Positions 1 through 64,000 of a stretch of 64,000 nt of DNA are shown here, in pieces; positions within the stretch are counted from its first letter, which is position 1, and every line of letters starts with the position of its first letter. Both the position numbers and the translations under genes were made by a program. Under the pieces are notes generated by a model. The model saw only the letters and a program-made list of their open reading frames with translations, searched no databases and was not told the origin of the DNA. Source of the stretch: Fibrobacter succinogenes (lineage in GTDB: Bacteria > Fibrobacterota > Fibrobacteria > Fibrobacterales > Fibrobacteraceae); assembly GCA_902799745.1 (NCBI GenBank), contig CADCBQ010000015.1, forward strand, positions 1 to 64,000, in the 5' to 3' direction.

Positions 1-164
1 AAGTCTTGGTCCCGTTAATCACGTTCGTATCATTGACTATTCCAAGAAATCTCTTGGACCCGTCACTAAGCACATCTCCGATTCCTTCAATCTTCCCGGT
101 GGCCTCGCGGGCCTCCGTCTCGCTTTCGTTTGGGCTTGAACCCTCTCGTTCGCGGGTGAGGCCA
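1..164 (-). other. Leader region downstream of the strong promoter
   Basis: No convincing gene was found here. The minus-strand transcript would begin near 158 and can pair GGCCTC at its 5' end with GAGGCC about 60 nt later. One minus-strand frame is open from about 175 to the window edge but has no good start codon, and it uses codons such as AGA and ATA that are rare in neighbouring genes. A structured leader before an rRNA operon is the simplest reading, but this is inference. The 76-codon plus-strand frame is judged a shadow. Confidence 0.35.
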
Positions 165-193
165 ATTATAGAACTTTACGCCGTGTCCGTCAA
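165..193 (-). promoter_or_regulatory. Strong sigma-70-type promoter, probably for a stable RNA operon
   Basis: On the minus strand a TTGACG box (188-193) and a perfect TATAAT box (165-170) are exactly 17 nt apart. The DNA upstream of the -35 is very AT-rich (A/T runs at about 206-240), like an UP element, and a GC-rich discriminator follows the -10. These are usual marks of rRNA or other stable-RNA promoters. Transcription runs leftwards off the window, so the gene is not visible. Confidence 0.6.
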
Positions 194-351
194 GGGGTTA
201 AGGCGAAAAAATTCACTTTTTTTTCGATTTTTTTGAAATAACGGTATTCCGCCCATGCGCGACACAATCTATCAACACACTATAAACATAATTATGGAAA
301 CGCCGCTAGCAAAAAACTGTTTCGCCCTTCATAAAAGGCATTTAAAGAACA

Positions 352-1191
352 CTAAAGCTCTATAGTCATACCGCAGCGCATTTGTTCGGCGCGGTCGCCC
401 AAGACTTCGTGCAGGATTTCAAACGCGCGGTTTCCGGTGCAGTGCCCCGTATAAATCTTCTGGACATCCAGCTCGCGCAGGCGCTCGGCAAAGGCGCGCA
501 CGACTTCATCTTTATAGCGGAACAAGTGGAATCCGCCGAGAATCGCGTAAATCTTTTTGCCGGGGAACGTGGCCTCGATTTCTTTTACGATATTATCTGC
601 GCCGCCGTGGCTGCAGCTGTTCATGACAAACAGGCCCTTGGGCGTATCGAACACGAGACTTTGTTCGTGATCAAAACTATCATAGCGGTACTTGCCGTTT
701 TCCTTGACCGAAAGATGCGCACGTTCGCCAATCGCAGAGAGGCCCGGAGTCTTGTGCGGAACCAGGTACACATTTGGCGCAATCTGCATATCGCCTTCAG
801 CAAAGCAGATGCGGTCGGCAAAGCGCTTTAAAAAGCCCTTGTGAATTCCAATGTATTCGTGGTAAGTAAATCGGCCCAGCAATTTGTGTGTATGGTAGCA
901 ATTTTCGCCCGCACCCTTGCGCAAATAAAAAGGCGCAGTCTTATTCGCATGAAAGAACCTGGCCATGCCATCGCTGTGATCAAAATGCGCGTGACTCAAA
1001 ATGCCCATGTCAATCTTCGAAAGATCCACGCCCATCACGCCCGCGTTTTTCGCGAACAGGTGCGACGCACCCGTATCAAGCAAGAAGCGCTTGCCTTCGA
1101 ATTCCACATACACCGACAGGCCCCACTCGCCAAAAAGCTTGCGGGAGCCAAAGCAACTAGCGATATTATCTATCAGGACCTGAATCTTCAT
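352..1191 (-). CDS. Metallo-beta-lactamase-fold hydrolase
   Basis: A 279-residue cytoplasmic protein with no signal peptide. The MBL-fold metal site shows as SHAHFDHSDG near residues 66-75 (HxHxDH), with a preceding LLDTGAS strand, a later NSCSHGG and a C-terminal TGHCTG. This pattern matches the subgroup annotated as 7,8-dihydropterin-6-methyl-4-(beta-D-ribofuranosyl)aminobenzene-5'-phosphate-synthase-like. That name is an archaeal pathway label and the bacterial substrate is unknown. It is the last gene of a minus-strand run: the lipoprotein gene upstream ends 15 nt before this start. No strong ribosome-binding site is visible, so it may rely on coupling. Confidence 0.85.
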   Translation of the reverse strand: MKIQVLIDNIASCFGSRKLFGEWGLSVYVEFEGKRFLLDTGASHLFAKNAGVMGVDLSKIDMGILSHAHFDHSDGMARFFHANKTAPFYLRKGAGENCYHTHKLLGRFTYHEYIGIHKGFLKRFADRICFAEGDMQIAPNVYLVPHKTPGLSAIGERAHLSVKENGKYRYDSFDHEQSLVFDTPKGLFVMNSCSHGGADNIVKEIEATFPGKKIYAILGGFHLFRYKDEVVRAFAERLRELDVQKIYTGHCTGNRAFEILHEVLGDRAEQMRCGMTIEL

Positions 1192-1206
1192 ATTACAAAA
1201 GCAGGA

Positions 1207-1749
1207 TTATTCGCAGTCAAGGCAAGTCCATTCTACGATACCAGAACCGTAGTTGTTGAAGCGAGCGCGAGTATAGCTTTCAATATCGATTAAGAATCCG
1301 ATTTTGCCCGCATTCTTGGTGCAGCAACCATCGCAGTCGCTATCGGCGCACTTGTCGTAAACTACGGCATCAATCGTGTAGCCACCCTTGCGGAGTCTAA
1401 AGGTCTTTAATTTGTATGTATCCCAGTCTTTTTCATGGATAGCGATAATGTTATGTTCGCTGACCCATTCTTCGGTCTGCTGATCTTCGAGACCTGCAAA
1501 CCAACCCGCCCAGGTGCAGCCATTATAGTCTTCACATTCTTCGCTGCCGGGTTCCGGCCAAGAAGTATACCATGTAAGGGCTGCCCTATTCCATACGGTA
1601 TCAGTCGAAGATTCGCTAGATTCGATTTCGGAGCTTGATTCCGGCAGCTGAGCAGACGAACTTTCCGGCGCAGGCGAGCTAGAATTATCGTCACTGCACG
1701 CGGTGAACAAGGCAAGCGCAAGAATTGCACTTCCTAAATAAAATTTCAT
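1207..1749 (-). CDS. Lipoprotein with Ser-rich linker
   Basis: A 180-residue predicted lipoprotein. A hydrophobic signal peptide ends in the lipobox LFTAC (Cys18), followed by a low-complexity Ser/Glu/Pro linker to about residue 50, a style common in Fibrobacter surface lipoproteins. The C-terminal part (about 55-180) has many Cys and Trp residues, with CEDYNGC near 80 and CADSDCDGCC near 135, so it is probably disulfide-bonded or metal-binding. I recognise no family. A strong AAGGAGG site lies just before the ATG. It sits between the flavin reductase gene and the MBL gene, probably in one transcript. Confidence 0.8.
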   Translation of the reverse strand: MKFYLGSAILALALFTACSDDNSSSPAPESSSAQLPESSSEIESSESSTDTVWNRAALTWYTSWPEPGSEECEDYNGCTWAGWFAGLEDQQTEEWVSEHNIIAIHEKDWDTYKLKTFRLRKGGYTIDAVVYDKCADSDCDGCCTKNAGKIGFLIDIESYTRARFNNYGSGIVEWTCLDCE

Positions 1750-1776
1750 TGAGCCTCCTTTTTGCCCAAGCGCTCT

Positions 1777-2334
1777 TTAAAGTAGTTTTCCGTCGCTAAA
1801 AGCGTTACCGACGCGGCGTTCCATTACATAGTAACCGTGGCCTGCGGAATCGTAGCACACGGGAGCGAGCTTTTCTACAGAAAGTTTGCCGGATTCATCC
1901 AGCGCGGAATCGTCGACAGACACGTTCACGATTTCGCCAAGCAAAAGCTCCGAGTCTTCGTTGTAGCTTATGAACTTGCATTCCAATGCGAGCGGGAGTT
2001 CAGCAATCAGCGGGGCATCTACATGGGCGCTCTTGACAGAGGTCAGGCCAGAATGAGCAAACTTGTCGGCGACCTTGTTGCCTGAAGTGACTCCCAGATA
2101 ATCAATCGCCTTGATGTTTTTTGCCGTGGCCATGCTTACGGTAAAAGCCTTGCGGGCCAAAATATTCGGCATGGTCTTGTGACTGTGCGCCACATAAATG
2201 GCCACCTGGTTCGTATCGCTAATGGAGCCCCAAGCGGCTACCATGGCATTCGTAGAACCGTCTTCGTTATACGTCGCAATCACCAATGTTGGCTGCGGGT
2301 ACAAGTAAGCTTTAACACCGAGATCTTTACGCAT
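1777..2334 (-). CDS. Flavin reductase family protein
   Basis: A 185-residue protein of the flavin reductase-like split-barrel FMN-binding family. The N-terminus gives PQPTLVIATYNEDGSTNAMVAA, a typical first strand pair, followed by VAHSHKTMPNIL, where the family contacts the flavin phosphate. Members reduce or bind FMN/FAD, often as a partner of an oxygenase or in anaerobic electron transfer; the substrate cannot be read from sequence. AAAGGAGC lies upstream of the ATG. It is the first gene of the minus-strand run and is divergent from the TIGR02147 regulator. Confidence 0.85.
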   Translation of the reverse strand: MRKDLGVKAYLYPQPTLVIATYNEDGSTNAMVAAWGSISDTNQVAIYVAHSHKTMPNILARKAFTVSMATAKNIKAIDYLGVTSGNKVADKFAHSGLTSVKSAHVDAPLIAELPLALECKFISYNEDSELLLGEIVNVSVDDSALDESGKLSVEKLAPVCYDSAGHGYYVMERRVGNAFSDGKLL

Positions 2335-2403
2335 TGTTTGCTCCTTTTAAGTTCTTGATTTACAAGATATAAAAATTTTCCGATTTCATCGCTAATTTTC
2401 TCT

Positions 2404-2494
2404 ATAACACAAAGCGTGTTATTTAGAATGAAAAACTTGAATTAACCTGCTAAAAATCGACGATTTTCGTAAAATTCAGCGATTTTTGTGTTAT
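2404..2494. promoter_or_regulatory. GTGTTAT half-sites in a divergent intergenic region
   Basis: A perfect 7-bp inverted repeat, ATAACAC (2404-2410) and GTGTTAT (2416-2422), is separated by 5 nt. A third GTGTTAT lies at 2488-2494, eight nt before the -35 box of the TIGR02147 gene. The spacing suggests an operator, perhaps for autoregulation, but no regulator has been linked to this motif. Confidence 0.4.
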
Positions 2495-2501
2495 AAGAAC
2501 A

Positions 2502-2530
2502 TTGACTTTTGTAATTGCAGAATCTAGTTT
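2502..2530 (+). promoter_or_regulatory. Promoter of the TIGR02147 regulator gene
   Basis: TTGACT (2502-2507), 17 nt, then TAGTTT (2525-2530), extended to TAGTTTTA. The ATG at 2538 follows 7 nt after the -10 hexamer with no Shine-Dalgarno sequence, so transcription should begin at or next to the start codon. Confidence 0.6.
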
Positions 2531-2537
2531 TATAAAT

Positions 2538-3371
2538 ATGAAGTCGGTCCTCGAATACAGAGATTACCACGCATTTATGCAGGATTACTACGACTCCCGC
2601 AAAAAAAGCGGAGCGTTTTCATGGCGTGAATTCAGCAAGAATGCCGGTTTTTCGTCTTCAAACTACCTGAAACTAGTTTGCATGGGCAAAAGCAAACTGA
2701 GCAAGGTCAAAACAGCCCAAGTTGCCAAAGCCATGGGGTTGATTGGTCACGAAGCCGAATACTTTGAACAACTCGTTATTTTCGGAAATGCCATAAAGGA
2801 TAGCGTTAAAAAAACAGCTTTCTTGGAAATGTCAAGGATTGCTCAAGAACACAAGGTCCGCGTTATCGACAGCGATGCATTCCAATACTACGAATCCTGG
2901 AAATACCCCGTCATTCGTGAACTTGCCCCAATGATGCCCGACGCTCAGCCACGAAAAATCGCCGACGAATGCAAAGAGTATGTTTCGGCTGAAGAGGTCC
3001 GCGACATTCTCGCTTTCTTAGTGAAAGCAGGATTCCTCAAGAAAAACGGCGATAAAGTCTATTCGCAAACCGAAAAAGCTGTTATCGGTTCGCCAGAAGC
3101 CCTCCCGATCGCCATTCGCGAAATGCACAAGGAAATGGGCAGCATGGCTGTGCGTGCGGTAGACCGATACAACGCAAGCGAGCGCTACTTTACAGGAATG
3201 ACTATCGGTGTTAACGAAGAAACCTATTCACGAATTATCGACGAAATCAACATTTGCGCCAAGAAGATTGCCGCCATTGCAAACGAAAGCGACAACCTAA
3301 ATCAAGTCTACGGATTGAATTTTCAACTTTTCCCTTTCACAAATAAGATTGAAGGAGAAAGCCATGCTTAA
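2538..3371 (+). CDS. TIGR02147 family protein, putative DNA-binding regulator
   Basis: 277 residues from the ATG at 2538. The longer frame from 2502 is unlikely because it would begin inside the -35 box. The family, described from Fibrobacter, has an N-terminal YRDYHAFMQDYYD segment, a helix-turn-helix-like region around residues 24-60 (WREFSKNAGFSSSNYLKLV), a winged-helix-like middle (AEEVRDILAFLVKAGFLKK) and a conserved end, LNQVYGLNFQLFPFTN. All four are present. Members are often encoded beside a lipoprotein gene. Here the last 8 nt overlap the start of such a gene, which suggests translational coupling. A regulatory role is inferred from the fold; the targets are unknown. Confidence 0.85.
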   Translation: MKSVLEYRDYHAFMQDYYDSRKKSGAFSWREFSKNAGFSSSNYLKLVCMGKSKLSKVKTAQVAKAMGLIGHEAEYFEQLVIFGNAIKDSVKKTAFLEMSRIAQEHKVRVIDSDAFQYYESWKYPVIRELAPMMPDAQPRKIADECKEYVSAEEVRDILAFLVKAGFLKKNGDKVYSQTEKAVIGSPEALPIAIREMHKEMGSMAVRAVDRYNASERYFTGMTIGVNEETYSRIIDEINICAKKIAAIANESDNLNQVYGLNFQLFPFTNKIEGESHA

Positions 3372-4605
3372 CATTAAACAAAATTTCTACATGGCGGGAG
3401 CAATTGCCCTTATTGCGCTGGCCGCCTGTTCCTCGGACAGCCCTACCACTGCGGGCTCCACGACTATTCCGAATGCGACTGCCGAAGTCAGCAGTTCTTC
3501 GAACGAGGTGACAACAAGTTCCTCGGACAACGCAATTACTAGTTCGGCAGACGAAGAAATCAACAGCAGTTCTTCGAATAACGAAGCAATTGCAAAACAG
3601 GACATCATTTTCACCACTACGCCCACAGCAAAAAAAGCAATCCCCCAAGGTGAGGTCATTGTTTACGGTAATGAAAATGGAGCGCACGCATCCTGTTCTG
3701 CCGGTAAATACGCTAGCACAAAAGAATATGACGCCAAAATCAGCATTGCAGATGGCAAAACTACAGAAAGAACTCTGTGGCTAAGAAACTTTGGTGATGC
3801 CTGCAAGGATATTTTAAAATCATTTAAGGAATCATGCTCTATAGGAAAGACTGTTGTTTCACAGGATGCCGCATGCAACGACAACGGCAATTTAAAGGTA
3901 TTCTGTTTCGCAACGAATACAGATAGTATAGGTGATTTTAATGTCATCATGGAGGATTTTACAAAGCAATCCAACAAAATTTGCGGCAGTATAGCCGACG
4001 GTGTAGACTCAACAGAATATGACCTGCCGGTATCGGAACCCGACTCCAACATCAAGGCAAATTCAGGCAGAAAATTCATCATTGCGCCCAACACAGAAAA
4101 CCTAGAGGTCTCCGATGAGGAGCGAACAATCTTGGACAGCCTTGCAAAAGCTTTTCCGCAAAAATCCACGACAGACCCAATTGATGGAATGACGCTTTTT
4201 ATCCATCGTGAAGCGCAGTATAACTTTACAACGAAAATAGAAAGATACACTATCCCCGAAGAAGACAATCCGTACTTCTGCATAGTTGATGTGTATCAAG
4301 AAGAATCAGGATTGATTCGTTCATTCACTCCCAATTCACGTGGAACGCTTCTAGCAACGACTCTTCTTACCCCCGACAATTCTATCGCTTATTTGGCGTA
4401 TGGCGAAGTCTATTCTTCAGTAGGACCAGCCAAGAGCCTATTCAAGGAAGAATGCGAAGCGACTAACGGATCTTTCTATGACTACTACCCCAACGACGGT
4501 AAAGTAGCCGTAGCATGCGCGGTAAAGAATTTTACAGGCATTCCTTTCGAGACGATTGTCAGCGAACAGCAAAACCTGTGCGATAATGATTACAAAAACT
4601 TTTAA
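3364..4605 (+). CDS. Lipoprotein paired with the TIGR02147 regulator
   Basis: 413 residues. The ATG at 3364 is chosen over the upstream TTG at 3349 because AAGGAG at 3352-3357 lies just before it. The signal peptide ends in a lipobox near ALAAC (Cys22). Ser/Asn-rich repeats with SSSN and SSSD clusters run to about residue 80. The remaining 330 residues carry scattered Cys and match no family I know. Codon use is more AT-rich than in nearby metabolic genes. It is convergent with the ABC-class ATPase gene, with 17 nt between stops. A cell-surface role is inferred from the lipobox only. Confidence 0.8.
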   Translation: MLNIKQNFYMAGAIALIALAACSSDSPTTAGSTTIPNATAEVSSSSNEVTTSSSDNAITSSADEEINSSSSNNEAIAKQDIIFTTTPTAKKAIPQGEVIVYGNENGAHASCSAGKYASTKEYDAKISIADGKTTERTLWLRNFGDACKDILKSFKESCSIGKTVVSQDAACNDNGNLKVFCFATNTDSIGDFNVIMEDFTKQSNKICGSIADGVDSTEYDLPVSEPDSNIKANSGRKFIIAPNTENLEVSDEERTILDSLAKAFPQKSTTDPIDGMTLFIHREAQYNFTTKIERYTIPEEDNPYFCIVDVYQEESGLIRSFTPNSRGTLLATTLLTPDNSIAYLAYGEVYSSVGPAKSLFKEECEATNGSFYDYYPNDGKVAVACAVKNFTGIPFETIVSEQQNLCDNDYKNF

Positions 4606-4622
4606 AGCAAAAAATCTTTTAA

Positions 4623-6332
4623 CTACCTAGAACCTTCCCTCAGTCTGAACGCCACGCAGGCGATATCGACAACACGCGGGAGGCTCATTTCGCGGCTCAT
4701 GCCCTGCGGCAAGTTGCGGAAGCCTACGTTCTGGATTTTTTCGTGAAGCTTCTGGATAGTCGCGGCGACAGAATCTCCGGCGCTAGCATCGGACGATTCC
4801 GAATTGCTGGCGGCGTTCTGCAACAAGTTCAAAAGCACAAAGCCCGCCCCCAGGCGCTGTTGCTTGTCGACAAGCGTGTTGAGGCGCGAAGTGTCGGATA
4901 CGAGGAACCCGATTTGCAACAAAGTATCGCCCGAAAGTTTTACCTTGACTTGGCGCTCGACCGCAGAGGTGGGGCGCACAGATTTTTGCAAAGGTTGCAT
5001 GTAGCCTACAAACGGGCGCGCGTTTGAGACCGCGGCTGTAGACTGTTGCGATTCCGGCTCGACCCCGAAACTAGTTCGGGGCAGGCTCGACTTTGCGCAT
5101 TCGGCCTTGTAGTTTGCCATGATGACGATGTTGTCGGCAAGGTCGAGGTAGTCGCCGCAAGCGCCTGCCACCAAAATAAAGCTGTAGCCCTGAGCCGAAA
5201 TTTCACGGATGCGGTCAGTCAGCGGAATCAGCGGTTCGCGGTCATCGCCCAAGAGCTTGCGCACGCGCACGTCGCGAATCAAGAAGTTCACCGCCGAGGA
5301 GTCTTCGTCAATCAGGAACGCCCTGGAGCCCGCTTCCATAGCTTCGAGCAAGTTTGCGGCTTCGCTTGTTGAGCCCGACGCCGAAAGCGTATTGAAATTC
5401 TTGGTCGAAACGCCGCCCGGCAAATCGCGCACGAACTGCGACAAGTCTGTACCGCGCACGCTGCGGCCGTCTTCGACGCCCACGCGGAGAGCCGATTCGT
5501 CAATCACGATTCCTTCGCGGCCGTCGCCCGGAATATGCGGGTAGACCGCGCGAGTCAAGGCCTGCAGCAAAGTCGACTTTCCATGGAAGGCGCCACCCGT
5601 AATCACGGTGATTCCCTTCGGGATTCCCATGCCGCGAATACTGCGCCCGCACACATTCAAAGTCACCGCCATCTGTTCGGGAGCGGTGAACGGCACCGCA
5701 CCTTCAAGCGGCAATTCGCTCAAGCCAGAGGCTCGCGGAAGCACTGCGCCATCGGGCACGAATGCACACAGCCCGCGGGTCTCAAGCTGGGCCAGAATCT
5801 CCTTGCGTTCGGCGAGCACGCGGAAATGTTCCTGCAAGGCGGCCTCGTCGGACTTGCTGTAATAAAGACCTGCCGACACCAAGTCGGGCAATACCATCGT
5901 TAAAATTTCGGCAGCGACTTCGGCCTGAATCTTGCGGCCTTCGCCCGGGAGCCTAACCTGCAGGCAGGCCCGGAGCTCGCCGTTATCAATCCACAGGGAA
6001 TTTCGCACCAGCATCTCGGGTCCAGCCGTATCGAATACAATAGCGGCATCCTTATCAGGATACTTTTCTTTAACCAGTCGCGAAAGCTTGCGGTGCAAGA
6101 AATTGCTCAGCGCCAAGCGGCGTTCAAAAGAGCCACCCCATTCGCCCGCGTAACCGAGCATCGAAAGATTCGCCTTAATCACGACTCTAGAGGCCGGCGC
6201 ATACGGATCACCCTGCACATGCAGGAATTCTAGCGCAAAGTCGCCAAAATCCCATGGTTTGTCTGCAAGAGACTTGTAGAGGCCGTAATTTTTGCCATTT
6301 AAAGAGCGAATTTTCTGGTAAAGGGCTTTCAT
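4623..6332 (-). CDS. ABC-class ATPase domain protein
   Basis: About 569 residues from the ATG at 6332; an in-frame start at 6356 is less likely. It matches the family called predicted ATPase of the ABC class (PF09818): N-terminal region with SRVVIKANLSMLGYAGEWGG, P-loop GGAFHGKSTLLQAL near residues 250-265, and Walker-B-like RAFLIDEDSSAVNFLIRD near 330-350. There are no membrane segments, so it is a soluble ATPase and not a transporter; proposed roles involve RNA, but its function is unknown. There is no Shine-Dalgarno sequence, and TATCTT lies 7 nt before the ATG. A palindromic element interrupts the gene at 5056-5091. Confidence 0.8.
   Translation of the reverse strand: MKALYQKIRSLNGKNYGLYKSLADKPWDFGDFALEFLHVQGDPYAPASRVVIKANLSMLGYAGEWGGSFERRLALSNFLHRKLSRLVKEKYPDKDAAIVFDTAGPEMLVRNSLWIDNGELRACLQVRLPGEGRKIQAEVAAEILTMVLPDLVSAGLYYSKSDEAALQEHFRVLAERKEILAQLETRGLCAFVPDGAVLPRASGLSELPLEGAVPFTAPEQMAVTLNVCGRSIRGMGIPKGITVITGGAFHGKSTLLQALTRAVYPHIPGDGREGIVIDESALRVGVEDGRSVRGTDLSQFVRDLPGGVSTKNFNTLSASGSTSEAANLLEAMEAGSRAFLIDEDSSAVNFLIRDVRVRKLLGDDREPLIPLTDRIREISAQGYSFILVAGACGDYLDLADNIVIMANYKAECAKSSLPRTSFGVEPESQQSTAAVSNARPFVGYMQPLQKSVRPTSAVERQVKVKLSGDTLLQIGFLVSDTSRLNTLVDKQQRLGAGFVLLNLLQNAASNSESSDASAGDSVAATIQKLHEKIQNVGFRNLPQGMSREMSLPRVVDIACVAFRLREGSR
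5056..5091. repeat. Palindromic element inside the ABC-ATPase gene
   Basis: A 7-bp inverted repeat, CCCCGAA (5063-5069) and TTCGGGG (5075-5081), is flanked by two direct copies of GGCTCGAC (5056-5063 and 5084-5091). It falls in a poorly conserved Ser/Pro-rich stretch of the ATPase (around SSLPRTSFGVEPES). It resembles small palindromic repeats that insert in frame into bacterial genes, with the 8-bp direct repeat as a possible target duplication. Confidence 0.5.
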
Positions 6333-6339
6333 GTAGACG

Positions 6340-6345
6340 AAGATA
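6340..6345 (-). promoter_or_regulatory. -10-like box 7 nt before the ABC-ATPase start
   Basis: TATCTT on the minus strand, 7 nt before the ATG at 6332. No good -35 hexamer lies 17 nt upstream, where the end of a REP-like repeat begins. It is part of a set of similar boxes in this window. Confidence 0.35.
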
Positions 6346-6360
6346 GAAAAAAGCATTTAT

Positions 6361-6457
6361 GTCATCCTGAGCAAGCGAAGCGCGTCGAAGGATCCCAATA
6401 CACTGCTTTAGTTAGATTCTTCGACTACGAACCATGCGGTTCTTCGCTCAGAATGAC
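6361..6457. repeat. REP-like element, two inverted copies
   Basis: One copy reads GTCATCCTGAGC...GTCGAAGGATC (6361-6394). A second, inverted copy (about 6415-6457) reads GTCATTCTGAGCGAAG...GTCGAAGAATC on the other strand. The pair could fold into a long cruciform or hairpin, similar to paired REP elements. Related single copies lie at 46986-47019 and 54797-54836. Confidence 0.7.
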
Positions 6458-6602
6458 AATCTCTGCATTTCTCGATCCGCATTTCCGAATTTGGATCTCC
6501 GAAATTCGAATTATTTTCCCCAGGTATCCAAACTTTTGCACAAAAAAAAATTAAATTCCATAAAAACTTTATATTTTTAGAACAAACAAACAGGAGAAAT
6601 CC

Positions 6603-7136
6603 ATGAAAAAGCTTTACATTTTTGCGCTTTTGGTCGCATTCCTCTTTACCGCCGCCGTCGCTGACGACGATCCACCTCCGCGCGGTAAGGCCGCTACCAT
6701 CACCATCATCACCAACCCGCCTAACAGCGACGTGTTCCTCGGTGGCGAACCTCTCGGCAAGAGCCCGATCGAAAACGCAAGCGTCAAGTCTGGCCGTCAG
6801 ACCCTCGTGGTGATCGACCAGGGTTACGAACTGGTGAACCAGCGCGTGAACATTTGGCCGGGTAACGACAAGCGCAATGTGTTCGACTTCGGCACCAAGA
6901 TTCCTAAGGGTGCTATCAAGGTGACCACCATTCCGGGCAAGTGCCTCATCTACATCGACGGCGACAATGCCGACAAGACCGACGGTGCCGCACTCACCAT
7001 CAACAACCTCGATGCCGGTGACCACGTGGTTCGCGCCGAATGCTCCAACCGCAAGTCTGCCGAAGCCCTCGTGACCGTGAAGGGCGAAGAAACCGTCGAA
7101 ATCACCCTCGACGCTTCTGGCAAGAAGAAAAAGTAA
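6603..7136 (+). CDS. Exported protein with two PEGA domains
   Basis: 177 residues with an N-terminal signal peptide (cleavage near AAVA-DD, residue 20). Two PEGA repeats follow: TNPPNSDVFLGGEPLGKSPI (about 38-57) with GYELVNQRVNIWPG, then TTIPGKCLIYIDGDNADKTDG (about 115-135) with GDHVVRAECSN. PEGA domains are small beta-sandwich modules found in surface or periplasmic proteins. The protein ends in a Lys-rich tail. AGGAGA precedes the ATG and a clear terminator follows, so it is probably a single-gene unit. Highly biased GC3 codons suggest strong expression. Confidence 0.8.
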   Translation: MKKLYIFALLVAFLFTAAVADDDPPPRGKAATITIITNPPNSDVFLGGEPLGKSPIENASVKSGRQTLVVIDQGYELVNQRVNIWPGNDKRNVFDFGTKIPKGAIKVTTIPGKCLIYIDGDNADKTDGAALTINNLDAGDHVVRAECSNRKSAEALVTVKGEETVEITLDASGKKKK

Positions 7137-7164
7137 TTTCTCTCTCAGTGGTTTATGCCATTGA

Positions 7165-7192
7165 ACCTCCGACATGTGTCGGAGGTCTTTTT
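7165..7192 (+). terminator. Rho-independent terminator after the PEGA gene
   Basis: A perfect 9-bp stem (ACCTCCGAC / GTCGGAGGT) with an ATGT loop at 7165-7186, followed by CTTTTTATTT. Confidence 0.9.
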
Positions 7193-7229
7193 ATTTATAT
7201 TTAAATGTTGAATTATTACCGGAGTATTT

Positions 7230-8627
7230 ATGAAACGCCTCCTATTGCTTGCAGTATCAGCCCTGTTGCTTTGTTCCTGCGCAAACAAGTCCATGACTCG
7301 TTACGAAACGCTCGCCCCCGTCCTTAAAAAAGAAGGTTTCGAGGGTACGATTGCAAAAATCGAGAAGAAAAAAGACGACCTTTACGGCGAAAAGAGCGCC
7401 TTCCTTTACCACTTTGACGAAGGCATGCTCTACCATTACGCCGGCAAGAACCAGGAAAGCATCAAGCACTTTGAACAGGCCGAACAGATTTACGAAGACC
7501 TGTACACCAAGTCCGTGACTAACGAAGTAGCGGCCATTGCCACCAACGACAACATTCGCCCCTACCGCGCACGTCCCTTCGAAGTGCTGATGATGTACCA
7601 GTACCAGATTCTGAACTACCTCGCCATCGGCGATCTGGACGGCGCGTTGGTCGAAGTCCGCAGAGCGCAAATCGCCTCCGAAGCCTTGTACCAGAAAGAC
7701 AAGGAAAAAGTGAACGATAACGGCTGGCTGCGTTACCTGAGCGCTATCGTTTACGAAATGGCCGGCGAAGAAGACGATGCCGCCATTGCCTACCTGAAAG
7801 CTGCCAAGGCATTCGAAGAAGGCAACGTAAAAATGCCCAAGGAAGTCTGGGAATACATTACTGAAGCGCTCACCAAGATGGACCGCGCTGACGACTTGAA
7901 AGGCTTAAAGACCGAACCGCTCGCCCAGACCCCCAAGGCCACCGAAGCCCGTACAAAAGGCCAGGAAATCATCGTGGTGGGCTATGCAGGACACAGCCCG
8001 ATTCTCGGCGAAATGTACCTGTCGGGTACCTACGTGAGCGGCACCGCCATGAACCTTACCTACAAAGACGGCAAGACCGGCAAGATCAACACCGTCACCG
8101 TATTCGCACCCCCTGTCGCAGGCGCAGGCAGCAACACGTTCCACGTAGGATTCGCTCTCCCCGAAAAGAAGGAACTGCCCCAGCGCGCAAGCATGTTCAG
8201 CGTGAATGTAGACGGCAATATGCGCGTTTCACCTGAAAAGGTCGCCGACATTGATTCGGAACTGGAACAGAACATGAAAGACGAAAACGCGACCACCATG
8301 GTCCGCACCGCAGGCCGAGTGGTGCTCCGCACGATTGCAGCCCAGAAGGCCAAGAAAGCGACCAACACGGGCAACGGCGTTTTTGACCTGGTGAAGAACC
8401 TCGCCGTAGACGTTGGCCAGAGCCAGCTGGAACAGGCCGACCTTCGAATCGGGCTGTTTATGCCCAACTCCATCAACGTGACCCGCATCCCTGTAAACGA
8501 AGGTAAACATCAGGTAAATGTTTCGGCAATGGGTGCGCACGGACAGGTTGTCGGGGACTATAAATTGAACGATATTGTGGTCAAAAAAGGGCAAAAAAAG
8601 CTAGTCGTCGTTCCCGCCATAGAGTGA
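7230..8627 (+). CDS. COG3014-type lipoprotein with repeat-like helices
   Basis: 465 residues. The signal peptide ends in the lipobox LLCSC (Cys17). Residues about 25-235 are helical and tetratricopeptide-like (FHFDEGMLYHYAGKNQESIKHFEQAE type segments, YLAIGDLDGALVEVRRAQ, YEMAGEEDDAAIAYLKAAKAF). The C-terminal half is a beta-rich region with IIVVGYAGHSPI near 250. The whole matches the uncharacterised COG3014 family of exported proteins. Its position between PEGA and outer-membrane protein genes fits an envelope role; no enzyme activity is suggested. CCGGAG lies upstream of the ATG. Confidence 0.75.
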   Translation: MKRLLLLAVSALLLCSCANKSMTRYETLAPVLKKEGFEGTIAKIEKKKDDLYGEKSAFLYHFDEGMLYHYAGKNQESIKHFEQAEQIYEDLYTKSVTNEVAAIATNDNIRPYRARPFEVLMMYQYQILNYLAIGDLDGALVEVRRAQIASEALYQKDKEKVNDNGWLRYLSAIVYEMAGEEDDAAIAYLKAAKAFEEGNVKMPKEVWEYITEALTKMDRADDLKGLKTEPLAQTPKATEARTKGQEIIVVGYAGHSPILGEMYLSGTYVSGTAMNLTYKDGKTGKINTVTVFAPPVAGAGSNTFHVGFALPEKKELPQRASMFSVNVDGNMRVSPEKVADIDSELEQNMKDENATTMVRTAGRVVLRTIAAQKAKKATNTGNGVFDLVKNLAVDVGQSQLEQADLRIGLFMPNSINVTRIPVNEGKHQVNVSAMGAHGQVVGDYKLNDIVVKKGQKKLVVVPAIE

Positions 8628-8709
8628 TTTTAAGTATTTTATGAAAATAATAGTATCCGCTTTTTGAAATATTAATGTAATTTCAAAGGCAAACATTTAA
8701 GGAGCACAT

Positions 8710-9528
8710 ATGAATTTAAAAGCTTTAGTCGCTGCTGGTGCATTGCTCGCCACCCAGTCCTTCGCAATCGTGGGCGTCGGTTTCCACTATGCGCCCGGTT
8801 TGGGCACCAAGATGAGCGGAATGGACGCTCCCGCTCCTGTAGTTGACGACGGTACTGTCGCCCTGCAACACCAAGGCTTTGACGGCGTGATGCAAGGTTT
8901 CGGTTTCAAGGCATGGATCGACCTGCTCCCCGTAATCGACATCGAAGCGACCTTCAACATCCAGTTCGGCTCCTACGATGCATCGCTTTTCGTGACGAAC
9001 CCGGCAGACCTCTCCGTGAACGAAGTCCCGCTCGAAATTGAACTGGGCGGCACCCCGTTCGGCAAGGCCAACCCGAAGTTCGTGGCCATGACCGGCGACC
9101 TTTCCATTACCTACCCCATTACGTTCCTCCCGATCATTCGCCCCTACATCGGTGGCGGTCTCTCTTACCACCTGAACAGCTTCATCTTGAACAAGAAGTT
9201 CGTATCGAGCATTATTGACGGTACCACGCAGGAAATGATTACCGTCCTCTCCCAGATCGACCCGGCCGATCCGAACTCCGTTGCCGCTGCACAGGAAAAG
9301 TCCAAGCAGCTCGGCGAAGTCATGAAGGAAAAGGTGCAGAAGGCTGCTGTTGACGAAGGCCTGAACACCAGCATCGGTGGACACATCTTGATCGGTACCC
9401 GCGCCAAGCTCCCGATTATCCCGATTGCCGCATACGCCAACTTCAAGTACTACTTCGGTGGCGACTATCCGGAAGAAATCGATGCCGGCAACATGACGGC
9501 TGAAATCGGTATTGGCTTTGCAATTTAA
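8710..9528 (+). CDS. Outer-membrane beta-barrel protein
   Basis: 272 residues with a cleavable signal peptide ending near QSFA. Alternating hydrophobic strands rich in Gly, Tyr and Phe (GVGFHYAPGLGTK, FGFKAWIDLLPVIDIEATFNI, IRPYIGGGLSYHLN, ANFKYYFGGDY) and a final strand ending in FAI suggest a small barrel. Residues about 160-215 form a helical insert. The specific function is unknown. AAGGAGC precedes the ATG. The response-regulator gene starts 24 nt after the stop, so it may head the two-component operon. Confidence 0.75.
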   Translation: MNLKALVAAGALLATQSFAIVGVGFHYAPGLGTKMSGMDAPAPVVDDGTVALQHQGFDGVMQGFGFKAWIDLLPVIDIEATFNIQFGSYDASLFVTNPADLSVNEVPLEIELGGTPFGKANPKFVAMTGDLSITYPITFLPIIRPYIGGGLSYHLNSFILNKKFVSSIIDGTTQEMITVLSQIDPADPNSVAAAQEKSKQLGEVMKEKVQKAAVDEGLNTSIGGHILIGTRAKLPIIPIAAYANFKYYFGGDYPEEIDAGNMTAEIGIGFAI

Positions 9529-9552
9529 TCAAAAAAATCCTAGGTAAAATAA

Positions 9553-10278
9553 ATGACGACTGAAAACACCAGCACCACCAAAATTCTTATCATCGAAGAT
9601 GAAATCGCCATTGCCGAAGGCCTGATCGACCTTTGCAAGCTGAATGGCTACAACGTGAAGCACTGCGCCGACGGCGAATCCGGCCTTGCCGAAGCCCTCA
9701 CCAAGCAGTACAACCTCGTTCTTTTGGACCTGATGCTCCCCGGCATGGACGGCTTTACCGTTTGCGACAAGATCCGCGAACAGGACAAGAGCCTCCCGAT
9801 TATCATCCTTTCTGCAAAGAATGCCGACGATGATATCATCAACGGTCTCAAGTACGGTGCAGACGACTACATTCCGAAGCCGTTCTCCGTTCCGATGCTC
9901 CTCGCCCGTATCGATGCAGTGCTCCGTCGCAGCCGCCAGACCATGGAAAACGAAGGCAAGCTCGTTGCAGGCAGCCTCCGCGTGAACTTCCGCGAATACA
10001 CCGGCACCCGCGGCACCGAAGAACTCGCCTTTACCCGTAAGGAAATCGAAATTCTCGAATACCTGTGGCGCAACCGCGACCACGCCGTTCCCCGTTCCGA
10101 ACTGCTCCGCAAGGTCTGGGGTTACGAAAACGCTGATTCTGTGGACACCCGTACCGTGGATATCCACATTACCAAGCTCCGCAAGAAAATCGAAGACGAT
10201 CCGTCGCACCCGAAACTCCTGGTCACCTTCCGTGGAGAAGGCTACCAGATGCGTTCTGCACCTGAATGCGACAAGTAA
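9553..10278 (+). CDS. OmpR/PhoB-family response regulator
   Basis: 241 residues. The receiver domain (about 10-125) has the acidic pair Glu15-Asp16, phospho-acceptor Asp59 in LVLLDLMLPGMDG, and the conserved Lys in YIPKPFS. The C-terminal winged-helix DNA-binding domain (about 140-235) includes FTRKEIEILEYLWRN and VDTRTVDIHITKLRKKIE, typical of OmpR/PhoB. The kinase gene overlaps its 3' end by 13 nt. The regulon cannot be read from sequence. It possibly acts on envelope genes, given the outer-membrane protein gene just upstream. Confidence 0.95.
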   Translation: MTTENTSTTKILIIEDEIAIAEGLIDLCKLNGYNVKHCADGESGLAEALTKQYNLVLLDLMLPGMDGFTVCDKIREQDKSLPIIILSAKNADDDIINGLKYGADDYIPKPFSVPMLLARIDAVLRRSRQTMENEGKLVAGSLRVNFREYTGTRGTEELAFTRKEIEILEYLWRNRDHAVPRSELLRKVWGYENADSVDTRTVDIHITKLRKKIEDDPSHPKLLVTFRGEGYQMRSAPECDK

Positions 10279-12146
10279 AAGCTAAAGTAGCTGCGGCTCT
10301 AACGTATATCAAAAAACACCAGGCAATCATCATGGAACGCCTGGTGTTTATTTCCATTTTCTTGGTCATCGCAATTCCGTTGACCATCTTGTTTATCAAG
10401 ACATACGAGCAGTCCACGGCGCTCGAAGAAAAGAAGGTTGAAGAACGCATTGACGCCGCCTACGAAAGCCTTAAACTCAGGCTATCGTCCGACTTTAATC
10501 TGGAAAACAGCCGTTCCTACAAGGACTACGGCATTCTGAACTCGATTACCGTGATTGGCGGAAACAGCCGACTCTTCTCGGAATTCTTCTCGTTCCCGGA
10601 TTCAAGCGGCCCTTACTGCGATTTCGACTCGCTGTTCCGCCAGTGCCGCAAGGGTTTGCTCGGACACTTCCAGATTTCGCATAGCGGTGAACTGTTGACG
10701 CCGTTCTACCCCGACACGAGTACCGGCATCGGCAAGTCCATGTGGGACAACTTCTCGTTCGACGACCAGGAACAGCGCAAAAAGACCCGCGACCTGATCC
10801 AGTACCTGTTGATCAAGCTCGACATTCGTAACGGGCTTCCCAAGCGCACGGTGCAGACCGTGGACTCGACCGAAGCGATCGACCAGCTGTACGACGAAAT
10901 TCGAGACCTGCAGATTCCCACCCGCGTGGAACTCACCTCCGAAGAAGAAGCGCTTACCTACATGGCGGAAACGGCCAAGAACGACACGACCGTTACGCCC
11001 GACATTCCGATTTTCACCGGTAGCAACACGAACGTCAACATTTCGGACCTCAAGATTCGAATGACGACGGACTACATCGTGTTCTTCCGCACGATCTATA
11101 TCGGCATGCTCCCGATTGTGCAAGGGTTCGTCGTAGACAAGAACATCTACCTGAACTACATGACTCAGGAAGAACAGCTCGCCTACGCCAAGCTGCCTTA
11201 CGCAATCGAATTGGTCTACGAAGACACCGTACTCCTGACGATCGGAAACAAGAACGCCGAATACGAACTCAGGACCAAGCGCCCGTTACCGCCGCCCTAC
11301 GACAAGATCATCTTCAAGATGTATTCTGCCGAAGTCAGCGGATCGGCCGACCTGACCATTCTGTTTAGCGGCCTGATTCTGTTGATTGTGATCGCGGTAT
11401 GCTTGATTACCATTTACCGCTTTACGCAGAGCAAGGTGGCGCTTGCCGCCAAGCGTCAGGACTTTGTGTCGGCCATTACGCACGAACTCAAGACTCCGCT
11501 GACCGCTATCAAGATGTACGCCGAACTGTTGCAGAATTCTTGGGTGGCAAGCGAAGAAAAGAAACAGCGCTATTACGGCCAGATTGCAAGCGAAGCGGAC
11601 AGACTTTCGCGCCTGATCCAGAACGTACTTAACTTGTCCAAACTCGATGGCAACCGCTGGAACGTGCAGCTCCGCAAGGAACGCCCGAAGGCCGTGCTCG
11701 ACGACTTTGTGGCAACGTACAGCAGGAACATCGAAAAGCAGGGATTCGAGCTCACCGTATCGACCGACACCGATGCCGACAATGTGGCTCTGCTGATCGA
11801 CCGCGACGCCGTGATGCAAATTCTGATGAACCTGGTCGACAACTCGCTCAAGTTCTCGAAGAACGCAAGCTACAAGATGATCAGCATCGAGCTGCGCGTG
11901 AACAACGGCGATATGTACCTTGCCGTGCGCGACTACGGTCCCGGCATTCCGGCTTCTGAAATGAAGAAGGTGTTCCAGGAATTCTACCGTGTCGAAAACG
12001 AAATGACTCGTTCTACAAGCGGAACGGGTATCGGTCTTTCGATGGTGAAAAAACTCTGCACTCTCACCAACATGAAGATCGAAATCGAAAACGCGGGCCC
12101 TGGTCTCAGAACCAAGATTCACTTCCCGCCACTCGACATTTACTAA
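10266..12146 (+). CDS. Sensor histidine kinase
   Basis: 626 residues. A first membrane helix (about 22-43) and a second (about 364-387) enclose a periplasmic sensor domain of roughly 320 residues without a family I recognise. The kinase core follows: H-box SAITHELKTPLTAIKMYAE (about 402-420), then N, G1 (DYGPGIP) and G2 (GTGIGLSMV) motifs of the ATPase domain. There is no obvious HAMP domain between the second helix and the H-box. The gene overlaps the response-regulator gene, so the two are a cognate pair. The signal is unknown. Confidence 0.95.
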   Translation: MRQVKAKVAAALTYIKKHQAIIMERLVFISIFLVIAIPLTILFIKTYEQSTALEEKKVEERIDAAYESLKLRLSSDFNLENSRSYKDYGILNSITVIGGNSRLFSEFFSFPDSSGPYCDFDSLFRQCRKGLLGHFQISHSGELLTPFYPDTSTGIGKSMWDNFSFDDQEQRKKTRDLIQYLLIKLDIRNGLPKRTVQTVDSTEAIDQLYDEIRDLQIPTRVELTSEEEALTYMAETAKNDTTVTPDIPIFTGSNTNVNISDLKIRMTTDYIVFFRTIYIGMLPIVQGFVVDKNIYLNYMTQEEQLAYAKLPYAIELVYEDTVLLTIGNKNAEYELRTKRPLPPPYDKIIFKMYSAEVSGSADLTILFSGLILLIVIAVCLITIYRFTQSKVALAAKRQDFVSAITHELKTPLTAIKMYAELLQNSWVASEEKKQRYYGQIASEADRLSRLIQNVLNLSKLDGNRWNVQLRKERPKAVLDDFVATYSRNIEKQGFELTVSTDTDADNVALLIDRDAVMQILMNLVDNSLKFSKNASYKMISIELRVNNGDMYLAVRDYGPGIPASEMKKVFQEFYRVENEMTRSTSGTGIGLSMVKKLCTLTNMKIEIENAGPGLRTKIHFPPLDIY

Positions 12147-12196
12147 TTACGGAATTTGACAAATCCAAATAATATTTAACAAGCATTGTAAAATTC

Positions 12197-12262
12197 GCCC
12201 CGGATTTAAGTCCGGAGCGTTTTAAGTAACAATTATCTAAAGAAAATATTCCACCGCGGTGG
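12197..12262. other. Hairpin and 12-bp palindrome between kinase and pfk genes
   Basis: A GC-CCGGA...TCCGG-GC hairpin (12197-12218) followed by GTTTTAA is a weak terminator candidate for the kinase operon. At 12251-12262 lies the perfect 12-bp palindrome CCACCGCGGTGG followed by a T-rich run. It has no loop, so it may be an operator and not a terminator. Confidence 0.4.
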
Positions 12263-12323
12263 TCCATTTTTTAGTATTTTTAGGTCGCTTAGATGTATTC
12301 TAAAGGTAATACGAGGAGCAGTC

Positions 12324-13658
12324 ATGACGCAAGAAGACATCTTGAACAATCCGGAAAAATACGACCTTTCCATCGAATCGGTGGGCAAGGGAACTTTGAA
12401 ATCTCCCATGAAGGGAGTCCCGTTCGTATCGGATTCTGACCGAGTGAGCCTTACGGCCGACGTTAGCCGCATTCAAGATTTTTGCAAACGCGGGCTTGAA
12501 ATTCCGTCGCTCGAAGCGGCCGGTCCTCGTGAAACGATTTTCCACGACCCCGCCTGGACGCGTGCAGGCATTGTGACTTGCGGCGGTCTTTGCCCGGGTC
12601 TGAACAACGTGATCAAGGGTCTTGTGCAGGTGCTGTGGTTCGACTACGGCGTGCGCAACATTTTCGGCATTCCGTACGGCTACCGCGGTTTGAACCCGGC
12701 CTACGGTTATTCCCCGATGATTTTGAACCCCGACGTGGTAGACGCTATCCAGGAAGACGGCGGCACCATTCTCGGTAGCTCTCGCGGCAACCAAGACGCC
12801 AAGGTGATGGTCGATACCCTGATGCGCCTGAACATCAATGTGCTGTTCTGTATCGGTGGCGACGGTACGCTCCGTGGCGCACACGACATTGCCGAAGAAA
12901 TCAAGAAGCGCAAGCAGCCGATTTCGGTGATTGGCATTCCGAAGACAATCGACAACGACTTGAATTTGATTGACCGAACCTTCGGTTTCGAAACTGCCGT
13001 GCTCAGCGCCACCGACGTGATTACCAGCGCACACAACGAAGCTAACGGCGCCTTTAACGGCCTTGGCCTGGTGAAGCTCATGGGTCGCGATTCCGGCTTT
13101 ATTGCCGCCTACGCAGCACTCGCTACGACGGTGGTGAACATTTGCCTGGTACCCGAAGTACCCTTTACGCTCGACGGACTCTTCAAGGCCCTGGAAAGCC
13201 GCTACAGCAGCGGTAAGACGCATGCCGTGGTGACCGTTGCCGAAGGTGCAGGCCAGGAACTGTTCAAGGACCAGCCCGAACGCAGGGATGCAAGCGGAAA
13301 CATTTTGAAGAACGATATTGGCGAATTCCTGACGCGCAAAATCAAGGAACACTTCGACAAGGTCGGCAAAGAAATCAACATCAAGTACTTTGACCCGAGC
13401 TACATGGTGCGTAGCATTCCGGCCCAGGGTACCGACGCCATTTTCTGCTTCCAACTCGCCGAAGCCGCCGTACACGCCGGCATGGCGGGCAAGACCGACA
13501 TGGTCGTGGGCAGCATGAACAACGCATTCTCGCACGTGCCTATCGAATACGCCGTCAGCGAACGCAAGAAGATTAACCCGAACGGAGCGCTCTGGCACGC
13601 CGTTCTCGGAATCACGCGCCAGCAGGATTACTTCTCCGGTAAGGGGAAGGGGAAGTAA
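12324..13658 (+). CDS. 6-phosphofructokinase, group II long form
   Basis: 444 residues; phosphorylates fructose 6-phosphate in glycolysis, cytoplasmic. Motifs: TCGGLCPGLNN (about 87-97), GIPYGYRGL, GGDGTLRGA (about 178-186), PKTIDND (about 205-211) and GRDSGFIAAYAAL. It has the N-terminal extension of the long spirochaete/plant-like PFK group. GGDGT (Gly where PPi enzymes have Asp) argues for ATP, while PKTIDND (Lys) is the residue seen in PPi enzymes. This mixed pair is known from ATP-dependent long PFKs, so ATP is the better guess. GAGGAGC precedes the ATG. Confidence 0.9.
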   Translation: MTQEDILNNPEKYDLSIESVGKGTLKSPMKGVPFVSDSDRVSLTADVSRIQDFCKRGLEIPSLEAAGPRETIFHDPAWTRAGIVTCGGLCPGLNNVIKGLVQVLWFDYGVRNIFGIPYGYRGLNPAYGYSPMILNPDVVDAIQEDGGTILGSSRGNQDAKVMVDTLMRLNINVLFCIGGDGTLRGAHDIAEEIKKRKQPISVIGIPKTIDNDLNLIDRTFGFETAVLSATDVITSAHNEANGAFNGLGLVKLMGRDSGFIAAYAALATTVVNICLVPEVPFTLDGLFKALESRYSSGKTHAVVTVAEGAGQELFKDQPERRDASGNILKNDIGEFLTRKIKEHFDKVGKEINIKYFDPSYMVRSIPAQGTDAIFCFQLAEAAVHAGMAGKTDMVVGSMNNAFSHVPIEYAVSERKKINPNGALWHAVLGITRQQDYFSGKGKGK

Positions 13659-13689
13659 CCCTTAAAACCAAAAGAGGAAACAAAAAGCA

Positions 13690-13833
13690 ATGCTAAAACA
13701 AGAAGATAAGGTCCTTATCCGTACCGCACTCATGGAATATCGCTATCTTTTATTCAAGACTTACCACGGCACTGACGACGAAAAGGTCCGCATTGCCCAG
13801 TTGAATAAAGTGTTGCAGAACTGGCGAGTGTAG
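13690..13833 (+). CDS. Small protein of unknown function, 47 residues
   Basis: Starts MLKQEDKVLIRTALMEYRYL and ends LNKVLQNWRV. It is charged and probably helical, with no signal peptide or membrane helix. AGAGGAAAC lies before the ATG. It sits 31 nt after pfk and 19 nt before the next gene, all on one strand, so it is likely co-transcribed. I do not recognise a family. Confidence 0.6.
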   Translation: MLKQEDKVLIRTALMEYRYLLFKTYHGTDDEKVRIAQLNKVLQNWRV

Positions 13834-13852
13834 CTAAAAACTTAAGGGGAAA

Positions 13853-14611
13853 ATGAACCGTTTCTTGGTGACATTGTTTGCGTTTACGTTGTGCGGCGCA
13901 TGCCTTGCAAATGAAGACCTGCGCATTGCAGATTCCTGCTATACCGCCCGCGCCGAAAAGGCCGTTGGCGACAAGGCGAACGCCAAGAACGCAGCGCTCA
14001 TGATCGACAGCTACCGCAAGGCCATGAAGGACCCTGCGGTCGAAGAAAAGGCTACCGAAGGCTACGTGAAGAGCCTGTTCTTTTCTTTCCGCTTTGTGCA
14101 CTTTGAAAAGAACCAGCGCAAGGCCAAGCTGGACAGCTTAAAGACTATCAGCGAAGCCGCCTACCAGAAGTTCCCGAAGAACCGGGAAATTGCGCACGTG
14201 TACGCGAGCGCCCTTTCTATGTGGGGTAACGAACGCGGGGCACTCACCTCGGTCAAGGAAGGCGTTGCCACCACCGTGCGCGACGTGGCGATTATGGCCG
14301 AAGACTACCAGGTGCTTGGCCGCGCCCACTTTGTGCTGCCCTACGTGCCGCTGGTGCTTTCGTGGCCCGACAAGAAAATGGCCGACAAGTACTTGAGCCT
14401 CGCGCTCGAGAAGAACCCGCGCGACCTTTACAACTATTACTTTTTGGCAGAACTGCGCTTTGACCAAAAGCGCTATGCCGACGCTCTGAACATTATTGAC
14501 CGCGGCCTTTCGCGCGGAATCCGCACGAACAACTTCCTCGAAGACAAGCGTGGCCGCTGGCACCTGAAAGAGCTTCAAAAACAAATCAACGCCAAGCTCG
14601 ACAAGAAATAA
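13853..14611 (+). CDS. Exported TPR-like repeat protein
   Basis: 252 residues with a signal peptide ending near ACLA (residue 19). The mature part is almost all helical, with tetratricopeptide-like pairs (ISEAAYQKFPKNREIAHVYASALSMWGNERGAL; KYLSLALEKNPRDLYNYYFLAELRFDQKRYADALNII, each about 34 residues). Such proteins usually serve as periplasmic or membrane-associated scaffolds. No enzymatic motif is seen. AAGGGGAAA precedes the ATG and a terminator follows the stop. Confidence 0.75.
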   Translation: MNRFLVTLFAFTLCGACLANEDLRIADSCYTARAEKAVGDKANAKNAALMIDSYRKAMKDPAVEEKATEGYVKSLFFSFRFVHFEKNQRKAKLDSLKTISEAAYQKFPKNREIAHVYASALSMWGNERGALTSVKEGVATTVRDVAIMAEDYQVLGRAHFVLPYVPLVLSWPDKKMADKYLSLALEKNPRDLYNYYFLAELRFDQKRYADALNIIDRGLSRGIRTNNFLEDKRGRWHLKELQKQINAKLDKK

Positions 14612-14644
14612 CCTTCCCTAAAAAAATTTCTGACATATAGAAAA

Positions 14645-14667
14645 GCACCGCGTTGAGCGGTGCCTTT
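14645..14667 (+). terminator. Terminator after the repeat-protein gene
   Basis: A 7-bp stem GCACCGC / GCGGTGC with a 5-nt loop, then CTTTC. It may serve both strands, since the peptide gene on the minus strand ends at 14698. Confidence 0.7.
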
Positions 14668-14697
14668 CATTAGAAGGTTTTGTGGGTTGATGGATTA

Positions 14698-14823
14698 TTA
14701 GCCTTCATATTCAGCATCCATAGGAGCATCTTCGCAAGTGCTGCATTCCAGAATGCTCGGAGTGTAATCCATTTCGACTACTTCCATCAAGGGTTTGCTG
14801 TATACTTTCTTTTCGCTGTTCAT
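14698..14823 (-). CDS. 41-residue CxxC peptide, downstream of the short CUB-like gene
   Basis: Starts MNSEKKVYSKPLMEVVEM, contains ECSTC near residues 26-30 and ends in EYEG. There is no signal peptide or membrane helix. AGGA lies before the ATG, and an in-frame ATGATG seven codons upstream overlaps the stop of the preceding gene, so the two are translationally linked. It is clearly homologous to the 45-residue peptide at 16528-16665: MNxEKKxYxKPxM, CxxC and EYEG are shared. The family resembles short MKK-Y-x-P-type peptides often seen in Bacteroidales genomes (recalled, not checked). Function is unknown. Confidence 0.7.
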   Translation of the reverse strand: MNSEKKVYSKPLMEVVEMDYTPSILECSTCEDAPMDAEYEG

Positions 14824-14840
14824 TTTAAATTCCTGCTGCA

Positions 14841-16232
14841 TCATTTTGCAATCCCCTTCTTGTTAAAGAATGCGCCCTTGGTGGTGGGCTTGTGGTTGGT
14901 GCTACGGCCCTTAAGGTCGAACCAGCGATCAATCTTGATAGCACCGGTGACAGTGTTCATGCGGCCAATAGCCGTCGTCTTTTCGTCTTCATCGATGAAT
15001 TCAGCATCGATTGTTTCGGGCAAGTTTTCAATAGAGCTGATTTCGCTCTGGGCAAGCGGACGACCGTTAGCAACAGACTGAAGCGTTACGTAAGCATCAA
15101 CCTTGCGAATGTAAGCACGCATTGGAATGGCATATGAGCCAGCACCAACCTTGACATACTGACCTGCAGTGTAAGCGCCATCGGGGTCATTTGCAGCAGC
15201 AAGGGCATAGGCAAGTCCAAGTTCCGGGTCGTTAGATTCCCAAGTCTTGTATTGGTAAGTACCCTTGAAAATCCATTTTTTAGTATTATCATATTGTTCT
15301 GCGATATCATCAGTCAAGAAAGTAGCCTGACCGCCATTCAAATAGAATTGGAGTTTCGTTGCATTAGGAACAATAACTGCATACGGAGTATTTGCAGCCG
15401 GAAGCGCATTTGCATTATCCAATGTAATATTCCTGAAAGTAGCCTTCCATTTGCATTCATTGTCCACCTTAACAACTTGCTTAAGATAGTAGAACTTGGC
15501 GTTTGTCGTAGCTGTATTTGGCAAACTGAACGGCAACACGATGGTAGACGGAGTTCCCGCAGTAAAAGTACGATTGTACACAATAGAGTCTACTTTAATA
15601 GCTGTTGAAATGCTCACCTCATCACTTCCGGCATAGTCGCCGTTAATCTTGGCAACTCCATATCCATTATCCCCTTGTCTATAAATATCAATCGCAGCAG
15701 TAGCGGAATTCTTCTTTAAAACCTGTATAGTTAAGTCCAACCCAATAGATGATCCAGATGAAGTGCTAGGTGTATATCCGCGAAGAAGAATTCGCAAAGA
15801 ATTACCAGTAGTCAATCTCGGCTTAAAAGTTAGTTCTTCACCATTATCAGACATTGACGGAACATTTATTAATTGCGTGGCAGCAGCAGTCGACCCATCA
15901 AAAATCGTAACAGAAGGGCGGACAGAATAAGTTGTTCCATTCGGAGCAGCTCGAGATATGCTCCCAGACACTCGGAATATACAATCATTTGAAGCAACCA
16001 ACACTATAGCACCGGTAGTGTTTGCGCTAATAGTCTGCTCACCACCAAAATTGTACACTTTGAAGCTTGTTACGTTATCCGCTAAACTTACGTTATCAAC
16101 GGCTCCTGATTGTGGAATACTTACCGTACCGCCGTCTGTTGAAAATTGGACTTCAGCCGCCCACGCAGATGTTGCCGCCATGCTTAAACCGAGCAAGGCG
16201 AAGAGTCTCAAAAATTGATTTTTGAGTTTCAT
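14841..16232 (-). CDS. Secreted protein with one CUB-like module and tail domain
   Basis: 463 residues with a signal peptide (MKLKNQFLRLFALL..., cleavage near AWA-AE, residue 26). Residues about 30-150 form one CUB-like beta-sandwich (TSFKVYNFGGEQTI, LVASNDCIFRVSGS, IFDGSTA). About 170-430 is a conserved region shared with the 1405-residue neighbour (TIVLPFSLP, TFRNITLDNANALPAANTPYAV, YVKVGAGSYAIPMRAY). The end, WFDLKGRSTN...TKGAFFNKKGIAK, resembles type IX-style C-terminal sorting tails. It appears to be a shortened paralogue of the next gene. AGAAGGGAA precedes the ATG. AT-rich codon use in the N-terminal half differs from neighbouring core genes. Confidence 0.75.
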   Translation of the reverse strand: MKLKNQFLRLFALLGLSMAATSAWAAEVQFSTDGGTVSIPQSGAVDNVSLADNVTSFKVYNFGGEQTISANTTGAIVLVASNDCIFRVSGSISRAAPNGTTYSVRPSVTIFDGSTAAATQLINVPSMSDNGEELTFKPRLTTGNSLRILLRGYTPSTSSGSSIGLDLTIQVLKKNSATAAIDIYRQGDNGYGVAKINGDYAGSDEVSISTAIKVDSIVYNRTFTAGTPSTIVLPFSLPNTATTNAKFYYLKQVVKVDNECKWKATFRNITLDNANALPAANTPYAVIVPNATKLQFYLNGGQATFLTDDIAEQYDNTKKWIFKGTYQYKTWESNDPELGLAYALAAANDPDGAYTAGQYVKVGAGSYAIPMRAYIRKVDAYVTLQSVANGRPLAQSEISSIENLPETIDAEFIDEDEKTTAIGRMNTVTGAIKIDRWFDLKGRSTNHKPTTKGAFFNKKGIAK

Positions 16233-16276
16233 AATATTTTCCCTTCTAATTATAAGGTTACTTTAACCATATAGTA

Positions 16277-16305
16277 AACTTACAATTTACATCCATTTCT
16301 GTCAA
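16277..16305 (-). promoter_or_regulatory. Promoter of the short CUB-like gene
   Basis: On the minus strand TTGACA (16300-16305), 17 nt, TAAGTT (16277-16282), extended to TAAGTTTA. The 1405-residue paralogue has the same boxes and spacing. Confidence 0.65.
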
Positions 16306-16351
16306 GTAAACAGGAATATACTTTAGAAGGATTTTTATACCATTTTAGGGG

Positions 16352-16369
16352 CCAAACCGGCGGGTTTGG
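16352..16369 (-). terminator. Hairpin after the long CUB-like operon
   Basis: Stem CCAAACC / GGTTTGG with a 4-nt loop just past the stop of the last peptide gene. The following U-run is weak, so termination efficiency is uncertain. Confidence 0.5.
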
Positions 16370-16373
16370 TCCG

Positions 16374-16523
16374 CTAAACCGGCAAATCAGGTCCGTCAAC
16401 CAGATTTTCGCCAATGGGCCCGTGGATTACCGGCGTCTTATCGCCATCGCTGCTCTGCAAAAGGGTAGAACGCTGTTCCAAACGGAACACCTTCATTTCG
16501 GGGGCATTATATTCTTTTTTCAT
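16374..16523 (-). CDS. 49-residue peptide, last gene of the CUB-like operon
   Basis: Starts MKKEYNAPEMKVFRLEQR, has LLQSSDGD in the middle and ends in a Gly/Pro/Asp-rich segment (GENLVDGPDLPV). It has no Cys and no signal peptide. GAGGG precedes the ATG, which lies 4 nt after the stop of the 45-residue peptide. It shares only the Y-x-x-PEM start pattern with the two CxxC peptides. The MKK-Y-x-x-P leader followed by a variable Gly-rich tail is compatible with a ribosomally made, modified peptide precursor, but no modifying enzyme is seen nearby. Confidence 0.65.
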   Translation of the reverse strand: MKKEYNAPEMKVFRLEQRSTLLQSSDGDKTPVIHGPIGENLVDGPDLPV

Positions 16524-16527
16524 CTGA

Positions 16528-16665
16528 TTAACCCTCATACTCTGACTCAACAACAGGATTTTCCTCCTGACCGCAATCACTGCATGCCTGCAGCACATTT
16601 GGTTCATAAGCCATATCTACAATATCCATTTCAGGTTTGAAATATAATTTCTTTTCTCGGTTCAT
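16528..16665 (-). CDS. 45-residue CxxC peptide, downstream of the long CUB-like gene
   Basis: Starts MNREKKLYFKPEMDIVDM, contains ACSDC near residues 27-31 and ends in EYEG. A strong GGGAGGAA site lies 7 nt before the ATG. The gene follows the 1405-residue protein gene by 17 nt. The junction sequence (ATGATG..G.AGGAATTTAAAATGAA) is nearly the same as at the other locus, showing that protein gene and peptide gene were duplicated together. It has no export signal. Function is unknown. Confidence 0.75.
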   Translation of the reverse strand: MNREKKLYFKPEMDIVDMAYEPNVLQACSDCGQEENPVVESEYEG

Positions 16666-16682
16666 TTTAAATTCCTCCCTCA

Positions 16683-19600
16683 TCATTTGGCAATCACCCT
16701 CTTGTTATAGAACGCACCCTTGGTGGAGGGCTTTTTATTGGTGCTACGGCCCTTGAGGTCGTACCAGCGGTCAATCTTGAATTCACCCGTCACAGTGTTC
16801 ATGCGACCAACAGCCATCGGTTTTTCTTCTTCGTCAATGAATTCAACATCAATTGATTCGGGCAGCTCCATAGAGCTTATGTAAGACGTTTCGCCCCATG
16901 CAAGCGGACGACTTAACCTTACACTAGAGTTAATCTTGCTCATGTAAGCGCGCATCGGAGTAGCATATGAACCTGCACCAATCTTGACATACTGACCAGC
17001 TGTGTAAGCGCCATCGGGATCATCTTCAGCAGCAAGGGCATATGCAAGTCCAAGTTCCGGATCGTCACTTTCCCATGTTTTGTATTCATAGGAACCCTCG
17101 AAAATCCACTTTCCAGTATTATCATTTTGCTTTGCAATTTCGCTTGTCTGCAAAGTAGCCTGACTATCCTCAAAACCAAACCAAAGTTCTTCGTCGTCAA
17201 CAATAACCGCATAAGGCGTATTAGCAGCCGGAAGTGCACTTGCTTTGTCCAATGTAATATTCCTGAATGTAGCCTTCCATTTGTATTCACCTTTTACCTG
17301 AGCAACTTCCTTAAGATAGTAGAACTTACCATTTGTCTCAGCACCTTCCGGCAAACTGAACGGCAACACAATCGTCGAAGGAACATTCGGAGTAAATTCA
17401 CGAATATAGGCAATGTAATCAACATCTATCGAATTTGGAATATTTACCTTTTCCTTTCCGCTGTAATCGCCATAAACAGCTGCAATTTTCGAGTTATCCT
17501 CTCCTTCATATACACTCACAGCAGCAAAAGAAGCTGATGATTTTACTACCATCACTGATAATTCAGGGCCATACGCTTTTCCATCATCATTCGACTTAAA
17601 GCGAAGTGTCATACTTCGTCCTGAGCTCATTGTCCAAGCACTCTGATTAAACGATGCTTTTGCAATCACAGCAGCACTCGTATTGATTCCATCATAAACA
17701 ATCAAAGAATCACCCGTATCAGCAACATAAGTACCTCCACCCACCATTAAGCCATATCCTTCGGGAGCTGTCAATGTGAGAGAGCCATCGCTATTATTGC
17801 TATAATCTCCATAATAGCCTCCATCATCATAAACAATAAATGCGTCAATACCTTCCGGAATATTCATAGTAACTGAGCCCGACTTCGGGATTTTGATTCC
17901 CGTTTCCCATTCACTAACAAGCCTTACGCGCATAAAGCTCGGACCATCTCCGCTTGCAACATGGACAAGAGTCATTTTTTTGGTCATTGTTTCGCCAGAC
18001 ATCAACTGGGCATTTGAACCAACAGGGTTTACAAATTCTCCTTGATAGGCGTTGAATCCCATGCCAAAATCACTTTCATTCACATACCCTTCTAGCTGGA
18101 ATAAATATCCTTCGGGAGCTGTCAAAATAAGAGGTTGAGAAGCCCTATTGTAACCGATGTCTTCTCCTTCTATTTCAAAAGATTGCACCCCATTCGGGAC
18201 CGTAACCCTAAGCGGCTCGTATATGGGCATTGTGATACTAAGGCCAGCGTCGGCAGATAATTCGTTAACAAAGGTCGCTCTGGTAATTGCATCTTCAGGA
18301 GGCATTGCAAATATGGCCTCATTGCTAGAATACCATGTTCCACCTGTCACTGCTACGGGATTCCAGCTATCTTTTCCCCGAACCTCAATTTTATTAAGGA
18401 AATAGTTTTCTGCTGGCGTTGCCGTTACAGTCACAGGCGTATTGAATTTTGCGGAGGCCTTGTTAACTTCTACACTACCGTTTTCGATTTCTTCAAATAT
18501 AGACACCGTGTATTCATGGTTTGGATCAACAACAGAAACCCTTAAAGACAAACCTGTTCCAAAGCCACGATCTTCGCCAAGCTCCATATAGTGAAGCAGC
18601 ATGTTTTGACCAGAACTATTCTTGCTTACGCTGGCACTTGCCGCCACTTTCAACAATTCCGTAGCACTGATATCTGCACCATCATAAACGTACAGGGAAT
18701 CTAAACCCGTTCGCGGAGCTACTTCTCCCTGAATCTGCAATATCTTTCCTTCAGGAGCTGTCAAGAGAATGGAACTTTCAATTGCATCTTCCGAATACCC
18801 CACATTAAGTTCAAAAGACTTTATCTCATCTGGAATAGAAATGCTTTCCGTACCTGATTTTTTGACAACAACATCAGCATACTGAATGTAATCAAACGAT
18901 GGAGTAATCGTAACTTCAGTCTGTGGCATCGTAAAGGATATTGTGTTATTAGTATACCATCCACCGGTGTAATCAACATTACCCTCATACGAATCTGTGG
19001 AATACTCATCTTGAATTTTAACATTATTGAAGAAATAGCCGCTATTGGGACTTGCAGTCAAAGTCACCACTGTCCCCGGCGTTGCTTCCGTAGGCAGATT
19101 TATAAAACTTCCGTTATCTACAGATACAATATTAATCGCATGGGGAGCATTCGGATCAACAACAGTAACGGTTAAGTCGAGACCTTGGCAAGAACCATAA
19201 GTAGCATAGAAATAAACAAATATATTGCTACCCGCACTTAACTTTGTTGGTATATCGGTATTAATAGAATACCTATCGAGTAATTCGGAGGCATTGTCAT
19301 CGACGCCATCATAAACAGTCAAATGCCCCGTATTATAACCCGACCTTAATTCTACTGAACCTCCTAAACGGAGTTTCTTCCCCTTTGGAGCAGACAACGC
19401 TAAATAACCTTTGCTATTGGAACTAAAATTACCATCCTTTCCGCCATCATCATATATGTGGATTTTTTCTATTCCTTCAGGTATTGCAAACGAGAAAGTT
19501 CCATTTTTCAGCATATTGATGCTTGGACCATCTTCAACACGGACAAATACCGGCTTAACCTTGACAGCCGAACCAGGCATTTTGAACAACATTTCGCCAG

Positions 19601-20900
19601 ACTCATACCAAGTAGCATTGCTCACATCTACTTTCAATCCTTCCGCATCAAAGGCTTCAACATAGTCAAGCATATAACCCTCGTTCGGCGTTGCAGTCAA
19701 CGTAACAGAAGTATTAGCAGTAGCAGAACTGACTGACGGAGTAACCGTTCCTCCCGCATTATTAGTAACTGTTACATTATTATATACACTTGGATCAAGA
19801 ACAGTCACGCGGAATGCATCGCGGGAACGATATTTTCCATCACCCTTGTAATGAAGAGCCATGACATGTTGCGTGCTAATCGGTCTTCCAATTTCACGAG
19901 CCAAGCTCTTTTTCAATAACGTCGCATTTTCATCAGTTCCATCGTACACATAAAGAGAGTCGTCTCCACTGTTTGTCATATCTTCGCTCATTATCTGAAG
20001 GATTTTTCCTTCAGGGGCTGTCAACACAATGGTATTGTTCTCTGTTCCATAATAATCCGGTCGAATAAGAAATGTACTTACACTATTAGGAATTATTACC
20101 GGAAGTTCCCCGGTGGAGGGCATTTGCAAATCAAGATATTTATCAATACTATAAAAAGTAGAACGCACTATAGCATCTGTCCTCGGCATAGTGAACGACG
20201 CCACGCCGCCCGAATACCATTTTCCACCACTAAACCCATTCACTGGATTTCCGTAATCATCATAGGAAAGACTATTGTTGTATTCATCTGTAACATTAAT
20301 TTTGTCCAGATAATAGCCCTCCTCAGGAGTTATCGTTAAGGAAATCGTCGTTCCAGCATCAGCCTCTTCCGGAGAAGCGAAAATGCTCCCGTGTTCAGTA
20401 TCATTGATGACAACCATATGCGGGCCCGCAGGATTAACAACCGTCACTTCCAAATACAAGCCATCCGTAACAACTGAACTCGTAGAAAATTCAAGGAGCA
20501 GATTACGCCCAGAACTTAACGTTCTTCCGACATCTTTAAAGCCGGTTTTGGAAAAAAGATAGTTAGACTCATCAGAACCATCATAAACATACAAGTAACT
20601 ATTGACAGCCCCCGTACTTCCCGTTAAACGGAGCAAGCGTCCCTCTGGTGCAGTCAAAACTAAAAAGCCGTCACTATTTGGAGTGTATCCACCTTCAGCC
20701 CCACCATCATCATAGACTTTGAAAGACGTCACATTATCGGGGATTACCAATTCATCCGTTCCCGTAGCCGGCATATTAATGTAGAAGCCGCCGTTGCCGT
20801 CGGATTCCAGCGTTCGTTGTGCAGCCCATGCGGTTGATGTTGCCGCCATGCTCAATGCGAACACGGCGAAGATGCTCAAAAAATTGCTTTTGAGTTTCAT
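16683..20900 (-). CDS. Large secreted protein of alternating CUB-like and InlB-B-like modules
   Basis: 1405 residues, signal peptide 1-27. Six CUB-like modules of about 115 residues can be followed by their VYDDGG / LTAPEG / LYVYDG signatures (roughly 40-155, 256-375, 456-585, 680-795, 885-1000, 1005-1120). Four shorter InlB-B-like modules lie between the first five (signatures TLTASPNSGYFF, WY-SGG, F-MP, about 85-100 residues each). The last 280 residues match the 463-residue neighbour and end in a WYDLKGRSTN...TKGAFYNK-type tail. The layout suggests a filamentous adhesin or stalk exposed on the cell surface; ligand binding is unproven. AT-rich codon use sets it apart from core genes. Confidence 0.75.
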   Translation of the reverse strand: MKLKSNFLSIFAVFALSMAATSTAWAAQRTLESDGNGGFYINMPATGTDELVIPDNVTSFKVYDDGGAEGGYTPNSDGFLVLTAPEGRLLRLTGSTGAVNSYLYVYDGSDESNYLFSKTGFKDVGRTLSSGRNLLLEFSTSSVVTDGLYLEVTVVNPAGPHMVVINDTEHGSIFASPEEADAGTTISLTITPEEGYYLDKINVTDEYNNSLSYDDYGNPVNGFSGGKWYSGGVASFTMPRTDAIVRSTFYSIDKYLDLQMPSTGELPVIIPNSVSTFLIRPDYYGTENNTIVLTAPEGKILQIMSEDMTNSGDDSLYVYDGTDENATLLKKSLAREIGRPISTQHVMALHYKGDGKYRSRDAFRVTVLDPSVYNNVTVTNNAGGTVTPSVSSATANTSVTLTATPNEGYMLDYVEAFDAEGLKVDVSNATWYESGEMLFKMPGSAVKVKPVFVRVEDGPSINMLKNGTFSFAIPEGIEKIHIYDDGGKDGNFSSNSKGYLALSAPKGKKLRLGGSVELRSGYNTGHLTVYDGVDDNASELLDRYSINTDIPTKLSAGSNIFVYFYATYGSCQGLDLTVTVVDPNAPHAINIVSVDNGSFINLPTEATPGTVVTLTASPNSGYFFNNVKIQDEYSTDSYEGNVDYTGGWYTNNTISFTMPQTEVTITPSFDYIQYADVVVKKSGTESISIPDEIKSFELNVGYSEDAIESSILLTAPEGKILQIQGEVAPRTGLDSLYVYDGADISATELLKVAASASVSKNSSGQNMLLHYMELGEDRGFGTGLSLRVSVVDPNHEYTVSIFEEIENGSVEVNKASAKFNTPVTVTATPAENYFLNKIEVRGKDSWNPVAVTGGTWYSSNEAIFAMPPEDAITRATFVNELSADAGLSITMPIYEPLRVTVPNGVQSFEIEGEDIGYNRASQPLILTAPEGYLFQLEGYVNESDFGMGFNAYQGEFVNPVGSNAQLMSGETMTKKMTLVHVASGDGPSFMRVRLVSEWETGIKIPKSGSVTMNIPEGIDAFIVYDDGGYYGDYSNNSDGSLTLTAPEGYGLMVGGGTYVADTGDSLIVYDGINTSAAVIAKASFNQSAWTMSSGRSMTLRFKSNDDGKAYGPELSVMVVKSSASFAAVSVYEGEDNSKIAAVYGDYSGKEKVNIPNSIDVDYIAYIREFTPNVPSTIVLPFSLPEGAETNGKFYYLKEVAQVKGEYKWKATFRNITLDKASALPAANTPYAVIVDDEELWFGFEDSQATLQTSEIAKQNDNTGKWIFEGSYEYKTWESDDPELGLAYALAAEDDPDGAYTAGQYVKIGAGSYATPMRAYMSKINSSVRLSRPLAWGETSYISSMELPESIDVEFIDEEEKPMAVGRMNTVTGEFKIDRWYDLKGRSTNKKPSTKGAFYNKRVIAK

Positions 20901-20958
20901 ATCCCATTCCCTTCTATTTGATAGGTGTACGATAATAGCTTACCGCATACATACGATA

Positions 20959-20987
20959 AACTTATATAGAATAGCTTAGTTTGTCAA
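20959..20987 (-). promoter_or_regulatory. Promoter of the long CUB-like operon
   Basis: TTGACA (20982-20987), 17 nt, TAAGTT (20959-20964), extended to TAAGTTTA. This is the same arrangement as at the short paralogue. Confidence 0.65.
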
Positions 20988-21019
20988 CAAGGCCAGCCGC
21001 ACAAGGCGCCATAAAGCAA

Positions 21020-21049
21020 GAAGGCCGCACCCCCAAAGGTGCGGTCTTC
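21020..21049. terminator. Bidirectional terminator after the 1280-residue fibro-slime gene
   Basis: A 12-bp stem (GAAGGCCGCACC / GGTGCGGTCTTC, one G-U pair) with a 6-nt loop, T-rich on both sides. Confidence 0.8.
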
Positions 21050-21084
21050 TTTTTGCCGAGAGAGACTCTTCGTTCTATATGGAC

Positions 21085-24000
21085 CTAGAGGCCCAAGTCA
21101 AGCGCGTTGGCCTTGCCGCGGCGTACGCCCCACAAGAAGTCCTGAGTGCGGTTCACCATGGTCTTGCTGCCGACCTTGATGCGGTATTCAAGTCTTGCGA
21201 TGTACACGCCGGTCGAGACCAGGCGACCGTTATTGGCGCGCATGTTCCAGGCGAGGAACAGCTTGCCGTTGTTTTCGAGGCAGGTGCCCTGGCCATGTTC
21301 CTTGAACACGTCGTCGTTACAGGTGATCACGTTCGAGTAGCTGTTCACGAATTCACCGAGGCTAGAGTAGTAGGTAGCCTTGTAGTAAAGTTCCGTGCTC
21401 TGGGCAACCGCCTCGACAATCTGCTTGATATCGGACTCGGTGCCGCGTACAAACATGTTGATGTTCTGGGAGTTGAGCACGCCGTTCTTGTAGGCATCCA
21501 CAATCATCGGATCCAAGTCGAATCTCTTCTTGGCTTCGTTGATGCTCATGGAACCGCCATCGACTGCGGCAATAATCTGTTCGAGCGTGAACGACAAGCC
21601 CGTTTCGGGGTCTTCGACCTTATTGTTGTTGTGGCTTGTCATGTACTGGTTCACAGCCTTCGAAATATCCGTAATCTCGTTTTCAACAAGTTCGGCCATG
21701 TTCAGGTCACCCAAGAAATGTCCCTGCGTACCATAAGCTGCAGCGGCCTGTTCCGCCGTAAGGATCGAGGGATCCTGAACGACCTTCGGCACGGTGGCTT
21801 CTTCGCTACGAATGATTTCCCTTGCGTTCTGGTATGCCGGAGATTCCGGGTTGAGCGTCACCACGCCCGGGCTCGTGATAGTCACCTTCTGTTCGCCGGT
21901 AATGCGTACCCACGGGTTGAGCACATGCGGGGGCACATCGACCAAGTCGTATGCAACTATAACGCTAGGCGCCACCGCGAAGCGCACGGAGTCACCCACG
22001 GCCGGGATAACGTCGGTGTCGGCACCCTTCGGGAAGATCAACTTCCAGCGGTTCGGAGCTTCGGCAGAAACATCGCTTGCGACCTTGACTTCGGTACTCA
22101 TGACACCATTCTTCCAGACATGGAAACTGAACAGGTCAGAGATCTTGTCGAGATCCTGGATGCCTTCGCTGAAGGTGATCACGAGCTGCGTGTTACCATC
22201 GCTCATGTAAGAAACTTCGGCAGATGTAACGACCGGGCCAATCTGGTCCTGGAGCGTTCCGTTCACCGGGAAGTAAGACTTGTGGCCGTTGTCGGAGTAC
22301 GTGTACCAGACATAAATCTGTCCGGAATACGGCTTGTCGATACCACCGGTAATGATCGAGCTGCTAAAGCCGTTGCCGTTAGCCACGATGGTGGCTTCGG
22401 TGCTACCTTCACGGTAGTTAGCCTTGTAAGTAGAGCTGAATGTCGTGTCGCCCGGATCGGGGTTGAAATGGAACCTGGCCGAATCCAGGGAGTTCTTGCC
22501 ACCGAGCTTTCCGTCGAACTGGATCCAGATACTGTCGCCACGGCCGTCACCGTCGCGGTCGTAAATATAGGCCAACTGGATTTGCGGCACAGGCGGCAGA
22601 GCAAAGTCGATTCCGGTCCAGATCGCGGTATTCGAAGAAGCCGACTTGACATAGAGAATGCCACCCCAGACTTCACCCACGGCCTTCAAGTAGAACGAAG
22701 CCTTGCCATCGACAAGATGGATTTCGGTAATCGGGTTGCCAACGGCATCGCAAGGAATCAACGCCTCGTCGTTTGTCGAGGGGTAAACGATATCGTTCGG
22801 GAGGATCGAGGGATCGGTATACTGCACATACACCTGGTAAGACTGGCCGACCCACATGGTGTCCTTGGAACCGTTCAGCTGATAAACATCGCTCCTGACC
22901 GTTTCGCCGAGAGCATTGCCGGCAGCATCGGTATAGATAAGCTTCGGCACGGGGAAGTTGCCCACCCTAAAGCCGACGTTCTTGGACTGGGAATTGTCGG
23001 ACCTGAGCGTGATGCGAATGTAGTAGCTACCCGGAGCAAGGCCGCGGCTGTCCTTGATAGCGACAGAGTCGATCTTGAGTTCGTCGAAATCCTTGTTGAT
23101 GGTAATGCCGCCGAACCAGGTGCCAGCAGAATCGAGTTCGATACCGTCGGCAGGCAGGTTTCCGCCATAGAGCGTAAAGATAGAGGGACCACGTTCCAGA
23201 GAAAGTTCCTTTTCGCCGCTCGAGAAGTCGCAAGAGAGCTTGTTCTTGCGGACCTTCTGCCAGATTTCCCTATCGATTACGTTCGGGTCGCCGTTGTTCG
23301 GGTTCTTGAGCAAAATGCTGGCCTCGGTCTTCAGGTCAATCGAGGTATGCATACGGAAATTCGAAGAACTGGTATGGCGTTCGGCGTAGAAAATGTGGAA
23401 GTTGTAGACTTCGCCCGGCACAAGCTTGTCGGCAGGGTTGTTCTGGCCAATTGTATCCAGGTCTACCGAGCCGGCAACCTGTCTATGCTGACCACCAATG
23501 TCCACCACCAGTTTATTGTTGATGAACACCCATACGTCATCGTCGCCATAGAAGTCGAAGTATTGACCCGGCACGTATTCGAAGGTGGCCTGGATCTTCA
23601 TGGTAAAGCCGAAGTTATGGTTGCTGTTGTCCTTACCGCCACGCTGCTGATCGTAGTAGGGGTTGGGAACAGTTCCTGCTTCGTCAAGGTATTTGAAATC
23701 GTCCAGAAGGAACATACCGCCCTTGTTGGCTTCGTTACCCTTGGAAATAGCGTCGTTGGAGACTTCGGCCAGCCAGAATCCATCATCGTCCATGGAAATG
23801 TAAAGGTCGCGGCAAGTCATGTTGGTCAACTTATTGCCCTGAGCATCCACACCCAGAGATTCCGGAAGGAACCAGTAATCCAAATGGTCGGTAATCTTGC
23901 AGTTTTCCGGGAAAGTCGCAGAGCGTACAGGCACCCCGTTAGGGCCGAGGTTCACGTCCACCATGCCGTCCATGGATCCCTTGGCATTGTTGCTGCCGCC

Positions 24001-24927
24001 ACATCCGCCAGAGCCGAAGTCTGCGCTCACGCCGTATTCGGGGTTACCGTTACCGTTAATGCCATCGCCCTTATTGCCATGCAGCCAGTCGAACATCATG
24101 ACCGGGAGCTTTTTCAGGGGGCAGTCGCCCAGCACGCCTGCAGGGTGCGAACTGTAGACGTTCGGGGCGCCTTCCTGGTTACCCTTGACCCAAATGGTGT
24201 CGGAGAGGGCGGCCACAGAATCGAGGTTGATTTGGGCAAGAATGGGGTCAGCCGTGGTAAGACCTGCGGAACCTACATAGCTGCCGCCAATAGTCTGCTT
24301 GAAGTAGACATTGAGGTTTTCACCAGAAGATTTGGAATTTGCGATAAACCAGCCGCAATATTTATCCATTGCGGACATCGTGGAGACGGAATCGCCGTCC
24401 ACATACAAAATGGCGTTGGTGTTTGTCCAAGGAGTAAAGAAGGCGATGTATTTTTTGCCATTGGCACCGGGGGTGTCCCTGCCAGGATTATCGCCGGGAC
24501 CACCGGGATTGTCCCTACCGGGGTTGTCCCGACCCGGATTTTCACCAGGTTCCTGACCAGGACCTCCAGGATTTTCACCAGGAGCCGGTGCTGCAGCAAA
24601 AGACCAAGTTCCATTTCTATTCACGGTAATGGTTGCAGAGTCAGATTCTGCATAAAGTTCAGCACCCGAAATTGTGGCAACCAGGTTTTTGTTGCTACAA
24701 GGACTACTCTTATAAATGGAAAATTCTTCCTGAGTAATATCATCTGTGGTAAACGGCAAGCCATTCCTGATATTTGTACACTGTTGGCGCCCCCATTGAT
24801 CTTCTACAATGATATAAGCAGACCCATTACCATCATAGGTCGCCTTCAAATAGTAACTCGCCGCGAAAGCCGCGGGTACAAGTAAAGCGAGCAAACTGGT
24901 TGCTCTCTTAAATAATTCGCACCTCAT
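21085..24927 (-). CDS. Fibro-slime domain protein (1)
   Basis: 1280 residues. The ATG at 24927 is chosen because TAGGAG sits 6 nt before it; the ATG at 24933 is too close. A signal peptide (about 1-22) is followed by a Gly/Pro/Asn linker of GENPG and GRDNPG repeats (about 113-150) and a conserved LPVMMFDWLHG segment near 275. The fibro-slime (PA14-like) domain is about 445-540, with FEYVPGQYFDFYGDDDVWVF and KLVVDIGGQH. Several beta-rich repeats follow. The C-terminus (GRLVSTGVYIARLEYRIK ... FLWGVRR) is shared with the next gene. Fibro-slime proteins have been reported among Fibrobacter outer-membrane and cellulose-binding proteins, so adhesion is the likely role. It is a tandem paralogue of the gene upstream. 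Confidence 0.85.
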   Translation of the reverse strand: MRCELFKRATSLLALLVPAAFAASYYLKATYDGNGSAYIIVEDQWGRQQCTNIRNGLPFTTDDITQEEFSIYKSSPCSNKNLVATISGAELYAESDSATITVNRNGTWSFAAAPAPGENPGGPGQEPGENPGRDNPGRDNPGGPGDNPGRDTPGANGKKYIAFFTPWTNTNAILYVDGDSVSTMSAMDKYCGWFIANSKSSGENLNVYFKQTIGGSYVGSAGLTTADPILAQINLDSVAALSDTIWVKGNQEGAPNVYSSHPAGVLGDCPLKKLPVMMFDWLHGNKGDGINGNGNPEYGVSADFGSGGCGGSNNAKGSMDGMVDVNLGPNGVPVRSATFPENCKITDHLDYWFLPESLGVDAQGNKLTNMTCRDLYISMDDDGFWLAEVSNDAISKGNEANKGGMFLLDDFKYLDEAGTVPNPYYDQQRGGKDNSNHNFGFTMKIQATFEYVPGQYFDFYGDDDVWVFINNKLVVDIGGQHRQVAGSVDLDTIGQNNPADKLVPGEVYNFHIFYAERHTSSSNFRMHTSIDLKTEASILLKNPNNGDPNVIDREIWQKVRKNKLSCDFSSGEKELSLERGPSIFTLYGGNLPADGIELDSAGTWFGGITINKDFDELKIDSVAIKDSRGLAPGSYYIRITLRSDNSQSKNVGFRVGNFPVPKLIYTDAAGNALGETVRSDVYQLNGSKDTMWVGQSYQVYVQYTDPSILPNDIVYPSTNDEALIPCDAVGNPITEIHLVDGKASFYLKAVGEVWGGILYVKSASSNTAIWTGIDFALPPVPQIQLAYIYDRDGDGRGDSIWIQFDGKLGGKNSLDSARFHFNPDPGDTTFSSTYKANYREGSTEATIVANGNGFSSSIITGGIDKPYSGQIYVWYTYSDNGHKSYFPVNGTLQDQIGPVVTSAEVSYMSDGNTQLVITFSEGIQDLDKISDLFSFHVWKNGVMSTEVKVASDVSAEAPNRWKLIFPKGADTDVIPAVGDSVRFAVAPSVIVAYDLVDVPPHVLNPWVRITGEQKVTITSPGVVTLNPESPAYQNAREIIRSEEATVPKVVQDPSILTAEQAAAAYGTQGHFLGDLNMAELVENEITDISKAVNQYMTSHNNNKVEDPETGLSFTLEQIIAAVDGGSMSINEAKKRFDLDPMIVDAYKNGVLNSQNINMFVRGTESDIKQIVEAVAQSTELYYKATYYSSLGEFVNSYSNVITCNDDVFKEHGQGTCLENNGKLFLAWNMRANNGRLVSTGVYIARLEYRIKVGSKTMVNRTQDFLWGVRRGKANALDLGL

Positions 24928-25113
24928 CCACATCTCCTAGGGGCCAAAAAGCCCATATATACTTATCAATGTTTCATAGTAGAAATAAATTTTTTTTGCA
25001 CAAAAATCAACTAGGCCCAACTCGAAAACAGTTAATTCTGCTTAACAATCGTGTAAATCGCGTTTTTTGGGGGTAAAATTCCCGAAAAAAGGTCGTTTTT
25101 CTGAGAACAAAAA

Positions 25114-25133
25114 GGCGCCCCCGAAAGGGCGCC
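25114..25133 (-). terminator. Terminator after the 1295-residue fibro-slime gene
   Basis: A 7-bp GC stem GGCGCCC / GGGCGCC followed on the minus strand by TTTTTG. Confidence 0.85.
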
Positions 25134-25156
25134 GTGTAAAAATTTGTGATTTCGGC

Positions 25157-28100
25157 TTAAAGTCCGAGGTCGATAGCGTTCACCTGGCCGCGACGCACAC
25201 CCCACAGGAAGTCCTGGGTACGGTCGGTAATGACCTTGGTGTTCACCTTGATACGGAACTTGAGGCGTGCAATGTAGACGCCCGTTGCCGCAAGGCGACC
25301 ACTGTCGGAACGCATGTTCCATGCCAAGAAAAGTCTGCCGTTGTTTTCGAGGCAGTTCTTGGAACCGTCGGACTTGAAGATGTCGTCGTTACAGGTAATG
25401 GTACCCGAGTGGCTGTTCACGTAGTGACCGAGGCTCGAATAGTAGATTGCTTCGTAGCGCAGTTCGGTCTGGTCGGCAACAGAGTTTACGATCTTCTTGA
25501 TATCGGCAGAAGTCCCGTTCTGGTAGTTCACCAGGTTCGAGCTGTTCAGAAGCCCGTTCTGGTAGGCATCTACAATGACCGGGTCGAGACCGTAGGTCTT
25601 CTTTGCTTCCTTGATCGTCATCTGGCCTGCATCGACCATGGCAATCACCTGTTCCAGGGTGTATGTCTTGGGTTCGATACCCGCCTCTTCGGCAGCCTTG
25701 GCTTCGTCCTTGTTCACGAGCCTGTTGGATTCCTTGACGACCTTCGAAATTTCGGCGATTTCGTTTTCTACGAGTTCAGCCATATCGAGGTCACCCAGGT
25801 AATGGCCCTGCGTACCGTACTGGGCAGCCACCTGTTCTGCAGAAATGGTCGATTCGGTAGGCACCAGCTTCGGAACAGTCGCGGAGTCGCTCCTGATAAT
25901 TTCACGAGCCGTTTCGAAAGAGGGCGAATCGGTAGAAAGGCTTACCACCTTCGGGCTCGTGACAGTCACTTTCTGTTCACCGGTGATACGCACCCAGGGG
26001 TTCAATTCGTGCGGGCCGACACCCACAAGGTCAAGCACCAGGCCAAGCTGAGACGGCGGCATAAAGCGCACGGAGTCGCCCACGGCCGGTACGATATCGG
26101 TATCGAGACCCTTCGGGAAAATCAGTTTCCATTCGTTTTCGGGCAGCGTCAAGATATCGCTTGCGCTCTTGACGGCGCTGTCCTGCGTATTGTTTTTCCA
26201 GCAGTGGAAGCGGAAGAATTCGGTAATCGCCTCGGTGCCCTGAATGCCTTCGCTGAACTTCATGGTCAGCTGGGTGTTACCGTCCTTGAGGTACTTGACT
26301 TCGGCAGAGGTAATGACGGGGCCGACCATGTCGGTCAAGGGGCCTTCGACCCAGAACGGCGACTTCTTGCCTTCTTCGTCGGTGTAGGTGTACCAGATGG
26401 TATCGATCTTTCCGAGGTAGGCCGCCGTGGCAGTTTCCTTACCGGTATAGATGTCGGAACCGAATCCGCTGCCAGCTGCAGTCACAGATGCAAAGATATC
26501 GCCATCAACGTAGCTAGCCTTGTAGGAGCCGAAATCTTCGAGACCAAAGGTGAACGTGAGCGAATCCAATACGCTCTGGCCACCGAGCGGCTTGTTGAAC
26601 TTGATCCAGAGGCTATCGGCGCGACCATCGCCTGTACGGTCGAATATGTAGGCGGCTTCGACCTGCGGCACCGGCGGCACAAAGATGTTGATCTTTGTCC
26701 AGTGGATATCCTTGTTCTTTGCACCGAAGCAGGTGGCGGTAAGGGTACCGTCAATCACTTCGTCAGTTGCCTTGATATAGAAACTTGCACGACCTTCCAT
26801 GAGCACGACATCGGTAACGGGATTACCCAGCGAGTCGCAAATGATCAAGTTCGGATTCGAGGTCGAAATCTTTACGGCAATGCCGCTGTAAATAGAGGCC
26901 CATTCTTCGGCGTACATAATGTGCACGGGGTAGGAGCGGCCCGCCCACATTTTATCGGTCCTGTCCAGATTGATGGGCAAGGTGTCGCTCGAAACGTCGC
27001 GGCTGAGTTCGTTACCGAAGGCGCTCCAGTACTTGTCAAAGTGGATTGTATCTTGCGTATCGAAGTCCACGATAAAGTAGGTGGAATCCTTGACGCTTGC
27101 AAAGGCAAGGTTCGGCAGTTCGTAAGGTTCAATGGTGAAGGGAATATCCTTGTAATCATCCGGATTGGTCTTGAGGCGAACGCGAACGTAGTAGTTGCCG
27201 GGCGGCAGCGCCTGGGCCTTGGTAATGGCCTTGGTGTCGATCGTAATCTTGGTGAAGTCATCGCTCACCGTGATACCGCTATAGTACAGGGAATCAAGCG
27301 TCTTGAGTGCAACGCCGTTCTTGTCGAGGCTCTTGCCGTAAAGCGTAAAGTTCGACGGGCCGCGTTCGGTGTGCTGTTTTTCGGGGCTTGCGGAGAAGTC
27401 GCAAGCGAGAACCGTTTCGCGCACCAGCTGCCACACTTCCTTGATAATCAACTTCGGATCGTCCGAGAGGTCGGTTAAGAACATGCTCGCATCGGCCTTC
27501 AGGTCCATGGAGGTACGCATCTTGAAGTTCGATTCGTTGCGGTGACGTTCGGCGTAGAAAATGTGGAAGGGATAAGTTTCGCCGGGAACCAGCTTGTCTT
27601 CGGGGTTGTTCTTGCCGATGGTGTCGAGCTTGACCTTGCCTTCGATCTGCGTATGCTGACCGCCGATATCCACCACGAGTTTGTTGTTGATGAACACCCA
27701 AACGTCATCGTCGCCCAGGAATTCGAAATACTGGCCAGGCACATATTCGAAGGTAGCCTGGATCTTCATGGTGAAGCCGTAGTTGTGCGTACCATAGTCA
27801 GAAGTGATGTTGTCGTACATGGGATTCGGGACAGTGCCAGCTTCGTCGAGATACTGGAAGTCGTCCAAGAAGAACAGACCTCTTTCGGGGCTTTCAGTAT
27901 TCTTCTGACCGAACCAGAAACCATCGTCGGTCAAGGAAAGTTCCAAGTCGCGGCAAGTAGCGTTGGTGTAGCTATTGCCGGCGGCATCTGTTGCTACGAC
28001 TTCGGGCAAGAACCAGTTGCCGAGGTGTTCTGTCGTTTTGCAATTGCTGGGGAAGTTCGATGCAGGAACAGGCACACCGTTCGGGCCGAGTTCGCGTTCG

Positions 28101-29044
28101 ACCATGTTCCTCATCACCTGGTGGCCGTTGTCGTTCTTGCATCCGCCCGTACCGAAGTCCTGGCTAGTGGTACCAGCTTGTGCAATGGTATTTTCTTCGT
28201 CGCTACCATCGCCGTGCAACCAGTCGAACATCATGACCGGGAGCTTTTTGATGGGGCAGTCGCCGAGTTCGCCGGGGAACATCGTATAGAGTTCAGGTTC
28301 GTTGTACTTGGAACCGACGATCCAGACGGTATCAGAAATCAGCAGCAGGGAGTCCAGGCGGATTTCCTGTTCCACAGGGATTTCTTCCTTGGAGGCACCT
28401 TCGGCGCCGATATGCAAATCACCAATCGTTTGCTTGAACGAAACGAAGGCGTCCTTGGGTGTCAGTACGGCGCGATATTCGAACCAACCGCAGTAGGGGC
28501 TACCCACCGGAGTGGTATAGTCGGCCTTGCCGTTCAGAATAATGACCACACCCGTATTGCTCCACGGGGCGAGGAAACGGATCGTCTTCTTGGCCGGTTC
28601 CACGATTACCGGTTTGGTCGTCGTGGTGGTAAGCGTACTGTCGGGATTGATTTGGATCCAGACCTCGTAGACCTGCTGACTGTCGACGCCGTTCTTGTAT
28701 TCGGGGAACAGCTCGGCGAGGAAAGGTTCATGGCCTTCGTTCAAGTACGTGGTGCAAGAGTCCTTGCCTTCGACGCAGAAAGAACCGAAGCGCAGCTGGC
28801 GCACGTCTTCTCGACCTTGACGGTCGGAACCTTCGAGGCGTTCCTGCGTAAAGCAGACTTTAAACGTACCGTCGTCGTCTTTGCTCAGTTGTTTATACTT
28901 GAAATTGGCTTCGTTATCGGCGTAGAAAAGGTTATTGCCATCGTAAATAACATGGGCTATGGCTACACAGTCCTGCGCAAATGTGTTAACAACTAAAAGG
29001 GTCAAGCACAATGCTAAACCCCGGAAAAAGTTTTTGCACTTCAT
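25157..29044 (-). CDS. Fibro-slime domain protein (2)
   Basis: 1295 residues from the ATG at 29044, which has GGAGAG upstream and opens a proper signal peptide (MKCKNFFRGLALCLTLLVV). The longer frame from 29191 has no export signal at its start. It has the same plan as its neighbour: N-terminal module, PVMMFDWLHG near 270, fibro-slime domain about 428-520 (EYVPGQYFEFLGDDDVWVF), PQVEAAYIFDRTGDGRADSLWI near 810, and the shared GVYIARLKFRIK ... FLWGVRR end. It lacks the GENPG linker. The two proteins are similar throughout, so a gene duplication with linker change is inferred. It is probably surface-exposed and active in adhesion to plant fibre. Confidence 0.85.
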   Translation of the reverse strand: MKCKNFFRGLALCLTLLVVNTFAQDCVAIAHVIYDGNNLFYADNEANFKYKQLSKDDDGTFKVCFTQERLEGSDRQGREDVRQLRFGSFCVEGKDSCTTYLNEGHEPFLAELFPEYKNGVDSQQVYEVWIQINPDSTLTTTTTKPVIVEPAKKTIRFLAPWSNTGVVIILNGKADYTTPVGSPYCGWFEYRAVLTPKDAFVSFKQTIGDLHIGAEGASKEEIPVEQEIRLDSLLLISDTVWIVGSKYNEPELYTMFPGELGDCPIKKLPVMMFDWLHGDGSDEENTIAQAGTTSQDFGTGGCKNDNGHQVMRNMVERELGPNGVPVPASNFPSNCKTTEHLGNWFLPEVVATDAAGNSYTNATCRDLELSLTDDGFWFGQKNTESPERGLFFLDDFQYLDEAGTVPNPMYDNITSDYGTHNYGFTMKIQATFEYVPGQYFEFLGDDDVWVFINNKLVVDIGGQHTQIEGKVKLDTIGKNNPEDKLVPGETYPFHIFYAERHRNESNFKMRTSMDLKADASMFLTDLSDDPKLIIKEVWQLVRETVLACDFSASPEKQHTERGPSNFTLYGKSLDKNGVALKTLDSLYYSGITVSDDFTKITIDTKAITKAQALPPGNYYVRVRLKTNPDDYKDIPFTIEPYELPNLAFASVKDSTYFIVDFDTQDTIHFDKYWSAFGNELSRDVSSDTLPINLDRTDKMWAGRSYPVHIMYAEEWASIYSGIAVKISTSNPNLIICDSLGNPVTDVVLMEGRASFYIKATDEVIDGTLTATCFGAKNKDIHWTKINIFVPPVPQVEAAYIFDRTGDGRADSLWIKFNKPLGGQSVLDSLTFTFGLEDFGSYKASYVDGDIFASVTAAGSGFGSDIYTGKETATAAYLGKIDTIWYTYTDEEGKKSPFWVEGPLTDMVGPVITSAEVKYLKDGNTQLTMKFSEGIQGTEAITEFFRFHCWKNNTQDSAVKSASDILTLPENEWKLIFPKGLDTDIVPAVGDSVRFMPPSQLGLVLDLVGVGPHELNPWVRITGEQKVTVTSPKVVSLSTDSPSFETAREIIRSDSATVPKLVPTESTISAEQVAAQYGTQGHYLGDLDMAELVENEIAEISKVVKESNRLVNKDEAKAAEEAGIEPKTYTLEQVIAMVDAGQMTIKEAKKTYGLDPVIVDAYQNGLLNSSNLVNYQNGTSADIKKIVNSVADQTELRYEAIYYSSLGHYVNSHSGTITCNDDIFKSDGSKNCLENNGRLFLAWNMRSDSGRLAATGVYIARLKFRIKVNTKVITDRTQDFLWGVRRGQVNAIDLGL

Positions 29045-29273
29045 CCGTTCTCTCCATAAATGTCCCACACACAAGACACAACCAAGGTAAAAATAGGTTA
29101 TTTCACAATACCTATCTGCAAATATTACTTTACCTGGTGGTCTTTTTGCGGATTTTATGGGGTCTTTGGAGAGAATTTCGATAAAATCCACTAATTAAAT
29201 ACAAAAAGTAAGGCCTGCAGGGTATCAAAATCCTAATTTTTAGAAGGAATTTACAAATCAACAGGAGTTTTTT

Positions 29274-30662
29274 ATGAATCGAGTGTATTTGGTCGCCTCC
29301 GCCAATATGGAAGCCAAAGTCAAGGAAGTCATGGACGCAGTTGCCGGTGCAGGCCTGATTGGCGCCACCTACAGGCCTTGCGTGAACGGTGCCGAAGCCG
29401 TGAAGGAACTGAAGGCCCACAATTCCGCCGTGCTCATGGAAAAGATTGCAGCCGACTTCCTTTCGCAGGACTTTGATTCCGTGGACGCCGTGGTGGTCGA
29501 AGGTGCACAGGGCATGAGCGACGTGATGGCCCAGAAGTACAACGATTCCTTGGCAACCGCCCTCGACGCCAAGATTTATTCTGATGGTGAAGACGCCGAC
29601 TTGTTCTGCCCCAAGCGCTTGCTCGCTTGCTGCAAGTGCCTCGCTGCAGACCTTGCCGCCGAACCGGCCGAACGCAAGACCAGCCAGGCCATGTTCCGCG
29701 CAGGTTTGCTCTTGAAGGCTTCCAAGGCTAAGAAGCGCATCGTGCTCCCTGAAGGTTCTGAACCGCGTACCGTGCAGGCCGCGAAGCTCGTGATTGACCG
29801 CAAGATTGCAGTGCCGGTGCTCATCGGCAAGAAGGACGAAATCTTCGCCGTTGCCAAGGAACAGGGCGTCACCCTCCCGGCCGATATCGAAATCATTGAA
29901 CCGTCTGCCGAACTTGCCGAAAAGTACGTGCCGACGCTCGTGGAGCTCCGCAAGTCCAAGGGTATGACCGAAGACCAAGCTCGCGCAGCACTCGCCGACA
30001 ACGTGATGCTCGGCACCATGATGCTGAAGATGGGTGAAGTCGATGGCCTTGTTTCTGGCGCCATCCACTCTACCGCCGACACGCTCCGTCCGGCCCTCCA
30101 GGTGATTAAGTGCGCTCCGGGCGTGAAGTCCGTAAGTTCCGTGTTCTTTATGTGTATGCCGGACAAGACTTACATTTACGGCGACTGCGCCATTAACCTG
30201 AACCCGACTGCCGAAGAACTCGCCGGCATTGCTCAGCAGTGCGACGACACCGCCAAGGCCTTTGGCCTCCCGAGCCGTGTGGCACTCCTCAGCTACAGCA
30301 CCATGAACAGCGGCAAGGGCCCCGACGCAGACCTCGTGCGCGAAGCTACCAAGATTGTGAAGGAAGCCCGCCCCGAAATGCTCGTGGATGGCCCGCTGCA
30401 GTACGACGCCGCGACCGTGCCGAGCGTGGGTTCCCTGAAGGCCCCGGGCAGCACCGTCGCCGGCAAGGCAACCGTGTTCGTGTTCCCGAGCCTCTCTGCA
30501 GGTAACATCGGCTACAAGGCCGTGCAGCGCAGTGCTCATGGCACCATCGCCATCGGCCCGATGCTCCAGGGCCTCGCCAAGCCGGTGAACGACCTTAGCC
30601 GCGGCGCCCTCGTGGAAGACATCGTCTACACGATTGCCCTCACAGCAGTTCAAGCGGGTTAA
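29274..30662 (+). CDS. pta: Phosphate acetyltransferase
   Basis: 462 residues; converts acetyl-CoA and phosphate to acetyl phosphate for acetate and ATP production. The PTA catalytic domain fills about 140-460, with [66 protein letters not shown] and [19 protein letters not shown]. The N-terminal 115 residues are a short remnant of the P-loop/DRTGG region of the long (about 700-residue) enzymes, without a P-loop. GC-biased codons suggest high expression. Two hairpins follow. No acetate kinase gene is seen in the window. Confidence 0.92.
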
Positions 30663-30671
30663 TAAAGACTA

Positions 30672-30690
30672 GGGAGGGTTAAACCCTCCC
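30672..30690 (+). terminator. Hairpin directly after pta
   Basis: GGGAGGG / CCCTCCC stem with a 5-nt loop, 9 nt after the stop. The U-run is weak. Confidence 0.6.
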
Positions 30691-30709
30691 GCAGTCAATT
30701 AATTTATAC

Positions 30710-30746
30710 AAAATAGGGTCGCACCTTGAAGGTGCGGCCCTATTTT
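30710..30746. terminator. Bidirectional terminator between pta and the RNase gene
   Basis: A nearly perfect 18-bp inverted repeat (AAAATAGGG-CGCACCTT / AAGGTGCG-CCCTATTTT) lies between convergent genes, with A and T runs in the arms serving as U-tracts in both directions. Confidence 0.9.
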
Positions 30747-30765
30747 AATTTCGCGACACTCTGTA

Positions 30766-32301
30766 TTACACGAACTTGTAGAGGTCGGTGATGTCTTCGT
30801 TGTTCTTGTCGTAGAACCAGAACTGGTTGATGTGGGCGTGTTCGTCTTCGACCAGGCTGATGCTCATGCCATGCTTGTATTCCAAGTAGTTGAACATGCG
30901 GTTGTGGTCCTTGCAGAGCACGTCGATCACCTGGGCGCTTACCACGAGAGTGACTTCGCGGAGCTTGCCCTTGGCCTTGGCGCGTGCCATCCAGCGGTCA
31001 ATCATGCCGAGCGTGGATTCGAGCGTTGCAATGCGGCCGTCGCCATCGCAAACCGGGCAGCGTTCGGTCTTTTCGGTCATCAGGTTCACGCGGACGCGCT
31101 TACGGGTGACTTCCATAAGGCCAAACTGGCTGATGGGAGCGGGGCTGATCGGGGCCTTGTCGCGGCGGATTGCCTTGCGGAATTCCTGGTAGACTTTTTC
31201 GTTGTCGTCTTCGGATTCCATATCGATAAAGTCGATAATAATCAGGCCACCCACGTCGCGCAGACGAAGTTGCTTTGCAATTTCGTAGCAGGCGTCGATG
31301 TTGGTTTCAAGAATGATCTTGCCCTGGTCCTTGCCGTGCACCTTCGGTCCGGTGTTCACGTCGATAGAAACAAGAGCTTCGGTCTGTTCGATCACGAGGT
31401 TACCACCACGCGGAAGCGGTACCTGACGCTGCAGGGAACGTGCGTAGTCGTTTTCGATCTTGAAGTATTCGAACAGGCTTTCGTTGGAACTCCAGAGCTT
31501 CACCTTGTCGAGCTTGTCCGGCGAGAGCACCTTGAGGTATTCACGCAGGGCGAAGTATTCGTCGCGGTTGTCGATATACACGTAGTCGGTGTTATCGCTG
31601 AAGTATTCGCGAACGGTCTGTTCAATGGAATCGGATTCTTCGTAGATGCAGGTTTCGGCAGGCTGGTTTTCGAAGTTGTACTTCGTCTGTTCCCACTTGC
31701 TTTCGAGTTCGCGCATCTGCTTGTTGATTTCGAATTCGGATTCGTTCAAACCGTTGGTACGAACAATATAGCCCACGTCGCGACCCTTGAGGCGGCGGAC
31801 CACCTTCTTGAATTCGCGGCGCTTGGCCGGGTCGCGTTCACGCTTGGACACCCCAATGAAGTTGGTGCCCGGCATGCACACGAGGAAACGACCTGCAAAG
31901 CTCAGGTGAGTGGTCAGACGAGCACCCTTGGTGCTAATCGGTTCCTTGACCACCTGAACCATGATTTCCTGGCCTTCTTGCAGGATTTCATCAATAGAGA
32001 CTTCCTTGGAAGAACCGTCCTCGTCATCGTCGTCGCCATATTCGCGGCGGAGGAGTTCGTTTCTGTCCATGGCGTCTTCTTGATGCAAAAAGCCTGCCTT
32101 TTCAAGGCCAATATCAATGAACGCAGCCTTGAGTGCCGGAAGCACCTTCTGGACCACGCCCTTATAAATATTGCCCAGAACTCGGTTAGAAGATACACCC
32201 TCGACGACAAGTTCAACGAGTTCGCCGTCTTCCATGATGGCGATACGTTTTTCGTAAGGGGTCTTACTAATCAAAATTCCGCGCTTGCACTTATTTGCCA
32301 T
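30766..32301 (-). CDS. rng: Ribonuclease E/G family endoribonuclease
   Basis: 511 residues from the ATG at 32301, preceded by AGGAGC; the longer frame from 32379 is not supported. It cuts single-stranded RNA in rRNA and mRNA processing. An S1 domain lies at about 36-120 (GNIYKGVVQKVLPALKAAFIDIG). The DNase-I-like catalytic region includes IIIDFIDMESEDD with the metal-binding Asp pair, and the Zn-link motif CPVCDGDGR lies near 415. The length fits RNase G more than full RNase E, because there is no long degradosome-scaffold tail. The 257-nt region to the divergent phosphatase gene gives it a long 5' leader. Confidence 0.9.
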   Translation of the reverse strand: MANKCKRGILISKTPYEKRIAIMEDGELVELVVEGVSSNRVLGNIYKGVVQKVLPALKAAFIDIGLEKAGFLHQEDAMDRNELLRREYGDDDDEDGSSKEVSIDEILQEGQEIMVQVVKEPISTKGARLTTHLSFAGRFLVCMPGTNFIGVSKRERDPAKRREFKKVVRRLKGRDVGYIVRTNGLNESEFEINKQMRELESKWEQTKYNFENQPAETCIYEESDSIEQTVREYFSDNTDYVYIDNRDEYFALREYLKVLSPDKLDKVKLWSSNESLFEYFKIENDYARSLQRQVPLPRGGNLVIEQTEALVSIDVNTGPKVHGKDQGKIILETNIDACYEIAKQLRLRDVGGLIIIDFIDMESEDDNEKVYQEFRKAIRRDKAPISPAPISQFGLMEVTRKRVRVNLMTEKTERCPVCDGDGRIATLESTLGMIDRWMARAKAKGKLREVTLVVSAQVIDVLCKDHNRMFNYLEYKHGMSISLVEDEHAHINQFWFYDKNNEDITDLYKFV

Positions 32302-32558
32302 TAAAGCTCCTAAAAGTAAGCAAAACTTGTTGGACGTCCCTAAGAAGCTTTCCAAAAGTATGGACGCTTCCGAACCCACGTGCTTCTCTTACGGAAAGTA
32401 CCGCATTTCCACAGCGTAAAGTCTAGGGAACATAAATATAATAAGTCCGTATTGCAATTCCGGCTTTCAAAAAATGAAATAAGGCGTAATTTAGAGAAAA
32501 AAAGGCAAAAAAGACAAATAATTACATATATTTAAAATCAATAAGAAGAGAGGAATAT

Positions 32559-35015
32559 ATGGGATTTAATTTCCGCGGGCTTGCTTTTAAGCAGTCCTTG
32601 ATGATTTTAGCCGCAATCACTATCGTATTCGGCATGATCTTTGGCATTATGAGCTACAAGACTCAGGAAATGCTGAACCGCATGACCGTCGAGAACGGCG
32701 AAGAAACCAGCCGCGCAAACGTCAACTACATCGACAAGCTCTTTAATGCGGGCAAGGTGGTAGGCGAAGACTTGGCCACTAAAATCAGCGAGCATTCCAT
32801 GTCCAAGGAAGAACTGGACGATTTCTTGCTGCAGTCGCTATTTAACGCCCGCAGCTTGATTCCCCAGGTGGTCGCCGTGGTAGTTGCCTACGAACCGGGA
32901 ATGGGCCCCGAAAACACAGAAGGCGAATACATGCGACTTGCCCGCTTTGACCACGTTGATACCAAGCTTGTATCTGGTGCGAACTACCAGGACAAGGAAT
33001 GGTACTACAGCGTAAGAGACGGCAAAACGAGCCGCTGGCAAGAACCCTTCATTGGCGAATTCGTCCCGGAACCGATTGCAGTCTATACCGTTCCCCTTTT
33101 CAAAAAAGACAAGAATGGCGAAGATATGCTGATTGGCGTACTCGCCGTCGACATGTCGATCGAATTCTTAAAAGACGAAGTCGGATCGATTCCTGTTTCG
33201 AACTCGGGATTCGCCCTGATCACCACAACCAAGAACGTGGCCGTTGCCTACCCGAAAAGCCTTGCCGAAGGAAAAAGAAACCGCGACATCATTGTCAGAG
33301 AAAAGCGCGGACAAAAGCAAGTTGAATTCGACCGCAAGGGCCGCGATAGCAGCGGCCTGTTTATCGGTACGGTTGCAGGCGGCGAAGAATCTGCCATTTA
33401 CTACACCACGATCCATTCGACCAACTGGACGTTCATGGTCGTGTGGCCGATCCAGAAATACCTCGAAGACCAGAGCCTGATGCGCCAGCTGTTCCTGATC
33501 CTTTCGCTTGGCGGCTACGGCATCATCCTGGTAATTATCCTCTTGATTTCGTTCCGCGTGGCAAAGCCGCTCAAGGACTTGGCCATTGCAGCCCGCAAGC
33601 TTGGCCGCGGAAACTTTGACGTGGCAATTCCGAAAATCACGGGTCACGACGAAGTGGCCGAATTCGCATGGGCATTCTCGAACATGCTCACCGAGCTCAA
33701 GGATAACATCGAAAAGCAGAAAGACATGAAGCGTATCGAACGCGAACTCGATCTCGCCCGAAACATTCAGCTTTCGATGCTCCCCGGCGAAGAACGCGAA
33801 GAAAATTCCGATGACGACCGCCACGAGCTCGCTCCGTTCCTGCTCCCTGCCAAGGAAGTGGGCGGCGACTTCTACGACTTCTTCAAGATTGACAACGACC
33901 ACCTTTGCGTGGTGATTGGTGATGTGTCCGGCAAGGGCGTTGCAGCGGCCCTATTCATGATGGTTGCCCGCATTATCTTGCGCACCATGACCAAGAACTT
34001 GAAGTCGATTAGCGAAGCGTTCAACAAGACGAATTACGCTCTTGCAAAGCGCAACCGCTTGAACATGTTCGTAACCGTGTGGGCAGGCATTATCGACTTG
34101 CGCACGGGACACATCGACTTTGCATCGGCAGGCCACAACCCGCCCGTCTTACGACACAAAGACGGCACCGCCGAATTTATTCCGAGCAAGTCAAGCGTAG
34201 TCATGGCCGCCATGGAAGATACAATCTACAAGCAACAGAGTTACGATCTTCAGCCGGGCGACACGCTGTTCCTTTACACCGACGGCGTCACCGAGGCGAC
34301 CAACTCCAACAATGTACTGTTCGGCGACAACAGGCTCCTTGAAATTATAAGAAAGGGTGGCGAACAAAGCCCCGCCGACACCTGTGCGTTGGTCAAGAAA
34401 GAAATCGACAACTTTGTACAAGACGTTCCGCAATTCGACGACATCACCATGCTCGCCGTCAAGTTCAACGGAATCGACGAACCCGTATGGGAACGCTACG
34501 AAAAGACTATCGATGTTTCCGATAACGGCAAGAGCCATGCGCTCAAGACGTTTGTCGAAGACATCCTTACACCAATGGATGGAGCAAAGAAAATGCAAAT
34601 GCAAGACGCCTGGGAGCGTTATGAAAAGATCGTGGATGTGATTCCCGAAAACCAAGACATATTGACCGCATTCGTCGAAGGAATCCTCGCCCCCATGGAA
34701 GGTTCCATGAAATCGCAGATGCAGATCAACATCGCGATCGACGAAATCTACAGCAATATCGTGAAGTTCTCGGGCGCAACCGAAGTGACCTTGATTGTAG
34801 AGATCCGCAAGGCAACGCTTTCGGCAAGACTCACCTTTATCGACAATGGTAAACCTTACGACCCGATCAAGCAGGCCGACCCCGACATTACGTTGCCGGC
34901 CGAAGAACGCGAAGTCGGCGGTCTTGGAATATTCATTGTGAAAAAGACCATGGACAGCGTATGTTACCGCAGAAACGGTGACAAGAACGAACTGGCAATC
35001 ACCAAGACCTTGTAA
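32559..35015 (+). CDS. SpoIIE-type phosphatase fused to an anti-sigma-type kinase domain
   Basis: 818 residues. Membrane helix (about 12-32), extracytoplasmic Cache-like sensor (about 40-300), second helix (about 309-332) and HAMP (about 332-385). A PP2C/SpoIIE phosphatase domain follows (about 410-635) with LPAKEVGGDFYDFF, GDVSGKGVAAALFM and DDITMLAVKF. A HATPase_c serine-kinase-type domain ends the protein (about 715-818; INIAIDEIYSNIVKFSG, GGLGIFIVKKTMD). Between the enzymes is a diverged tandem duplication of 41 residues. The STAS gene starts 44 nt downstream. Known partner-switching logic is: the kinase phosphorylates STAS, the phosphatase reverses it under sensor control. The target is unknown. 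Confidence 0.9.
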   Translation: MGFNFRGLAFKQSLMILAAITIVFGMIFGIMSYKTQEMLNRMTVENGEETSRANVNYIDKLFNAGKVVGEDLATKISEHSMSKEELDDFLLQSLFNARSLIPQVVAVVVAYEPGMGPENTEGEYMRLARFDHVDTKLVSGANYQDKEWYYSVRDGKTSRWQEPFIGEFVPEPIAVYTVPLFKKDKNGEDMLIGVLAVDMSIEFLKDEVGSIPVSNSGFALITTTKNVAVAYPKSLAEGKRNRDIIVREKRGQKQVEFDRKGRDSSGLFIGTVAGGEESAIYYTTIHSTNWTFMVVWPIQKYLEDQSLMRQLFLILSLGGYGIILVIILLISFRVAKPLKDLAIAARKLGRGNFDVAIPKITGHDEVAEFAWAFSNMLTELKDNIEKQKDMKRIERELDLARNIQLSMLPGEEREENSDDDRHELAPFLLPAKEVGGDFYDFFKIDNDHLCVVIGDVSGKGVAAALFMMVARIILRTMTKNLKSISEAFNKTNYALAKRNRLNMFVTVWAGIIDLRTGHIDFASAGHNPPVLRHKDGTAEFIPSKSSVVMAAMEDTIYKQQSYDLQPGDTLFLYTDGVTEATNSNNVLFGDNRLLEIIRKGGEQSPADTCALVKKEIDNFVQDVPQFDDITMLAVKFNGIDEPVWERYEKTIDVSDNGKSHALKTFVEDILTPMDGAKKMQMQDAWERYEKIVDVIPENQDILTAFVEGILAPMEGSMKSQMQINIAIDEIYSNIVKFSGATEVTLIVEIRKATLSARLTFIDNGKPYDPIKQADPDITLPAEEREVGGLGIFIVKKTMDSVCYRRNGDKNELAITKTL

Positions 35016-35059
35016 AGTCTTGTAAACTTTTATAAATTTAAGTGAAAGAGGGAAAAATT

Positions 35060-35356
35060 ATGCAGATTAACAAGACAAACGATAACGATAAGTTGACCAT
35101 CGCACTTGAAGGTCGCTTGGATACTCTGACCGCCCCGCAGCTCGATGCCGAAATCCAGGGCAAGCTCGACGGCGTGAAGTCGCTGGTGTTTGACTTCAAG
35201 AAGCTCGACTACATTTCTTCTGCAGGACTGCGTATTCTGCTCATGGCCCAGAAGATCATGAACAAGCAAGGTTCCATGGTCGTCAAGAACGCAAGTTCTG
35301 CCATCAAGGAAATCTTCGAAGTGACCGGTTTCTGCGATATTCTGACCATCGAGTAA
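35060..35356 (+). CDS. STAS-domain anti-sigma-factor antagonist
   Basis: 98 residues from the ATG at 35060, chosen over GTG 35042 because GAGGGA lies before it. It is a single STAS domain with the phosphorylatable Ser in LDYISSAGLRILL near 56-57. It is the likely substrate of both kinase and phosphatase domains of the gene upstream, with which it probably forms an operon. The downstream target (a sigma factor or other output) is not encoded next to it. A strong terminator follows. Confidence 0.9.
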   Translation: MQINKTNDNDKLTIALEGRLDTLTAPQLDAEIQGKLDGVKSLVFDFKKLDYISSAGLRILLMAQKIMNKQGSMVVKNASSAIKEIFEVTGFCDILTIE

Positions 35357-35394
35357 TCGACATATTTATTAAGACAACCGTCCGAAAGACTTAC

Positions 35395-35419
35395 CCCCGA
35401 CCCCTGGTCGGGGATTTTT
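35395..35419 (+). terminator. Terminator after the STAS gene
   Basis: 8-bp stem CCCCGACC / GGTCGGGG with a 3-nt loop, followed by ATTTTTT. Confidence 0.92.
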
Positions 35420-35441
35420 TCATTGTCCGAAGCAGCCTTAT

Positions 35442-35447
35442 TATATT
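35442..35447 (+). promoter_or_regulatory. -10 box directly before the DUF4153 gene
   Basis: TATATT, extended to TATATTTA, 6 nt before the ATG at 35454. A weak TTCATT lies 17 nt upstream. There is no room for a Shine-Dalgarno sequence within a transcript starting at +1. Confidence 0.5.
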
Positions 35448-35453
35448 TAGGGA

Positions 35454-37013
35454 ATGAATTTATCAGCAATCAAAAAATATCCGAGCCAAATTTCGAGTGC
35501 GTTCAAGCGGTTTCCGCTGGCTTCGTCATTCACCGTTCTCACGTTCCTTGCGCTCGTTATTGACACCGAATTCGCGAATTTCTTTAGCAGCAGTTTTGCT
35601 CGACTGTTCCTATGGCTGGGCATTTACCCCATTGCCGCCACAATCATCGCCCTCACAACAGCGTTGGTGCAGGAATCTCGAAAAAATACAAGCCAGGCGC
35701 CCCAAGCCATTGCAAGCGGCTCATGGTTTGCACTTTCTATCATACTCGTTTTTGCCAACTTAGAAGAAAATACAAATAGCGCCATCACTTTTGCAAGCAC
35801 CATTTCTCTTGTCTATATAGTCTCGTCTTTTGGATTTTTACTTGCCCCTTTCTGGAAACAGAAAAACGAAAACGGATTCTGGGTATTCTTGCAAAAGAAC
35901 ATCAAAGTCGCCCTAGCGGCCATTGTCGTATCGGCCATTTTGCTTGGCGCCATCGAAGGCCTTGTCTTTGGATTTTCGGAACTGTTCGACGCAGACCCTG
36001 ACGAAGATATATACCTTTACATCTTCTATTTCTGTTCAAGCATTGTAGCCCCCATCTTATTCTTTTCTGGAATTCCTTCTATCGACGAATGCCTTGAAGC
36101 ACCGCCTACGCTGAGCAAGTTTGCAACGACCACAATCCGATTCCTGTTTATTCCAGTGCTTTCTATTGGCACGCTACTCTTTTACGGCTACATTTTCAAA
36201 TTCATTGCCTTGTGGGACTTGCCGCTCACGACAGCATCCTACTTCGTCACGGGTTTCATGATTTACCTGCTGGTACTCATCACCGTCATGTACCCTGCGC
36301 GCCTCGCTCCCAAACCGACTATTGAAACTAGGCTCCTGAAAATATTCCCCGCTGCCTGCATTCCCCTTGTTGTCCTGATGTCTATCGATATCTACAATAT
36401 GCTAGAGCTATTCGGCATCGAAATTGAATACGTTTACGCCATCGCCATCAACATTTTCTTTTACGCCATTATCGTAGTCTTCTTGGTTGACAAAATCAAG
36501 CGCAAGTCCCGATTCATCGCAATCATTTTCTGCGCGCTGTTCTTTGTTGTAACGGATTCCCCTTTCAACGCCATCAAGATTGCCCAATATTTCCCATCAA
36601 GCAAAAAAGACGCCGATGAACTCGTGAAGCAAAACATCCCGAAATCTGAAGACTGCGCCGATGATTCCGAACCGTTCGAACCATTCAAGGCCTACATCAG
36701 CCAATCCGACAATACGCCGCTCACGGTACCTACGGGAGCCAAAAAGGCGTTAATCGTAGACCATTATTATAATTATGATGAATTTGAATTCAGTGAAGAC
36801 TCGTTATTCTTCCGTTACAAGCCGGAACACGAGGACGCAGACGCCGATACCATCGTCTACAGCTTCATAATCAGCCGAGAAGAACTGAAAAAGGCCGAAA
36901 AAACGACCATCGAGTCCAGCGAAGCGACCTTGGAGCTAGAATACCTGTCTACCGAAGAATGGTCCAAGGACAACCGTTCGCTCCAGATGCGTGGAATTCT
37001 GTTCCTAAAATAA
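35454..37013 (+). CDS. DUF4153 membrane protein
   Basis: 519 residues. About ten hydrophobic helices fill residues 20-385, with an odd cytoplasmic or periplasmic C-terminal part of about 130 residues rich in Asp, Glu and Ser. The pattern fits the DUF4153 family of inner-membrane proteins of unknown function. Segments such as EGLVFGFSELF and RLLKIFPAACIPLVVLMSIDIY support this. There are no catalytic or transport motifs. The transcript is probably leaderless. Confidence 0.75.
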   Translation: MNLSAIKKYPSQISSAFKRFPLASSFTVLTFLALVIDTEFANFFSSSFARLFLWLGIYPIAATIIALTTALVQESRKNTSQAPQAIASGSWFALSIILVFANLEENTNSAITFASTISLVYIVSSFGFLLAPFWKQKNENGFWVFLQKNIKVALAAIVVSAILLGAIEGLVFGFSELFDADPDEDIYLYIFYFCSSIVAPILFFSGIPSIDECLEAPPTLSKFATTTIRFLFIPVLSIGTLLFYGYIFKFIALWDLPLTTASYFVTGFMIYLLVLITVMYPARLAPKPTIETRLLKIFPAACIPLVVLMSIDIYNMLELFGIEIEYVYAIAINIFFYAIIVVFLVDKIKRKSRFIAIIFCALFFVVTDSPFNAIKIAQYFPSSKKDADELVKQNIPKSEDCADDSEPFEPFKAYISQSDNTPLTVPTGAKKALIVDHYYNYDEFEFSEDSLFFRYKPEHEDADADTIVYSFIISREELKKAEKTTIESSEATLELEYLSTEEWSKDNRSLQMRGILFLK

Positions 37014-37017
37014 GGCC

Positions 37018-37056
37018 TTGACGCTTTTTATGCATATAACTATATTTATGCATAAA
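37018..37056 (+). promoter_or_regulatory. ahcY promoter with overlapping inverted-repeat operator
   Basis: TTGACG (37018-37023), 17 nt, TATATT (37041-37046, extended to TATATTTA). A perfect 10-bp inverted repeat TTTATGCATA (37027-37036) and TATGCATAAA (37047-37056), 10-nt spacer, covers the spacer and brackets the -10. Its position would let a dimeric repressor block RNA polymerase. The regulator is unknown. Confidence 0.65.
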
Positions 37057-37084
37057 TAAGAATTTTTGAAAAGGATATATTAAC

Positions 37085-38545
37085 ATGGAATACAAAATTA
37101 AGGACATTAACCTTGCGATTGAAGGCCGCAAGGAACTTGACCTCGCCGAAACTGAAATGCCGGGCCTGATGGCTCTCCGCAAGGAATATGCGGGCAAGAA
37201 GCCGCTCGCTGGCGCCCGCATTATGGGTAGCCTCCACATGACCGTGCAGACCGCTATCCTCATCGAAACGCTCGTGGACCTCGGTGCCGACGTGCGCTGG
37301 GTGAGCTGCAACATCTTCAGTACGCAGGACAACGCTGCCGCCGCCGTGGTGGTGGGCAAGAAGGGCACTGTGGAAAATCCGCAAGGCGTGCCTGTGTTCG
37401 CCTGGAAGGGTGAATCCTTGGAAGACTACTGGGAAAACACCGCCCGCGCCCTCGTGTGGCCCGACGGCAAGACCCCGGACCTGATCGTGGACGACGGTGG
37501 CGACGCTACCATGCTCGTGACCTGCGGCGCCGAATTCGAAGACGCCGGCAAGGTGCCTGAATTCAACCCGGCCACCGACAGCGAAGAATGGGGCGTGTTC
37601 CTCGCCACCTGCCGTAAGATTTTCGAGAAGGATCCGAAGCAGTGGACCCGCGCTCGCGAAGCTTTGAAGGGCGTTTCCGAAGAAACGACTACCGGCGTGC
37701 ATCGCCTTTACCAGATGGCCCAGGCTGGCCGTCTGAAGTTCCCGGCAATCAACGTGAACGATTCCGTGACCAAGTCCAAGTTCGACAACCTCTACGGCTG
37801 CCGCCACTCCTTGATCGACGGCATCAACCGCGCCACCGACGTGATGATGGCCGGTAAGATTGCAGTCGTGTGCGGCTACGGCGACGTGGGTAAGGGCTGC
37901 GCCCAGTCTCTGCGTGGTCAGGGCGCTCGCGTGATCATCACCGAAATCGACCCGATTTGCGCTCTGCAGGCTGCCATGGAAGGCTACGAAGTCAAGACCC
38001 TCGACGAAGTAGTTAGCTACGCCGACATCTTCGTGACCACCACCGGTAACACCGGCATCATCAGCGCCGCGCAGATGAGCAAGATGAAGCACCGCGCCAT
38101 CGTGGGTAACATCGGTCACTTCGACAACGAAATCGACATGGCCGGCCTCAAGAAGATTCCGGGCATCAAGCGTAACGAAATCAAGCCGCAGTACGACGAA
38201 TGGATTTTCGCCGACGGTCACAGCATCCTTATCCTCGCTGAAGGCCGCCTGCTGAACCTCGGCTGCGCTACTGGTCACCCGAGCTTCGTGATGAGCGCAA
38301 GCTTCACGAACCAGACCATCGCTCAGATCGACCTGTGGCTCAACGCTCAGGGCAAGCAGACTGTTGCTGGCATCAAGTACGAAAGCGGCGTCGTCTATAC
38401 ACTCCCGAAGATCCTCGACGAAAAGGTCGCTCGCCTCCACCTCGAAAAGCTCGGCGTTCACCTGACGACCCTCACTAAGGCTCAGGCTGACTACATCGGC
38501 GTGCCTGTGGAAGGCCCGTACAAGGCTGATCACTACCGTTACTAA
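37085..38545 (+). CDS. ahcY: Adenosylhomocysteinase
   Basis: 486 residues; splits S-adenosylhomocysteine to adenosine and homocysteine, removing the by-product of SAM-dependent methylation. Signatures: [16 protein letters not shown] (about 49-64), [13 protein letters not shown], and the NAD-binding [16 protein letters not shown] (about 262-277). The C-terminal end [14 protein letters not shown] is the classical dimer-completing tail. The long form fits bacterial and eukaryotic enzymes. AAAAGGAT lies upstream of the ATG. It stands alone between its own promoter and terminator. GC-biased codons suggest strong expression. Confidence 0.97.
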
Positions 38546-38596
38546 TAGACACTCTGCAGTAAGCTGCAGACTGTCGAATGTAAAAAACAAGTATCA

Positions 38597-38632
38597 AAAA
38601 TCCTCGGTAATAAGCCGAGGATTTTGCTTTTT
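38597..38632 (+). terminator. Terminator after ahcY
   Basis: 11-bp stem AAAATCCTCGG / CCGAGGATTTT with a 7-nt loop, then GCTTTTTT. Confidence 0.92.
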
Positions 38633-38714
38633 TGTAACATTCATCACACCGTTTACAACTGTAACATTATTCGTTCCTTACATTATGACTTTCACCTAGC
38701 GATAATTGTATTTT

Positions 38715-38804
38715 ATGGACATGAATTCGAAAGAACTACAAATCGTAAAGCAAATCGTGCTGTTGGTTGCTGTGGCCGTTACACTCGGCTTCATTTACGG
38801 CTAA
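38715..38804 (+). CDS. Possible 29-residue single-helix membrane peptide
   Basis: Starts MDMNSKELQIVKQ and continues as one hydrophobic helix (VLLVAVAVTLGFIYG). There is no Shine-Dalgarno sequence. TTACAT-N17-GATAAT upstream would place a transcript start at or very near the ATG. The DUF3392 gene starts 27 nt after the stop. It is short enough to be chance, but charge then hydrophobic helix is a common pattern for real micro-proteins. Confidence 0.35.
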   Translation: MDMNSKELQIVKQIVLLVAVAVTLGFIYG

Positions 38805-38819
38805 TCGCAGACGATTTTA

Positions 38820-38825
38820 TATATT
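38820..38825 (+). promoter_or_regulatory. -10 box directly before the DUF3392 gene
   Basis: TATATT, extended to TATATTTA, 6 nt before the ATG at 38832. No Shine-Dalgarno sequence. Confidence 0.45.
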
Positions 38826-38831
38826 TACGGC

Positions 38832-39155
38832 ATGCAGCCCTATATTCATCAGTTTGCGAATTACCTACGCTTTCACATGGATTCGATTTCTGTGGGGCTT
38901 GTCGCCACACTTTTGATTATTTACGGCGGCTACATCAACAACTATTTCAAAAAAATCACACGCAGCATTCCTTTTTTAGGACGCTTTGTCTTATTCGTGA
39001 TTCTGTGTAGCGCAGGCTACGCATTCTTGACTTCACAATTGGTAAAACTCTTGAAAATGTTTTTGCGCGGACAGCCTGACTTGCCACTTATCGGCATTGT
39101 TGCTGCAGCATTCCTTATTCTTGCATTTTGCGCCCGCAGCGGAAAAGACATCTGA
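38832..39155 (+). CDS. DUF3392 small inner-membrane protein
   Basis: 107 residues with three hydrophobic helices (about 20-35, 49-65 and 85-101). The core VGLVATLLIIYGGYINNYFKK and the following FVLFVILCSAGYAFLT match the DUF3392 family of small membrane proteins. Function is unknown. The gene is probably transcribed without a 5' leader. Confidence 0.7.
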   Translation: MQPYIHQFANYLRFHMDSISVGLVATLLIIYGGYINNYFKKITRSIPFLGRFVLFVILCSAGYAFLTSQLVKLLKMFLRGQPDLPLIGIVAAAFLILAFCARSGKDI

Positions 39156-39194
39156 TTGTGTCGCGCTATACTTAGTTTAGCCCACTACGAGCAA

Positions 39195-40202
39195 TTAGTA
39201 GTTGATTGCAATGTAGAAGCTACCAGCACCGAAGCGGCGATCGAAGCTATCAAAGCCATCCCACAGGGCATCCCATGCAAAGCCGACTTCAAGCTGCGTT
39301 GCAGAATTACGGAAGAAGATCACGCCGAGTTCTGCACCGGCGGCAAGGCCGATTGCGAAGCCTTCATCGGCATCGTAATAATGGTCATCGAACTGAAGGC
39401 CAAGACCAACGCCTGCGCCCAGGAACGGAGTGATAACGCCCGTGCTCGGGAAGAATCGGCCACCGAGCAAGAAGGTTTCATGCCACTGCCATTCTTCGCC
39501 GAAGGACATGTTCATGTTGTTCACGATCGTAATGGCTGCCTGCGGGATCACTTCGAAAATGCGGGCGTAGTGGAATACGAAAGCCTGTTCCCAATCCTGG
39601 TCGACATCGCGTGCCTTATGACATGCCGTTTTGTTATCGCCTTCGTAATCCTTGCAGCTCTTTTCGCTGTAATCATAGTTGTGCCAGAGAGCGGCACCCA
39701 AACCGTAGCTCACATAGTTGCGGGTAGGGCGCTTGTGGGCAAAGTTGTCATTCGGGTCGCCCTCATTACGTTCGGCAGGCACATACACAACCACATCGGG
39801 TTCCGAGCGGGATGTAGTAGAAGCATAGGCGTCATCATTAGCATTTGCGCTGTTATTGGCGGTGTTTGCAAGAGCAGACTTTACTGCACCTTCAATGGCC
39901 ACATCCAGGTCGTCAATGGAACCGGCCTTCTGCTTACCGCTACCGACCACAGCACCGTCTTTAACCTGTTCGCAGACAACCACGAAGCTGGAGCCCATGG
40001 TCATTACGTTGGTGCGCAGCTGGATTTCGGCATTCCCTTCAACCGGGGTGTTGCCCGTTTCGCTCACGGAAGCACGCACAATGGACTGCACCATGCTCGG
40101 GGCGTCAGGTGAAAATTCAGCGCCGCTCGGAGCGAGGACCTGAACATTTGCGGCAAGCGAGAACGCTGCCAAGGAAAGGATAGCAGAGAAAATCTTTTTC
40201 AT
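39195..40202 (-). CDS. Outer-membrane beta-barrel protein with periplasmic N-terminal domain
   Basis: 335 residues from the ATG at 40202, which begins the signal peptide MKKIFSAILSLAAFSLA; the frame upstream to 40385 lies over murJ and is not coding. Residues about 20-125 form a soluble domain (QVLAPSGAEFSPDAPSMVQSI ... AVVGSGKQKAGSIDDLDVAI). After a linker (about 125-165) come beta-barrel-like strands (YVSYGLGAALWHNYDY, GVITPFLGAGVGLGLQF, FAIGLAAGAELGVIFF), ending in FYIAINY. Identity is unknown. It is divergent from murJ with 34 bp between starts and no Shine-Dalgarno sequence. Confidence 0.75.
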   Translation of the reverse strand: MKKIFSAILSLAAFSLAANVQVLAPSGAEFSPDAPSMVQSIVRASVSETGNTPVEGNAEIQLRTNVMTMGSSFVVVCEQVKDGAVVGSGKQKAGSIDDLDVAIEGAVKSALANTANNSANANDDAYASTTSRSEPDVVVYVPAERNEGDPNDNFAHKRPTRNYVSYGLGAALWHNYDYSEKSCKDYEGDNKTACHKARDVDQDWEQAFVFHYARIFEVIPQAAITIVNNMNMSFGEEWQWHETFLLGGRFFPSTGVITPFLGAGVGLGLQFDDHYYDADEGFAIGLAAGAELGVIFFRNSATQLEVGFAWDALWDGFDSFDRRFGAGSFYIAINY

Positions 40203-40208
40203 GCCATA

Positions 40209-40214
40209 AAGATA
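40209..40214 (-). promoter_or_regulatory. -10 box directly before the outer-membrane protein gene
   Basis: TATCTT on the minus strand, extended to TATCTTTA, 6 nt before the ATG at 40202. A TTGAAT lies 15 nt further upstream, overlapping the start of the divergent murJ. Confidence 0.45.
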
Positions 40215-40236
40215 ACAAAAAAATGCTAAATTCAAG

Positions 40237-41835
40237 ATGTCTATGAATAAAGCCGCTATTATCGTTGCCGTTTCGATGCTTTTGAGCCGCGTGCTCGGAA
40301 TTTTCCGCGAAATGCTCTTGGCGCATGCCGCAGGCGTGTCGCTCGAAAAGAACGCACTTGACCTTGCGTTCATGATTCCTGACATCTTGAATCATGTGGT
40401 GAGCACCGGATTTTTGTCGATTATCTTTATCCCGATTTTTACGGGATACAAGGTGGCAGGCGATGAGAAAGGCGGTTGGAAATTCTTCAGCAATGTGCTG
40501 AATACTTTCGGCATTGCGCTCTTGATTTTGGTGGTGCCCGCGTTTATTTGGATGAAGGAGCTTTTGCAGCTCTTGACAGTCGAGGGAGCCACGCCGGAAC
40601 TGATCGAGCGCGCCGCATACTACGGCCGCATCATTTTGCCGGGCCAGGTATTTATTTTTGTGGGCAGCATTTTGGTTGCCGTGCAGCATACCCGCAAGCA
40701 GTTTCTGATTCCGTCGCTCACGGGCCTGATTTACAACGTGGCGATTGTGGGCGGCGGCGCTTTGGGACTCGCGCTCGAAAAGTTCACCGGCACGGAATAC
40801 GGCCTGGAAGGTTTTGCCTGGGGCGTGCCGGTAGGCGCCTTCATCGGCTTCTTTGCTCTGCAGATTTTGGGCGCCCGGCGTGGCGGCGTGCATTACGAAC
40901 TCTTGGTGCAGCCGACTCACCCCGATATCGTTCGCTACTTCAAGATGATGCTCCCGATGTCACTCGGTGTGGGTTCCATGTTCGGCCTTGAATTTATTAT
41001 CAGAAGCTTTGGTGCGAACTTCGGTACGGGTGGTATTTCGAGCTTGAATTACGCTTACCGTGTGATGTACACATTGGTTGCCGTCTTTGGATTCTCGGTA
41101 AGCGTGACGAGTTATCCTGACATGGCCCGCCTTGTTAAGGAAGGCGATTTCGGCCAGCTGAATCGCAAGATTTGGAAGAGCCTTTCGCGCATGTTCTGCA
41201 TTTTGATTCCGGCCGTGGTTGCCGTGTGGGCTTTGAGTTTCCCTGCGGTGCGAATCCTGTTTGAACGCGGTGCTTTCCAGCGCGAAACGACCGAAGCGAT
41301 TTCCGAGATTCTGCGTTGGTATTTGCCGGTGAGCCTCGGCCTTTGCCTGCAAGCGGTTTTGGTGCGTAGCTTCTACGCCTGCGAACGCATGTGGGTGCCG
41401 ACGCTTTTGAATACAGGCATTTTTGCCGCAACGATTCCCGCCTACATTCTGTTAGGCGCGCCTGAAGTGGGTCTCGGCATCAAGAGCGTGCCGATTATCG
41501 GCGCCACCGGCGCTTTGTTGCAGGTAATTTCGATGATCTTTATGTGGGCGAAAAAGAACGGCACCGATGGCATGAAGGACGCTTTGCTGAATATGGCCCG
41601 CGCACTCGTTGCCTTTGGCATCATGATTGCGGCGGCTGTCGGGCTTGACCGAATCTCGGGTGCATTCGTGCGCGAGGCAAACTTCGTCGTGCTCGTCGTG
41701 TACGCCTGCGCTGCGGGAATCTTGCTCTTCACGCTCACGCTGATTATCCAGCGTTACCTCGGAAGCAAAGATGCCAAGGATATTCTCAACGAACTCCTTG
41801 GCAAAATATTGAGAAAGTTACATTTGGCGCGCTAA
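40237..41835 (+). CDS. murJ: Lipid II flippase MurJ
   Basis: 532 residues with about 14 membrane helices. It flips lipid II across the inner membrane for peptidoglycan synthesis. MurJ/MviN signatures: MLLSRVLGIFREMLLAHAAG (about 13-32), FLSIIFIPIF, SLNYAYRVMYTLVAVFGFSVSV and LFERGAF. A second in-frame ATG at 40243 is possible. Neither has a Shine-Dalgarno sequence; TAAATT lies 4 and 10 nt before them. It abuts the convergent phosphohexomutase gene with no spacer. Confidence 0.92.
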   Translation: MSMNKAAIIVAVSMLLSRVLGIFREMLLAHAAGVSLEKNALDLAFMIPDILNHVVSTGFLSIIFIPIFTGYKVAGDEKGGWKFFSNVLNTFGIALLILVVPAFIWMKELLQLLTVEGATPELIERAAYYGRIILPGQVFIFVGSILVAVQHTRKQFLIPSLTGLIYNVAIVGGGALGLALEKFTGTEYGLEGFAWGVPVGAFIGFFALQILGARRGGVHYELLVQPTHPDIVRYFKMMLPMSLGVGSMFGLEFIIRSFGANFGTGGISSLNYAYRVMYTLVAVFGFSVSVTSYPDMARLVKEGDFGQLNRKIWKSLSRMFCILIPAVVAVWALSFPAVRILFERGAFQRETTEAISEILRWYLPVSLGLCLQAVLVRSFYACERMWVPTLLNTGIFAATIPAYILLGAPEVGLGIKSVPIIGATGALLQVISMIFMWAKKNGTDGMKDALLNMARALVAFGIMIAAAVGLDRISGAFVREANFVVLVVYACAAGILLFTLTLIIQRYLGSKDAKDILNELLGKILRKLHLAR

Positions 41836-43374
41836 TTACTTGCGCCAGGATTCCATGATCTTCATGCAGCCGGCGAGCAGCTCGGCGGAGCGGTCCTTGG
41901 CTTCGGTTTCCACGTAGCAGCGGAATTCCGGAGCGTTGCCGCTCGGGCGCAGGTGCACGATATCGCCGGAATCAAATTCCATGCGGTAGCCGTCCGTTTC
42001 ATCAATCGAAACGACTTCACCGTGGAACGGCTTCGGGGCCGGAGCATCCTTAGGCTTGAACTTGGAAGGCTTTGCGGTGAGCGCGCCGAACAACTTGGCG
42101 CCGAGTTTCTTTTCGCGGATTTCGGCGAGCTTTGCCTTCGACACTTCGGTCGGAAATTCCTTGAGGCGGTCGCTAAGCGTAAAGCGCTTCGGAAGTTTCT
42201 TGAGCAAGTCGACCACGCACATTTTCTGTTCGCGAACCATGACCATCACGGCAATCATCGGGAGCAATGCATCGCGAGTCGGCAAAGCCGGGAGCGTGCG
42301 AGTTGCGCCGTCTTCAAAAGAACGCGTGAGGTTTGTCTGCAGCAAGAATCCGCCGTTTGCTTCGTAGCCTGCGACAGAGACGCTCTTGTCATTTGCATCA
42401 ACGAGGCTTTCCATGCCGGCAATCACATAAGGGCTTCCGATGCGCGTACGGCAAATCTTTTCGAAGCTACCGGATTTTTCAAGCGACGTGTTGCAACTCA
42501 CCGGAGTTGCAATGCGCTTGACACCAAGCGCCTGGGCAGCCAAGATGCCCAGCACGTCGCCACGCAGCCACATGCCTACATCGTCTGCCAAAAGCGGGCG
42601 GTCGCTATCGCCATCGGTACTGAAAATTGCATCCACAAAATCCTTGTGCGCAAATTCGCGAGCCAAGTCTTCGTCTTCTTTACGGATTGCTTCGGTATCG
42701 ACCGGGATAAACGTTTCGCTGCGGGCGAAAGGCTTGACTGTTGCGCCCAAACTTTCAAGCACCTTCACCACAATGTCGCGGCCCACGGCGGAATGCTGAT
42801 ACACGCCAATGGTCAAGCCCGAAAGAGCCTTGGTGCCAAAGAAAGCCGGATAACGCTTCACGTAATTTTCTTCGGCTTCCGCTTCGACAGCTGGGAGCGC
42901 GGGGGCGTTCTTGAGCATACCCTTCGCATCGAAAATTGATTCGTCGAAATCCACCGACTGCGAAACTATTCCCTGTTCGTCTTTCTTGGTGATTTCGCCC
43001 TGCGGGTGGTTGAACTTGATGCCGTTGCGGTCAGCCGGAATATGGCTACCCGTCACCATGATAGTCGGGAGCGCCTTATCGATACCGTACAAAGCGATTG
43101 CCGGGCTCGGAATACGGCCACAGTAAATCACCTTCCAAGAAGAATCTTCGCCAGCCTTCACCAAGGCCTTCAAGATGCGTTCGGTACTCGGACGCAAGTC
43201 ACCTGCAATCGCAATCGTGTGATCGCACTTGTAGCTAGCCTCGCAGTACTTGATGAACGAGCGTGCATACACATAGCACACGCGATCCGTCATTGCTGTC
43301 ACCAAGCCGCGGGCACCGCTGGTACCGAATGCCACGCCGGACTGTTTCATTACTTCTTGCATCGAAACGCTCAT
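41836..43374 (-). CDS. Phosphoglucomutase/phosphomannomutase family protein
   Basis: 512 residues of the alpha-D-phosphohexomutase superfamily, which move phosphate between C1 and C6 (or similar) of sugar phosphates. FGTSGARGLV at the N-terminus; active-site Ser in TGSHIPADRNGIKF (about 108-121); metal loop STDGDSDRPLL near 248; sugar-binding EANGGFLL near 330; and phosphate-binding RPSGNAPEFRCY near 480. Substrate (glucose, mannose or glucosamine phosphate) is not decided by sequence. GAGG precedes the ATG. Confidence 0.88.
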   Translation of the reverse strand: MSVSMQEVMKQSGVAFGTSGARGLVTAMTDRVCYVYARSFIKYCEASYKCDHTIAIAGDLRPSTERILKALVKAGEDSSWKVIYCGRIPSPAIALYGIDKALPTIMVTGSHIPADRNGIKFNHPQGEITKKDEQGIVSQSVDFDESIFDAKGMLKNAPALPAVEAEAEENYVKRYPAFFGTKALSGLTIGVYQHSAVGRDIVVKVLESLGATVKPFARSETFIPVDTEAIRKEDEDLAREFAHKDFVDAIFSTDGDSDRPLLADDVGMWLRGDVLGILAAQALGVKRIATPVSCNTSLEKSGSFEKICRTRIGSPYVIAGMESLVDANDKSVSVAGYEANGGFLLQTNLTRSFEDGATRTLPALPTRDALLPMIAVMVMVREQKMCVVDLLKKLPKRFTLSDRLKEFPTEVSKAKLAEIREKKLGAKLFGALTAKPSKFKPKDAPAPKPFHGEVVSIDETDGYRMEFDSGDIVHLRPSGNAPEFRCYVETEAKDRSAELLAGCMKIMESWRK

Positions 43375-43382
43375 AAAAACCT

Positions 43383-45149
43383 CTACTCGTTATAAATGCA
43401 GCGGACATTGGCTGCGGTGTATTTGTGCGCATTGTCCGTGCCAATAGACAAATCCTTCCTGAAAGCCCAGAGATACGCAAACTCGAACTTATACGATGTT
43501 CCTGTCACGTCGTATTCGGTGGAACTCCAGAAGAGGCCCTGTTCCCCCATCTTTACGTAATTGCCGTAATATTCGTATTCCCCGCCAAGCTGGTTCGTAA
43601 AATTGTTTTTCTCCTCGGGATTATCCTGGAGATAATTGACGAGAGTCTCCCATTCCTGTTTACTCGGGATGTGCATTCCTTCGGGGCAGATTCCCTGATA
43701 CGGCAAACGGATATCCCCGTACTGTTCTCGGTCATACTTTGTATCGATGCCCATTGCCTGCGACCAGGTGTAGAGCCGGCCGAATTCCACACAATTGGAA
43801 GAGACGTCCCCGAAGCAGCGGCTGTCCTTTACCGGCACCTCGAGATTCCGGGTCGTCCATACCTGACTGCCGATTTCGACGCGACCCAGGTCCGGATATT
43901 CGTAGCTCGACGAGGATTCATCGACTTCTTCGCTCGACGACGAGGCTATACTTGAAGAAGACTCGGTTTCGCTGCTCGAAGACAGCAGCATCACAAGTCC
44001 ATCGCCCTTGACGCAACGGACATACGCGCCCATATACTTGTGCGGGTTGCTCCTTGCGATAGAGCCGTCCTTGCGATACGCCCAAATCCAGGCATATTCA
44101 AACGGATACCCCGATCCAGTAGCGTCATATTCCGTTGCCGTCCAGAAAACGGTTTCTACATCTTCGTCCCGATAGAAAGCCTTCCAGTCATAAGCACCGC
44201 CAATCTGGTTCGTAAAATACGCCTTGTATTCAGGATTCTCATCGATATACTCTTTAAGTTCCGTCCATTCACCATCCGTCGGCAAGTGTGAACCTTCGGG
44301 GCAAATTCCACGATACGGCGTAATCAGGAACCCGAGTTCTTCGCGATCGTACTTCAGGTCGATTGCCATAGCCTGCGCCCAAGTATAGATTCGGCCATAC
44401 TTTTCGCAATTGGCAGGATCATCGTCATAGCAGCGGCTTCCTTCCACGGGAATATTCAAATTCCTGGTCATCCATTCCTGCGTCCCGATCTTTACGAATT
44501 CATCGGTCACAAGGGCCATTTCACTACTGCTTGATTTCGTTTCGCCAGAAGATGAACTTTTTACATCAACGGCATTTCCATTAGACGAACTGGACGATTG
44601 CGCAGACTGCGACGAAGAACTGGACTGTACCGAGGAACTTGAAATTCCTTCGGGGGCATTTAAATCCACATTGCGATAATACGCAACACTGTCTTCCGTT
44701 TTACAATAGCATTCGTCAAAAGTCTTTTCGGGAGCATTGGCAACAAATCCATTGAACTGGTAATTGTCTTCTACACCCAATTTGTACTTACAGCCATCGA
44801 CATCTGCCCAAAGATGACTATAGCCTCGTTCGGTGAGGACCTCTATATCAAAGCGGTTTTTTGATTGATTAAAATCTGCCGACACGCACCTTGCGTAAAA
44901 GGAGAGCATATAGCTCATACGTTCTGACAATTCGTCGCATACCATTTTTTCAAGATAGCTGCCGGCAGAAATACTTTCAGACCATCCTGAATCTGCATCA
45001 ATGCCATAAGTGTCATAACAACGATCGATCTTGGATTCTTCTATAACCGCAACCACCCTGCCACTGCTACTGGAATCACCATCGCCACAGCCATAAAAAG
45101 ATGCGGTCATCGCCAAAGTGAATAGAACTTTTGTTACGAACTTCCTCAT
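43383..45149 (-). CDS. Lipoprotein with two FISUMP domains
   Basis: 588 residues. The signal peptide has a lipobox near SFYGC (Cys21). The N-terminal domain (about 30-170) is Cys-containing and unrecognised. Two Ser-rich linkers (about 170-215 and 390-420) each lead into a FISUMP domain (TIGR02145): KIGTQEWMTRNLNIPV...CEKYGRIYTWAQAM and EIGSQVWTTRNLEVPV...CVEFGRLYTWSQAM, both ending in VRC. Tandem FISUMP domains suggest duplication inside the gene. The family function is unknown; surface location is inferred. No Shine-Dalgarno sequence is seen; TACTTT lies 7 nt before the ATG. Confidence 0.85.
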   Translation of the reverse strand: MRKFVTKVLFTLAMTASFYGCGDGDSSSSGRVVAVIEESKIDRCYDTYGIDADSGWSESISAGSYLEKMVCDELSERMSYMLSFYARCVSADFNQSKNRFDIEVLTERGYSHLWADVDGCKYKLGVEDNYQFNGFVANAPEKTFDECYCKTEDSVAYYRNVDLNAPEGISSSSVQSSSSSQSAQSSSSSNGNAVDVKSSSSGETKSSSSEMALVTDEFVKIGTQEWMTRNLNIPVEGSRCYDDDPANCEKYGRIYTWAQAMAIDLKYDREELGFLITPYRGICPEGSHLPTDGEWTELKEYIDENPEYKAYFTNQIGGAYDWKAFYRDEDVETVFWTATEYDATGSGYPFEYAWIWAYRKDGSIARSNPHKYMGAYVRCVKGDGLVMLLSSSSETESSSSIASSSSEEVDESSSSYEYPDLGRVEIGSQVWTTRNLEVPVKDSRCFGDVSSNCVEFGRLYTWSQAMGIDTKYDREQYGDIRLPYQGICPEGMHIPSKQEWETLVNYLQDNPEEKNNFTNQLGGEYEYYGNYVKMGEQGLFWSSTEYDVTGTSYKFEFAYLWAFRKDLSIGTDNAHKYTAANVRCIYNE

Positions 45150-45156
45150 AGAATAA

Positions 45157-45162
45157 AAAGTA
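45157..45162 (-). promoter_or_regulatory. -10-like box before the double-FISUMP gene
   Basis: TACTTT on the minus strand, extended to TACTTTTT, 7 nt before the ATG at 45149. No clear -35 hexamer. Confidence 0.35.
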
Positions 45163-45342
45163 GAAAAATACGCTTTATTCCCCTATCGGGAGCATTGCCC
45201 TTATCGGGCTCGCAATGACAAATACATCTTTCCAGCTCATAAAACACTTGATACAGCCGTATACAAAATCACCGTTTTTATGCTAACTTCCCCTAAAAAA
45301 AGAGGATATTTTCTACTTTGGATGTTAAAATAAGGGATGATT

Positions 45343-46977
45343 ATGCTCAAAAAAATCTTGACCACAGGCGTTTTCAGCGCCGTAGCACTCAGTGCAGCAC
45401 CGCTCCTCACCAACGGCGACTTGTCATACGGTGACGGCGGTTGGTATGTTTGGAACAACCCCGATGGCCCCGCCAAGTACGAAAGCAAAATCGGTGTCGA
45501 AGGCCTCGGCGTAAACGGCAGCGAAGGCGTAAAGCTCACCGTGACCGAACTCCCGAACCCCTCCTGGGGCCTGCAATTGCAGCCGCCCAAGTGGCTCGCC
45601 GACTCCGCCTACTACAAGCTCACTTTCAAGGCCAAGGGTAACGTACCCATCAACGCAATTGTCCAAGGTGGCGCTCCGGACTGGCGCCAAAAAGAAAGCG
45701 CCTCGTTCATGCTGACCAAGGACTGGAAGGAATATTCCATGATCTTCCTTGCCGACCAAAAGGGCTACGGCGTCAATAACATCACCTTCCATGTGGGACT
45801 TGCCAAGGGTTGGCTCCAGATGGACGATGTTGCCGTCGAAAAAATCGAAGGCATGGATGACATGAGCTGGTACAACAATTCCGCCGCACGCATCGACAGC
45901 CTGCGCAAAAAGGAATTGACCGTGAAGGCTACCCCCGGCGCCCAAGTGAAGGTGGAACTCATGCGCCACGCATTCCCCTTCGGCACAGCCCTCGCACTCT
46001 ACCCCAGCAAGGATAGCGTTGAAACCTGGTACCGCAAAACCGCCAATAAGTACTTCTGGTACGGCGTTCCCGAAAACCAGTTCAAGTGGCCGGAATACGA
46101 GCCCAAGAAGGGCAAAATTCGCCGCGATGAATTCAAGCAGTACCTTGACTACGTGAAGGACTACAACTGGGGATTCCGCGCACACGCCCTCATGTGGGGT
46201 ATCCAGGGTTACGGCTACGACAAGCATTTCAGTTTCAAGGGTAGCTGCAAGGATATCGGCGAAAAGCTCAAGGCACGCATTACCCGCGACATGACAGAAT
46301 ACAAGGGCCGCATCAAGGAATACGACGTTTGGAACGAAGTCTTCCACGAACCCTTCGTGTTCAACAAGTGCGGCTGGGACCTGCTGGACAGCGCCCACAT
46401 TTGGGCTCACAAGGCTGACCCCGAAGCGCGACTCTTCATCAACGAATACAACGTCGTCGTCGCCGGCGAAACCGACCGCCTCTACGACATCGTGAAGGGA
46501 ATGCTCGACCGCAAGGTGCCCGTACACGGAATCGGTGTGCAGTGCCACTTTGGCGACCGTCAGCTGAATCCAGCCTTCATCAAGGCCCGCCTTGACAAGC
46601 TCGGCTCCCTCGGGCTCCCCATCAAGGTGACCGAACTCGACTTTGGCGACTGGCAGAAGGGCATGTACTTTGGCGAAGAAGAACAGGCCCGCCGCTACGA
46701 AATGTTCCTGCGCATCGCATTTAGCCACCCGGCTGTCGAAGGTATTGTACTGTGGGGCTTCTGGGATAACCGCCACTGGGTTAAAAACGGCGGTATCATC
46801 GCTGCCGACGGCCGCGAAAAACCCGCTGCCAAGCTCATCTATGACTTGTGGCACAAGGTGTGGACCACCAACGGAACATTCAAGGCCGACGAAAACGGTG
46901 TCGTGAAGTTCCGCGGCTACCCCGGCAAGTACAAAGTAACCATCGACGGCAAGTCTGAAATGGTTGAGTTGAAATAA
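45343..46977 (+). CDS. GH10 endo-1,4-beta-xylanase with N-terminal CBM
   Basis: 544 residues from the ATG at 45343, placed 6 nt after AAGGG; ATG 45337 is also in frame. Signal peptide ends near ALSA. Residues about 20-165 form a carbohydrate-binding-module-like sandwich (GDLSYGDGGWYVWNN, WLQMDDVAVEKIE). The GH10 barrel (about 185-500) has acid/base Glu in YDVWNEV (about 331) and nucleophile Glu in KVTELDFG (about 430), plus WGFWDNRHW. A short C-terminal segment follows. It cuts xylan backbone outside the cytoplasm. It lies divergent from the double-FISUMP lipoprotein gene. Confidence 0.93.
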   Translation: MLKKILTTGVFSAVALSAAPLLTNGDLSYGDGGWYVWNNPDGPAKYESKIGVEGLGVNGSEGVKLTVTELPNPSWGLQLQPPKWLADSAYYKLTFKAKGNVPINAIVQGGAPDWRQKESASFMLTKDWKEYSMIFLADQKGYGVNNITFHVGLAKGWLQMDDVAVEKIEGMDDMSWYNNSAARIDSLRKKELTVKATPGAQVKVELMRHAFPFGTALALYPSKDSVETWYRKTANKYFWYGVPENQFKWPEYEPKKGKIRRDEFKQYLDYVKDYNWGFRAHALMWGIQGYGYDKHFSFKGSCKDIGEKLKARITRDMTEYKGRIKEYDVWNEVFHEPFVFNKCGWDLLDSAHIWAHKADPEARLFINEYNVVVAGETDRLYDIVKGMLDRKVPVHGIGVQCHFGDRQLNPAFIKARLDKLGSLGLPIKVTELDFGDWQKGMYFGEEEQARRYEMFLRIAFSHPAVEGIVLWGFWDNRHWVKNGGIIAADGREKPAAKLIYDLWHKVWTTNGTFKADENGVVKFRGYPGKYKVTIDGKSEMVELK

Positions 46978-46985
46978 CACGACGT

Positions 46986-47019
46986 GTCATCCTGAGCGAG
47001 CGAAGCGAGTCGAAGGATC
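46986..47019 (+). repeat. REP-like element, single copy
   Basis: GTCATCCTGAGC...GTCGAAGGATC, nearly the same as the copy at 6361-6394. It lies between the xylanase stop and its terminator. Confidence 0.65.
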
Positions 47020-47031
47020 TAATTTTTCAGA

Positions 47032-47059
47032 AGATGCTCCCACGCGGGGCATCTTTTTC
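47032..47059 (+). terminator. Terminator after the GH10 gene
   Basis: Stem AGATGC-CCC / GGG-GCATCT with a one-base bulge and 4-nt loop, followed by TTTTCT. Confidence 0.85.
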
Positions 47060-47092
47060 TATTATTCGCATAACAACCTTAGTGAGGAAACA

Positions 47093-47794
47093 ATGAAGAG
47101 TCTCTATAAAATTGCAACAATTTCTTTGGCCATGGCATTCACCGCCTGCGACGATTCCACCTCTGCAAGCGACAACGGCGGCAATGGCGGTAACGGAGGC
47201 GCAAACGTCACCTGCACCAACGAACCAGTAGAATGCCCCACCATCCAATACGAAAACGAAGTTTACGACCTTCGCGACTGTAATCATTACAAAATTCAAA
47301 CCTTCGGCACGCAAACATGGATGACCGAAAACTTGAACTACAACTCTTGCGAAATAAACGGTCAAAACTGGTGCTACCAAGGTAATGAAGCCAACTGCCA
47401 AAAGTACGGTCGCCTTTACACTTGGACCGCCGCAATGAGCCTCGATAAATCTTACCAGAAAAAATACGCGAACCTGCCCGAAGGCACCGTCACCAACGGA
47501 CTCTGCCCCTTCGGATACCATATTCCGAGCGACGCTGAAACAGATATCCTTATCGCCTATCTTGAAGAGAATAACAACATAGCCGAATTCAACTTCCAAT
47601 TCGGCGGCAAGAAAAATTTCGCGGGCTACGCTGATTTAGACAGAGAGGCTTACCTCTGGACTGCTGACGAAGACCACTCCGAATTCGGAGGCGTAGAAAA
47701 TGTCCGCATCTGGAGCTATTCCGAAACATTTAGCTTCGGTGGCGGTTCCATATTCAAGGATAGCGGACTATCGATCCGCTGCGTGAAGGACTAA
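47093..47794 (+). CDS. FISUMP-domain lipoprotein
   Basis: 233 residues. Lipobox near AFTAC (Cys17), then a short Gly/Asn linker (GGNGGNGG). One FISUMP domain fills about 60-233: YDLRDCNHYKIQTFGTQTWMTENLNY, CQKYGRLYTWTAAMSL, GLCPFGYHIPSDAE and the final LSIRCVKD. AGTGAGGAA precedes the ATG. It follows the GH10 gene on the same strand but beyond a terminator, and is probably transcribed separately. Confidence 0.88.
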   Translation: MKSLYKIATISLAMAFTACDDSTSASDNGGNGGNGGANVTCTNEPVECPTIQYENEVYDLRDCNHYKIQTFGTQTWMTENLNYNSCEINGQNWCYQGNEANCQKYGRLYTWTAAMSLDKSYQKKYANLPEGTVTNGLCPFGYHIPSDAETDILIAYLEENNNIAEFNFQFGGKKNFAGYADLDREAYLWTADEDHSEFGGVENVRIWSYSETFSFGGGSIFKDSGLSIRCVKD

Positions 47795-47817
47795 AAATTT
47801 CTGCATAGACGAAAATG

Positions 47818-47843
47818 CCCCGCGATTTTATCGCGGGGTTTTT
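47818..47843. terminator. Terminator between the FISUMP and rubrerythrin genes
   Basis: 8-bp stem CCCCGCGA / TCGCGGGG with a 5-nt loop, then TTTTTC. Usable by the plus-strand gene and perhaps by the convergent one. Confidence 0.9.
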
Positions 47844-47880
47844 CTTAATGGTTTGCTCGACGAATCGCGCGGCCTATCGA

Positions 47881-48420
47881 TTAGTAGTTCTCGGCGGTCA
47901 CTTCGAAGAAGGACTGCGGGTGGGCGCACACGGGGCATGCGGCCGGAGCCTTGGTGCCAACGACAATGTGACCGCAGTTGCGGCATTCCCACACCTTGAC
48001 TTCGCTCTTTTCGAACACGGCAGCGGTTTCCACGTTCTTGAGGAGTGCGCGGTAGCGTTCTTCGTGGCGCTTTTCAATAGCGGCGACCATGCGGAACTTT
48101 TTGGCAAGAGCGGCAAAACCTTCGGCTTCGGCAGTCTTTGCAAAGTCTTCGTACATGTCGGTCCATTCGTAGTTTTCGCCGTCGGCAGCAGCCTTCAGGT
48201 TGGCAGCAGTGTCACCGATACCGTCGAGTTCCTTGAACCAAAGCTTGGCGTGTTCCTTTTCATTGTCAGCGGTTTTCAGGAACAGTTCAGCGATCTGTTC
48301 ATAGCCTTCTTTCTTGGCGCAGCTTGCAAAGTAGGTGTACTTGTTGCGAGCCTGGGATTCGCCAGCGAAGGCGGCCTGGAGGTTCTTTTCGGTTTGGGTT
48401 CCGGCATACTTGTTTGCCAT
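47881..48420 (-). CDS. rbr: Rubrerythrin
   Basis: 179 residues from the ATG at 48420; the frame up to 48561 is not coding. It reduces hydrogen peroxide in the cytoplasm of anaerobes. The ferritin-like di-iron domain (about 1-140) has [27 protein letters not shown] and [15 protein letters not shown]. The C-terminal rubredoxin-like domain (about 145-179) has CRNCG and CPVC iron ligands. GAGAGGAA lies upstream. It is divergent from the dicarboxylate transporter gene. Confidence 0.95.
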
Positions 48421-48550
48421 AAATTCCTCTCTTGGTTGAAGTGTCTTGAAAAGAATATACACTTTTTTAGGTCGGCCTAGGCAAAAATAAATCCAATTGG
48501 AGCCTTTTTCTGCAAAATAATATATATCTAAATAAAAAAGGAGGCCTTTT

Positions 48551-49921
48551 ATGACCCTCATGATTATTCAGCTTTTGATTGTACTATTGGCACTTTACGT
48601 GGGATCGCGTTACGGGAGCCTTGCCCTCGGCGCCATTTCGGGAATTGGTCTTGCCATTCTGGTGCTCGGGTTCGGCATGCAACCCGGCAAACCGCCTACC
48701 GACGTCATTTATATCATTATCGCGGCAGTCACCTGCGCGGGCATTATGCAGGCTTCGGGCGGTATGGATTGGCTGATTCAAATTGCGGAACGCCTGTTGC
48801 GCAAACACCCGAACCACATTACGATTCTCGCTCCGCTCTGCACGTTCTTTCTCACGGTTCTCGTGGGTACCGGTCACGTGGTCTACACCTTGATGCCGAT
48901 TATTTGCGACATCTCCTTGAAAAAGGGAATCCGCCCGGAACGCCCCTGCGGTGTAGCTTCTGTCGCCTCACAGGTGGGCATTACCTGTTCCCCCATTGCA
49001 GCCGCCGTCGCCTCGTTCGTGATTATCTCGAACGCAAACGGTTTTGAAATCAACAACCTGCAAGTCATCGCAATCACCATTCCCGCTTGCCTTTGCGGCC
49101 TCATGGCGGCAGCCGCCGTCTCTTATAAGCGCGGACTCGACCTCGACAAAGACCCAGCCTTCCAGGCGCGTCTCAAAGACCCGCAAATAAAGGAATACAT
49201 GTACGGAAACACCGCCTCTGTGCTCGACAAGGAAGTTTCCAAAGAAGCAAAGCGAGCTGTATTCATCTTCCTCGGAGCTCTCGCCGTCATTGTGCTCTTC
49301 TCCGTGTTCCAGATTATCGGGCACGACATCCGCCCGCAATTCCCGACCGGCAAGGTTGTCGATGGCGTCGCTCAAATGAAGCCGCTCGCCATGAACATCA
49401 TCATTCAGATTGTGATGATTTCGGCCGCCGCGTTCATGGTTATTTTTTGCAAGGCAGCCCCCAAGAAGGCCGTGGCGGGCGCCGTGTGGCAAAGCGGCAT
49501 GGTGGCCGTCGTCGCCATTTACGGAATCGCCTGGCTTGCCGATACCTACTTTGCAAACTACATGGACGTGATGCAGGGCGGACTTAAGGACATCGTGCAA
49601 CATTATCCATGGGCTATCGCATTCGCCTTCTTCGCGGTGAGCGTGCTCATCAACTCGCAGGGTGCGGTGGTGGTCGCCATGCTCCCGCTCGCCTACAGCC
49701 TCGGCATCGAAGGCCCTGTACTCCTGGGCGTTCTCCCGAGCGTATACGGCTACTTCTTTATTCCAAATTACCCTTCGGACATTGCGACCGTGAACTTCGA
49801 CCGTTCGGGCACCACCGTCATCGGCAAGTACCTATTGAACCACAGCTTTATGCGCCCAGGTATGGTGAGCGTTATCGTCTCGACCATCGTGGGAACAATC
49901 TTGGTGAAAATTTTCTACTAG
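48551..49921 (+). CDS. Anaerobic C4-dicarboxylate transporter, Dcu family
   Basis: 456 residues with about 11-12 membrane helices. The N-terminus [19 protein letters not shown] and the segments [27 protein letters not shown] and [18 protein letters not shown] match DcuA/DcuB. The family exchanges fumarate, malate, aspartate and succinate. In a succinate-producing fermenter a succinate export role is plausible. The choice between DcuA and DcuB is open. A strong AAGGAGG precedes the ATG and a good terminator follows. Confidence 0.92.
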
Positions 49922-49954
49922 CTGTTTCCTGCGAGAACCAGAAAATTTCTTTTT

Positions 49955-49979
49955 AAAGGACGAGCAATCGTCCTTTTGT
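49955..49979 (+). terminator. Terminator after the dicarboxylate transporter gene
   Basis: 9-bp stem AAAGGACGA / TCGTCCTTT with a GCAA loop, then TGTTG. Confidence 0.85.
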
Positions 49980-50008
49980 TGTATATTTTATAAAAAAAGG
50001 CGGTACTT

Positions 50009-51757
50009 ATGCTGATGGAAAAAATTGCATCCCCTGCAGATGTGAAAAAGATGGACACAGAAAGCCTCAAGGCGCTCGCGGGCGAAATCCGCACAGCCCT
50101 CATCAACAAGATTTCACACTGCGGCGGACACCTGGGCCCGAACCTCGGATTCGTGGAGCCGACCATCGCATTGCATTACGTTTTTGAATCGCCCAAGGAC
50201 AAGATTGTCTACGACGTCAGCCACCAGAGCTACACGCACAAGATTTTGACAGGCCGCGCCGAAGCGTTCCTGAATCCAGACAAGTACTGGAGCGTTACCG
50301 GCTACACCGAACCCTGCGAAAGCGAACACGACCAGTTCATGATTGGCCACACCTCGACCTCGGTGAGTTTGGCACTCGGGCTTGCAACTGCCCGCGATAT
50401 CAAGGGTGAAAAGGGCAACGTGATTGCCGTAATTGGAGACGGATCCCTGAGCGGCGGCGAAGCATTCGAAGGCCTCGACAACGCCGGCGAATACGCGACT
50501 AACTTTATCGTGGTGGTAAACGACAACGAAATGTCCATCGCCGAAAACCATGGCGGCCTTTACGGGAGCCTCGCGGAACTCAGAGCCACGCAGGGCAAGA
50601 GCGAAAACAATTACTTCAAGAGCCTCGGCTTTGACTACCTGTATGTAGAACAAGGTAACGACATCGAATCGCTTATCACCGCATTCAAGCAGGTGAAAGA
50701 TTCCACAAAGCCCGTGGTTGTACACATCCACACTCTCAAGGGCAAAGGCTACAGCTTCGCCGAAAATTCCAAGGAAGGCTTCCACTGGGCAGCACCCTTT
50801 GACATTCCGACCGGAGTCGTGAACTGGGGCAACGGTGAATCGTACGGCAACATCCTCGGCGACTACCTGATGAAAAAAATCAAGGCCGACCCGAAAGTCG
50901 TCGTAATCCATTCCGCGGTGCCCGCAGGCATAGGGTTCTTTGCCGAGCAGCGTAAAGCGGCGGGCAAGCAATTCATTGACGTGGGTATTGCCGAAGAGCA
51001 CGCTGTCGCACTCGCCTCGGGCCTTGCCAAGGGTGGCGCGAAGCCGATTTACAGCACACATGGTACGTTTATCCAGCGCACCTACGACCAGCTTTCGCAA
51101 GACCTTTGCGCGAACAACAACCCCGCAACGATTCTTGTGACCATGTCGGGCGCCGATGGCATGAACGATACCACGCACCTCTGCATTTTCGACATTCCGA
51201 TGATGAGCAACATCCCGAACCTGGTGTACCTCTGCCCCACTTGCGTGGAAGAGGCAATCGCCATGATGGATTACGCCATCGAACAGAATGCGCACCCAAT
51301 GGCGATTCGCATCCCGAACGAAGTCGCACACCGTAGCGTAAAATTCGACACGGATTATTCCAAGCTGAACACATTCAAGGTTGACAAGCGCGGAAGCAAG
51401 GTGGCGTTGATTGGTCTCGGCAGTTACTACGCCCTCGCCGAAGAAGCCGCAGCAGAACTCGCGAAGCAAGGAATTGACGCTACAATTATCAACCCACGTT
51501 TTGCAACAGGCATCGACGCAGAAACGCTCACGAGATTGCTCGCTGATCATCAAGTGGTCGTGACGCTTGAAAACGGCGTCATCGACGGCGGCTTCGGCGA
51601 AAAGATCGCACGCTTCTACGGCAACACCGACATGCGCGTACTCGTAAAGGGCCTCAAGAAAGAATTCTACGACAAGGTTCCTTACGGCGAACTGATGGAA
51701 AGAAACCGCCTCACGCCCAAGCAGATTGCAGAAGACGTATTAAAGACGATTTATTAG
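50009..51757 (+). CDS. 1-deoxy-D-xylulose-5-phosphate synthase-like transketolase family enzyme
   Basis: 582 residues, three-domain transketolase fold in one chain. The TPP-binding motif starts at GDGSLSGGEAFEGLDNAGE and ends at NDNEMSIAEN. Other DXS features: HCGGHLGPNLGFVEPTIALHYVF, YDVSHQSYTHKILTGR, GHTSTSVSLALGLA, the acid residue in VGIAEEHAVALASG, and a C-terminal domain with VTLENGVIDGGFGEKI. It is shorter than typical DXS (about 620) and resembles the short second dxs-like genes of other anaerobes. It may make DXP for isoprenoids or thiamine, or serve another ketose reaction. The stop abuts that of the convergent FISUMP gene. Confidence 0.8.
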   Translation: MLMEKIASPADVKKMDTESLKALAGEIRTALINKISHCGGHLGPNLGFVEPTIALHYVFESPKDKIVYDVSHQSYTHKILTGRAEAFLNPDKYWSVTGYTEPCESEHDQFMIGHTSTSVSLALGLATARDIKGEKGNVIAVIGDGSLSGGEAFEGLDNAGEYATNFIVVVNDNEMSIAENHGGLYGSLAELRATQGKSENNYFKSLGFDYLYVEQGNDIESLITAFKQVKDSTKPVVVHIHTLKGKGYSFAENSKEGFHWAAPFDIPTGVVNWGNGESYGNILGDYLMKKIKADPKVVVIHSAVPAGIGFFAEQRKAAGKQFIDVGIAEEHAVALASGLAKGGAKPIYSTHGTFIQRTYDQLSQDLCANNNPATILVTMSGADGMNDTTHLCIFDIPMMSNIPNLVYLCPTCVEEAIAMMDYAIEQNAHPMAIRIPNEVAHRSVKFDTDYSKLNTFKVDKRGSKVALIGLGSYYALAEEAAAELAKQGIDATIINPRFATGIDAETLTRLLADHQVVVTLENGVIDGGFGEKIARFYGNTDMRVLVKGLKKEFYDKVPYGELMERNRLTPKQIAEDVLKTIY

Positions 51758-52426
51758 CTAATCCTTCTTGATGCAGCGAATGCTAAGCCAAGTATCCTTG
51801 GGAAAGTGGCTGCTTTCAACGATTTCTTTTTCAAAATGCATCACGAAGAGAACGGCCCTTTCAGAATTACTCTCAGTAGCGCTCCAGAAGAACGCTCCGT
51901 TATTGCTGAAAGATCTGACGCCGTTCCCATTCACATGGGATGCTCCTCCGGGTAATGCGGCAAAGCCGTAATCATCCGTACCGACAACATCACCTTTATG
52001 CTTGTCCCAATCCTGCTTTGCCTTGAGCCTCGTACCCGCGGTAGCTGAATCGCCAATAAACGCGAGCAAGGCATTCCAATCAGATTCATCAGGCAGGCGC
52101 CAGCTAGAAGGGCATACGGTCATCGCCTCTTCCCAATGGTAGAGGCGGCCGTATTTTTCTCGGGGATTTCCGTCGTAGTCTGGATACTGAACGCTGTTCG
52201 CAGTTTCATAATTCAAATTTTCGGCCATCCAAACTTGCTTGCCGATAGTTACCGTCTTGTACGTTTGTCCATCGCGCAAATCCTTAACCGAATTCATTGC
52301 AGAATCATATTCCGCGCCATTGCCACTATTAGAGCCACCGTTATCGTTTGCCGAAGTACCGCTGTTACCACCGCATGCGGTAAAAATAAACGGCACCATT
52401 ATCAAACAAATCAAGAACATTCGCAT
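51758..52426 (-). CDS. FISUMP-domain lipoprotein
   Basis: 222 residues. Lipobox near FTAC (Cys18), then a Gly/Asn/Ser linker. One FISUMP domain (about 48-222): DLRDGQTYKTVTIGKQVWMAENLNY, EKYGRLYHWEEAMTVCPSSWRLP, DDYGFAALPGGASH, FFWSATES and final SIRCIKKD. GGGG lies 6 nt before the ATG. It is divergent from the GH11 gene, sharing a 142-nt intergenic region. Confidence 0.88.
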   Translation of the reverse strand: MRMFLICLIMVPFIFTACGGNSGTSANDNGGSNSGNGAEYDSAMNSVKDLRDGQTYKTVTIGKQVWMAENLNYETANSVQYPDYDGNPREKYGRLYHWEEAMTVCPSSWRLPDESDWNALLAFIGDSATAGTRLKAKQDWDKHKGDVVGTDDYGFAALPGGASHVNGNGVRSFSNNGAFFWSATESNSERAVLFVMHFEKEIVESSHFPKDTWLSIRCIKKD

Positions 52427-52556
52427 AAATACCCCAAAAGTTGTTATTGCGATCGCTACAAAGATAGATTATATTTCGAATATGTCCATCTCGCAGCACA
52501 AGACGGCATCGGTGCAAAAGTCAAGCAGAATTAACGCACCCCGGGCACAAAAAGTA

Positions 52557-52562
52557 TATATT
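52557..52562 (+). promoter_or_regulatory. -10 box directly before the GH11 gene
   Basis: TATATT, extended to TATATTCA, 6 nt before the ATG at 52569. TTAACG lies 20 nt upstream, so the -35 is weak. There is no Shine-Dalgarno sequence. Confidence 0.45.
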
Positions 52563-52568
52563 CACAAT

Positions 52569-53444
52569 ATGAAGAAGAATCTAGTGGGTTTAGGAATCGC
52601 CCTCATCATGGGCTTGGCTACGACTATCTATGCGGACAGGTGTCCTAACGCATGGCCCGCACAAGGCGAAAACTACGCCTCGGGCACAATAGACAGTACC
52701 AACTACAGTTACGAAGTCTGGCGCGATGGCTACAATGCTTTGTTGGAATGCTACGATTATGGCGGCTACAAAGTTTACTCCAAGGGCGCGGACGCTATCG
52801 TGCGTTTCGGACCAAAATTCGACGAGCCCAAAACCTTCGACCAGCACGGCAATTTTGCGGCGGACTACAAACTTAGAGCAACATACGGCGCTGGCACCGG
52901 CTTTTACCTAGTCGGCATCCAGGGCAATACCATCGAGCCGAAAACCGAATTCTATATCATAGACTACTGGATAATCAGAGATACAGCAGACACATCAGCT
53001 TTTGGAACCAGGCTCGGCGAATTCACCGTCGATGGCGACACCTACGACATCTGGCAAAACACCGCCAACAGTCACATGGGCGTCCAGGGCGACACCTCGT
53101 TCAAGCAATATTTCAGCATTCGCCGCACCACGCGCGACAGCGGCCACATCGACATTACCGCACACTTCAAGAAGTGGGAAGAACTCGGCCTCAAGCTGAG
53201 CAAGATAACCGATGTCATGGCGCTTGTGGAAGCGAGTCAAGGGAACAGCTATACCAGCCTGCTCTATATTGACTACTTCAACATCACCGAAACGGCAGAC
53301 AGCTCCGGCACCACAGCGATTTCAAGGCGCGCAAGTCTTCCACTCCTAAAGGGCGACGCCCGCGTGTTCGACATGCAGGGCCGCTACCTCGGCACTGGCG
53401 AACAGAAAATTAGTCCCACCATCAGGACCGTGAAGAAACGGTAA
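52569..53444 (+). CDS. GH11 endo-1,4-beta-xylanase
   Basis: 291 residues from the ATG at 52569, which starts the signal peptide MKKNLVGLGIALIMGLA. The frame upstream to 52239 overlaps the divergent gene and has no export signal. The GH11 jelly roll (about 25-240) shows YSYEVWRDG, YKVYSKGADAIVRFG, nucleophile Glu in KTEFYIIDYW (about 127), GDTYDIWQNT, FKQYFSIRRTTRDSG and acid/base Glu in ALVEASQG (about 221). The C-terminal tail has RVFDMQGRYLGT, like other secreted proteins here. It cuts xylan outside the cell. FISUMP genes flank it on both sides. Confidence 0.9.
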   Translation: MKKNLVGLGIALIMGLATTIYADRCPNAWPAQGENYASGTIDSTNYSYEVWRDGYNALLECYDYGGYKVYSKGADAIVRFGPKFDEPKTFDQHGNFAADYKLRATYGAGTGFYLVGIQGNTIEPKTEFYIIDYWIIRDTADTSAFGTRLGEFTVDGDTYDIWQNTANSHMGVQGDTSFKQYFSIRRTTRDSGHIDITAHFKKWEELGLKLSKITDVMALVEASQGNSYTSLLYIDYFNITETADSSGTTAISRRASLPLLKGDARVFDMQGRYLGTGEQKISPTIRTVKKR

Positions 53445-53445
53445 A

Positions 53446-54033
53446 TTACTTCACGCACCTAACCGACCGCGCTTCGTCTTTGCCGAAGGCGCTGAGCTTA
53501 GCGGCCTTGATGCTAAAATCCAATAGCATGTAGTAAGCGAGGCCATCGGGAGTTTCGACGGCGCTCCAGATGTGCGCATAGCCGCCGATACCATCGAACC
53601 TGCCATTGCCCTGCCTGTAGCCAGCGGGCAATGCATTAAAGCCGTAATCGTCCGAGCCGTTACCTTTCTTGAACCAGCCGCTTGTCGACTTAAGCGCATA
53701 GCCTGCCACATCGGCGCCACCCGCCGACGCAATCAGTTTTTCGAAGTCTGCACTGTCGGGCAAATGCCAGCCTTCAGGGCATACGGTGCGGGCCATATCC
53801 CAAGTGTAAAGCCGACCATACCTAGAACAGTTGCTGTTTTCACCTTCGGGGCACGCACTCCCCTCGGCTTCGAAATTCAAATTCTCAGCCATCCAGGTCT
53901 GCGAACCGATTTGCACGATGTCGTAACTTTGTCCGTCACGCGGATCGGTGAATGATTCGGAACAGGCTGCAAAGAAAAATGCGAAAACAACTGAAACTAA
54001 AAATAGTGCTGTCGACCTGCCACCAAAAAACAT
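53446..54033 (-). CDS. FISUMP-domain lipoprotein
   Basis: 195 residues from the ATG at 54033, preceded by AAGGAG; the frame to 54081 lies inside the previous gene. Lipobox near FFAAC (Cys23), almost no linker, then one FISUMP domain (about 28-195): DPRDGQSYDIVQIGSQTWMAENLNF, CSRYGRLYTWDMARTVCPEGWHLPD, DDYGFNALPAGYRQ, HIWSAVET and final SVRCVK. It begins 2 nt after the upstream FISUMP gene, so the two form an operon. It is convergent with the GH11 gene, one nt between stops. Confidence 0.88.
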   Translation of the reverse strand: MFFGGRSTALFLVSVVFAFFFAACSESFTDPRDGQSYDIVQIGSQTWMAENLNFEAEGSACPEGENSNCSRYGRLYTWDMARTVCPEGWHLPDSADFEKLIASAGGADVAGYALKSTSGWFKKGNGSDDYGFNALPAGYRQGNGRFDGIGGYAHIWSAVETPDGLAYYMLLDFSIKAAKLSAFGKDEARSVRCVK

Positions 54034-54035
54034 TT

Positions 54036-54698
54036 TTACTCCTTTATGCAGCGAATATAATATTTCATTGTTTCTATCCATTGTGAACCAGAAAGATTCG
54101 TGTATTTATAACACACATAAAAGGTCTTAAAATAATCATCGTTTTCATACCTATCATCTAGTTCATCAGTCCAAAAAGCAACATCCCTGTTTTTGTTACG
54201 ATGTTCTGTTGCATACGCAAACCCTCCCGCTCTTAAAGACATGCCACATTCATTTAACGATAGTGTATCAACAACTTCATCTTTCTCTTCCCAATAGCCC
54301 GCCGCCAAAACCTCCATTTTATTGTCAACCGCAGCCATCAATTTTTCATAATCATTCACTTTAGGCATTCTCCATCCCGTTGGGCAAAGTTGATCTAGAT
54401 TTTCCCCACGATAGAGTTTTCCATACTTCTCGCAATTTTCAGGCAAGCTATCATAGCAAAAGCTTCCTGCAGCATCATAATTCAAACTCTGCGCCATCCA
54501 AACTTGGTCGCCAATAGTGGTATAACTGTACACCTGCCCGTCACGTTCGTCAACAAATGTTCCTCGGTTTGGCATCCCGTAGGCATTATAACCATCCACA
54601 GGGCAAACATCCGAGGCTTTGAAGCCAGAAGACTCGTCGGAGCAGCCAACCATCAAGGCCACCAGGGAAAACAAAGACAACAAAATAATAGAACGCAT
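54036..54698 (-). CDS. FISUMP-domain lipoprotein
   Basis: 220 residues. Lipobox near MVGC (Cys19). The FISUMP domain (about 50-220) shows DERDGQVYSYTTIGDQVWMAQSLNY, CEKYGKLYRGENLDQLCPTGWRMP, FWTDELDD and final YIRCIKE. It is more diverged from the consensus than its neighbour: RGENL where most have a W-x-x-A segment. AGGAG precedes the ATG. First gene of a two-gene FISUMP operon. AT-richer codons than the next gene. Confidence 0.85.
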   Translation of the reverse strand: MRSIILLSLFSLVALMVGCSDESSGFKASDVCPVDGYNAYGMPNRGTFVDERDGQVYSYTTIGDQVWMAQSLNYDAAGSFCYDSLPENCEKYGKLYRGENLDQLCPTGWRMPKVNDYEKLMAAVDNKMEVLAAGYWEEKDEVVDTLSLNECGMSLRAGGFAYATEHRNKNRDVAFWTDELDDRYENDDYFKTFYVCYKYTNLSGSQWIETMKYYIRCIKE

Positions 54699-54763
54699 AA
54701 AACTCCTAAAAACACTCTATATATAGATTTTTCGCCTACAAAGTTGGAAAAAAGATAAAAATA

Positions 54764-54785
54764 CCCCCGGCCGTTAGGTCGGGGG
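54764..54785 (-). terminator. Terminator after lysC
   Basis: 9-bp stem CCCCCGGCC / GGTCGGGGG with a GTTA loop; on the minus strand TATTTTTATC follows. A REP-like copy lies between it and the lysC stop. Confidence 0.88.
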
Positions 54786-54796
54786 CGGTAAAGGTA

Positions 54797-54836
54797 GATC
54801 CTTCGATTCAGCGCTTCGCGCCTCACTCAGGATAAC
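54797..54836 (-). repeat. REP-like element, diverged copy
   Basis: On the minus strand GTTATCCTGAGTGAGGCGCGAAG...TCGAAGGATC, related to the copies at 6361 and 46986. Confidence 0.6.
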
Positions 54837-54846
54837 GCCGTAGGCG

Positions 54847-56169
54847 TTACTTCACGAAGGCGCCGTAGATGGCCTTGATGGCCTTCTCGGTATCGGCTTC
54901 GTCAACACCAGTGATGATGTTGATCTGCGAAGAACCCTGGTCGATGATGCGAACGTTGACCTTGTTGTCTGCGAGAGCGGTGAAGAGCTTTGCGGCCACA
55001 CCGATCTTGTTCGTCATGCCATGACCCACGGTAGCGATGAGCGAGATGCCCGGGAACACCTTGATACGGTCGGGGCGCATCTGCTGCGTGATGTCTTCGA
55101 GAACCACGTCCTGCACGGCGTCGAGAGCCTTGGAGTCAACCACGATGCTCATGGAGTCAATAGCGCTCGGGCACAATTCGTAGGAGAGGCCTTCGCTTTC
55201 GAGCACGGCGAGCACGCGGCGACCGAAACCGACTTCCTTGTTCATCATGGACTTCTCGATGTAGATCATCGAGAAGCCCTTGCGGCCGGCAACACCCGTA
55301 ATCGGAAGCTTTGCTTCTTCCGGAGTGGGGCCGATGATGGTACCCGGATCCTGCGGGCGGTTCGTGTTGCGGATGTTGATAGGAATCTTCTTAGCGCGGC
55401 ACGGAGCGATAGATTCGTCGTGGAGCACAGAAGCGCCGGAGTAGGCGAGTTCGCGGATTTCACGGTAGCTCACGTATTCAATCGGCAGCGGATTTTCGAC
55501 GATGCGCGGGTCAGCCATGAGCATGCCCGAGACGTCAGTCCAGTTTTCGTACTTGGCGGCATCGATGCCGTTGGCAAGGATTGCGCCCGTGATGTCGGAG
55601 CCGCCACGGCTGAAGGTCTTGACTTCGCCACGGAGATTGCTACCGTAAAAGCCCGGCAGCACGTAAAGCTGGTTTTCGTCGGACAAGGTCTTCGCGATGT
55701 CTTCGTAGGTCTTCGGCGTAATGCGATACTTGTCGTCGAAGGTGATCAGCGGGAAGGTATCCACGAAGTTTGCACCCAGGTACTTGGCCATGAGGCGTGC
55801 GCACAGGAATTCGCCACGGCTTACGAGGAAGTCGGTACTGACGGATTCGGGGTGGTTCTTGAGCTTGTCTTCGAGGCTGTCCAAGTCTTCGGTGAGCTTG
55901 TCGCCGAGGCCGAGATCGTTGCAGATTTCGTCGTAACGCTGACGGATCAGGTTCCACGGGGTCGAAAAGTCGAGGCCCTTGGAGGCGAGGTCGTAGGTGC
56001 TGTAGAGGAGGTCGGTAAGCTTGGTTTCCTTAGGATTGCGCTTGCCGGGGGCGGAAACGACGATGACCTTGCGGTTCTTGTCGGATTCAACGATGGCCTT
56101 GATCTTCTTGAACTGGCCTGCATCGGCGACAGAGCTGCCGCCGAACTTACATACGATTCTTTGACTCAT
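54847..56169 (-). CDS. lysC: Aspartate kinase
   Basis: 440 residues from the ATG at 56169 with AAAGGAA before it; a start at 56211 is less likely. It phosphorylates aspartate, the first step to lysine, threonine and methionine. Kinase domain: CKFGGSSVAD (about 5-14), TDFLVSRGEFLCARLMAKYLG, TFSRGGSDITGA and AKYENWTDVSGMLMADPRIV. Two C-terminal ACT domains (about 300-440) bind feedback amino acids: GRKGFSMIYIEKSMMN and ISLIATVGHGMTNKIGVAAKLF. It is monofunctional, with no homoserine dehydrogenase domain. Confidence 0.95.
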   Translation of the reverse strand: MSQRIVCKFGGSSVADAGQFKKIKAIVESDKNRKVIVVSAPGKRNPKETKLTDLLYSTYDLASKGLDFSTPWNLIRQRYDEICNDLGLGDKLTEDLDSLEDKLKNHPESVSTDFLVSRGEFLCARLMAKYLGANFVDTFPLITFDDKYRITPKTYEDIAKTLSDENQLYVLPGFYGSNLRGEVKTFSRGGSDITGAILANGIDAAKYENWTDVSGMLMADPRIVENPLPIEYVSYREIRELAYSGASVLHDESIAPCRAKKIPINIRNTNRPQDPGTIIGPTPEEAKLPITGVAGRKGFSMIYIEKSMMNKEVGFGRRVLAVLESEGLSYELCPSAIDSMSIVVDSKALDAVQDVVLEDITQQMRPDRIKVFPGISLIATVGHGMTNKIGVAAKLFTALADNKVNVRIIDQGSSQINIITGVDEADTEKAIKAIYGAFVK

Positions 56170-56251
56170 TTTTTCCTTTCGGGCCACCAAACCTCTCGGC
56201 TTCGAGCGCAACCGCTTTCCTCACGGTCGTCGTGCCCAAGCCTACCCACAT
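56147..56251 (-). CDS. Possible 34-codon upstream frame overlapping lysC
   Basis: A frame starting MWVGLGTTTVRKAV begins about 14 nt after the predicted transcript start and ends 23 nt inside lysC in another frame. GGCGG lies before its ATG, a weak site. Three Thr codons in a row are notable because threonine is an end product of the pathway. No terminator hairpin for attenuation is visible, so function is speculative. Confidence 0.25.
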   Translation of the reverse strand: MWVGLGTTTVRKAVALEAERFGGPKGKNESKNRM

Positions 56252-56271
56252 TTTACCGCCGCGCGAGCGCA

Positions 56272-56300
56272 ATTATAGAAAAATCGACCAAGCACGGCAA
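56272..56300 (-). promoter_or_regulatory. Promoter of lysC
   Basis: On the minus strand TTGCCG (56295-56300), 17 nt, TATAAT (56272-56277), GC-rich discriminator. A leader of about 95 nt follows; it is too short for a lysine riboswitch. Confidence 0.65.
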
Positions 56301-56427
56301 GGTTTGTCAAAAAAATGTCACGAATCCAAGCAAAAATTGGACAATCCTTTTACTTTTTTCCCAAAAGTGATTTAGTACATTGTGCAACACAGACAAACTA
56401 AACACCCCTTTAAAAGGAAGACAAACC

Positions 56428-57399
56428 ATGAAAAAAGCACTGATTGCCGCCGCGGCATCGGTATTCTTTATTGTTGCCTGCGGAGACGATTCTTCATCAA
56501 ATGCGTCTAGCGAAACCCCAGTATCGTCCGAAAAAGTCCAAACAACAACAGGGCGCTACCAAATCGACGAATCACAAAATCTCCTGATACTGTTACCTGA
56601 CACCACATACACATGCGTAATCAGCGAAGAGAAAGTCGCATGGGGTCCCTCTCCTCGACATAGCGCCGACACGGCCAAGTATGAATTCCTGGGAGACTCG
56701 CTAATACTGCATGCATTCCGAGGAGGCCGTAAATCGTCATTAGAAGAAATATTTATCGGTGGAAAACCTGGAAAATTTGATGGAACCTGGTCGCGTTACT
56801 GCCTCACTTATTATACAGGCGACGAGCCCGAGGAACCAGATTGCTACGATCCACCCCAATTTTCGTTCACCTTCTCTGACGGAAAGCTAACGGAAACCAC
56901 CATTCTCGATTCAGTTCCTGAACTTGATGAAAACCCTGACTTCATGAACTCCGCATTAATGAGCGAACTTTACCACTCAATTTACATGGGCGCAGTCATT
57001 TTTGACGCAAATAAGCTATTCAGTATAAATCCATCTTACGTACAATCTGCAATTCAATCTTACGAGGTCAACATCAAGAAGAGTGATAAGACCAGTCAAG
57101 TTTTCGAAATGAAAGGCAAGACGTTCTCGATAAACATCAATAAAGCAACCGAAACACCGTATTATAATGGATATATTATCCAAACAACAAAAAGCGTCCA
57201 AATGGAACTTTCAGACGGCACCACAACCTGCAAATTAGACTTTTCAGAAAAGCTTGTAGACAAAGACCTATGTAATGCCGAAAATTCCAAACACCTCGTT
57301 GTCAAAAAAGATATTTTAAATTCCGAAATAAAAACAGCAACCATTTATAGAGAGGAAAACGAAGTCGATTTTGAGAATTGCTTTGTTACGCTTCTATAG
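56428..57399 (+). CDS. Lipoprotein of unknown function
   Basis: 323 residues from the ATG at 56428, placed after AAGGAAG. Lipobox near FIVAC (Cys17), short Ser/Asn linker to about residue 35. The mature part has beta-rich segments (GRYQIDESQNLLILLPDTTYTC; DGTWSRYCLTYY; KTFSININKATETPYYNGYII) and several Cys. No family recognised. AT-rich codon use resembles that of other unique lipoproteins here. A terminator follows. Confidence 0.75.
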   Translation: MKKALIAAAASVFFIVACGDDSSSNASSETPVSSEKVQTTTGRYQIDESQNLLILLPDTTYTCVISEEKVAWGPSPRHSADTAKYEFLGDSLILHAFRGGRKSSLEEIFIGGKPGKFDGTWSRYCLTYYTGDEPEEPDCYDPPQFSFTFSDGKLTETTILDSVPELDENPDFMNSALMSELYHSIYMGAVIFDANKLFSINPSYVQSAIQSYEVNIKKSDKTSQVFEMKGKTFSININKATETPYYNGYIIQTTKSVQMELSDGTTTCKLDFSEKLVDKDLCNAENSKHLVVKKDILNSEIKTATIYREENEVDFENCFVTLL

Positions 57400-57432
57400 C
57401 GAAATATTCAAGACCTAATTGTAAAAAAATCC

Positions 57433-57459
57433 GCGCGAATGTAAATTATTCGCGCTTTT
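57433..57459 (+). terminator. Terminator after the lipoprotein gene
   Basis: 8-bp stem GCGCGAAT / ATTCGCGC with a 7-nt loop, then TTTTGG. Confidence 0.88.
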
Positions 57460-57505
57460 GGTATTCGGAGCCTCGAAAAAAGCGTGTATATAGAATAGAG
57501 GCTCT

Positions 57506-58414
57506 ATGAACAGACACGAATCCTTATTGCGTATCGCGGCAGGTTCCGACATTTCTGTGCTCCTGCTCGGCGAATCAGGCTCCGGCAAGGAAGTCGCCGC
57601 CCGCTTTATCCACGCCCACGGCAAACGGGCGGGCGGTCCCTTTATCGCCTTGAACTGCGGCGCGCTTGCCAAGGGGCTTACCGAAAGCATTCTAGAAGGC
57701 CACCGCAAGGGGGCATTCACCGGCGCGACCGAAGAACGCCTCGGTGTCGTACGCTCGGCAGACCGCGGCACGCTCTTCCTCGACGAAATCGGCGAAATGC
57801 CGCTCGAAATCCAATGCAAGCTGCTACGCATTCTGCAGGAACGTTCCGTGATGCCGCTCGGCAGCAGCAAGGCACACCCCGTCGACTTTCGACTCGTTTG
57901 CGCCACCAACCGCGACTTACGCGCCGAAGTCCGCGCAGGGCGCTTCCGCGAAGACCTCTACTTTCGACTGAACGTATTCCCCATCAAGATTCCGCCCCTC
58001 CGCGAACGCGAAGACTTCGCCATCATCACCCAGAACATCTGGAGAGAATTCGTAGAAGCGTCTCCCCTTTCTTCTCAAGAGATATCGCTCCTTTCGAACA
58101 TGGAATGGCCCGGCAATGTCCGACAACTCAAGAACGTACTGCAGCGATACTCGCTCCTTAAACCGTACGATATCTCCCTGCCCAAAATCCTGGAAGAAGA
58201 ATTCTTTGACTGCATAAAGACAAATTCCGCAGGTGACACCATAGCGCTTTATAAAGCAAGCCCACGGCGCAATTCCTGTTCACCCGACTGGAATTTAATT
58301 TGTCTAGAACTCGCCCACAACAAGGGCAACAGGAGCGTCACCGCGCAAAAACTGGGCATTAGCCGGGGCTGCCTCAATTATCAAATCAGGAAACACGCCC
58401 AGGCATCATCCTGA
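57506..58414 (+). CDS. Sigma-54-dependent activator lacking an N-terminal sensor domain
   Basis: 302 residues. The AAA+ domain starts almost at residue 10: Walker [18 protein letters not shown] (about 19-35), sigma-54 contact loop GAFTGA (about 71-76), Walker [12 protein letters not shown]-fingers in [15 protein letters not shown], sensor [13 protein letters not shown]. The C-terminal HTH (about 265-300) is Fis-like: [25 protein letters not shown]. There is no receiver, GAF or PAS domain, so control must come from expression or a partner protein, as with PspF. The last codons overlap a fragment resembling the REP element head. Convergent with the PorV/PorQ-like gene. Confidence 0.9.
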
Positions 58415-58426
58415 GCTTATCTAAGG

Positions 58427-59371
58427 CTAGAATCGCATGCCAAGCGTCAGGTAGTGGTAACCACCGTCAAAGGCCTTCTTGGGGCTGTAGGCATAGTCAA
58501 AGTTCACCATGCCGAACACAACGCCTAGACCTGCGCTGATACCGTCTTCGGTATCGGGGCGAGCCGCATAACCCACGCGAAGCGCGAGCAGCTCGGCGTA
58601 ATTCAATTCGCCGCCGAATCGCCATTCAGGGTCTTCCATGTCAGCGCGGCGATAAGCGTCGGCAGACATGTGCAAATTCCACTGGCTTTCGAGGCTAAAG
58701 AGTTTTGAAATCGGCAGGATTCCCGTAATGCCTGCCTGCAAAGCCATCGGGGCGGTTTCTTTTTCGCCATCGTAGTCGCCCATGTAGCCAAAGTTCGTAA
58801 GCGTTGCGCCAAAGGCGAAGTATTCGTTCACATGGTAGGCGCCACCGATATCGCCCAAAAACGCAAGCGCCGTTTCGTCATCGATCGTCTGCTGGCTAAA
58901 ACGCGCCGAAAGGGCCCAGTTGAACGCATCGGCCCTATTACCGAGACCTGCCTGCAAGGCCCATGCGTAAGCACCGTAATCCGATGTCTTGAAGCCTTCT
59001 TCGTCGCGGCCTTCGATACCGTCGTAACCCAGGAACTCGAAGCCCGCCGACACCGTAAGCGGATACTTAAAGAATTCAAACGGATGCGCAAAGAACGCCG
59101 TCGTATAATCGTCGGCAGTCATTTCCGGGAAAATAATATGGTTGATACCCGCTTCGGATTCGCTAATCGCACTCATCGCAAGCGGATTGCGCAAAACTTC
59201 AGATGCACCTGCGGCATCGGCAACGCCGGCACCCGAAAGGCCCGCCGCTCTCGCCGAAGTCTGCATCGAAAGGTACTTCATCGAAACCCCGCCCGCATCT
59301 ACATTCCAATGCTCCCCGGCAAACACAAGGGAACACGCAACAAGACTTATAGCGAGGATCTTCATATTCAT
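58427..59371 (-). CDS. PorV/PorQ family outer-membrane protein
   Basis: 314 residues, signal peptide ending near LVFA (residue 18). The N-terminus of the mature protein, GGVSMKYLSMQTSARAAGLSGAGVADAAGASEVLRNPLAMSAI, is the hallmark of the PorV/PorQ family, which form FadL-like 14-strand barrels in type IX secretion. Many beta strands follow and the protein ends in the aromatic YLTLGMRF. A role as a type IX-type accessory or a related outer-membrane protein is inferred from the family. It starts 26 nt after the gene upstream on the same strand. Confidence 0.8.
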   Translation of the reverse strand: MNMKILAISLVACSLVFAGEHWNVDAGGVSMKYLSMQTSARAAGLSGAGVADAAGASEVLRNPLAMSAISESEAGINHIIFPEMTADDYTTAFFAHPFEFFKYPLTVSAGFEFLGYDGIEGRDEEGFKTSDYGAYAWALQAGLGNRADAFNWALSARFSQQTIDDETALAFLGDIGGAYHVNEYFAFGATLTNFGYMGDYDGEKETAPMALQAGITGILPISKLFSLESQWNLHMSADAYRRADMEDPEWRFGGELNYAELLALRVGYAARPDTEDGISAGLGVVFGMVNFDYAYSPKKAFDGGYHYLTLGMRF

Positions 59372-59397
59372 GCCCTACAAGATACAAAATTTCGGGA

Positions 59398-60105
59398 TTA
59401 TTCTTCCAGTTGGTTATAATGAATTATTGCAGAACTATAGCTCACATGGGATAGCAGCATTGATACCGCCCCAAACGGAATGGCGACAACGCCTCCCATC
59501 ATCAAAAAATGGCCATAATTCTTGTCGTTTACCAAGGCTACACCGCCCGTCGCAATCAAGGCTGCAGAGGCGACTGCCAAAAATACTCCAGCCGCATGCA
59601 TTTTCTTGCTCATTTGCAATTGCGCTTTGGCCTTTTCACGCTCCATCAAGGCCTCTTGAATATCACGGCCCGCGTTATAGCTATCCACCTTCATGTTCTG
59701 GACTTCGTAATATTCAAAAAACGACAGCCATAAAAGCGGTGCCATAGCGGCACTACCTACTAGAACATACTTTCCACCTTTCTGCGACGCGCTTACGCTC
59801 CCGGTAATCAAGGAAAGCAGCTCAAGCGTCACCATCGATATGCCGGAATATTTCCAGAACTTGCCTTTAAGGCGATAGGAATCGTACCACTCTTCACCTT
59901 CAAAGAAAGGTTCAATTTCGTCGATAGAAACATCTCTGCAGTCTAGCGTATAGTTCCACCCCACGCCAAGCAAAACCAAAGGCGAGTCAAACTCATACGT
60001 CATTACATGGCGGACACTGGTATCCTTTGCAGCAGGCAACACCTGCGCATACACCGTACACGGAATCAAGACAAGAAACAATACTTTTATCAGGGATTTT
60101 ATCAC
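59398..60105 (-). CDS. Exported or membrane protein of unknown function
   Basis: About 235 residues. The second of two consecutive GTG codons (60105) is chosen because it lies 6 nt after TAGATT; the first is at 60108. An N-terminal signal or anchor (KSLIKVLFLVLIPCTVYA) is followed by a soluble stretch and four hydrophobic segments (about 90-105, 112-130, 170-192, 197-218). No family recognised. Possibly co-transcribed with the PorV/PorQ-like gene downstream, which would suggest an envelope role. Confidence 0.7.
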   Translation of the reverse strand: MIKSLIKVLFLVLIPCTVYAQVLPAAKDTSVRHVMTYEFDSPLVLLGVGWNYTLDCRDVSIDEIEPFFEGEEWYDSYRLKGKFWKYSGISMVTLELLSLITGSVSASQKGGKYVLVGSAAMAPLLWLSFFEYYEVQNMKVDSYNAGRDIQEALMEREKAKAQLQMSKKMHAAGVFLAVASAALIATGGVALVNDKNYGHFLMMGGVVAIPFGAVSMLLSHVSYSSAIIHYNQLEE

Positions 60106-60111
60106 CACCCA

Positions 60112-60140
60112 AATCTAACAAATTAACAATCTTGTGTAAA
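60112..60140 (-). promoter_or_regulatory. Promoter of the two-gene membrane protein operon
   Basis: On the minus strand TTTACA (60135-60140), 17 nt, TAGATT (60112-60117), extended to TAGATTTG. The start codon follows 6 nt later. Confidence 0.6.
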
Positions 60141-60145
60141 ATAAA

Positions 60146-60175
60146 AAAAGCCCCACGATCTTTCGCGGGGCTTTC
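60146..60175 (-). terminator. Terminator after the GH45 operon
   Basis: A stem of AGCCCC/GGGGCT with one mismatch and a further CGA/TCG, followed on the minus strand by a run of seven T. Confidence 0.9.
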
Positions 60176-60193
60176 TGCTAAACTTAAGGTCGA

Positions 60194-61621
60194 TTATTGC
60201 ACGTCGCAGCCGGCGCTCGGATTTTGCCAGCCGTTTTCCGGAGGAGCTTCGCCCGCCTTCCAGCAATGGAGCGTATCGAGCACGTCGCCTTCCTTGAAAG
60301 TGGACCAGTCCGTCACCTTCTTGAAGTTGTTTTCTAGAGAGGTGTTGTATCGGCTCATGTAATGGTCGATCAAGTACTGCGGGCATTCCACTTCTTCGAT
60401 GTAGTAGGTCGGATTGTCTGCGGCCATGTACCAGTCGGCAAACCAGTGACAACCGCGCAAAAGATTCGGGAGGCCGGCATCACCGAAGGCCGCGTCGCAC
60501 ATATCCTTGATGCAGGTCTGGAATGCGGCGAGAGTAGCATCGTAACCGAGCTGGTTCTGGCATTCGGTCAAGAATCCGCCAAAGCCTGCGCCCCAGTTAA
60601 AGTCGCTGCCTTTTTTCACCTGGGTAGTAAGAGCGTCAAAAGCGCCCACGCCACCACCCGGCACCATCAAGTCGAACTGACCTGCCGGAAGATTAGGATT
60701 GCCGCCAGCCACATCCATACCGATATTAGAGGCCATCACGATCATGTGCTTGCCCTTGAGAGCCTTGTGGGTTTCCCTGGGCGGGTTGTTTTCCATCTCG
60801 TTCGCAAAGTGGCCATCGTACTGCAGGTGATAGCACTTGCCGCACTTGCTGTCGGCAGTGCCCGCAACGTACGCATAAGAAAGCGTGTCGTTCACGGCAA
60901 TCGGCGCCATGTCCGTGCAGGTGAACACGCCCTTTTCCTTTTCTTCGCCGCAAGCGCTTCTGGTCCCGTTGTAACCGAACCAAGCCTTACTGACGTCACC
61001 CAAGGTAAAGGTAGGCACTTCGACATCATGGATGTTGCAGTTACGCGCAGTGCCAAAGTCGGCAAGGAACGCCTCATTAGAAGACGTATCTGCACGAGTT
61101 TTATCGTTAGAGCTTTCCTTAAGCCAAGAGCAATGCGGCTTACAGGCGTCCCAGTAGCGGGTATTCCAGCCACGTTTTGCCGTAGCGCTGATGTCCTTGG
61201 TGTATTCGGCCGGAGGTGCACCGTAAGATTCAAGAGTCGGGAACCCGTCGGGGCCCAGTTCCGGATCCGTATTCACGGAGCCGCTGCTTGTCAAAGGGGC
61301 TGTGCCCGTGCTCGACGTCGGATTCGTCGGGTCGGTAACGCCGGCAGAAGATGCCGGATTCTGGGTATTGCCAGGGTTCGTAGGATCGGTCAGATTCGCG
61401 CCACCCGCAGAAGATGTCGGGTTCTGCGCATTGCCAGGATTCTGCGTATTACCCGGATTGCTCGGGTCAGTCACTCCAGCCGAAGAATACGGGTTATCAA
61501 TTACATTTGCACCCGGGTCCAAATTCGGATCGGTCGCATTGTTCGAAGCGGCATCGTCACCGCAAGCGCAAATCATGGAGACCGCACCTGCAGCAATCAT
61601 AGTCTTGAATAGTTTATTCAT
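60194..61621 (-). CDS. GH45 endoglucanase, lipoprotein (1)
   Basis: 475 residues from the ATG at 61621. Lipobox near ICAC (Cys20), then a long linker of NPGNTQNP, DPTNP and SSAG repeats (about 25-110). The GH45 domain (about 140-475) has RYWDACKPHCSW with the catalytic Asp near 156, CTDMAPIAVND, KCGKCYHLQY, and QFDLMVPGGGVGAFD with the second Asp near 315. It cuts beta-1,4-glucan, probably while anchored in the outer membrane. Its start lies 9 nt after the stop of the paralogue upstream, in the same operon. Confidence 0.92.
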   Translation of the reverse strand: MNKLFKTMIAAGAVSMICACGDDAASNNATDPNLDPGANVIDNPYSSAGVTDPSNPGNTQNPGNAQNPTSSAGGANLTDPTNPGNTQNPASSAGVTDPTNPTSSTGTAPLTSSGSVNTDPELGPDGFPTLESYGAPPAEYTKDISATAKRGWNTRYWDACKPHCSWLKESSNDKTRADTSSNEAFLADFGTARNCNIHDVEVPTFTLGDVSKAWFGYNGTRSACGEEKEKGVFTCTDMAPIAVNDTLSYAYVAGTADSKCGKCYHLQYDGHFANEMENNPPRETHKALKGKHMIVMASNIGMDVAGGNPNLPAGQFDLMVPGGGVGAFDALTTQVKKGSDFNWGAGFGGFLTECQNQLGYDATLAAFQTCIKDMCDAAFGDAGLPNLLRGCHWFADWYMAADNPTYYIEEVECPQYLIDHYMSRYNTSLENNFKKVTDWSTFKEGDVLDTLHCWKAGEAPPENGWQNPSAGCDVQ

Positions 61622-61630
61622 AAACACCTA

Positions 61631-63163
61631 TTACGGGGCGCAGCCCTGCGGGTATTCATCCGTCAGGCAATCCTGCGTTTCAAGTTCATCACCCTTCTTG
61701 TAGTCTGACCAGTCATCTTTCCAACGCCAACGGTTTTCCTTGGTCGTATTGAAAGTCGTCATGTAGTGGTCGATCAGGTACTGCGGGCATTCCACTTCTT
61801 CCCAGTTGTAAGTCGGGTTGTCGGCGGCCATGTACCATTCAGCGTACCAGCGGCAACCGCGCAGCAAGTTCGGCCAATCCTTGAACACTTCGTCGCACTT
61901 CTTGATCACGCATTCCTGGTAAGCTTCCACGGTGTTGTCCCAACCGAGAGAAGCCTGGCATTCGGTGAGGAATCCACCACCATTTGCGCCGAGGCCACTT
62001 GCCGGCACACCAATCTGCATCGAGAGAGCATTGAATGCGCCTACGCCACCACCCGGAACGAGCATATCGTACTGACCTTCTTCCACATCGTAACCGATGT
62101 TAGAAGCCATCACGATCATGTGCTTGCCCTTGAGAGCCTTGTGCGTTGCCTTCACGTCGTTTGCGTGATTGCCTCCATTAAACTGCAAATGGAAGCACTT
62201 GCCGCAACCGCCACCGAACTGACCACCCGGAGCGGCGACATAGCCGTAAGAAAGATTTTCGTTCACCTGGATCGGAGCCATGTCGGTACAGGTATAGGTA
62301 CCGCCAGCATTCTCGTTAACGCAAGCACTGTTCGTGCCTTCGTAACCCATCCAGTATTGCTGTACAGCATGGCCGAGTGTAAATGCCGGAACTTCTACGT
62401 CGTGAATGTTGCAGTTACGGGCAACGGTACCACCTGCCTGGTAGGTTTCTTCGCTCGTGGTATCGACGCTGCTGAGCCAGGAACAATGCGGCTTACAAGC
62501 ATCCCAGTAGCGGCTGCTCCAACCGGTCTTTCCGTTGCTCAAAATATCCTTGGTGTATGCGGCAGGAGGTTCGCCGTAAGATTCAATCGTCGGGAATCCG
62601 TTTGCATCCAAGTCGGGATTCGTATTCACGGAACTGCTGCTTTCAACAGGGGTTGTGCCCGTGCTCGAAGTCGGATTCGTGCCACCTACAGAAGACGAAC
62701 TCACAACTGTCACTTCGCCCGTCTTGGGATCCACCGTGGCATTCGGTTGACAAATGGGAAGCACCGTAAGGTCTACATTCTGCATCACAGGTTCGCCTGC
62801 GACATTGTTGATTACGCCATCTGCATAAAGGCCGACATTGTTGCCCGCAAAATCCGTCACGCTGCCATCGGAGTAAATGAGCCATTCCGTACCCACATTA
62901 AGCAACCATGCCGCAGAAGTCAGCACCAGCTTGTTGCAAGGATTGTCTGCAACAGGTTCCGTAGAAGAAGAGGTCGGGTTTTGGGGATCGGTGTTTGCCG
63001 AAGACAAGCCCGGATTCTGCTGATTCTGCGGATCGGCACTCTCCGAAGAAATACCCGGTATAGGCTGGTCGGACGCTCCGCTCGAATTGGAATCATCACC
63101 GCAAGCGCAAATCATTGCGACAGCTCCGGCCGCAATCATCGACTTGAATAGTTTACGTTTCAT
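61631..63163 (-). CDS. GH45 endoglucanase, lipoprotein (2)
   Basis: 510 residues. Lipobox near ICAC (Cys20). A Ser/Pro/Gln linker (about 25-70) leads to an extra domain of about 75 residues (CNKLVLTSAAWLLNVGTEWLI...CQPNATVDP) not found in the next gene. A second Ser-rich linker and the GH45 domain (about 195-510) follow: RYWDACKPHCSW with Asp near 218, CGKCFHLQF, QYDMLVPGGGVGAFN with Asp near 364. It is a tandem paralogue of the next gene. GAGG precedes the ATG. Confidence 0.92.
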   Translation of the reverse strand: MKRKLFKSMIAAGAVAMICACGDDSNSSGASDQPIPGISSESADPQNQQNPGLSSANTDPQNPTSSSTEPVADNPCNKLVLTSAAWLLNVGTEWLIYSDGSVTDFAGNNVGLYADGVINNVAGEPVMQNVDLTVLPICQPNATVDPKTGEVTVVSSSSVGGTNPTSSTGTTPVESSSSVNTNPDLDANGFPTIESYGEPPAAYTKDILSNGKTGWSSRYWDACKPHCSWLSSVDTTSEETYQAGGTVARNCNIHDVEVPAFTLGHAVQQYWMGYEGTNSACVNENAGGTYTCTDMAPIQVNENLSYGYVAAPGGQFGGGCGKCFHLQFNGGNHANDVKATHKALKGKHMIVMASNIGYDVEEGQYDMLVPGGGVGAFNALSMQIGVPASGLGANGGGFLTECQASLGWDNTVEAYQECVIKKCDEVFKDWPNLLRGCRWYAEWYMAADNPTYNWEEVECPQYLIDHYMTTFNTTKENRWRWKDDWSDYKKGDELETQDCLTDEYPQGCAP

Positions 63164-63369
63164 AAAACCTCTTTTTTTACGCCAACCCCAATATTGGCAG
63201 TTTACTTTCTAAAAATAAATTTTGTACCCCGAATTTCAAAGCAAAAACAGCATTTTAAAACAAATATCGTTCCCTAGACGTGCCCAAAGCCACGAAGTAT
63301 GAGAAATGCATCACGTAATTTTACAATTAACAAGAACACAATGCGGAAGTTAGTTTGTACAAAAAAGAA

Positions 63370-63405
63370 AAACCGCCCCGGTCGTTAACCAGGAACGGTT
63401 TCTCT
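63370..63405 (-). terminator. Terminator after eno
   Basis: An imperfect hairpin (AAACCG...CCTGGT / ACCGGG...CGGTTT) followed on the minus strand by TTTCTTTTTT. Confidence 0.8.
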
Positions 63406-63430
63406 TAGTAAATTCTATTGGTTTAAGAAA

Positions 63431-64000
63431 TTACTTTTTGCAGCACTTCTTGCAAGCGGCCTTCTTAGCAGGGGCCTTGCAAGCCTTGCGCGGGTCACCG
63501 GCGTACACAGCAGCCTTGCCGAGTTCTTCTTCGATGCGGAGCAAGCGGTTGTACTTGCAAACGCGGTCCGTACGGGAGAGAGAACCAGTCTTGATCTGGC
63601 CAGCGGCGGTACCGACGGCGAGGTCAGCAATGAAGGTGTCTTCGGTTTCGCCAGAGCGGTGAGAAACGATCGGAGCATAGCCTTCGTTCTGAGCGCGCTT
63701 GATAGCAGCGAGAGTTTCGGACACAGAACCCACCTGGTTCACCTTGATGAGGATAGCGTTGGCGATGCCAGCCTTGATGCCTTCGTCGAAGATGGTCGGG
63801 TTGGTAACGAACAGGTCGTCACCCACGAGGTTGATCTTGCCACCGAGCTTGTCGGTCATGACCTTCCAGCCAGCCCAGTCAGCTTCATCGAGACCGTCTT
63901 CAATGGAGAAGATGGAGTACTTGTCAATGAGCTTTTCGTAGAGCTTCACCATGTCGGCAGACTTGACAGTCTTCTTGGTGCTCTTCTTGAAGGTGTAGGT
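63431..64000 (-). CDS. eno: Enolase, C-terminal part (runs off the window)
   Basis: 189 residues are visible; the 5' part lies beyond position 64000. It converts 2-phosphoglycerate to phosphoenolpyruvate in glycolysis. Enolase signatures: [15 protein letters not shown] with the metal-binding acidic residues, [26 protein letters not shown] with the catalytic Lys, and [18 protein letters not shown]. The end is unusual: after [10 protein letters not shown] the chain continues as about 20 residues rich in Lys, Ala and Cys ([16 protein letters not shown]). GC-biased codons fit a highly expressed core gene. Confidence 0.95.

Follow-up and report, generated by a model that had tools for sequence, protein, structure and literature searches.

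The stretch of Fibrobacter succinogenes DNA analyzed here (the window; 64,000 nt) carries a duplicated locus that we read, with a probability of about 0.6, as two substrate pairs of a genome-wide RiPP-like peptide system, whose products would be modified and exported in trans by one machinery. Each pair consists of a gene for a surface protein with a common C-terminal domain (CTD) and, directly behind it, one or two genes for small peptides.

Two protein-peptide units in the window

Duplication of the locus was confirmed. Both units lie on the minus strand, and in each the CTD-protein gene is followed by the small peptide gene(s): genes for a 1405-aa protein and two peptides (45 and 49 aa) in unit 1, and for a 463-aa protein and one 41-aa peptide in unit 2, with three small genes across both. 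The features are as follows.

16683..20900, minus: 1405-aa secreted surface protein with signal peptide, six CUB-like and four InlB-B-like modules and CTD (ORF; Pfam; iterated HMM)
20823..20900, minus: signal peptide of the large protein (MKLKSNFLSIFAVFALSMAATSTAWA; sequence, common to unit 2 via the 91-nt repeat)
20430..20780, minus: CUB-like module 1 (aa 41-157; iterated HMM)
20280..20417, minus: InlB-B-like (Flg_new_2) module 1 (Pfam)
19791..20129, minus: CUB-like module 2 (aa 258-370; iterated HMM)
19539..19778, minus: InlB-B-like (Flg_new_2) module 2 (Pfam)
19152..19520, minus: CUB-like module 3 (aa 461-583; iterated HMM)
18885..19136, minus: InlB-B-like (Flg_new_2) module 3 (Pfam)
18522..18872, minus: CUB-like module 4 (aa 677-793; iterated HMM)
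17967..18236, minus: CUB-like module 5, a partial match (envelope aa 889-978; iterated HMM)
17538..17897, minus: CUB-like module 6 (aa 1002-1121; iterated HMM)
16686..17540, minus: CTD of the large protein, ending WYDLKGRSTNKKPSTKGAFYNKRVIAK (T9SS-like tail; 67% to the second copy, profile E 2.9e-96)
16528..16665, minus: 45-aa YxxP peptide 1 (MNREKKLYFKPEMDIVDMAYEPNVLQACSDCGQEENPVVESEYEG; profile E 5.6e-11)
16374..16523, minus: 49-aa YxxP peptide 2 (MKKEYNAPEMKVFRLEQRSTLLQSSDG...; profile E 2.3e-13)
14841..16232, minus: 463-aa secreted surface protein with signal peptide, one CUB-like module and CTD (ORF; CUB module; AlphaFold2 model)
15717..16124, minus: CUB-like module of the small protein (aa 37-172; iterated HMM; AlphaFold2 model)
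14844..15698, minus: CTD of the small protein, a ~200-residue beta domain plus T9SS-like tail (profile; AlphaFold2 model)
14698..14823, minus: 41-aa YxxP peptide 3 (MNSEKKVYSKPLMEVVEMDYTPSILECSTCEDAPMDAEYEG; profile E 7.3e-13)
14645..14663, minus: hairpin and T-run directly past peptide 3 (hairpin listed on the plus strand; the minus strand reads GGCACCGCTCAACGCGGTGCTTTTC)

Between the units, direct repeats with lengths of 278, 258 and 246 nt (74-81% identity) span the CTDs together with the transition from protein gene to peptide gene, and a 91-nt repeat (78% identity) spans the ribosome-binding site and signal peptide. These repeats bear out the sequence-only reading, in which the units were said to share a ribosome-binding region, a signal peptide and a C-terminal domain; the two copies of the ~280-aa CTD are 67% identical. 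Common promoter boxes had been proposed as well. By eye, TTGACA is present at 20987-20982 and 16305-16300, with an AAGTTTA-like stretch and TAT-rich sequence after it. A consensus scan, however, found 19 promoter-like sites in the region, where shuffled sequence gave 13.6 +/- 4.0. Since this count is within about 1.4 sd of the shuffles, the sigma-70 match was rejected and shared promoters are unproven. At the stop codon of each protein gene there are overlapping ATG triplets (AAATGATG); the peptide itself probably begins ~17 nt past that stop, after a GGAGG-like or AGGA site. For peptide 1, the ribosome-binding site reads GGGAGGA and an upstream ATG overlaps the preceding stop. The hairpin and T-run at 14645..14663 are the likely terminator of unit 2.

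The module counts given earlier (one CUB-like module in the small protein, six CUB-like and four InlB-B-like in the large) hold. In the large protein, Flg_new_2 (InlB-B, PF18998) matched four stretches (E 7.5e-25) and CUB (PF00431) exceeded the Pfam cut-off (E 3.9e-5), with iterated HMM searches providing the CUB-like totals; the fourth InlB-B-like module must lie between CUB modules 4 and 5. The AlphaFold2 model of the small protein (pLDDT 79), a structure prediction that had been suggested for the modules, matches CUB folds in the PDB over its N-terminal part (TM 0.64-0.69 by target length for 1spp, 1sfp and 2wno). Across loci, the modules of CTD proteins are of generic adhesin types (LRR_5, GLUG, Flg_new, MBG and Cleaved_Adhesin), and judging by these types the proteins may function as adhesins.

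No Pfam or NCBIfam family matched the CTD. Its AlphaFold2 model (285 aa) has a pLDDT of 84 overall and 84-97 across the first 200 residues; searched alone against the PDB, it matched no fold (best E 0.3), and the structure therefore gives no function. If the RiPP-like reading holds, the CTD would serve as a marker for protein-peptide pairs.

The peptide family and its pairing with CTD genes

The peptides carry a leader of the form KKxYxxPxMxVV(x7)LLxxS, followed by a hypervariable acidic tail. Among 45 aligned peptides, Y and P are each found in 45/45, K-3 in 42/45, L+16 in 38/45 and S+20 in 37/45; the invariance of YxxP is partly by construction, because the alignment was assembled partly by motif. 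Leader positions are near invariant, whereas the tails have an entropy of about 3.3-3.8 bits and are 26% Asp+Glu and 5% Lys+Arg. These 45 sequences have the form of short precursor genes with a conserved leader and a variable core, one of the marks of a RiPP. The earlier description of a CxxC peptide gene with nearly the same junction in both units stood in part: the junction lies inside the direct repeats, but CxxC occurs in only 9/45 relatives, so YxxP replaces it as the defining feature and CxxC is incidental.

The frames are kept well beyond the window's own genome, with the family found in 65/71 Fibrobacter genomes and also in rumen Bacteroidota. In a sister genome (G005), the counterparts of the window peptides have open frames, and dN/dS is low for peptide 2 (96% aa identity, dN 0.023, dS 0.28) and peptide 3 (dN 0.22, dS 2.1). 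The pairing thereby withstood the conditions that had been set beforehand to refute it: loss of the frames outside this genome, or their disruption in close relatives. In the fetched loci, a peptide is present behind 34/50 CTD genes compared with 1/265 other long ORFs. This control and the dN/dS of peptides 2 and 3 reject the reading of the peptides as chance ORFs.

The co-occurrence search suggested earlier for Fibrobacter and Bacteroidota showed a tight pairing. In 16 Fibrobacter genomes, 81/88 peptides sit directly behind a CTD gene, at a distance of 2-358 nt (median 29; chance fraction ~0.0008), and 58/71 full CTD genes have a peptide; the other 7/88 peptides are away from any recognized CTD. 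The profile was built from motif-selected sequences behind CTD genes and may favor CTD-linked peptides, but the search itself was genome-wide. Rumen Prevotella/Bacteroidaceae carry the same pairing: by motif, 18/47 CTD genes in rumen Bacteroidota have a peptide (at least 1 of the 18 is spurious), compared with 5/323 control ORFs.

A conserved cassette and its proposed role

At many Fibrobacter loci, the pair is followed by a cassette in the order CTD-peptide-NTP_transf_5-HprK-S26-PqqD-ABC. The window's own genome has one (L064), on another contig, away from both window units. Cassettes are also found in two MAGs, one of Prevotella (L153) and one of Xylanibacter (L156), there without a recognized NTP_transf_5, and the proteins are ~56-66% identical (median) between Fibrobacter and these MAGs. 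At some loci (L051, L053, L059 and L067), the cassette comes after a CTD gene and no peptide was recognized in between. Pfam identified NTP_transf_5 (E 7e-39), PqqD (E 5e-12) and the ABC exporter, while the S24/S26 (SipW-like) peptidase falls marginally below the cut-offs. Catalytic motifs are intact in the kinase (FHsAvV, GKSGTGKST and NDDNPVV), the peptidase (GrSMlPFI and VvHRi) and the NTP-transferase (GDIDiwV). The His-Lys-Asp-Asp of the kinase is the set described for lasso-tailoring kinases (PMC9266682). A PqqD protein, with a predicted role in binding the leader, adjoins precursors at many loci and occurs in the same genomes, a second mark of a RiPP.

Across 71 genomes, peptide and PqqD presence agrees in 66: 62 have both, 4 neither, 3 a peptide only (G018, G042 and G106) and 2 PqqD only (G032 and G040), several of the five discordant genomes being incomplete. 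The count took in only the ~90-aa PqqD, and its Fisher p of 5e-4 ignores the relatedness of the genomes. Most genomes have one small PqqD for up to 13 peptides (1-13 where present).

We propose that each pair provides a Sec-exported surface protein, with changeable adhesin-type modules on the common CTD, and one or two co-translated precursors of 40-50 aa with conserved leader and hypervariable acidic tail, and that one machinery, encoded at another place in the genome, would serve all precursors in trans. PqqD would bind the leader through YxxP; decoration of the peptide by phosphorylation or glycosylation, most likely at the LLxxS Ser, would fall to the HprK-like kinase and NTP_transf_5 protein; the SipW-like peptidase would separate the leader and the tail; and the ABC exporter would carry the product outside, to act with or on the surface protein from the same mRNA. 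Of this model, the pairing, the cassette with its intact catalytic motifs and the pattern of presence and absence are observed, whereas PqqD binding, Ser modification, cleavage, export and a surface role are predicted.

Alternatively, the peptides may stay unmodified and unexported, as small cytosolic helpers of the surface protein (pilot, chaperone or translational partner), with the PqqD cassette merely co-traveling. Tight coupling to the CTD gene, the lack of a signal peptide, and the many pairs, both window units included, that have no adjoining cassette all fit such a role. We nevertheless judge it rather unlikely: PqqD and peptide presence largely agree across the 71 genomes, the cassette directly follows the peptide at many Fibrobacter loci and follows it in two Bacteroidota MAG loci, and a conserved leader with a hypervariable tail is the usual pattern of a precursor, not of a chaperone.

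Less probable still is a reading in which the peptides give rise to secreted bacteriocins or signals and the CTD protein is the cognate partner, as a receptor or in immunity or delivery. In its favor, every surface protein comes with a peptide and tail of its own, the hypervariable tails and 1-13 peptides per genome fit diversifying competition, and peptide clusters are plentiful in rumen bacteria (PMC7533575). However, the surface proteins bear generic adhesin-type modules rather than one receptor type. Moreover, the tails are strongly acidic, unlike most membrane-active bacteriocins.

The earlier proposal of a variable-length surface stalk paired with a small peptide was correct in the pairing but missed the RiPP-like form, the cassette and the T9SS-like CTD end. 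Beyond the trans-acting RiPP-like system itself, we tentatively envisage a distributed system that arms surface adhesins, common to two rumen phyla: a translation-coupled precursor for each T9SS-type protein, one shared machine, and a modified peptide on or with the protein. Such pairing could represent a new means by which surface proteins are equipped. If the RiPP-like reading is true, a whole class of modified peptides has been overlooked in major fiber-degrading rumen bacteria owing to the tiny size and scatter of its genes, and surface proteins are connected to RiPP-type chemistry, a link that we did not find described. The system would also offer a testable handle on the role of large modular surface proteins in Fibrobacter and rumen Prevotella.

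Comparison with known systems

The last ~30 CTD residues (WYDLxGRKLxxKPTxKGxYYxNGKxVIVK) resemble type IX secretion (T9SS) tails. T9SS cargo has been proposed earlier for F. succinogenes (PMC6851124), and the T9SS marker SprA (TIGR04189) is over cut-off in 24/25 genomes, including the window's own. In contrast to known cargo, the CTDs miss the sorting domain TIGR04183 (0/50 match at E 0.1) and carry, ahead of the tail, an extra beta domain of ~200 residues that matches no PDB fold. The suggestion of T9SS export therefore comes from the look of the tail and the presence of a T9SS.

The HPr-rel-A (TIGR04352/TIGR04353) and SynChlorMet (TIGR04249) cassettes likewise combine an HprK-related kinase with a PqqD-family protein. 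However, the Fibrobacter kinase scores weakly against these models (about 15-25 bits, with cut-offs of 200 for TIGR04352 and 125 for TIGR04249), and the definitions include no surface-protein partner. Bacteroidales RiPP clusters (PMC10352776) also come from gut-type anaerobes and have small precursors and export genes; in the parts of that survey consulted, no class resembling the CTD-peptide system was seen, and a term search of its text finds PqqD once and nucleotidyltransferase never. No description was found in literature on SynChlorMet, rumen RRE clusters, or PqqD with T9SS, and the pairing of CTD surface proteins with RiPP-like peptides appears to be undescribed.

A YxxP leader is a trait of lasso clusters. 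Such clusters also contain PqqD, an HprK-type kinase and a nucleotidyltransferase (PMC9266682, PMC7533575), and with all four present and single peptides matching lasso models weakly (E 0.14; E 0.028), the peptides might be lasso peptides with protease and cyclase elsewhere in the genome, but this is very improbable, as the B2 protease family Transglut_core3 (PF13471) is found in 0/16 Fibrobacter genomes and neither B2 nor the asparagine-synthetase-like cyclase C in the cassettes inspected. The peptides are therefore not ordinary lasso peptides, and that reading was rejected for Fibrobacter as far as recognizable B2 goes. The closest likeness is to lasso systems with a tailoring kinase and nucleotidyltransferase (paeninodin and pseudomycoidin), which likewise have a YxxP-type leader on a short precursor, a stand-alone PqqD-like B1, an HprK-type kinase with His-Lys-Asp-Asp, an NTP-transferase and an ABC exporter. 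In those systems, a conserved Ser is the site that the tailoring kinase and PsmN act on (PMC9266682). In contrast to these systems, the Fibrobacter cassettes have an S24/S26 peptidase instead of B2 and C, the conserved Ser of the peptides is at the leader/tail boundary and not at the C-terminus, and the precursors are scattered genome-wide behind surface-protein genes.

The duplicated units and their C-terminal domain

On the minus strand of the window lie two consecutive units, each with a gene for a surface protein and one or two peptide genes:

16683-20900, minus: 1405-residue surface protein, unit 1
16528-16665, minus: 45-residue peptide 1, unit 1
16374-16523, minus: 49-residue peptide 2, unit 1
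14841-16232, minus: 463-residue surface protein, unit 2
14698-14823, minus: 41-residue peptide 3, unit 2

Repeats of 278, 258 and 246 nt with 74-81% identity span the C-terminal domains (CTDs, ~280 residues) of the two proteins and the junction to the peptide gene. The sequence-only reading of a duplicated locus with a common C-terminal region and junction was correct in the main. Its module counts are also upheld: Pfam finds CUB and four InlB-B-like repeats in the 1405-residue protein, to which an iterated profile assigns six CUB-like modules, against one for the 463-residue protein. Structure prediction agrees, the N-terminal part of an AlphaFold2 model of the 463-residue protein (pLDDT 79) matching CUB structures. 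Directly upstream of unit 1 is a gene for a 1282-residue fibro-slime protein (21085-24933, minus; TIGR02148, E 8.8e-42; PA14). Elsewhere in this genome, contig C13 holds a 3145-residue open frame (about 3389-9178) with about ten InlB-B-like repeats (PF18998 matches) and no link to a recognised CTD or peptide.

The CTD is covered by no Pfam or NCBIfam family, and no solved fold matched it. It is present, often in several copies, in 57 of the 101 genomes searched, all Fibrobacter, and its close relatives are in that genus, mostly in rumen and gut MAGs. Since LRR_5, GLUG, Flg_new, MBG and Cleaved_Adhesin modules also precede it, the CTD serves as a shared foundation on which surface stalks of different kinds are built. 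The final ~30 residues of the domain (WFDLxGRKLNxKPTxKGxYYxNGKxVIVK) resemble type IX secretion tails; the type IX model TIGR04183 did not match this tail, which is covered by a PDB sequence match to the end of endo-arabinanase 4kca (E 4.5e-4). Of 25 genomes, 24 carry the type IX (T9SS) marker SprA at a score above cut-off, and published work has proposed that F. succinogenes exports proteins by a T9SS (PMC6851124).

Peptides behind CTD genes

The peptides have a leader, Lys-Lys-x-Tyr-x-x-Pro-x-Met-x-Val-Val, then Leu-Leu-x-x-Ser (its Ser kept in 37 of 45 peptides), and a hypervariable, acidic tail. No Pfam or NCBIfam family covers them, and single peptides match lasso-peptide precursor models weakly. 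Against the sister genome, G005, dN and dS were 0.023 and 0.28 for peptide 2 and 0.22 and 2.1 for peptide 3, the divergence of peptide 1 being too high for dN/dS.

In 40 fetched loci and the window, a KxYxxP peptide follows 34 of 50 CTD genes but only 1 of the 265 remaining long ORFs. A profile built from 45 peptides found 88 in 14 of 16 whole Fibrobacter genomes. Of these, 81 lie on the same strand behind a CTD gene at a median gap of 29 nt (chance fraction near 0.0008), and 58 of the 71 full CTDs in the 16 genomes have a peptide. Two of the seven peptides away from a recognised CTD follow a protein ending in a YDLLGR stretch.

The putative modification cassette

Contig C44 of the window's genome carries a third CTD gene, followed by two peptides and then by NTP_transf_5, an HprK-like kinase, an S24/S26 peptidase, PqqD and an ABC exporter. 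Many Fibrobacter loci share this gene order. In 23-44 distinct sequences the catalytic motifs have stayed intact; the kinase keeps the His-Lys-Asp-Asp known from lasso-tailoring kinases. When only the ~90-residue PqqD is counted, peptides and PqqD occur together in 62 of 71 genomes and are both missing from 4; 3 have peptides alone and 2 PqqD alone (Fisher p 5e-4, kinship ignored). Genomes with the small PqqD have one copy of it, against 1-13 peptides where these are present. The window units stand without a cassette and therefore would be served in trans by machinery elsewhere.

Proteins of the PqqD family serve in leader recognition; those of lasso clusters, the PqqD-like B1 proteins, bind the leader of the precursor (PMC7533575, PMC9266682). 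Because kinases of the HprK-like type phosphorylate a precursor Ser, and the nucleotidyltransferase homologue PsmN is required for hexose addition to precursor Ser (PMC9266682), the LLxxS Ser is the best candidate for a modification site. The SipW-like peptidase is the best candidate for a cut nearby. The simplest reading of the tie between each peptide and a surface-protein gene is that the product would act where the surface protein does.

A C-terminal Ala is found in 18 of 38 peptides close before NTP_transf_5 or the kinase, against 10 of 80 others (p 7e-5). Cassette-proximal peptides (loci L150, L151, L144, L146, L139 and others) often have a common end motif, GLAPxxNDHLA, EKDYFA or DRQA, tails elsewhere being hypervariable; the peptides with such an end may represent a dedicated product. 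Among other arrangements, the window's genome has a further NTP_transf_5 gene, its second (L206, contig C34, 943-2326), with no peptide, kinase or PqqD near it, and genome G032 has a diverged NTP/HprK/PqqD arrangement (L207) and no peptide that we could find. In some genomes (loci L058, L060) CTD and peptide are followed by ~720- and ~640-residue genes that, by eye, look like exopolysaccharide export/biosynthesis genes.

Rumen Bacteroidota and known systems

The CTD scan also matched rumen Prevotella, Xylanibacter and Bacteroidaceae MAGs, in which a motif match follows 18 of 47 CTD genes (at least one of the 18 spurious), against 5 of 323 control ORFs. The co-occurrence of peptide and C-terminal region, which the sequence-only reading put forward for testing, is seen in both groups. 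Tails are again acidic here, often with the Trp-containing ends DDDW or LWNNEW. CTD and peptide are accompanied by kinase, peptidase, PqqD and ABC in one MAG each of Prevotella (L153) and Xylanibacter ruminicola (L156), the proteins being about 56-66% identical to their Fibrobacter counterparts at the median. Misbinned contigs are a possible but less likely source of these MAG findings: the pairing is seen in several organisms, and the CTD proteins there bear different modules (BspA-type LRR, Cleaved_Adhesin).

In Fibrobacter, the absence of the B2 protease family from the 16 genomes searched rules out strict lasso peptides. The sequence-only reading knew of no described system of this form; likewise, we found no description of the arrangement or of its tie to surface proteins in the open-access papers found, which may miss one. 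HPr-rel-A and SynChlorMet cassettes are related by kinase and PqqD only. We judge the parts to be known RiPP parts; their arrangement and tie to surface proteins may be new.
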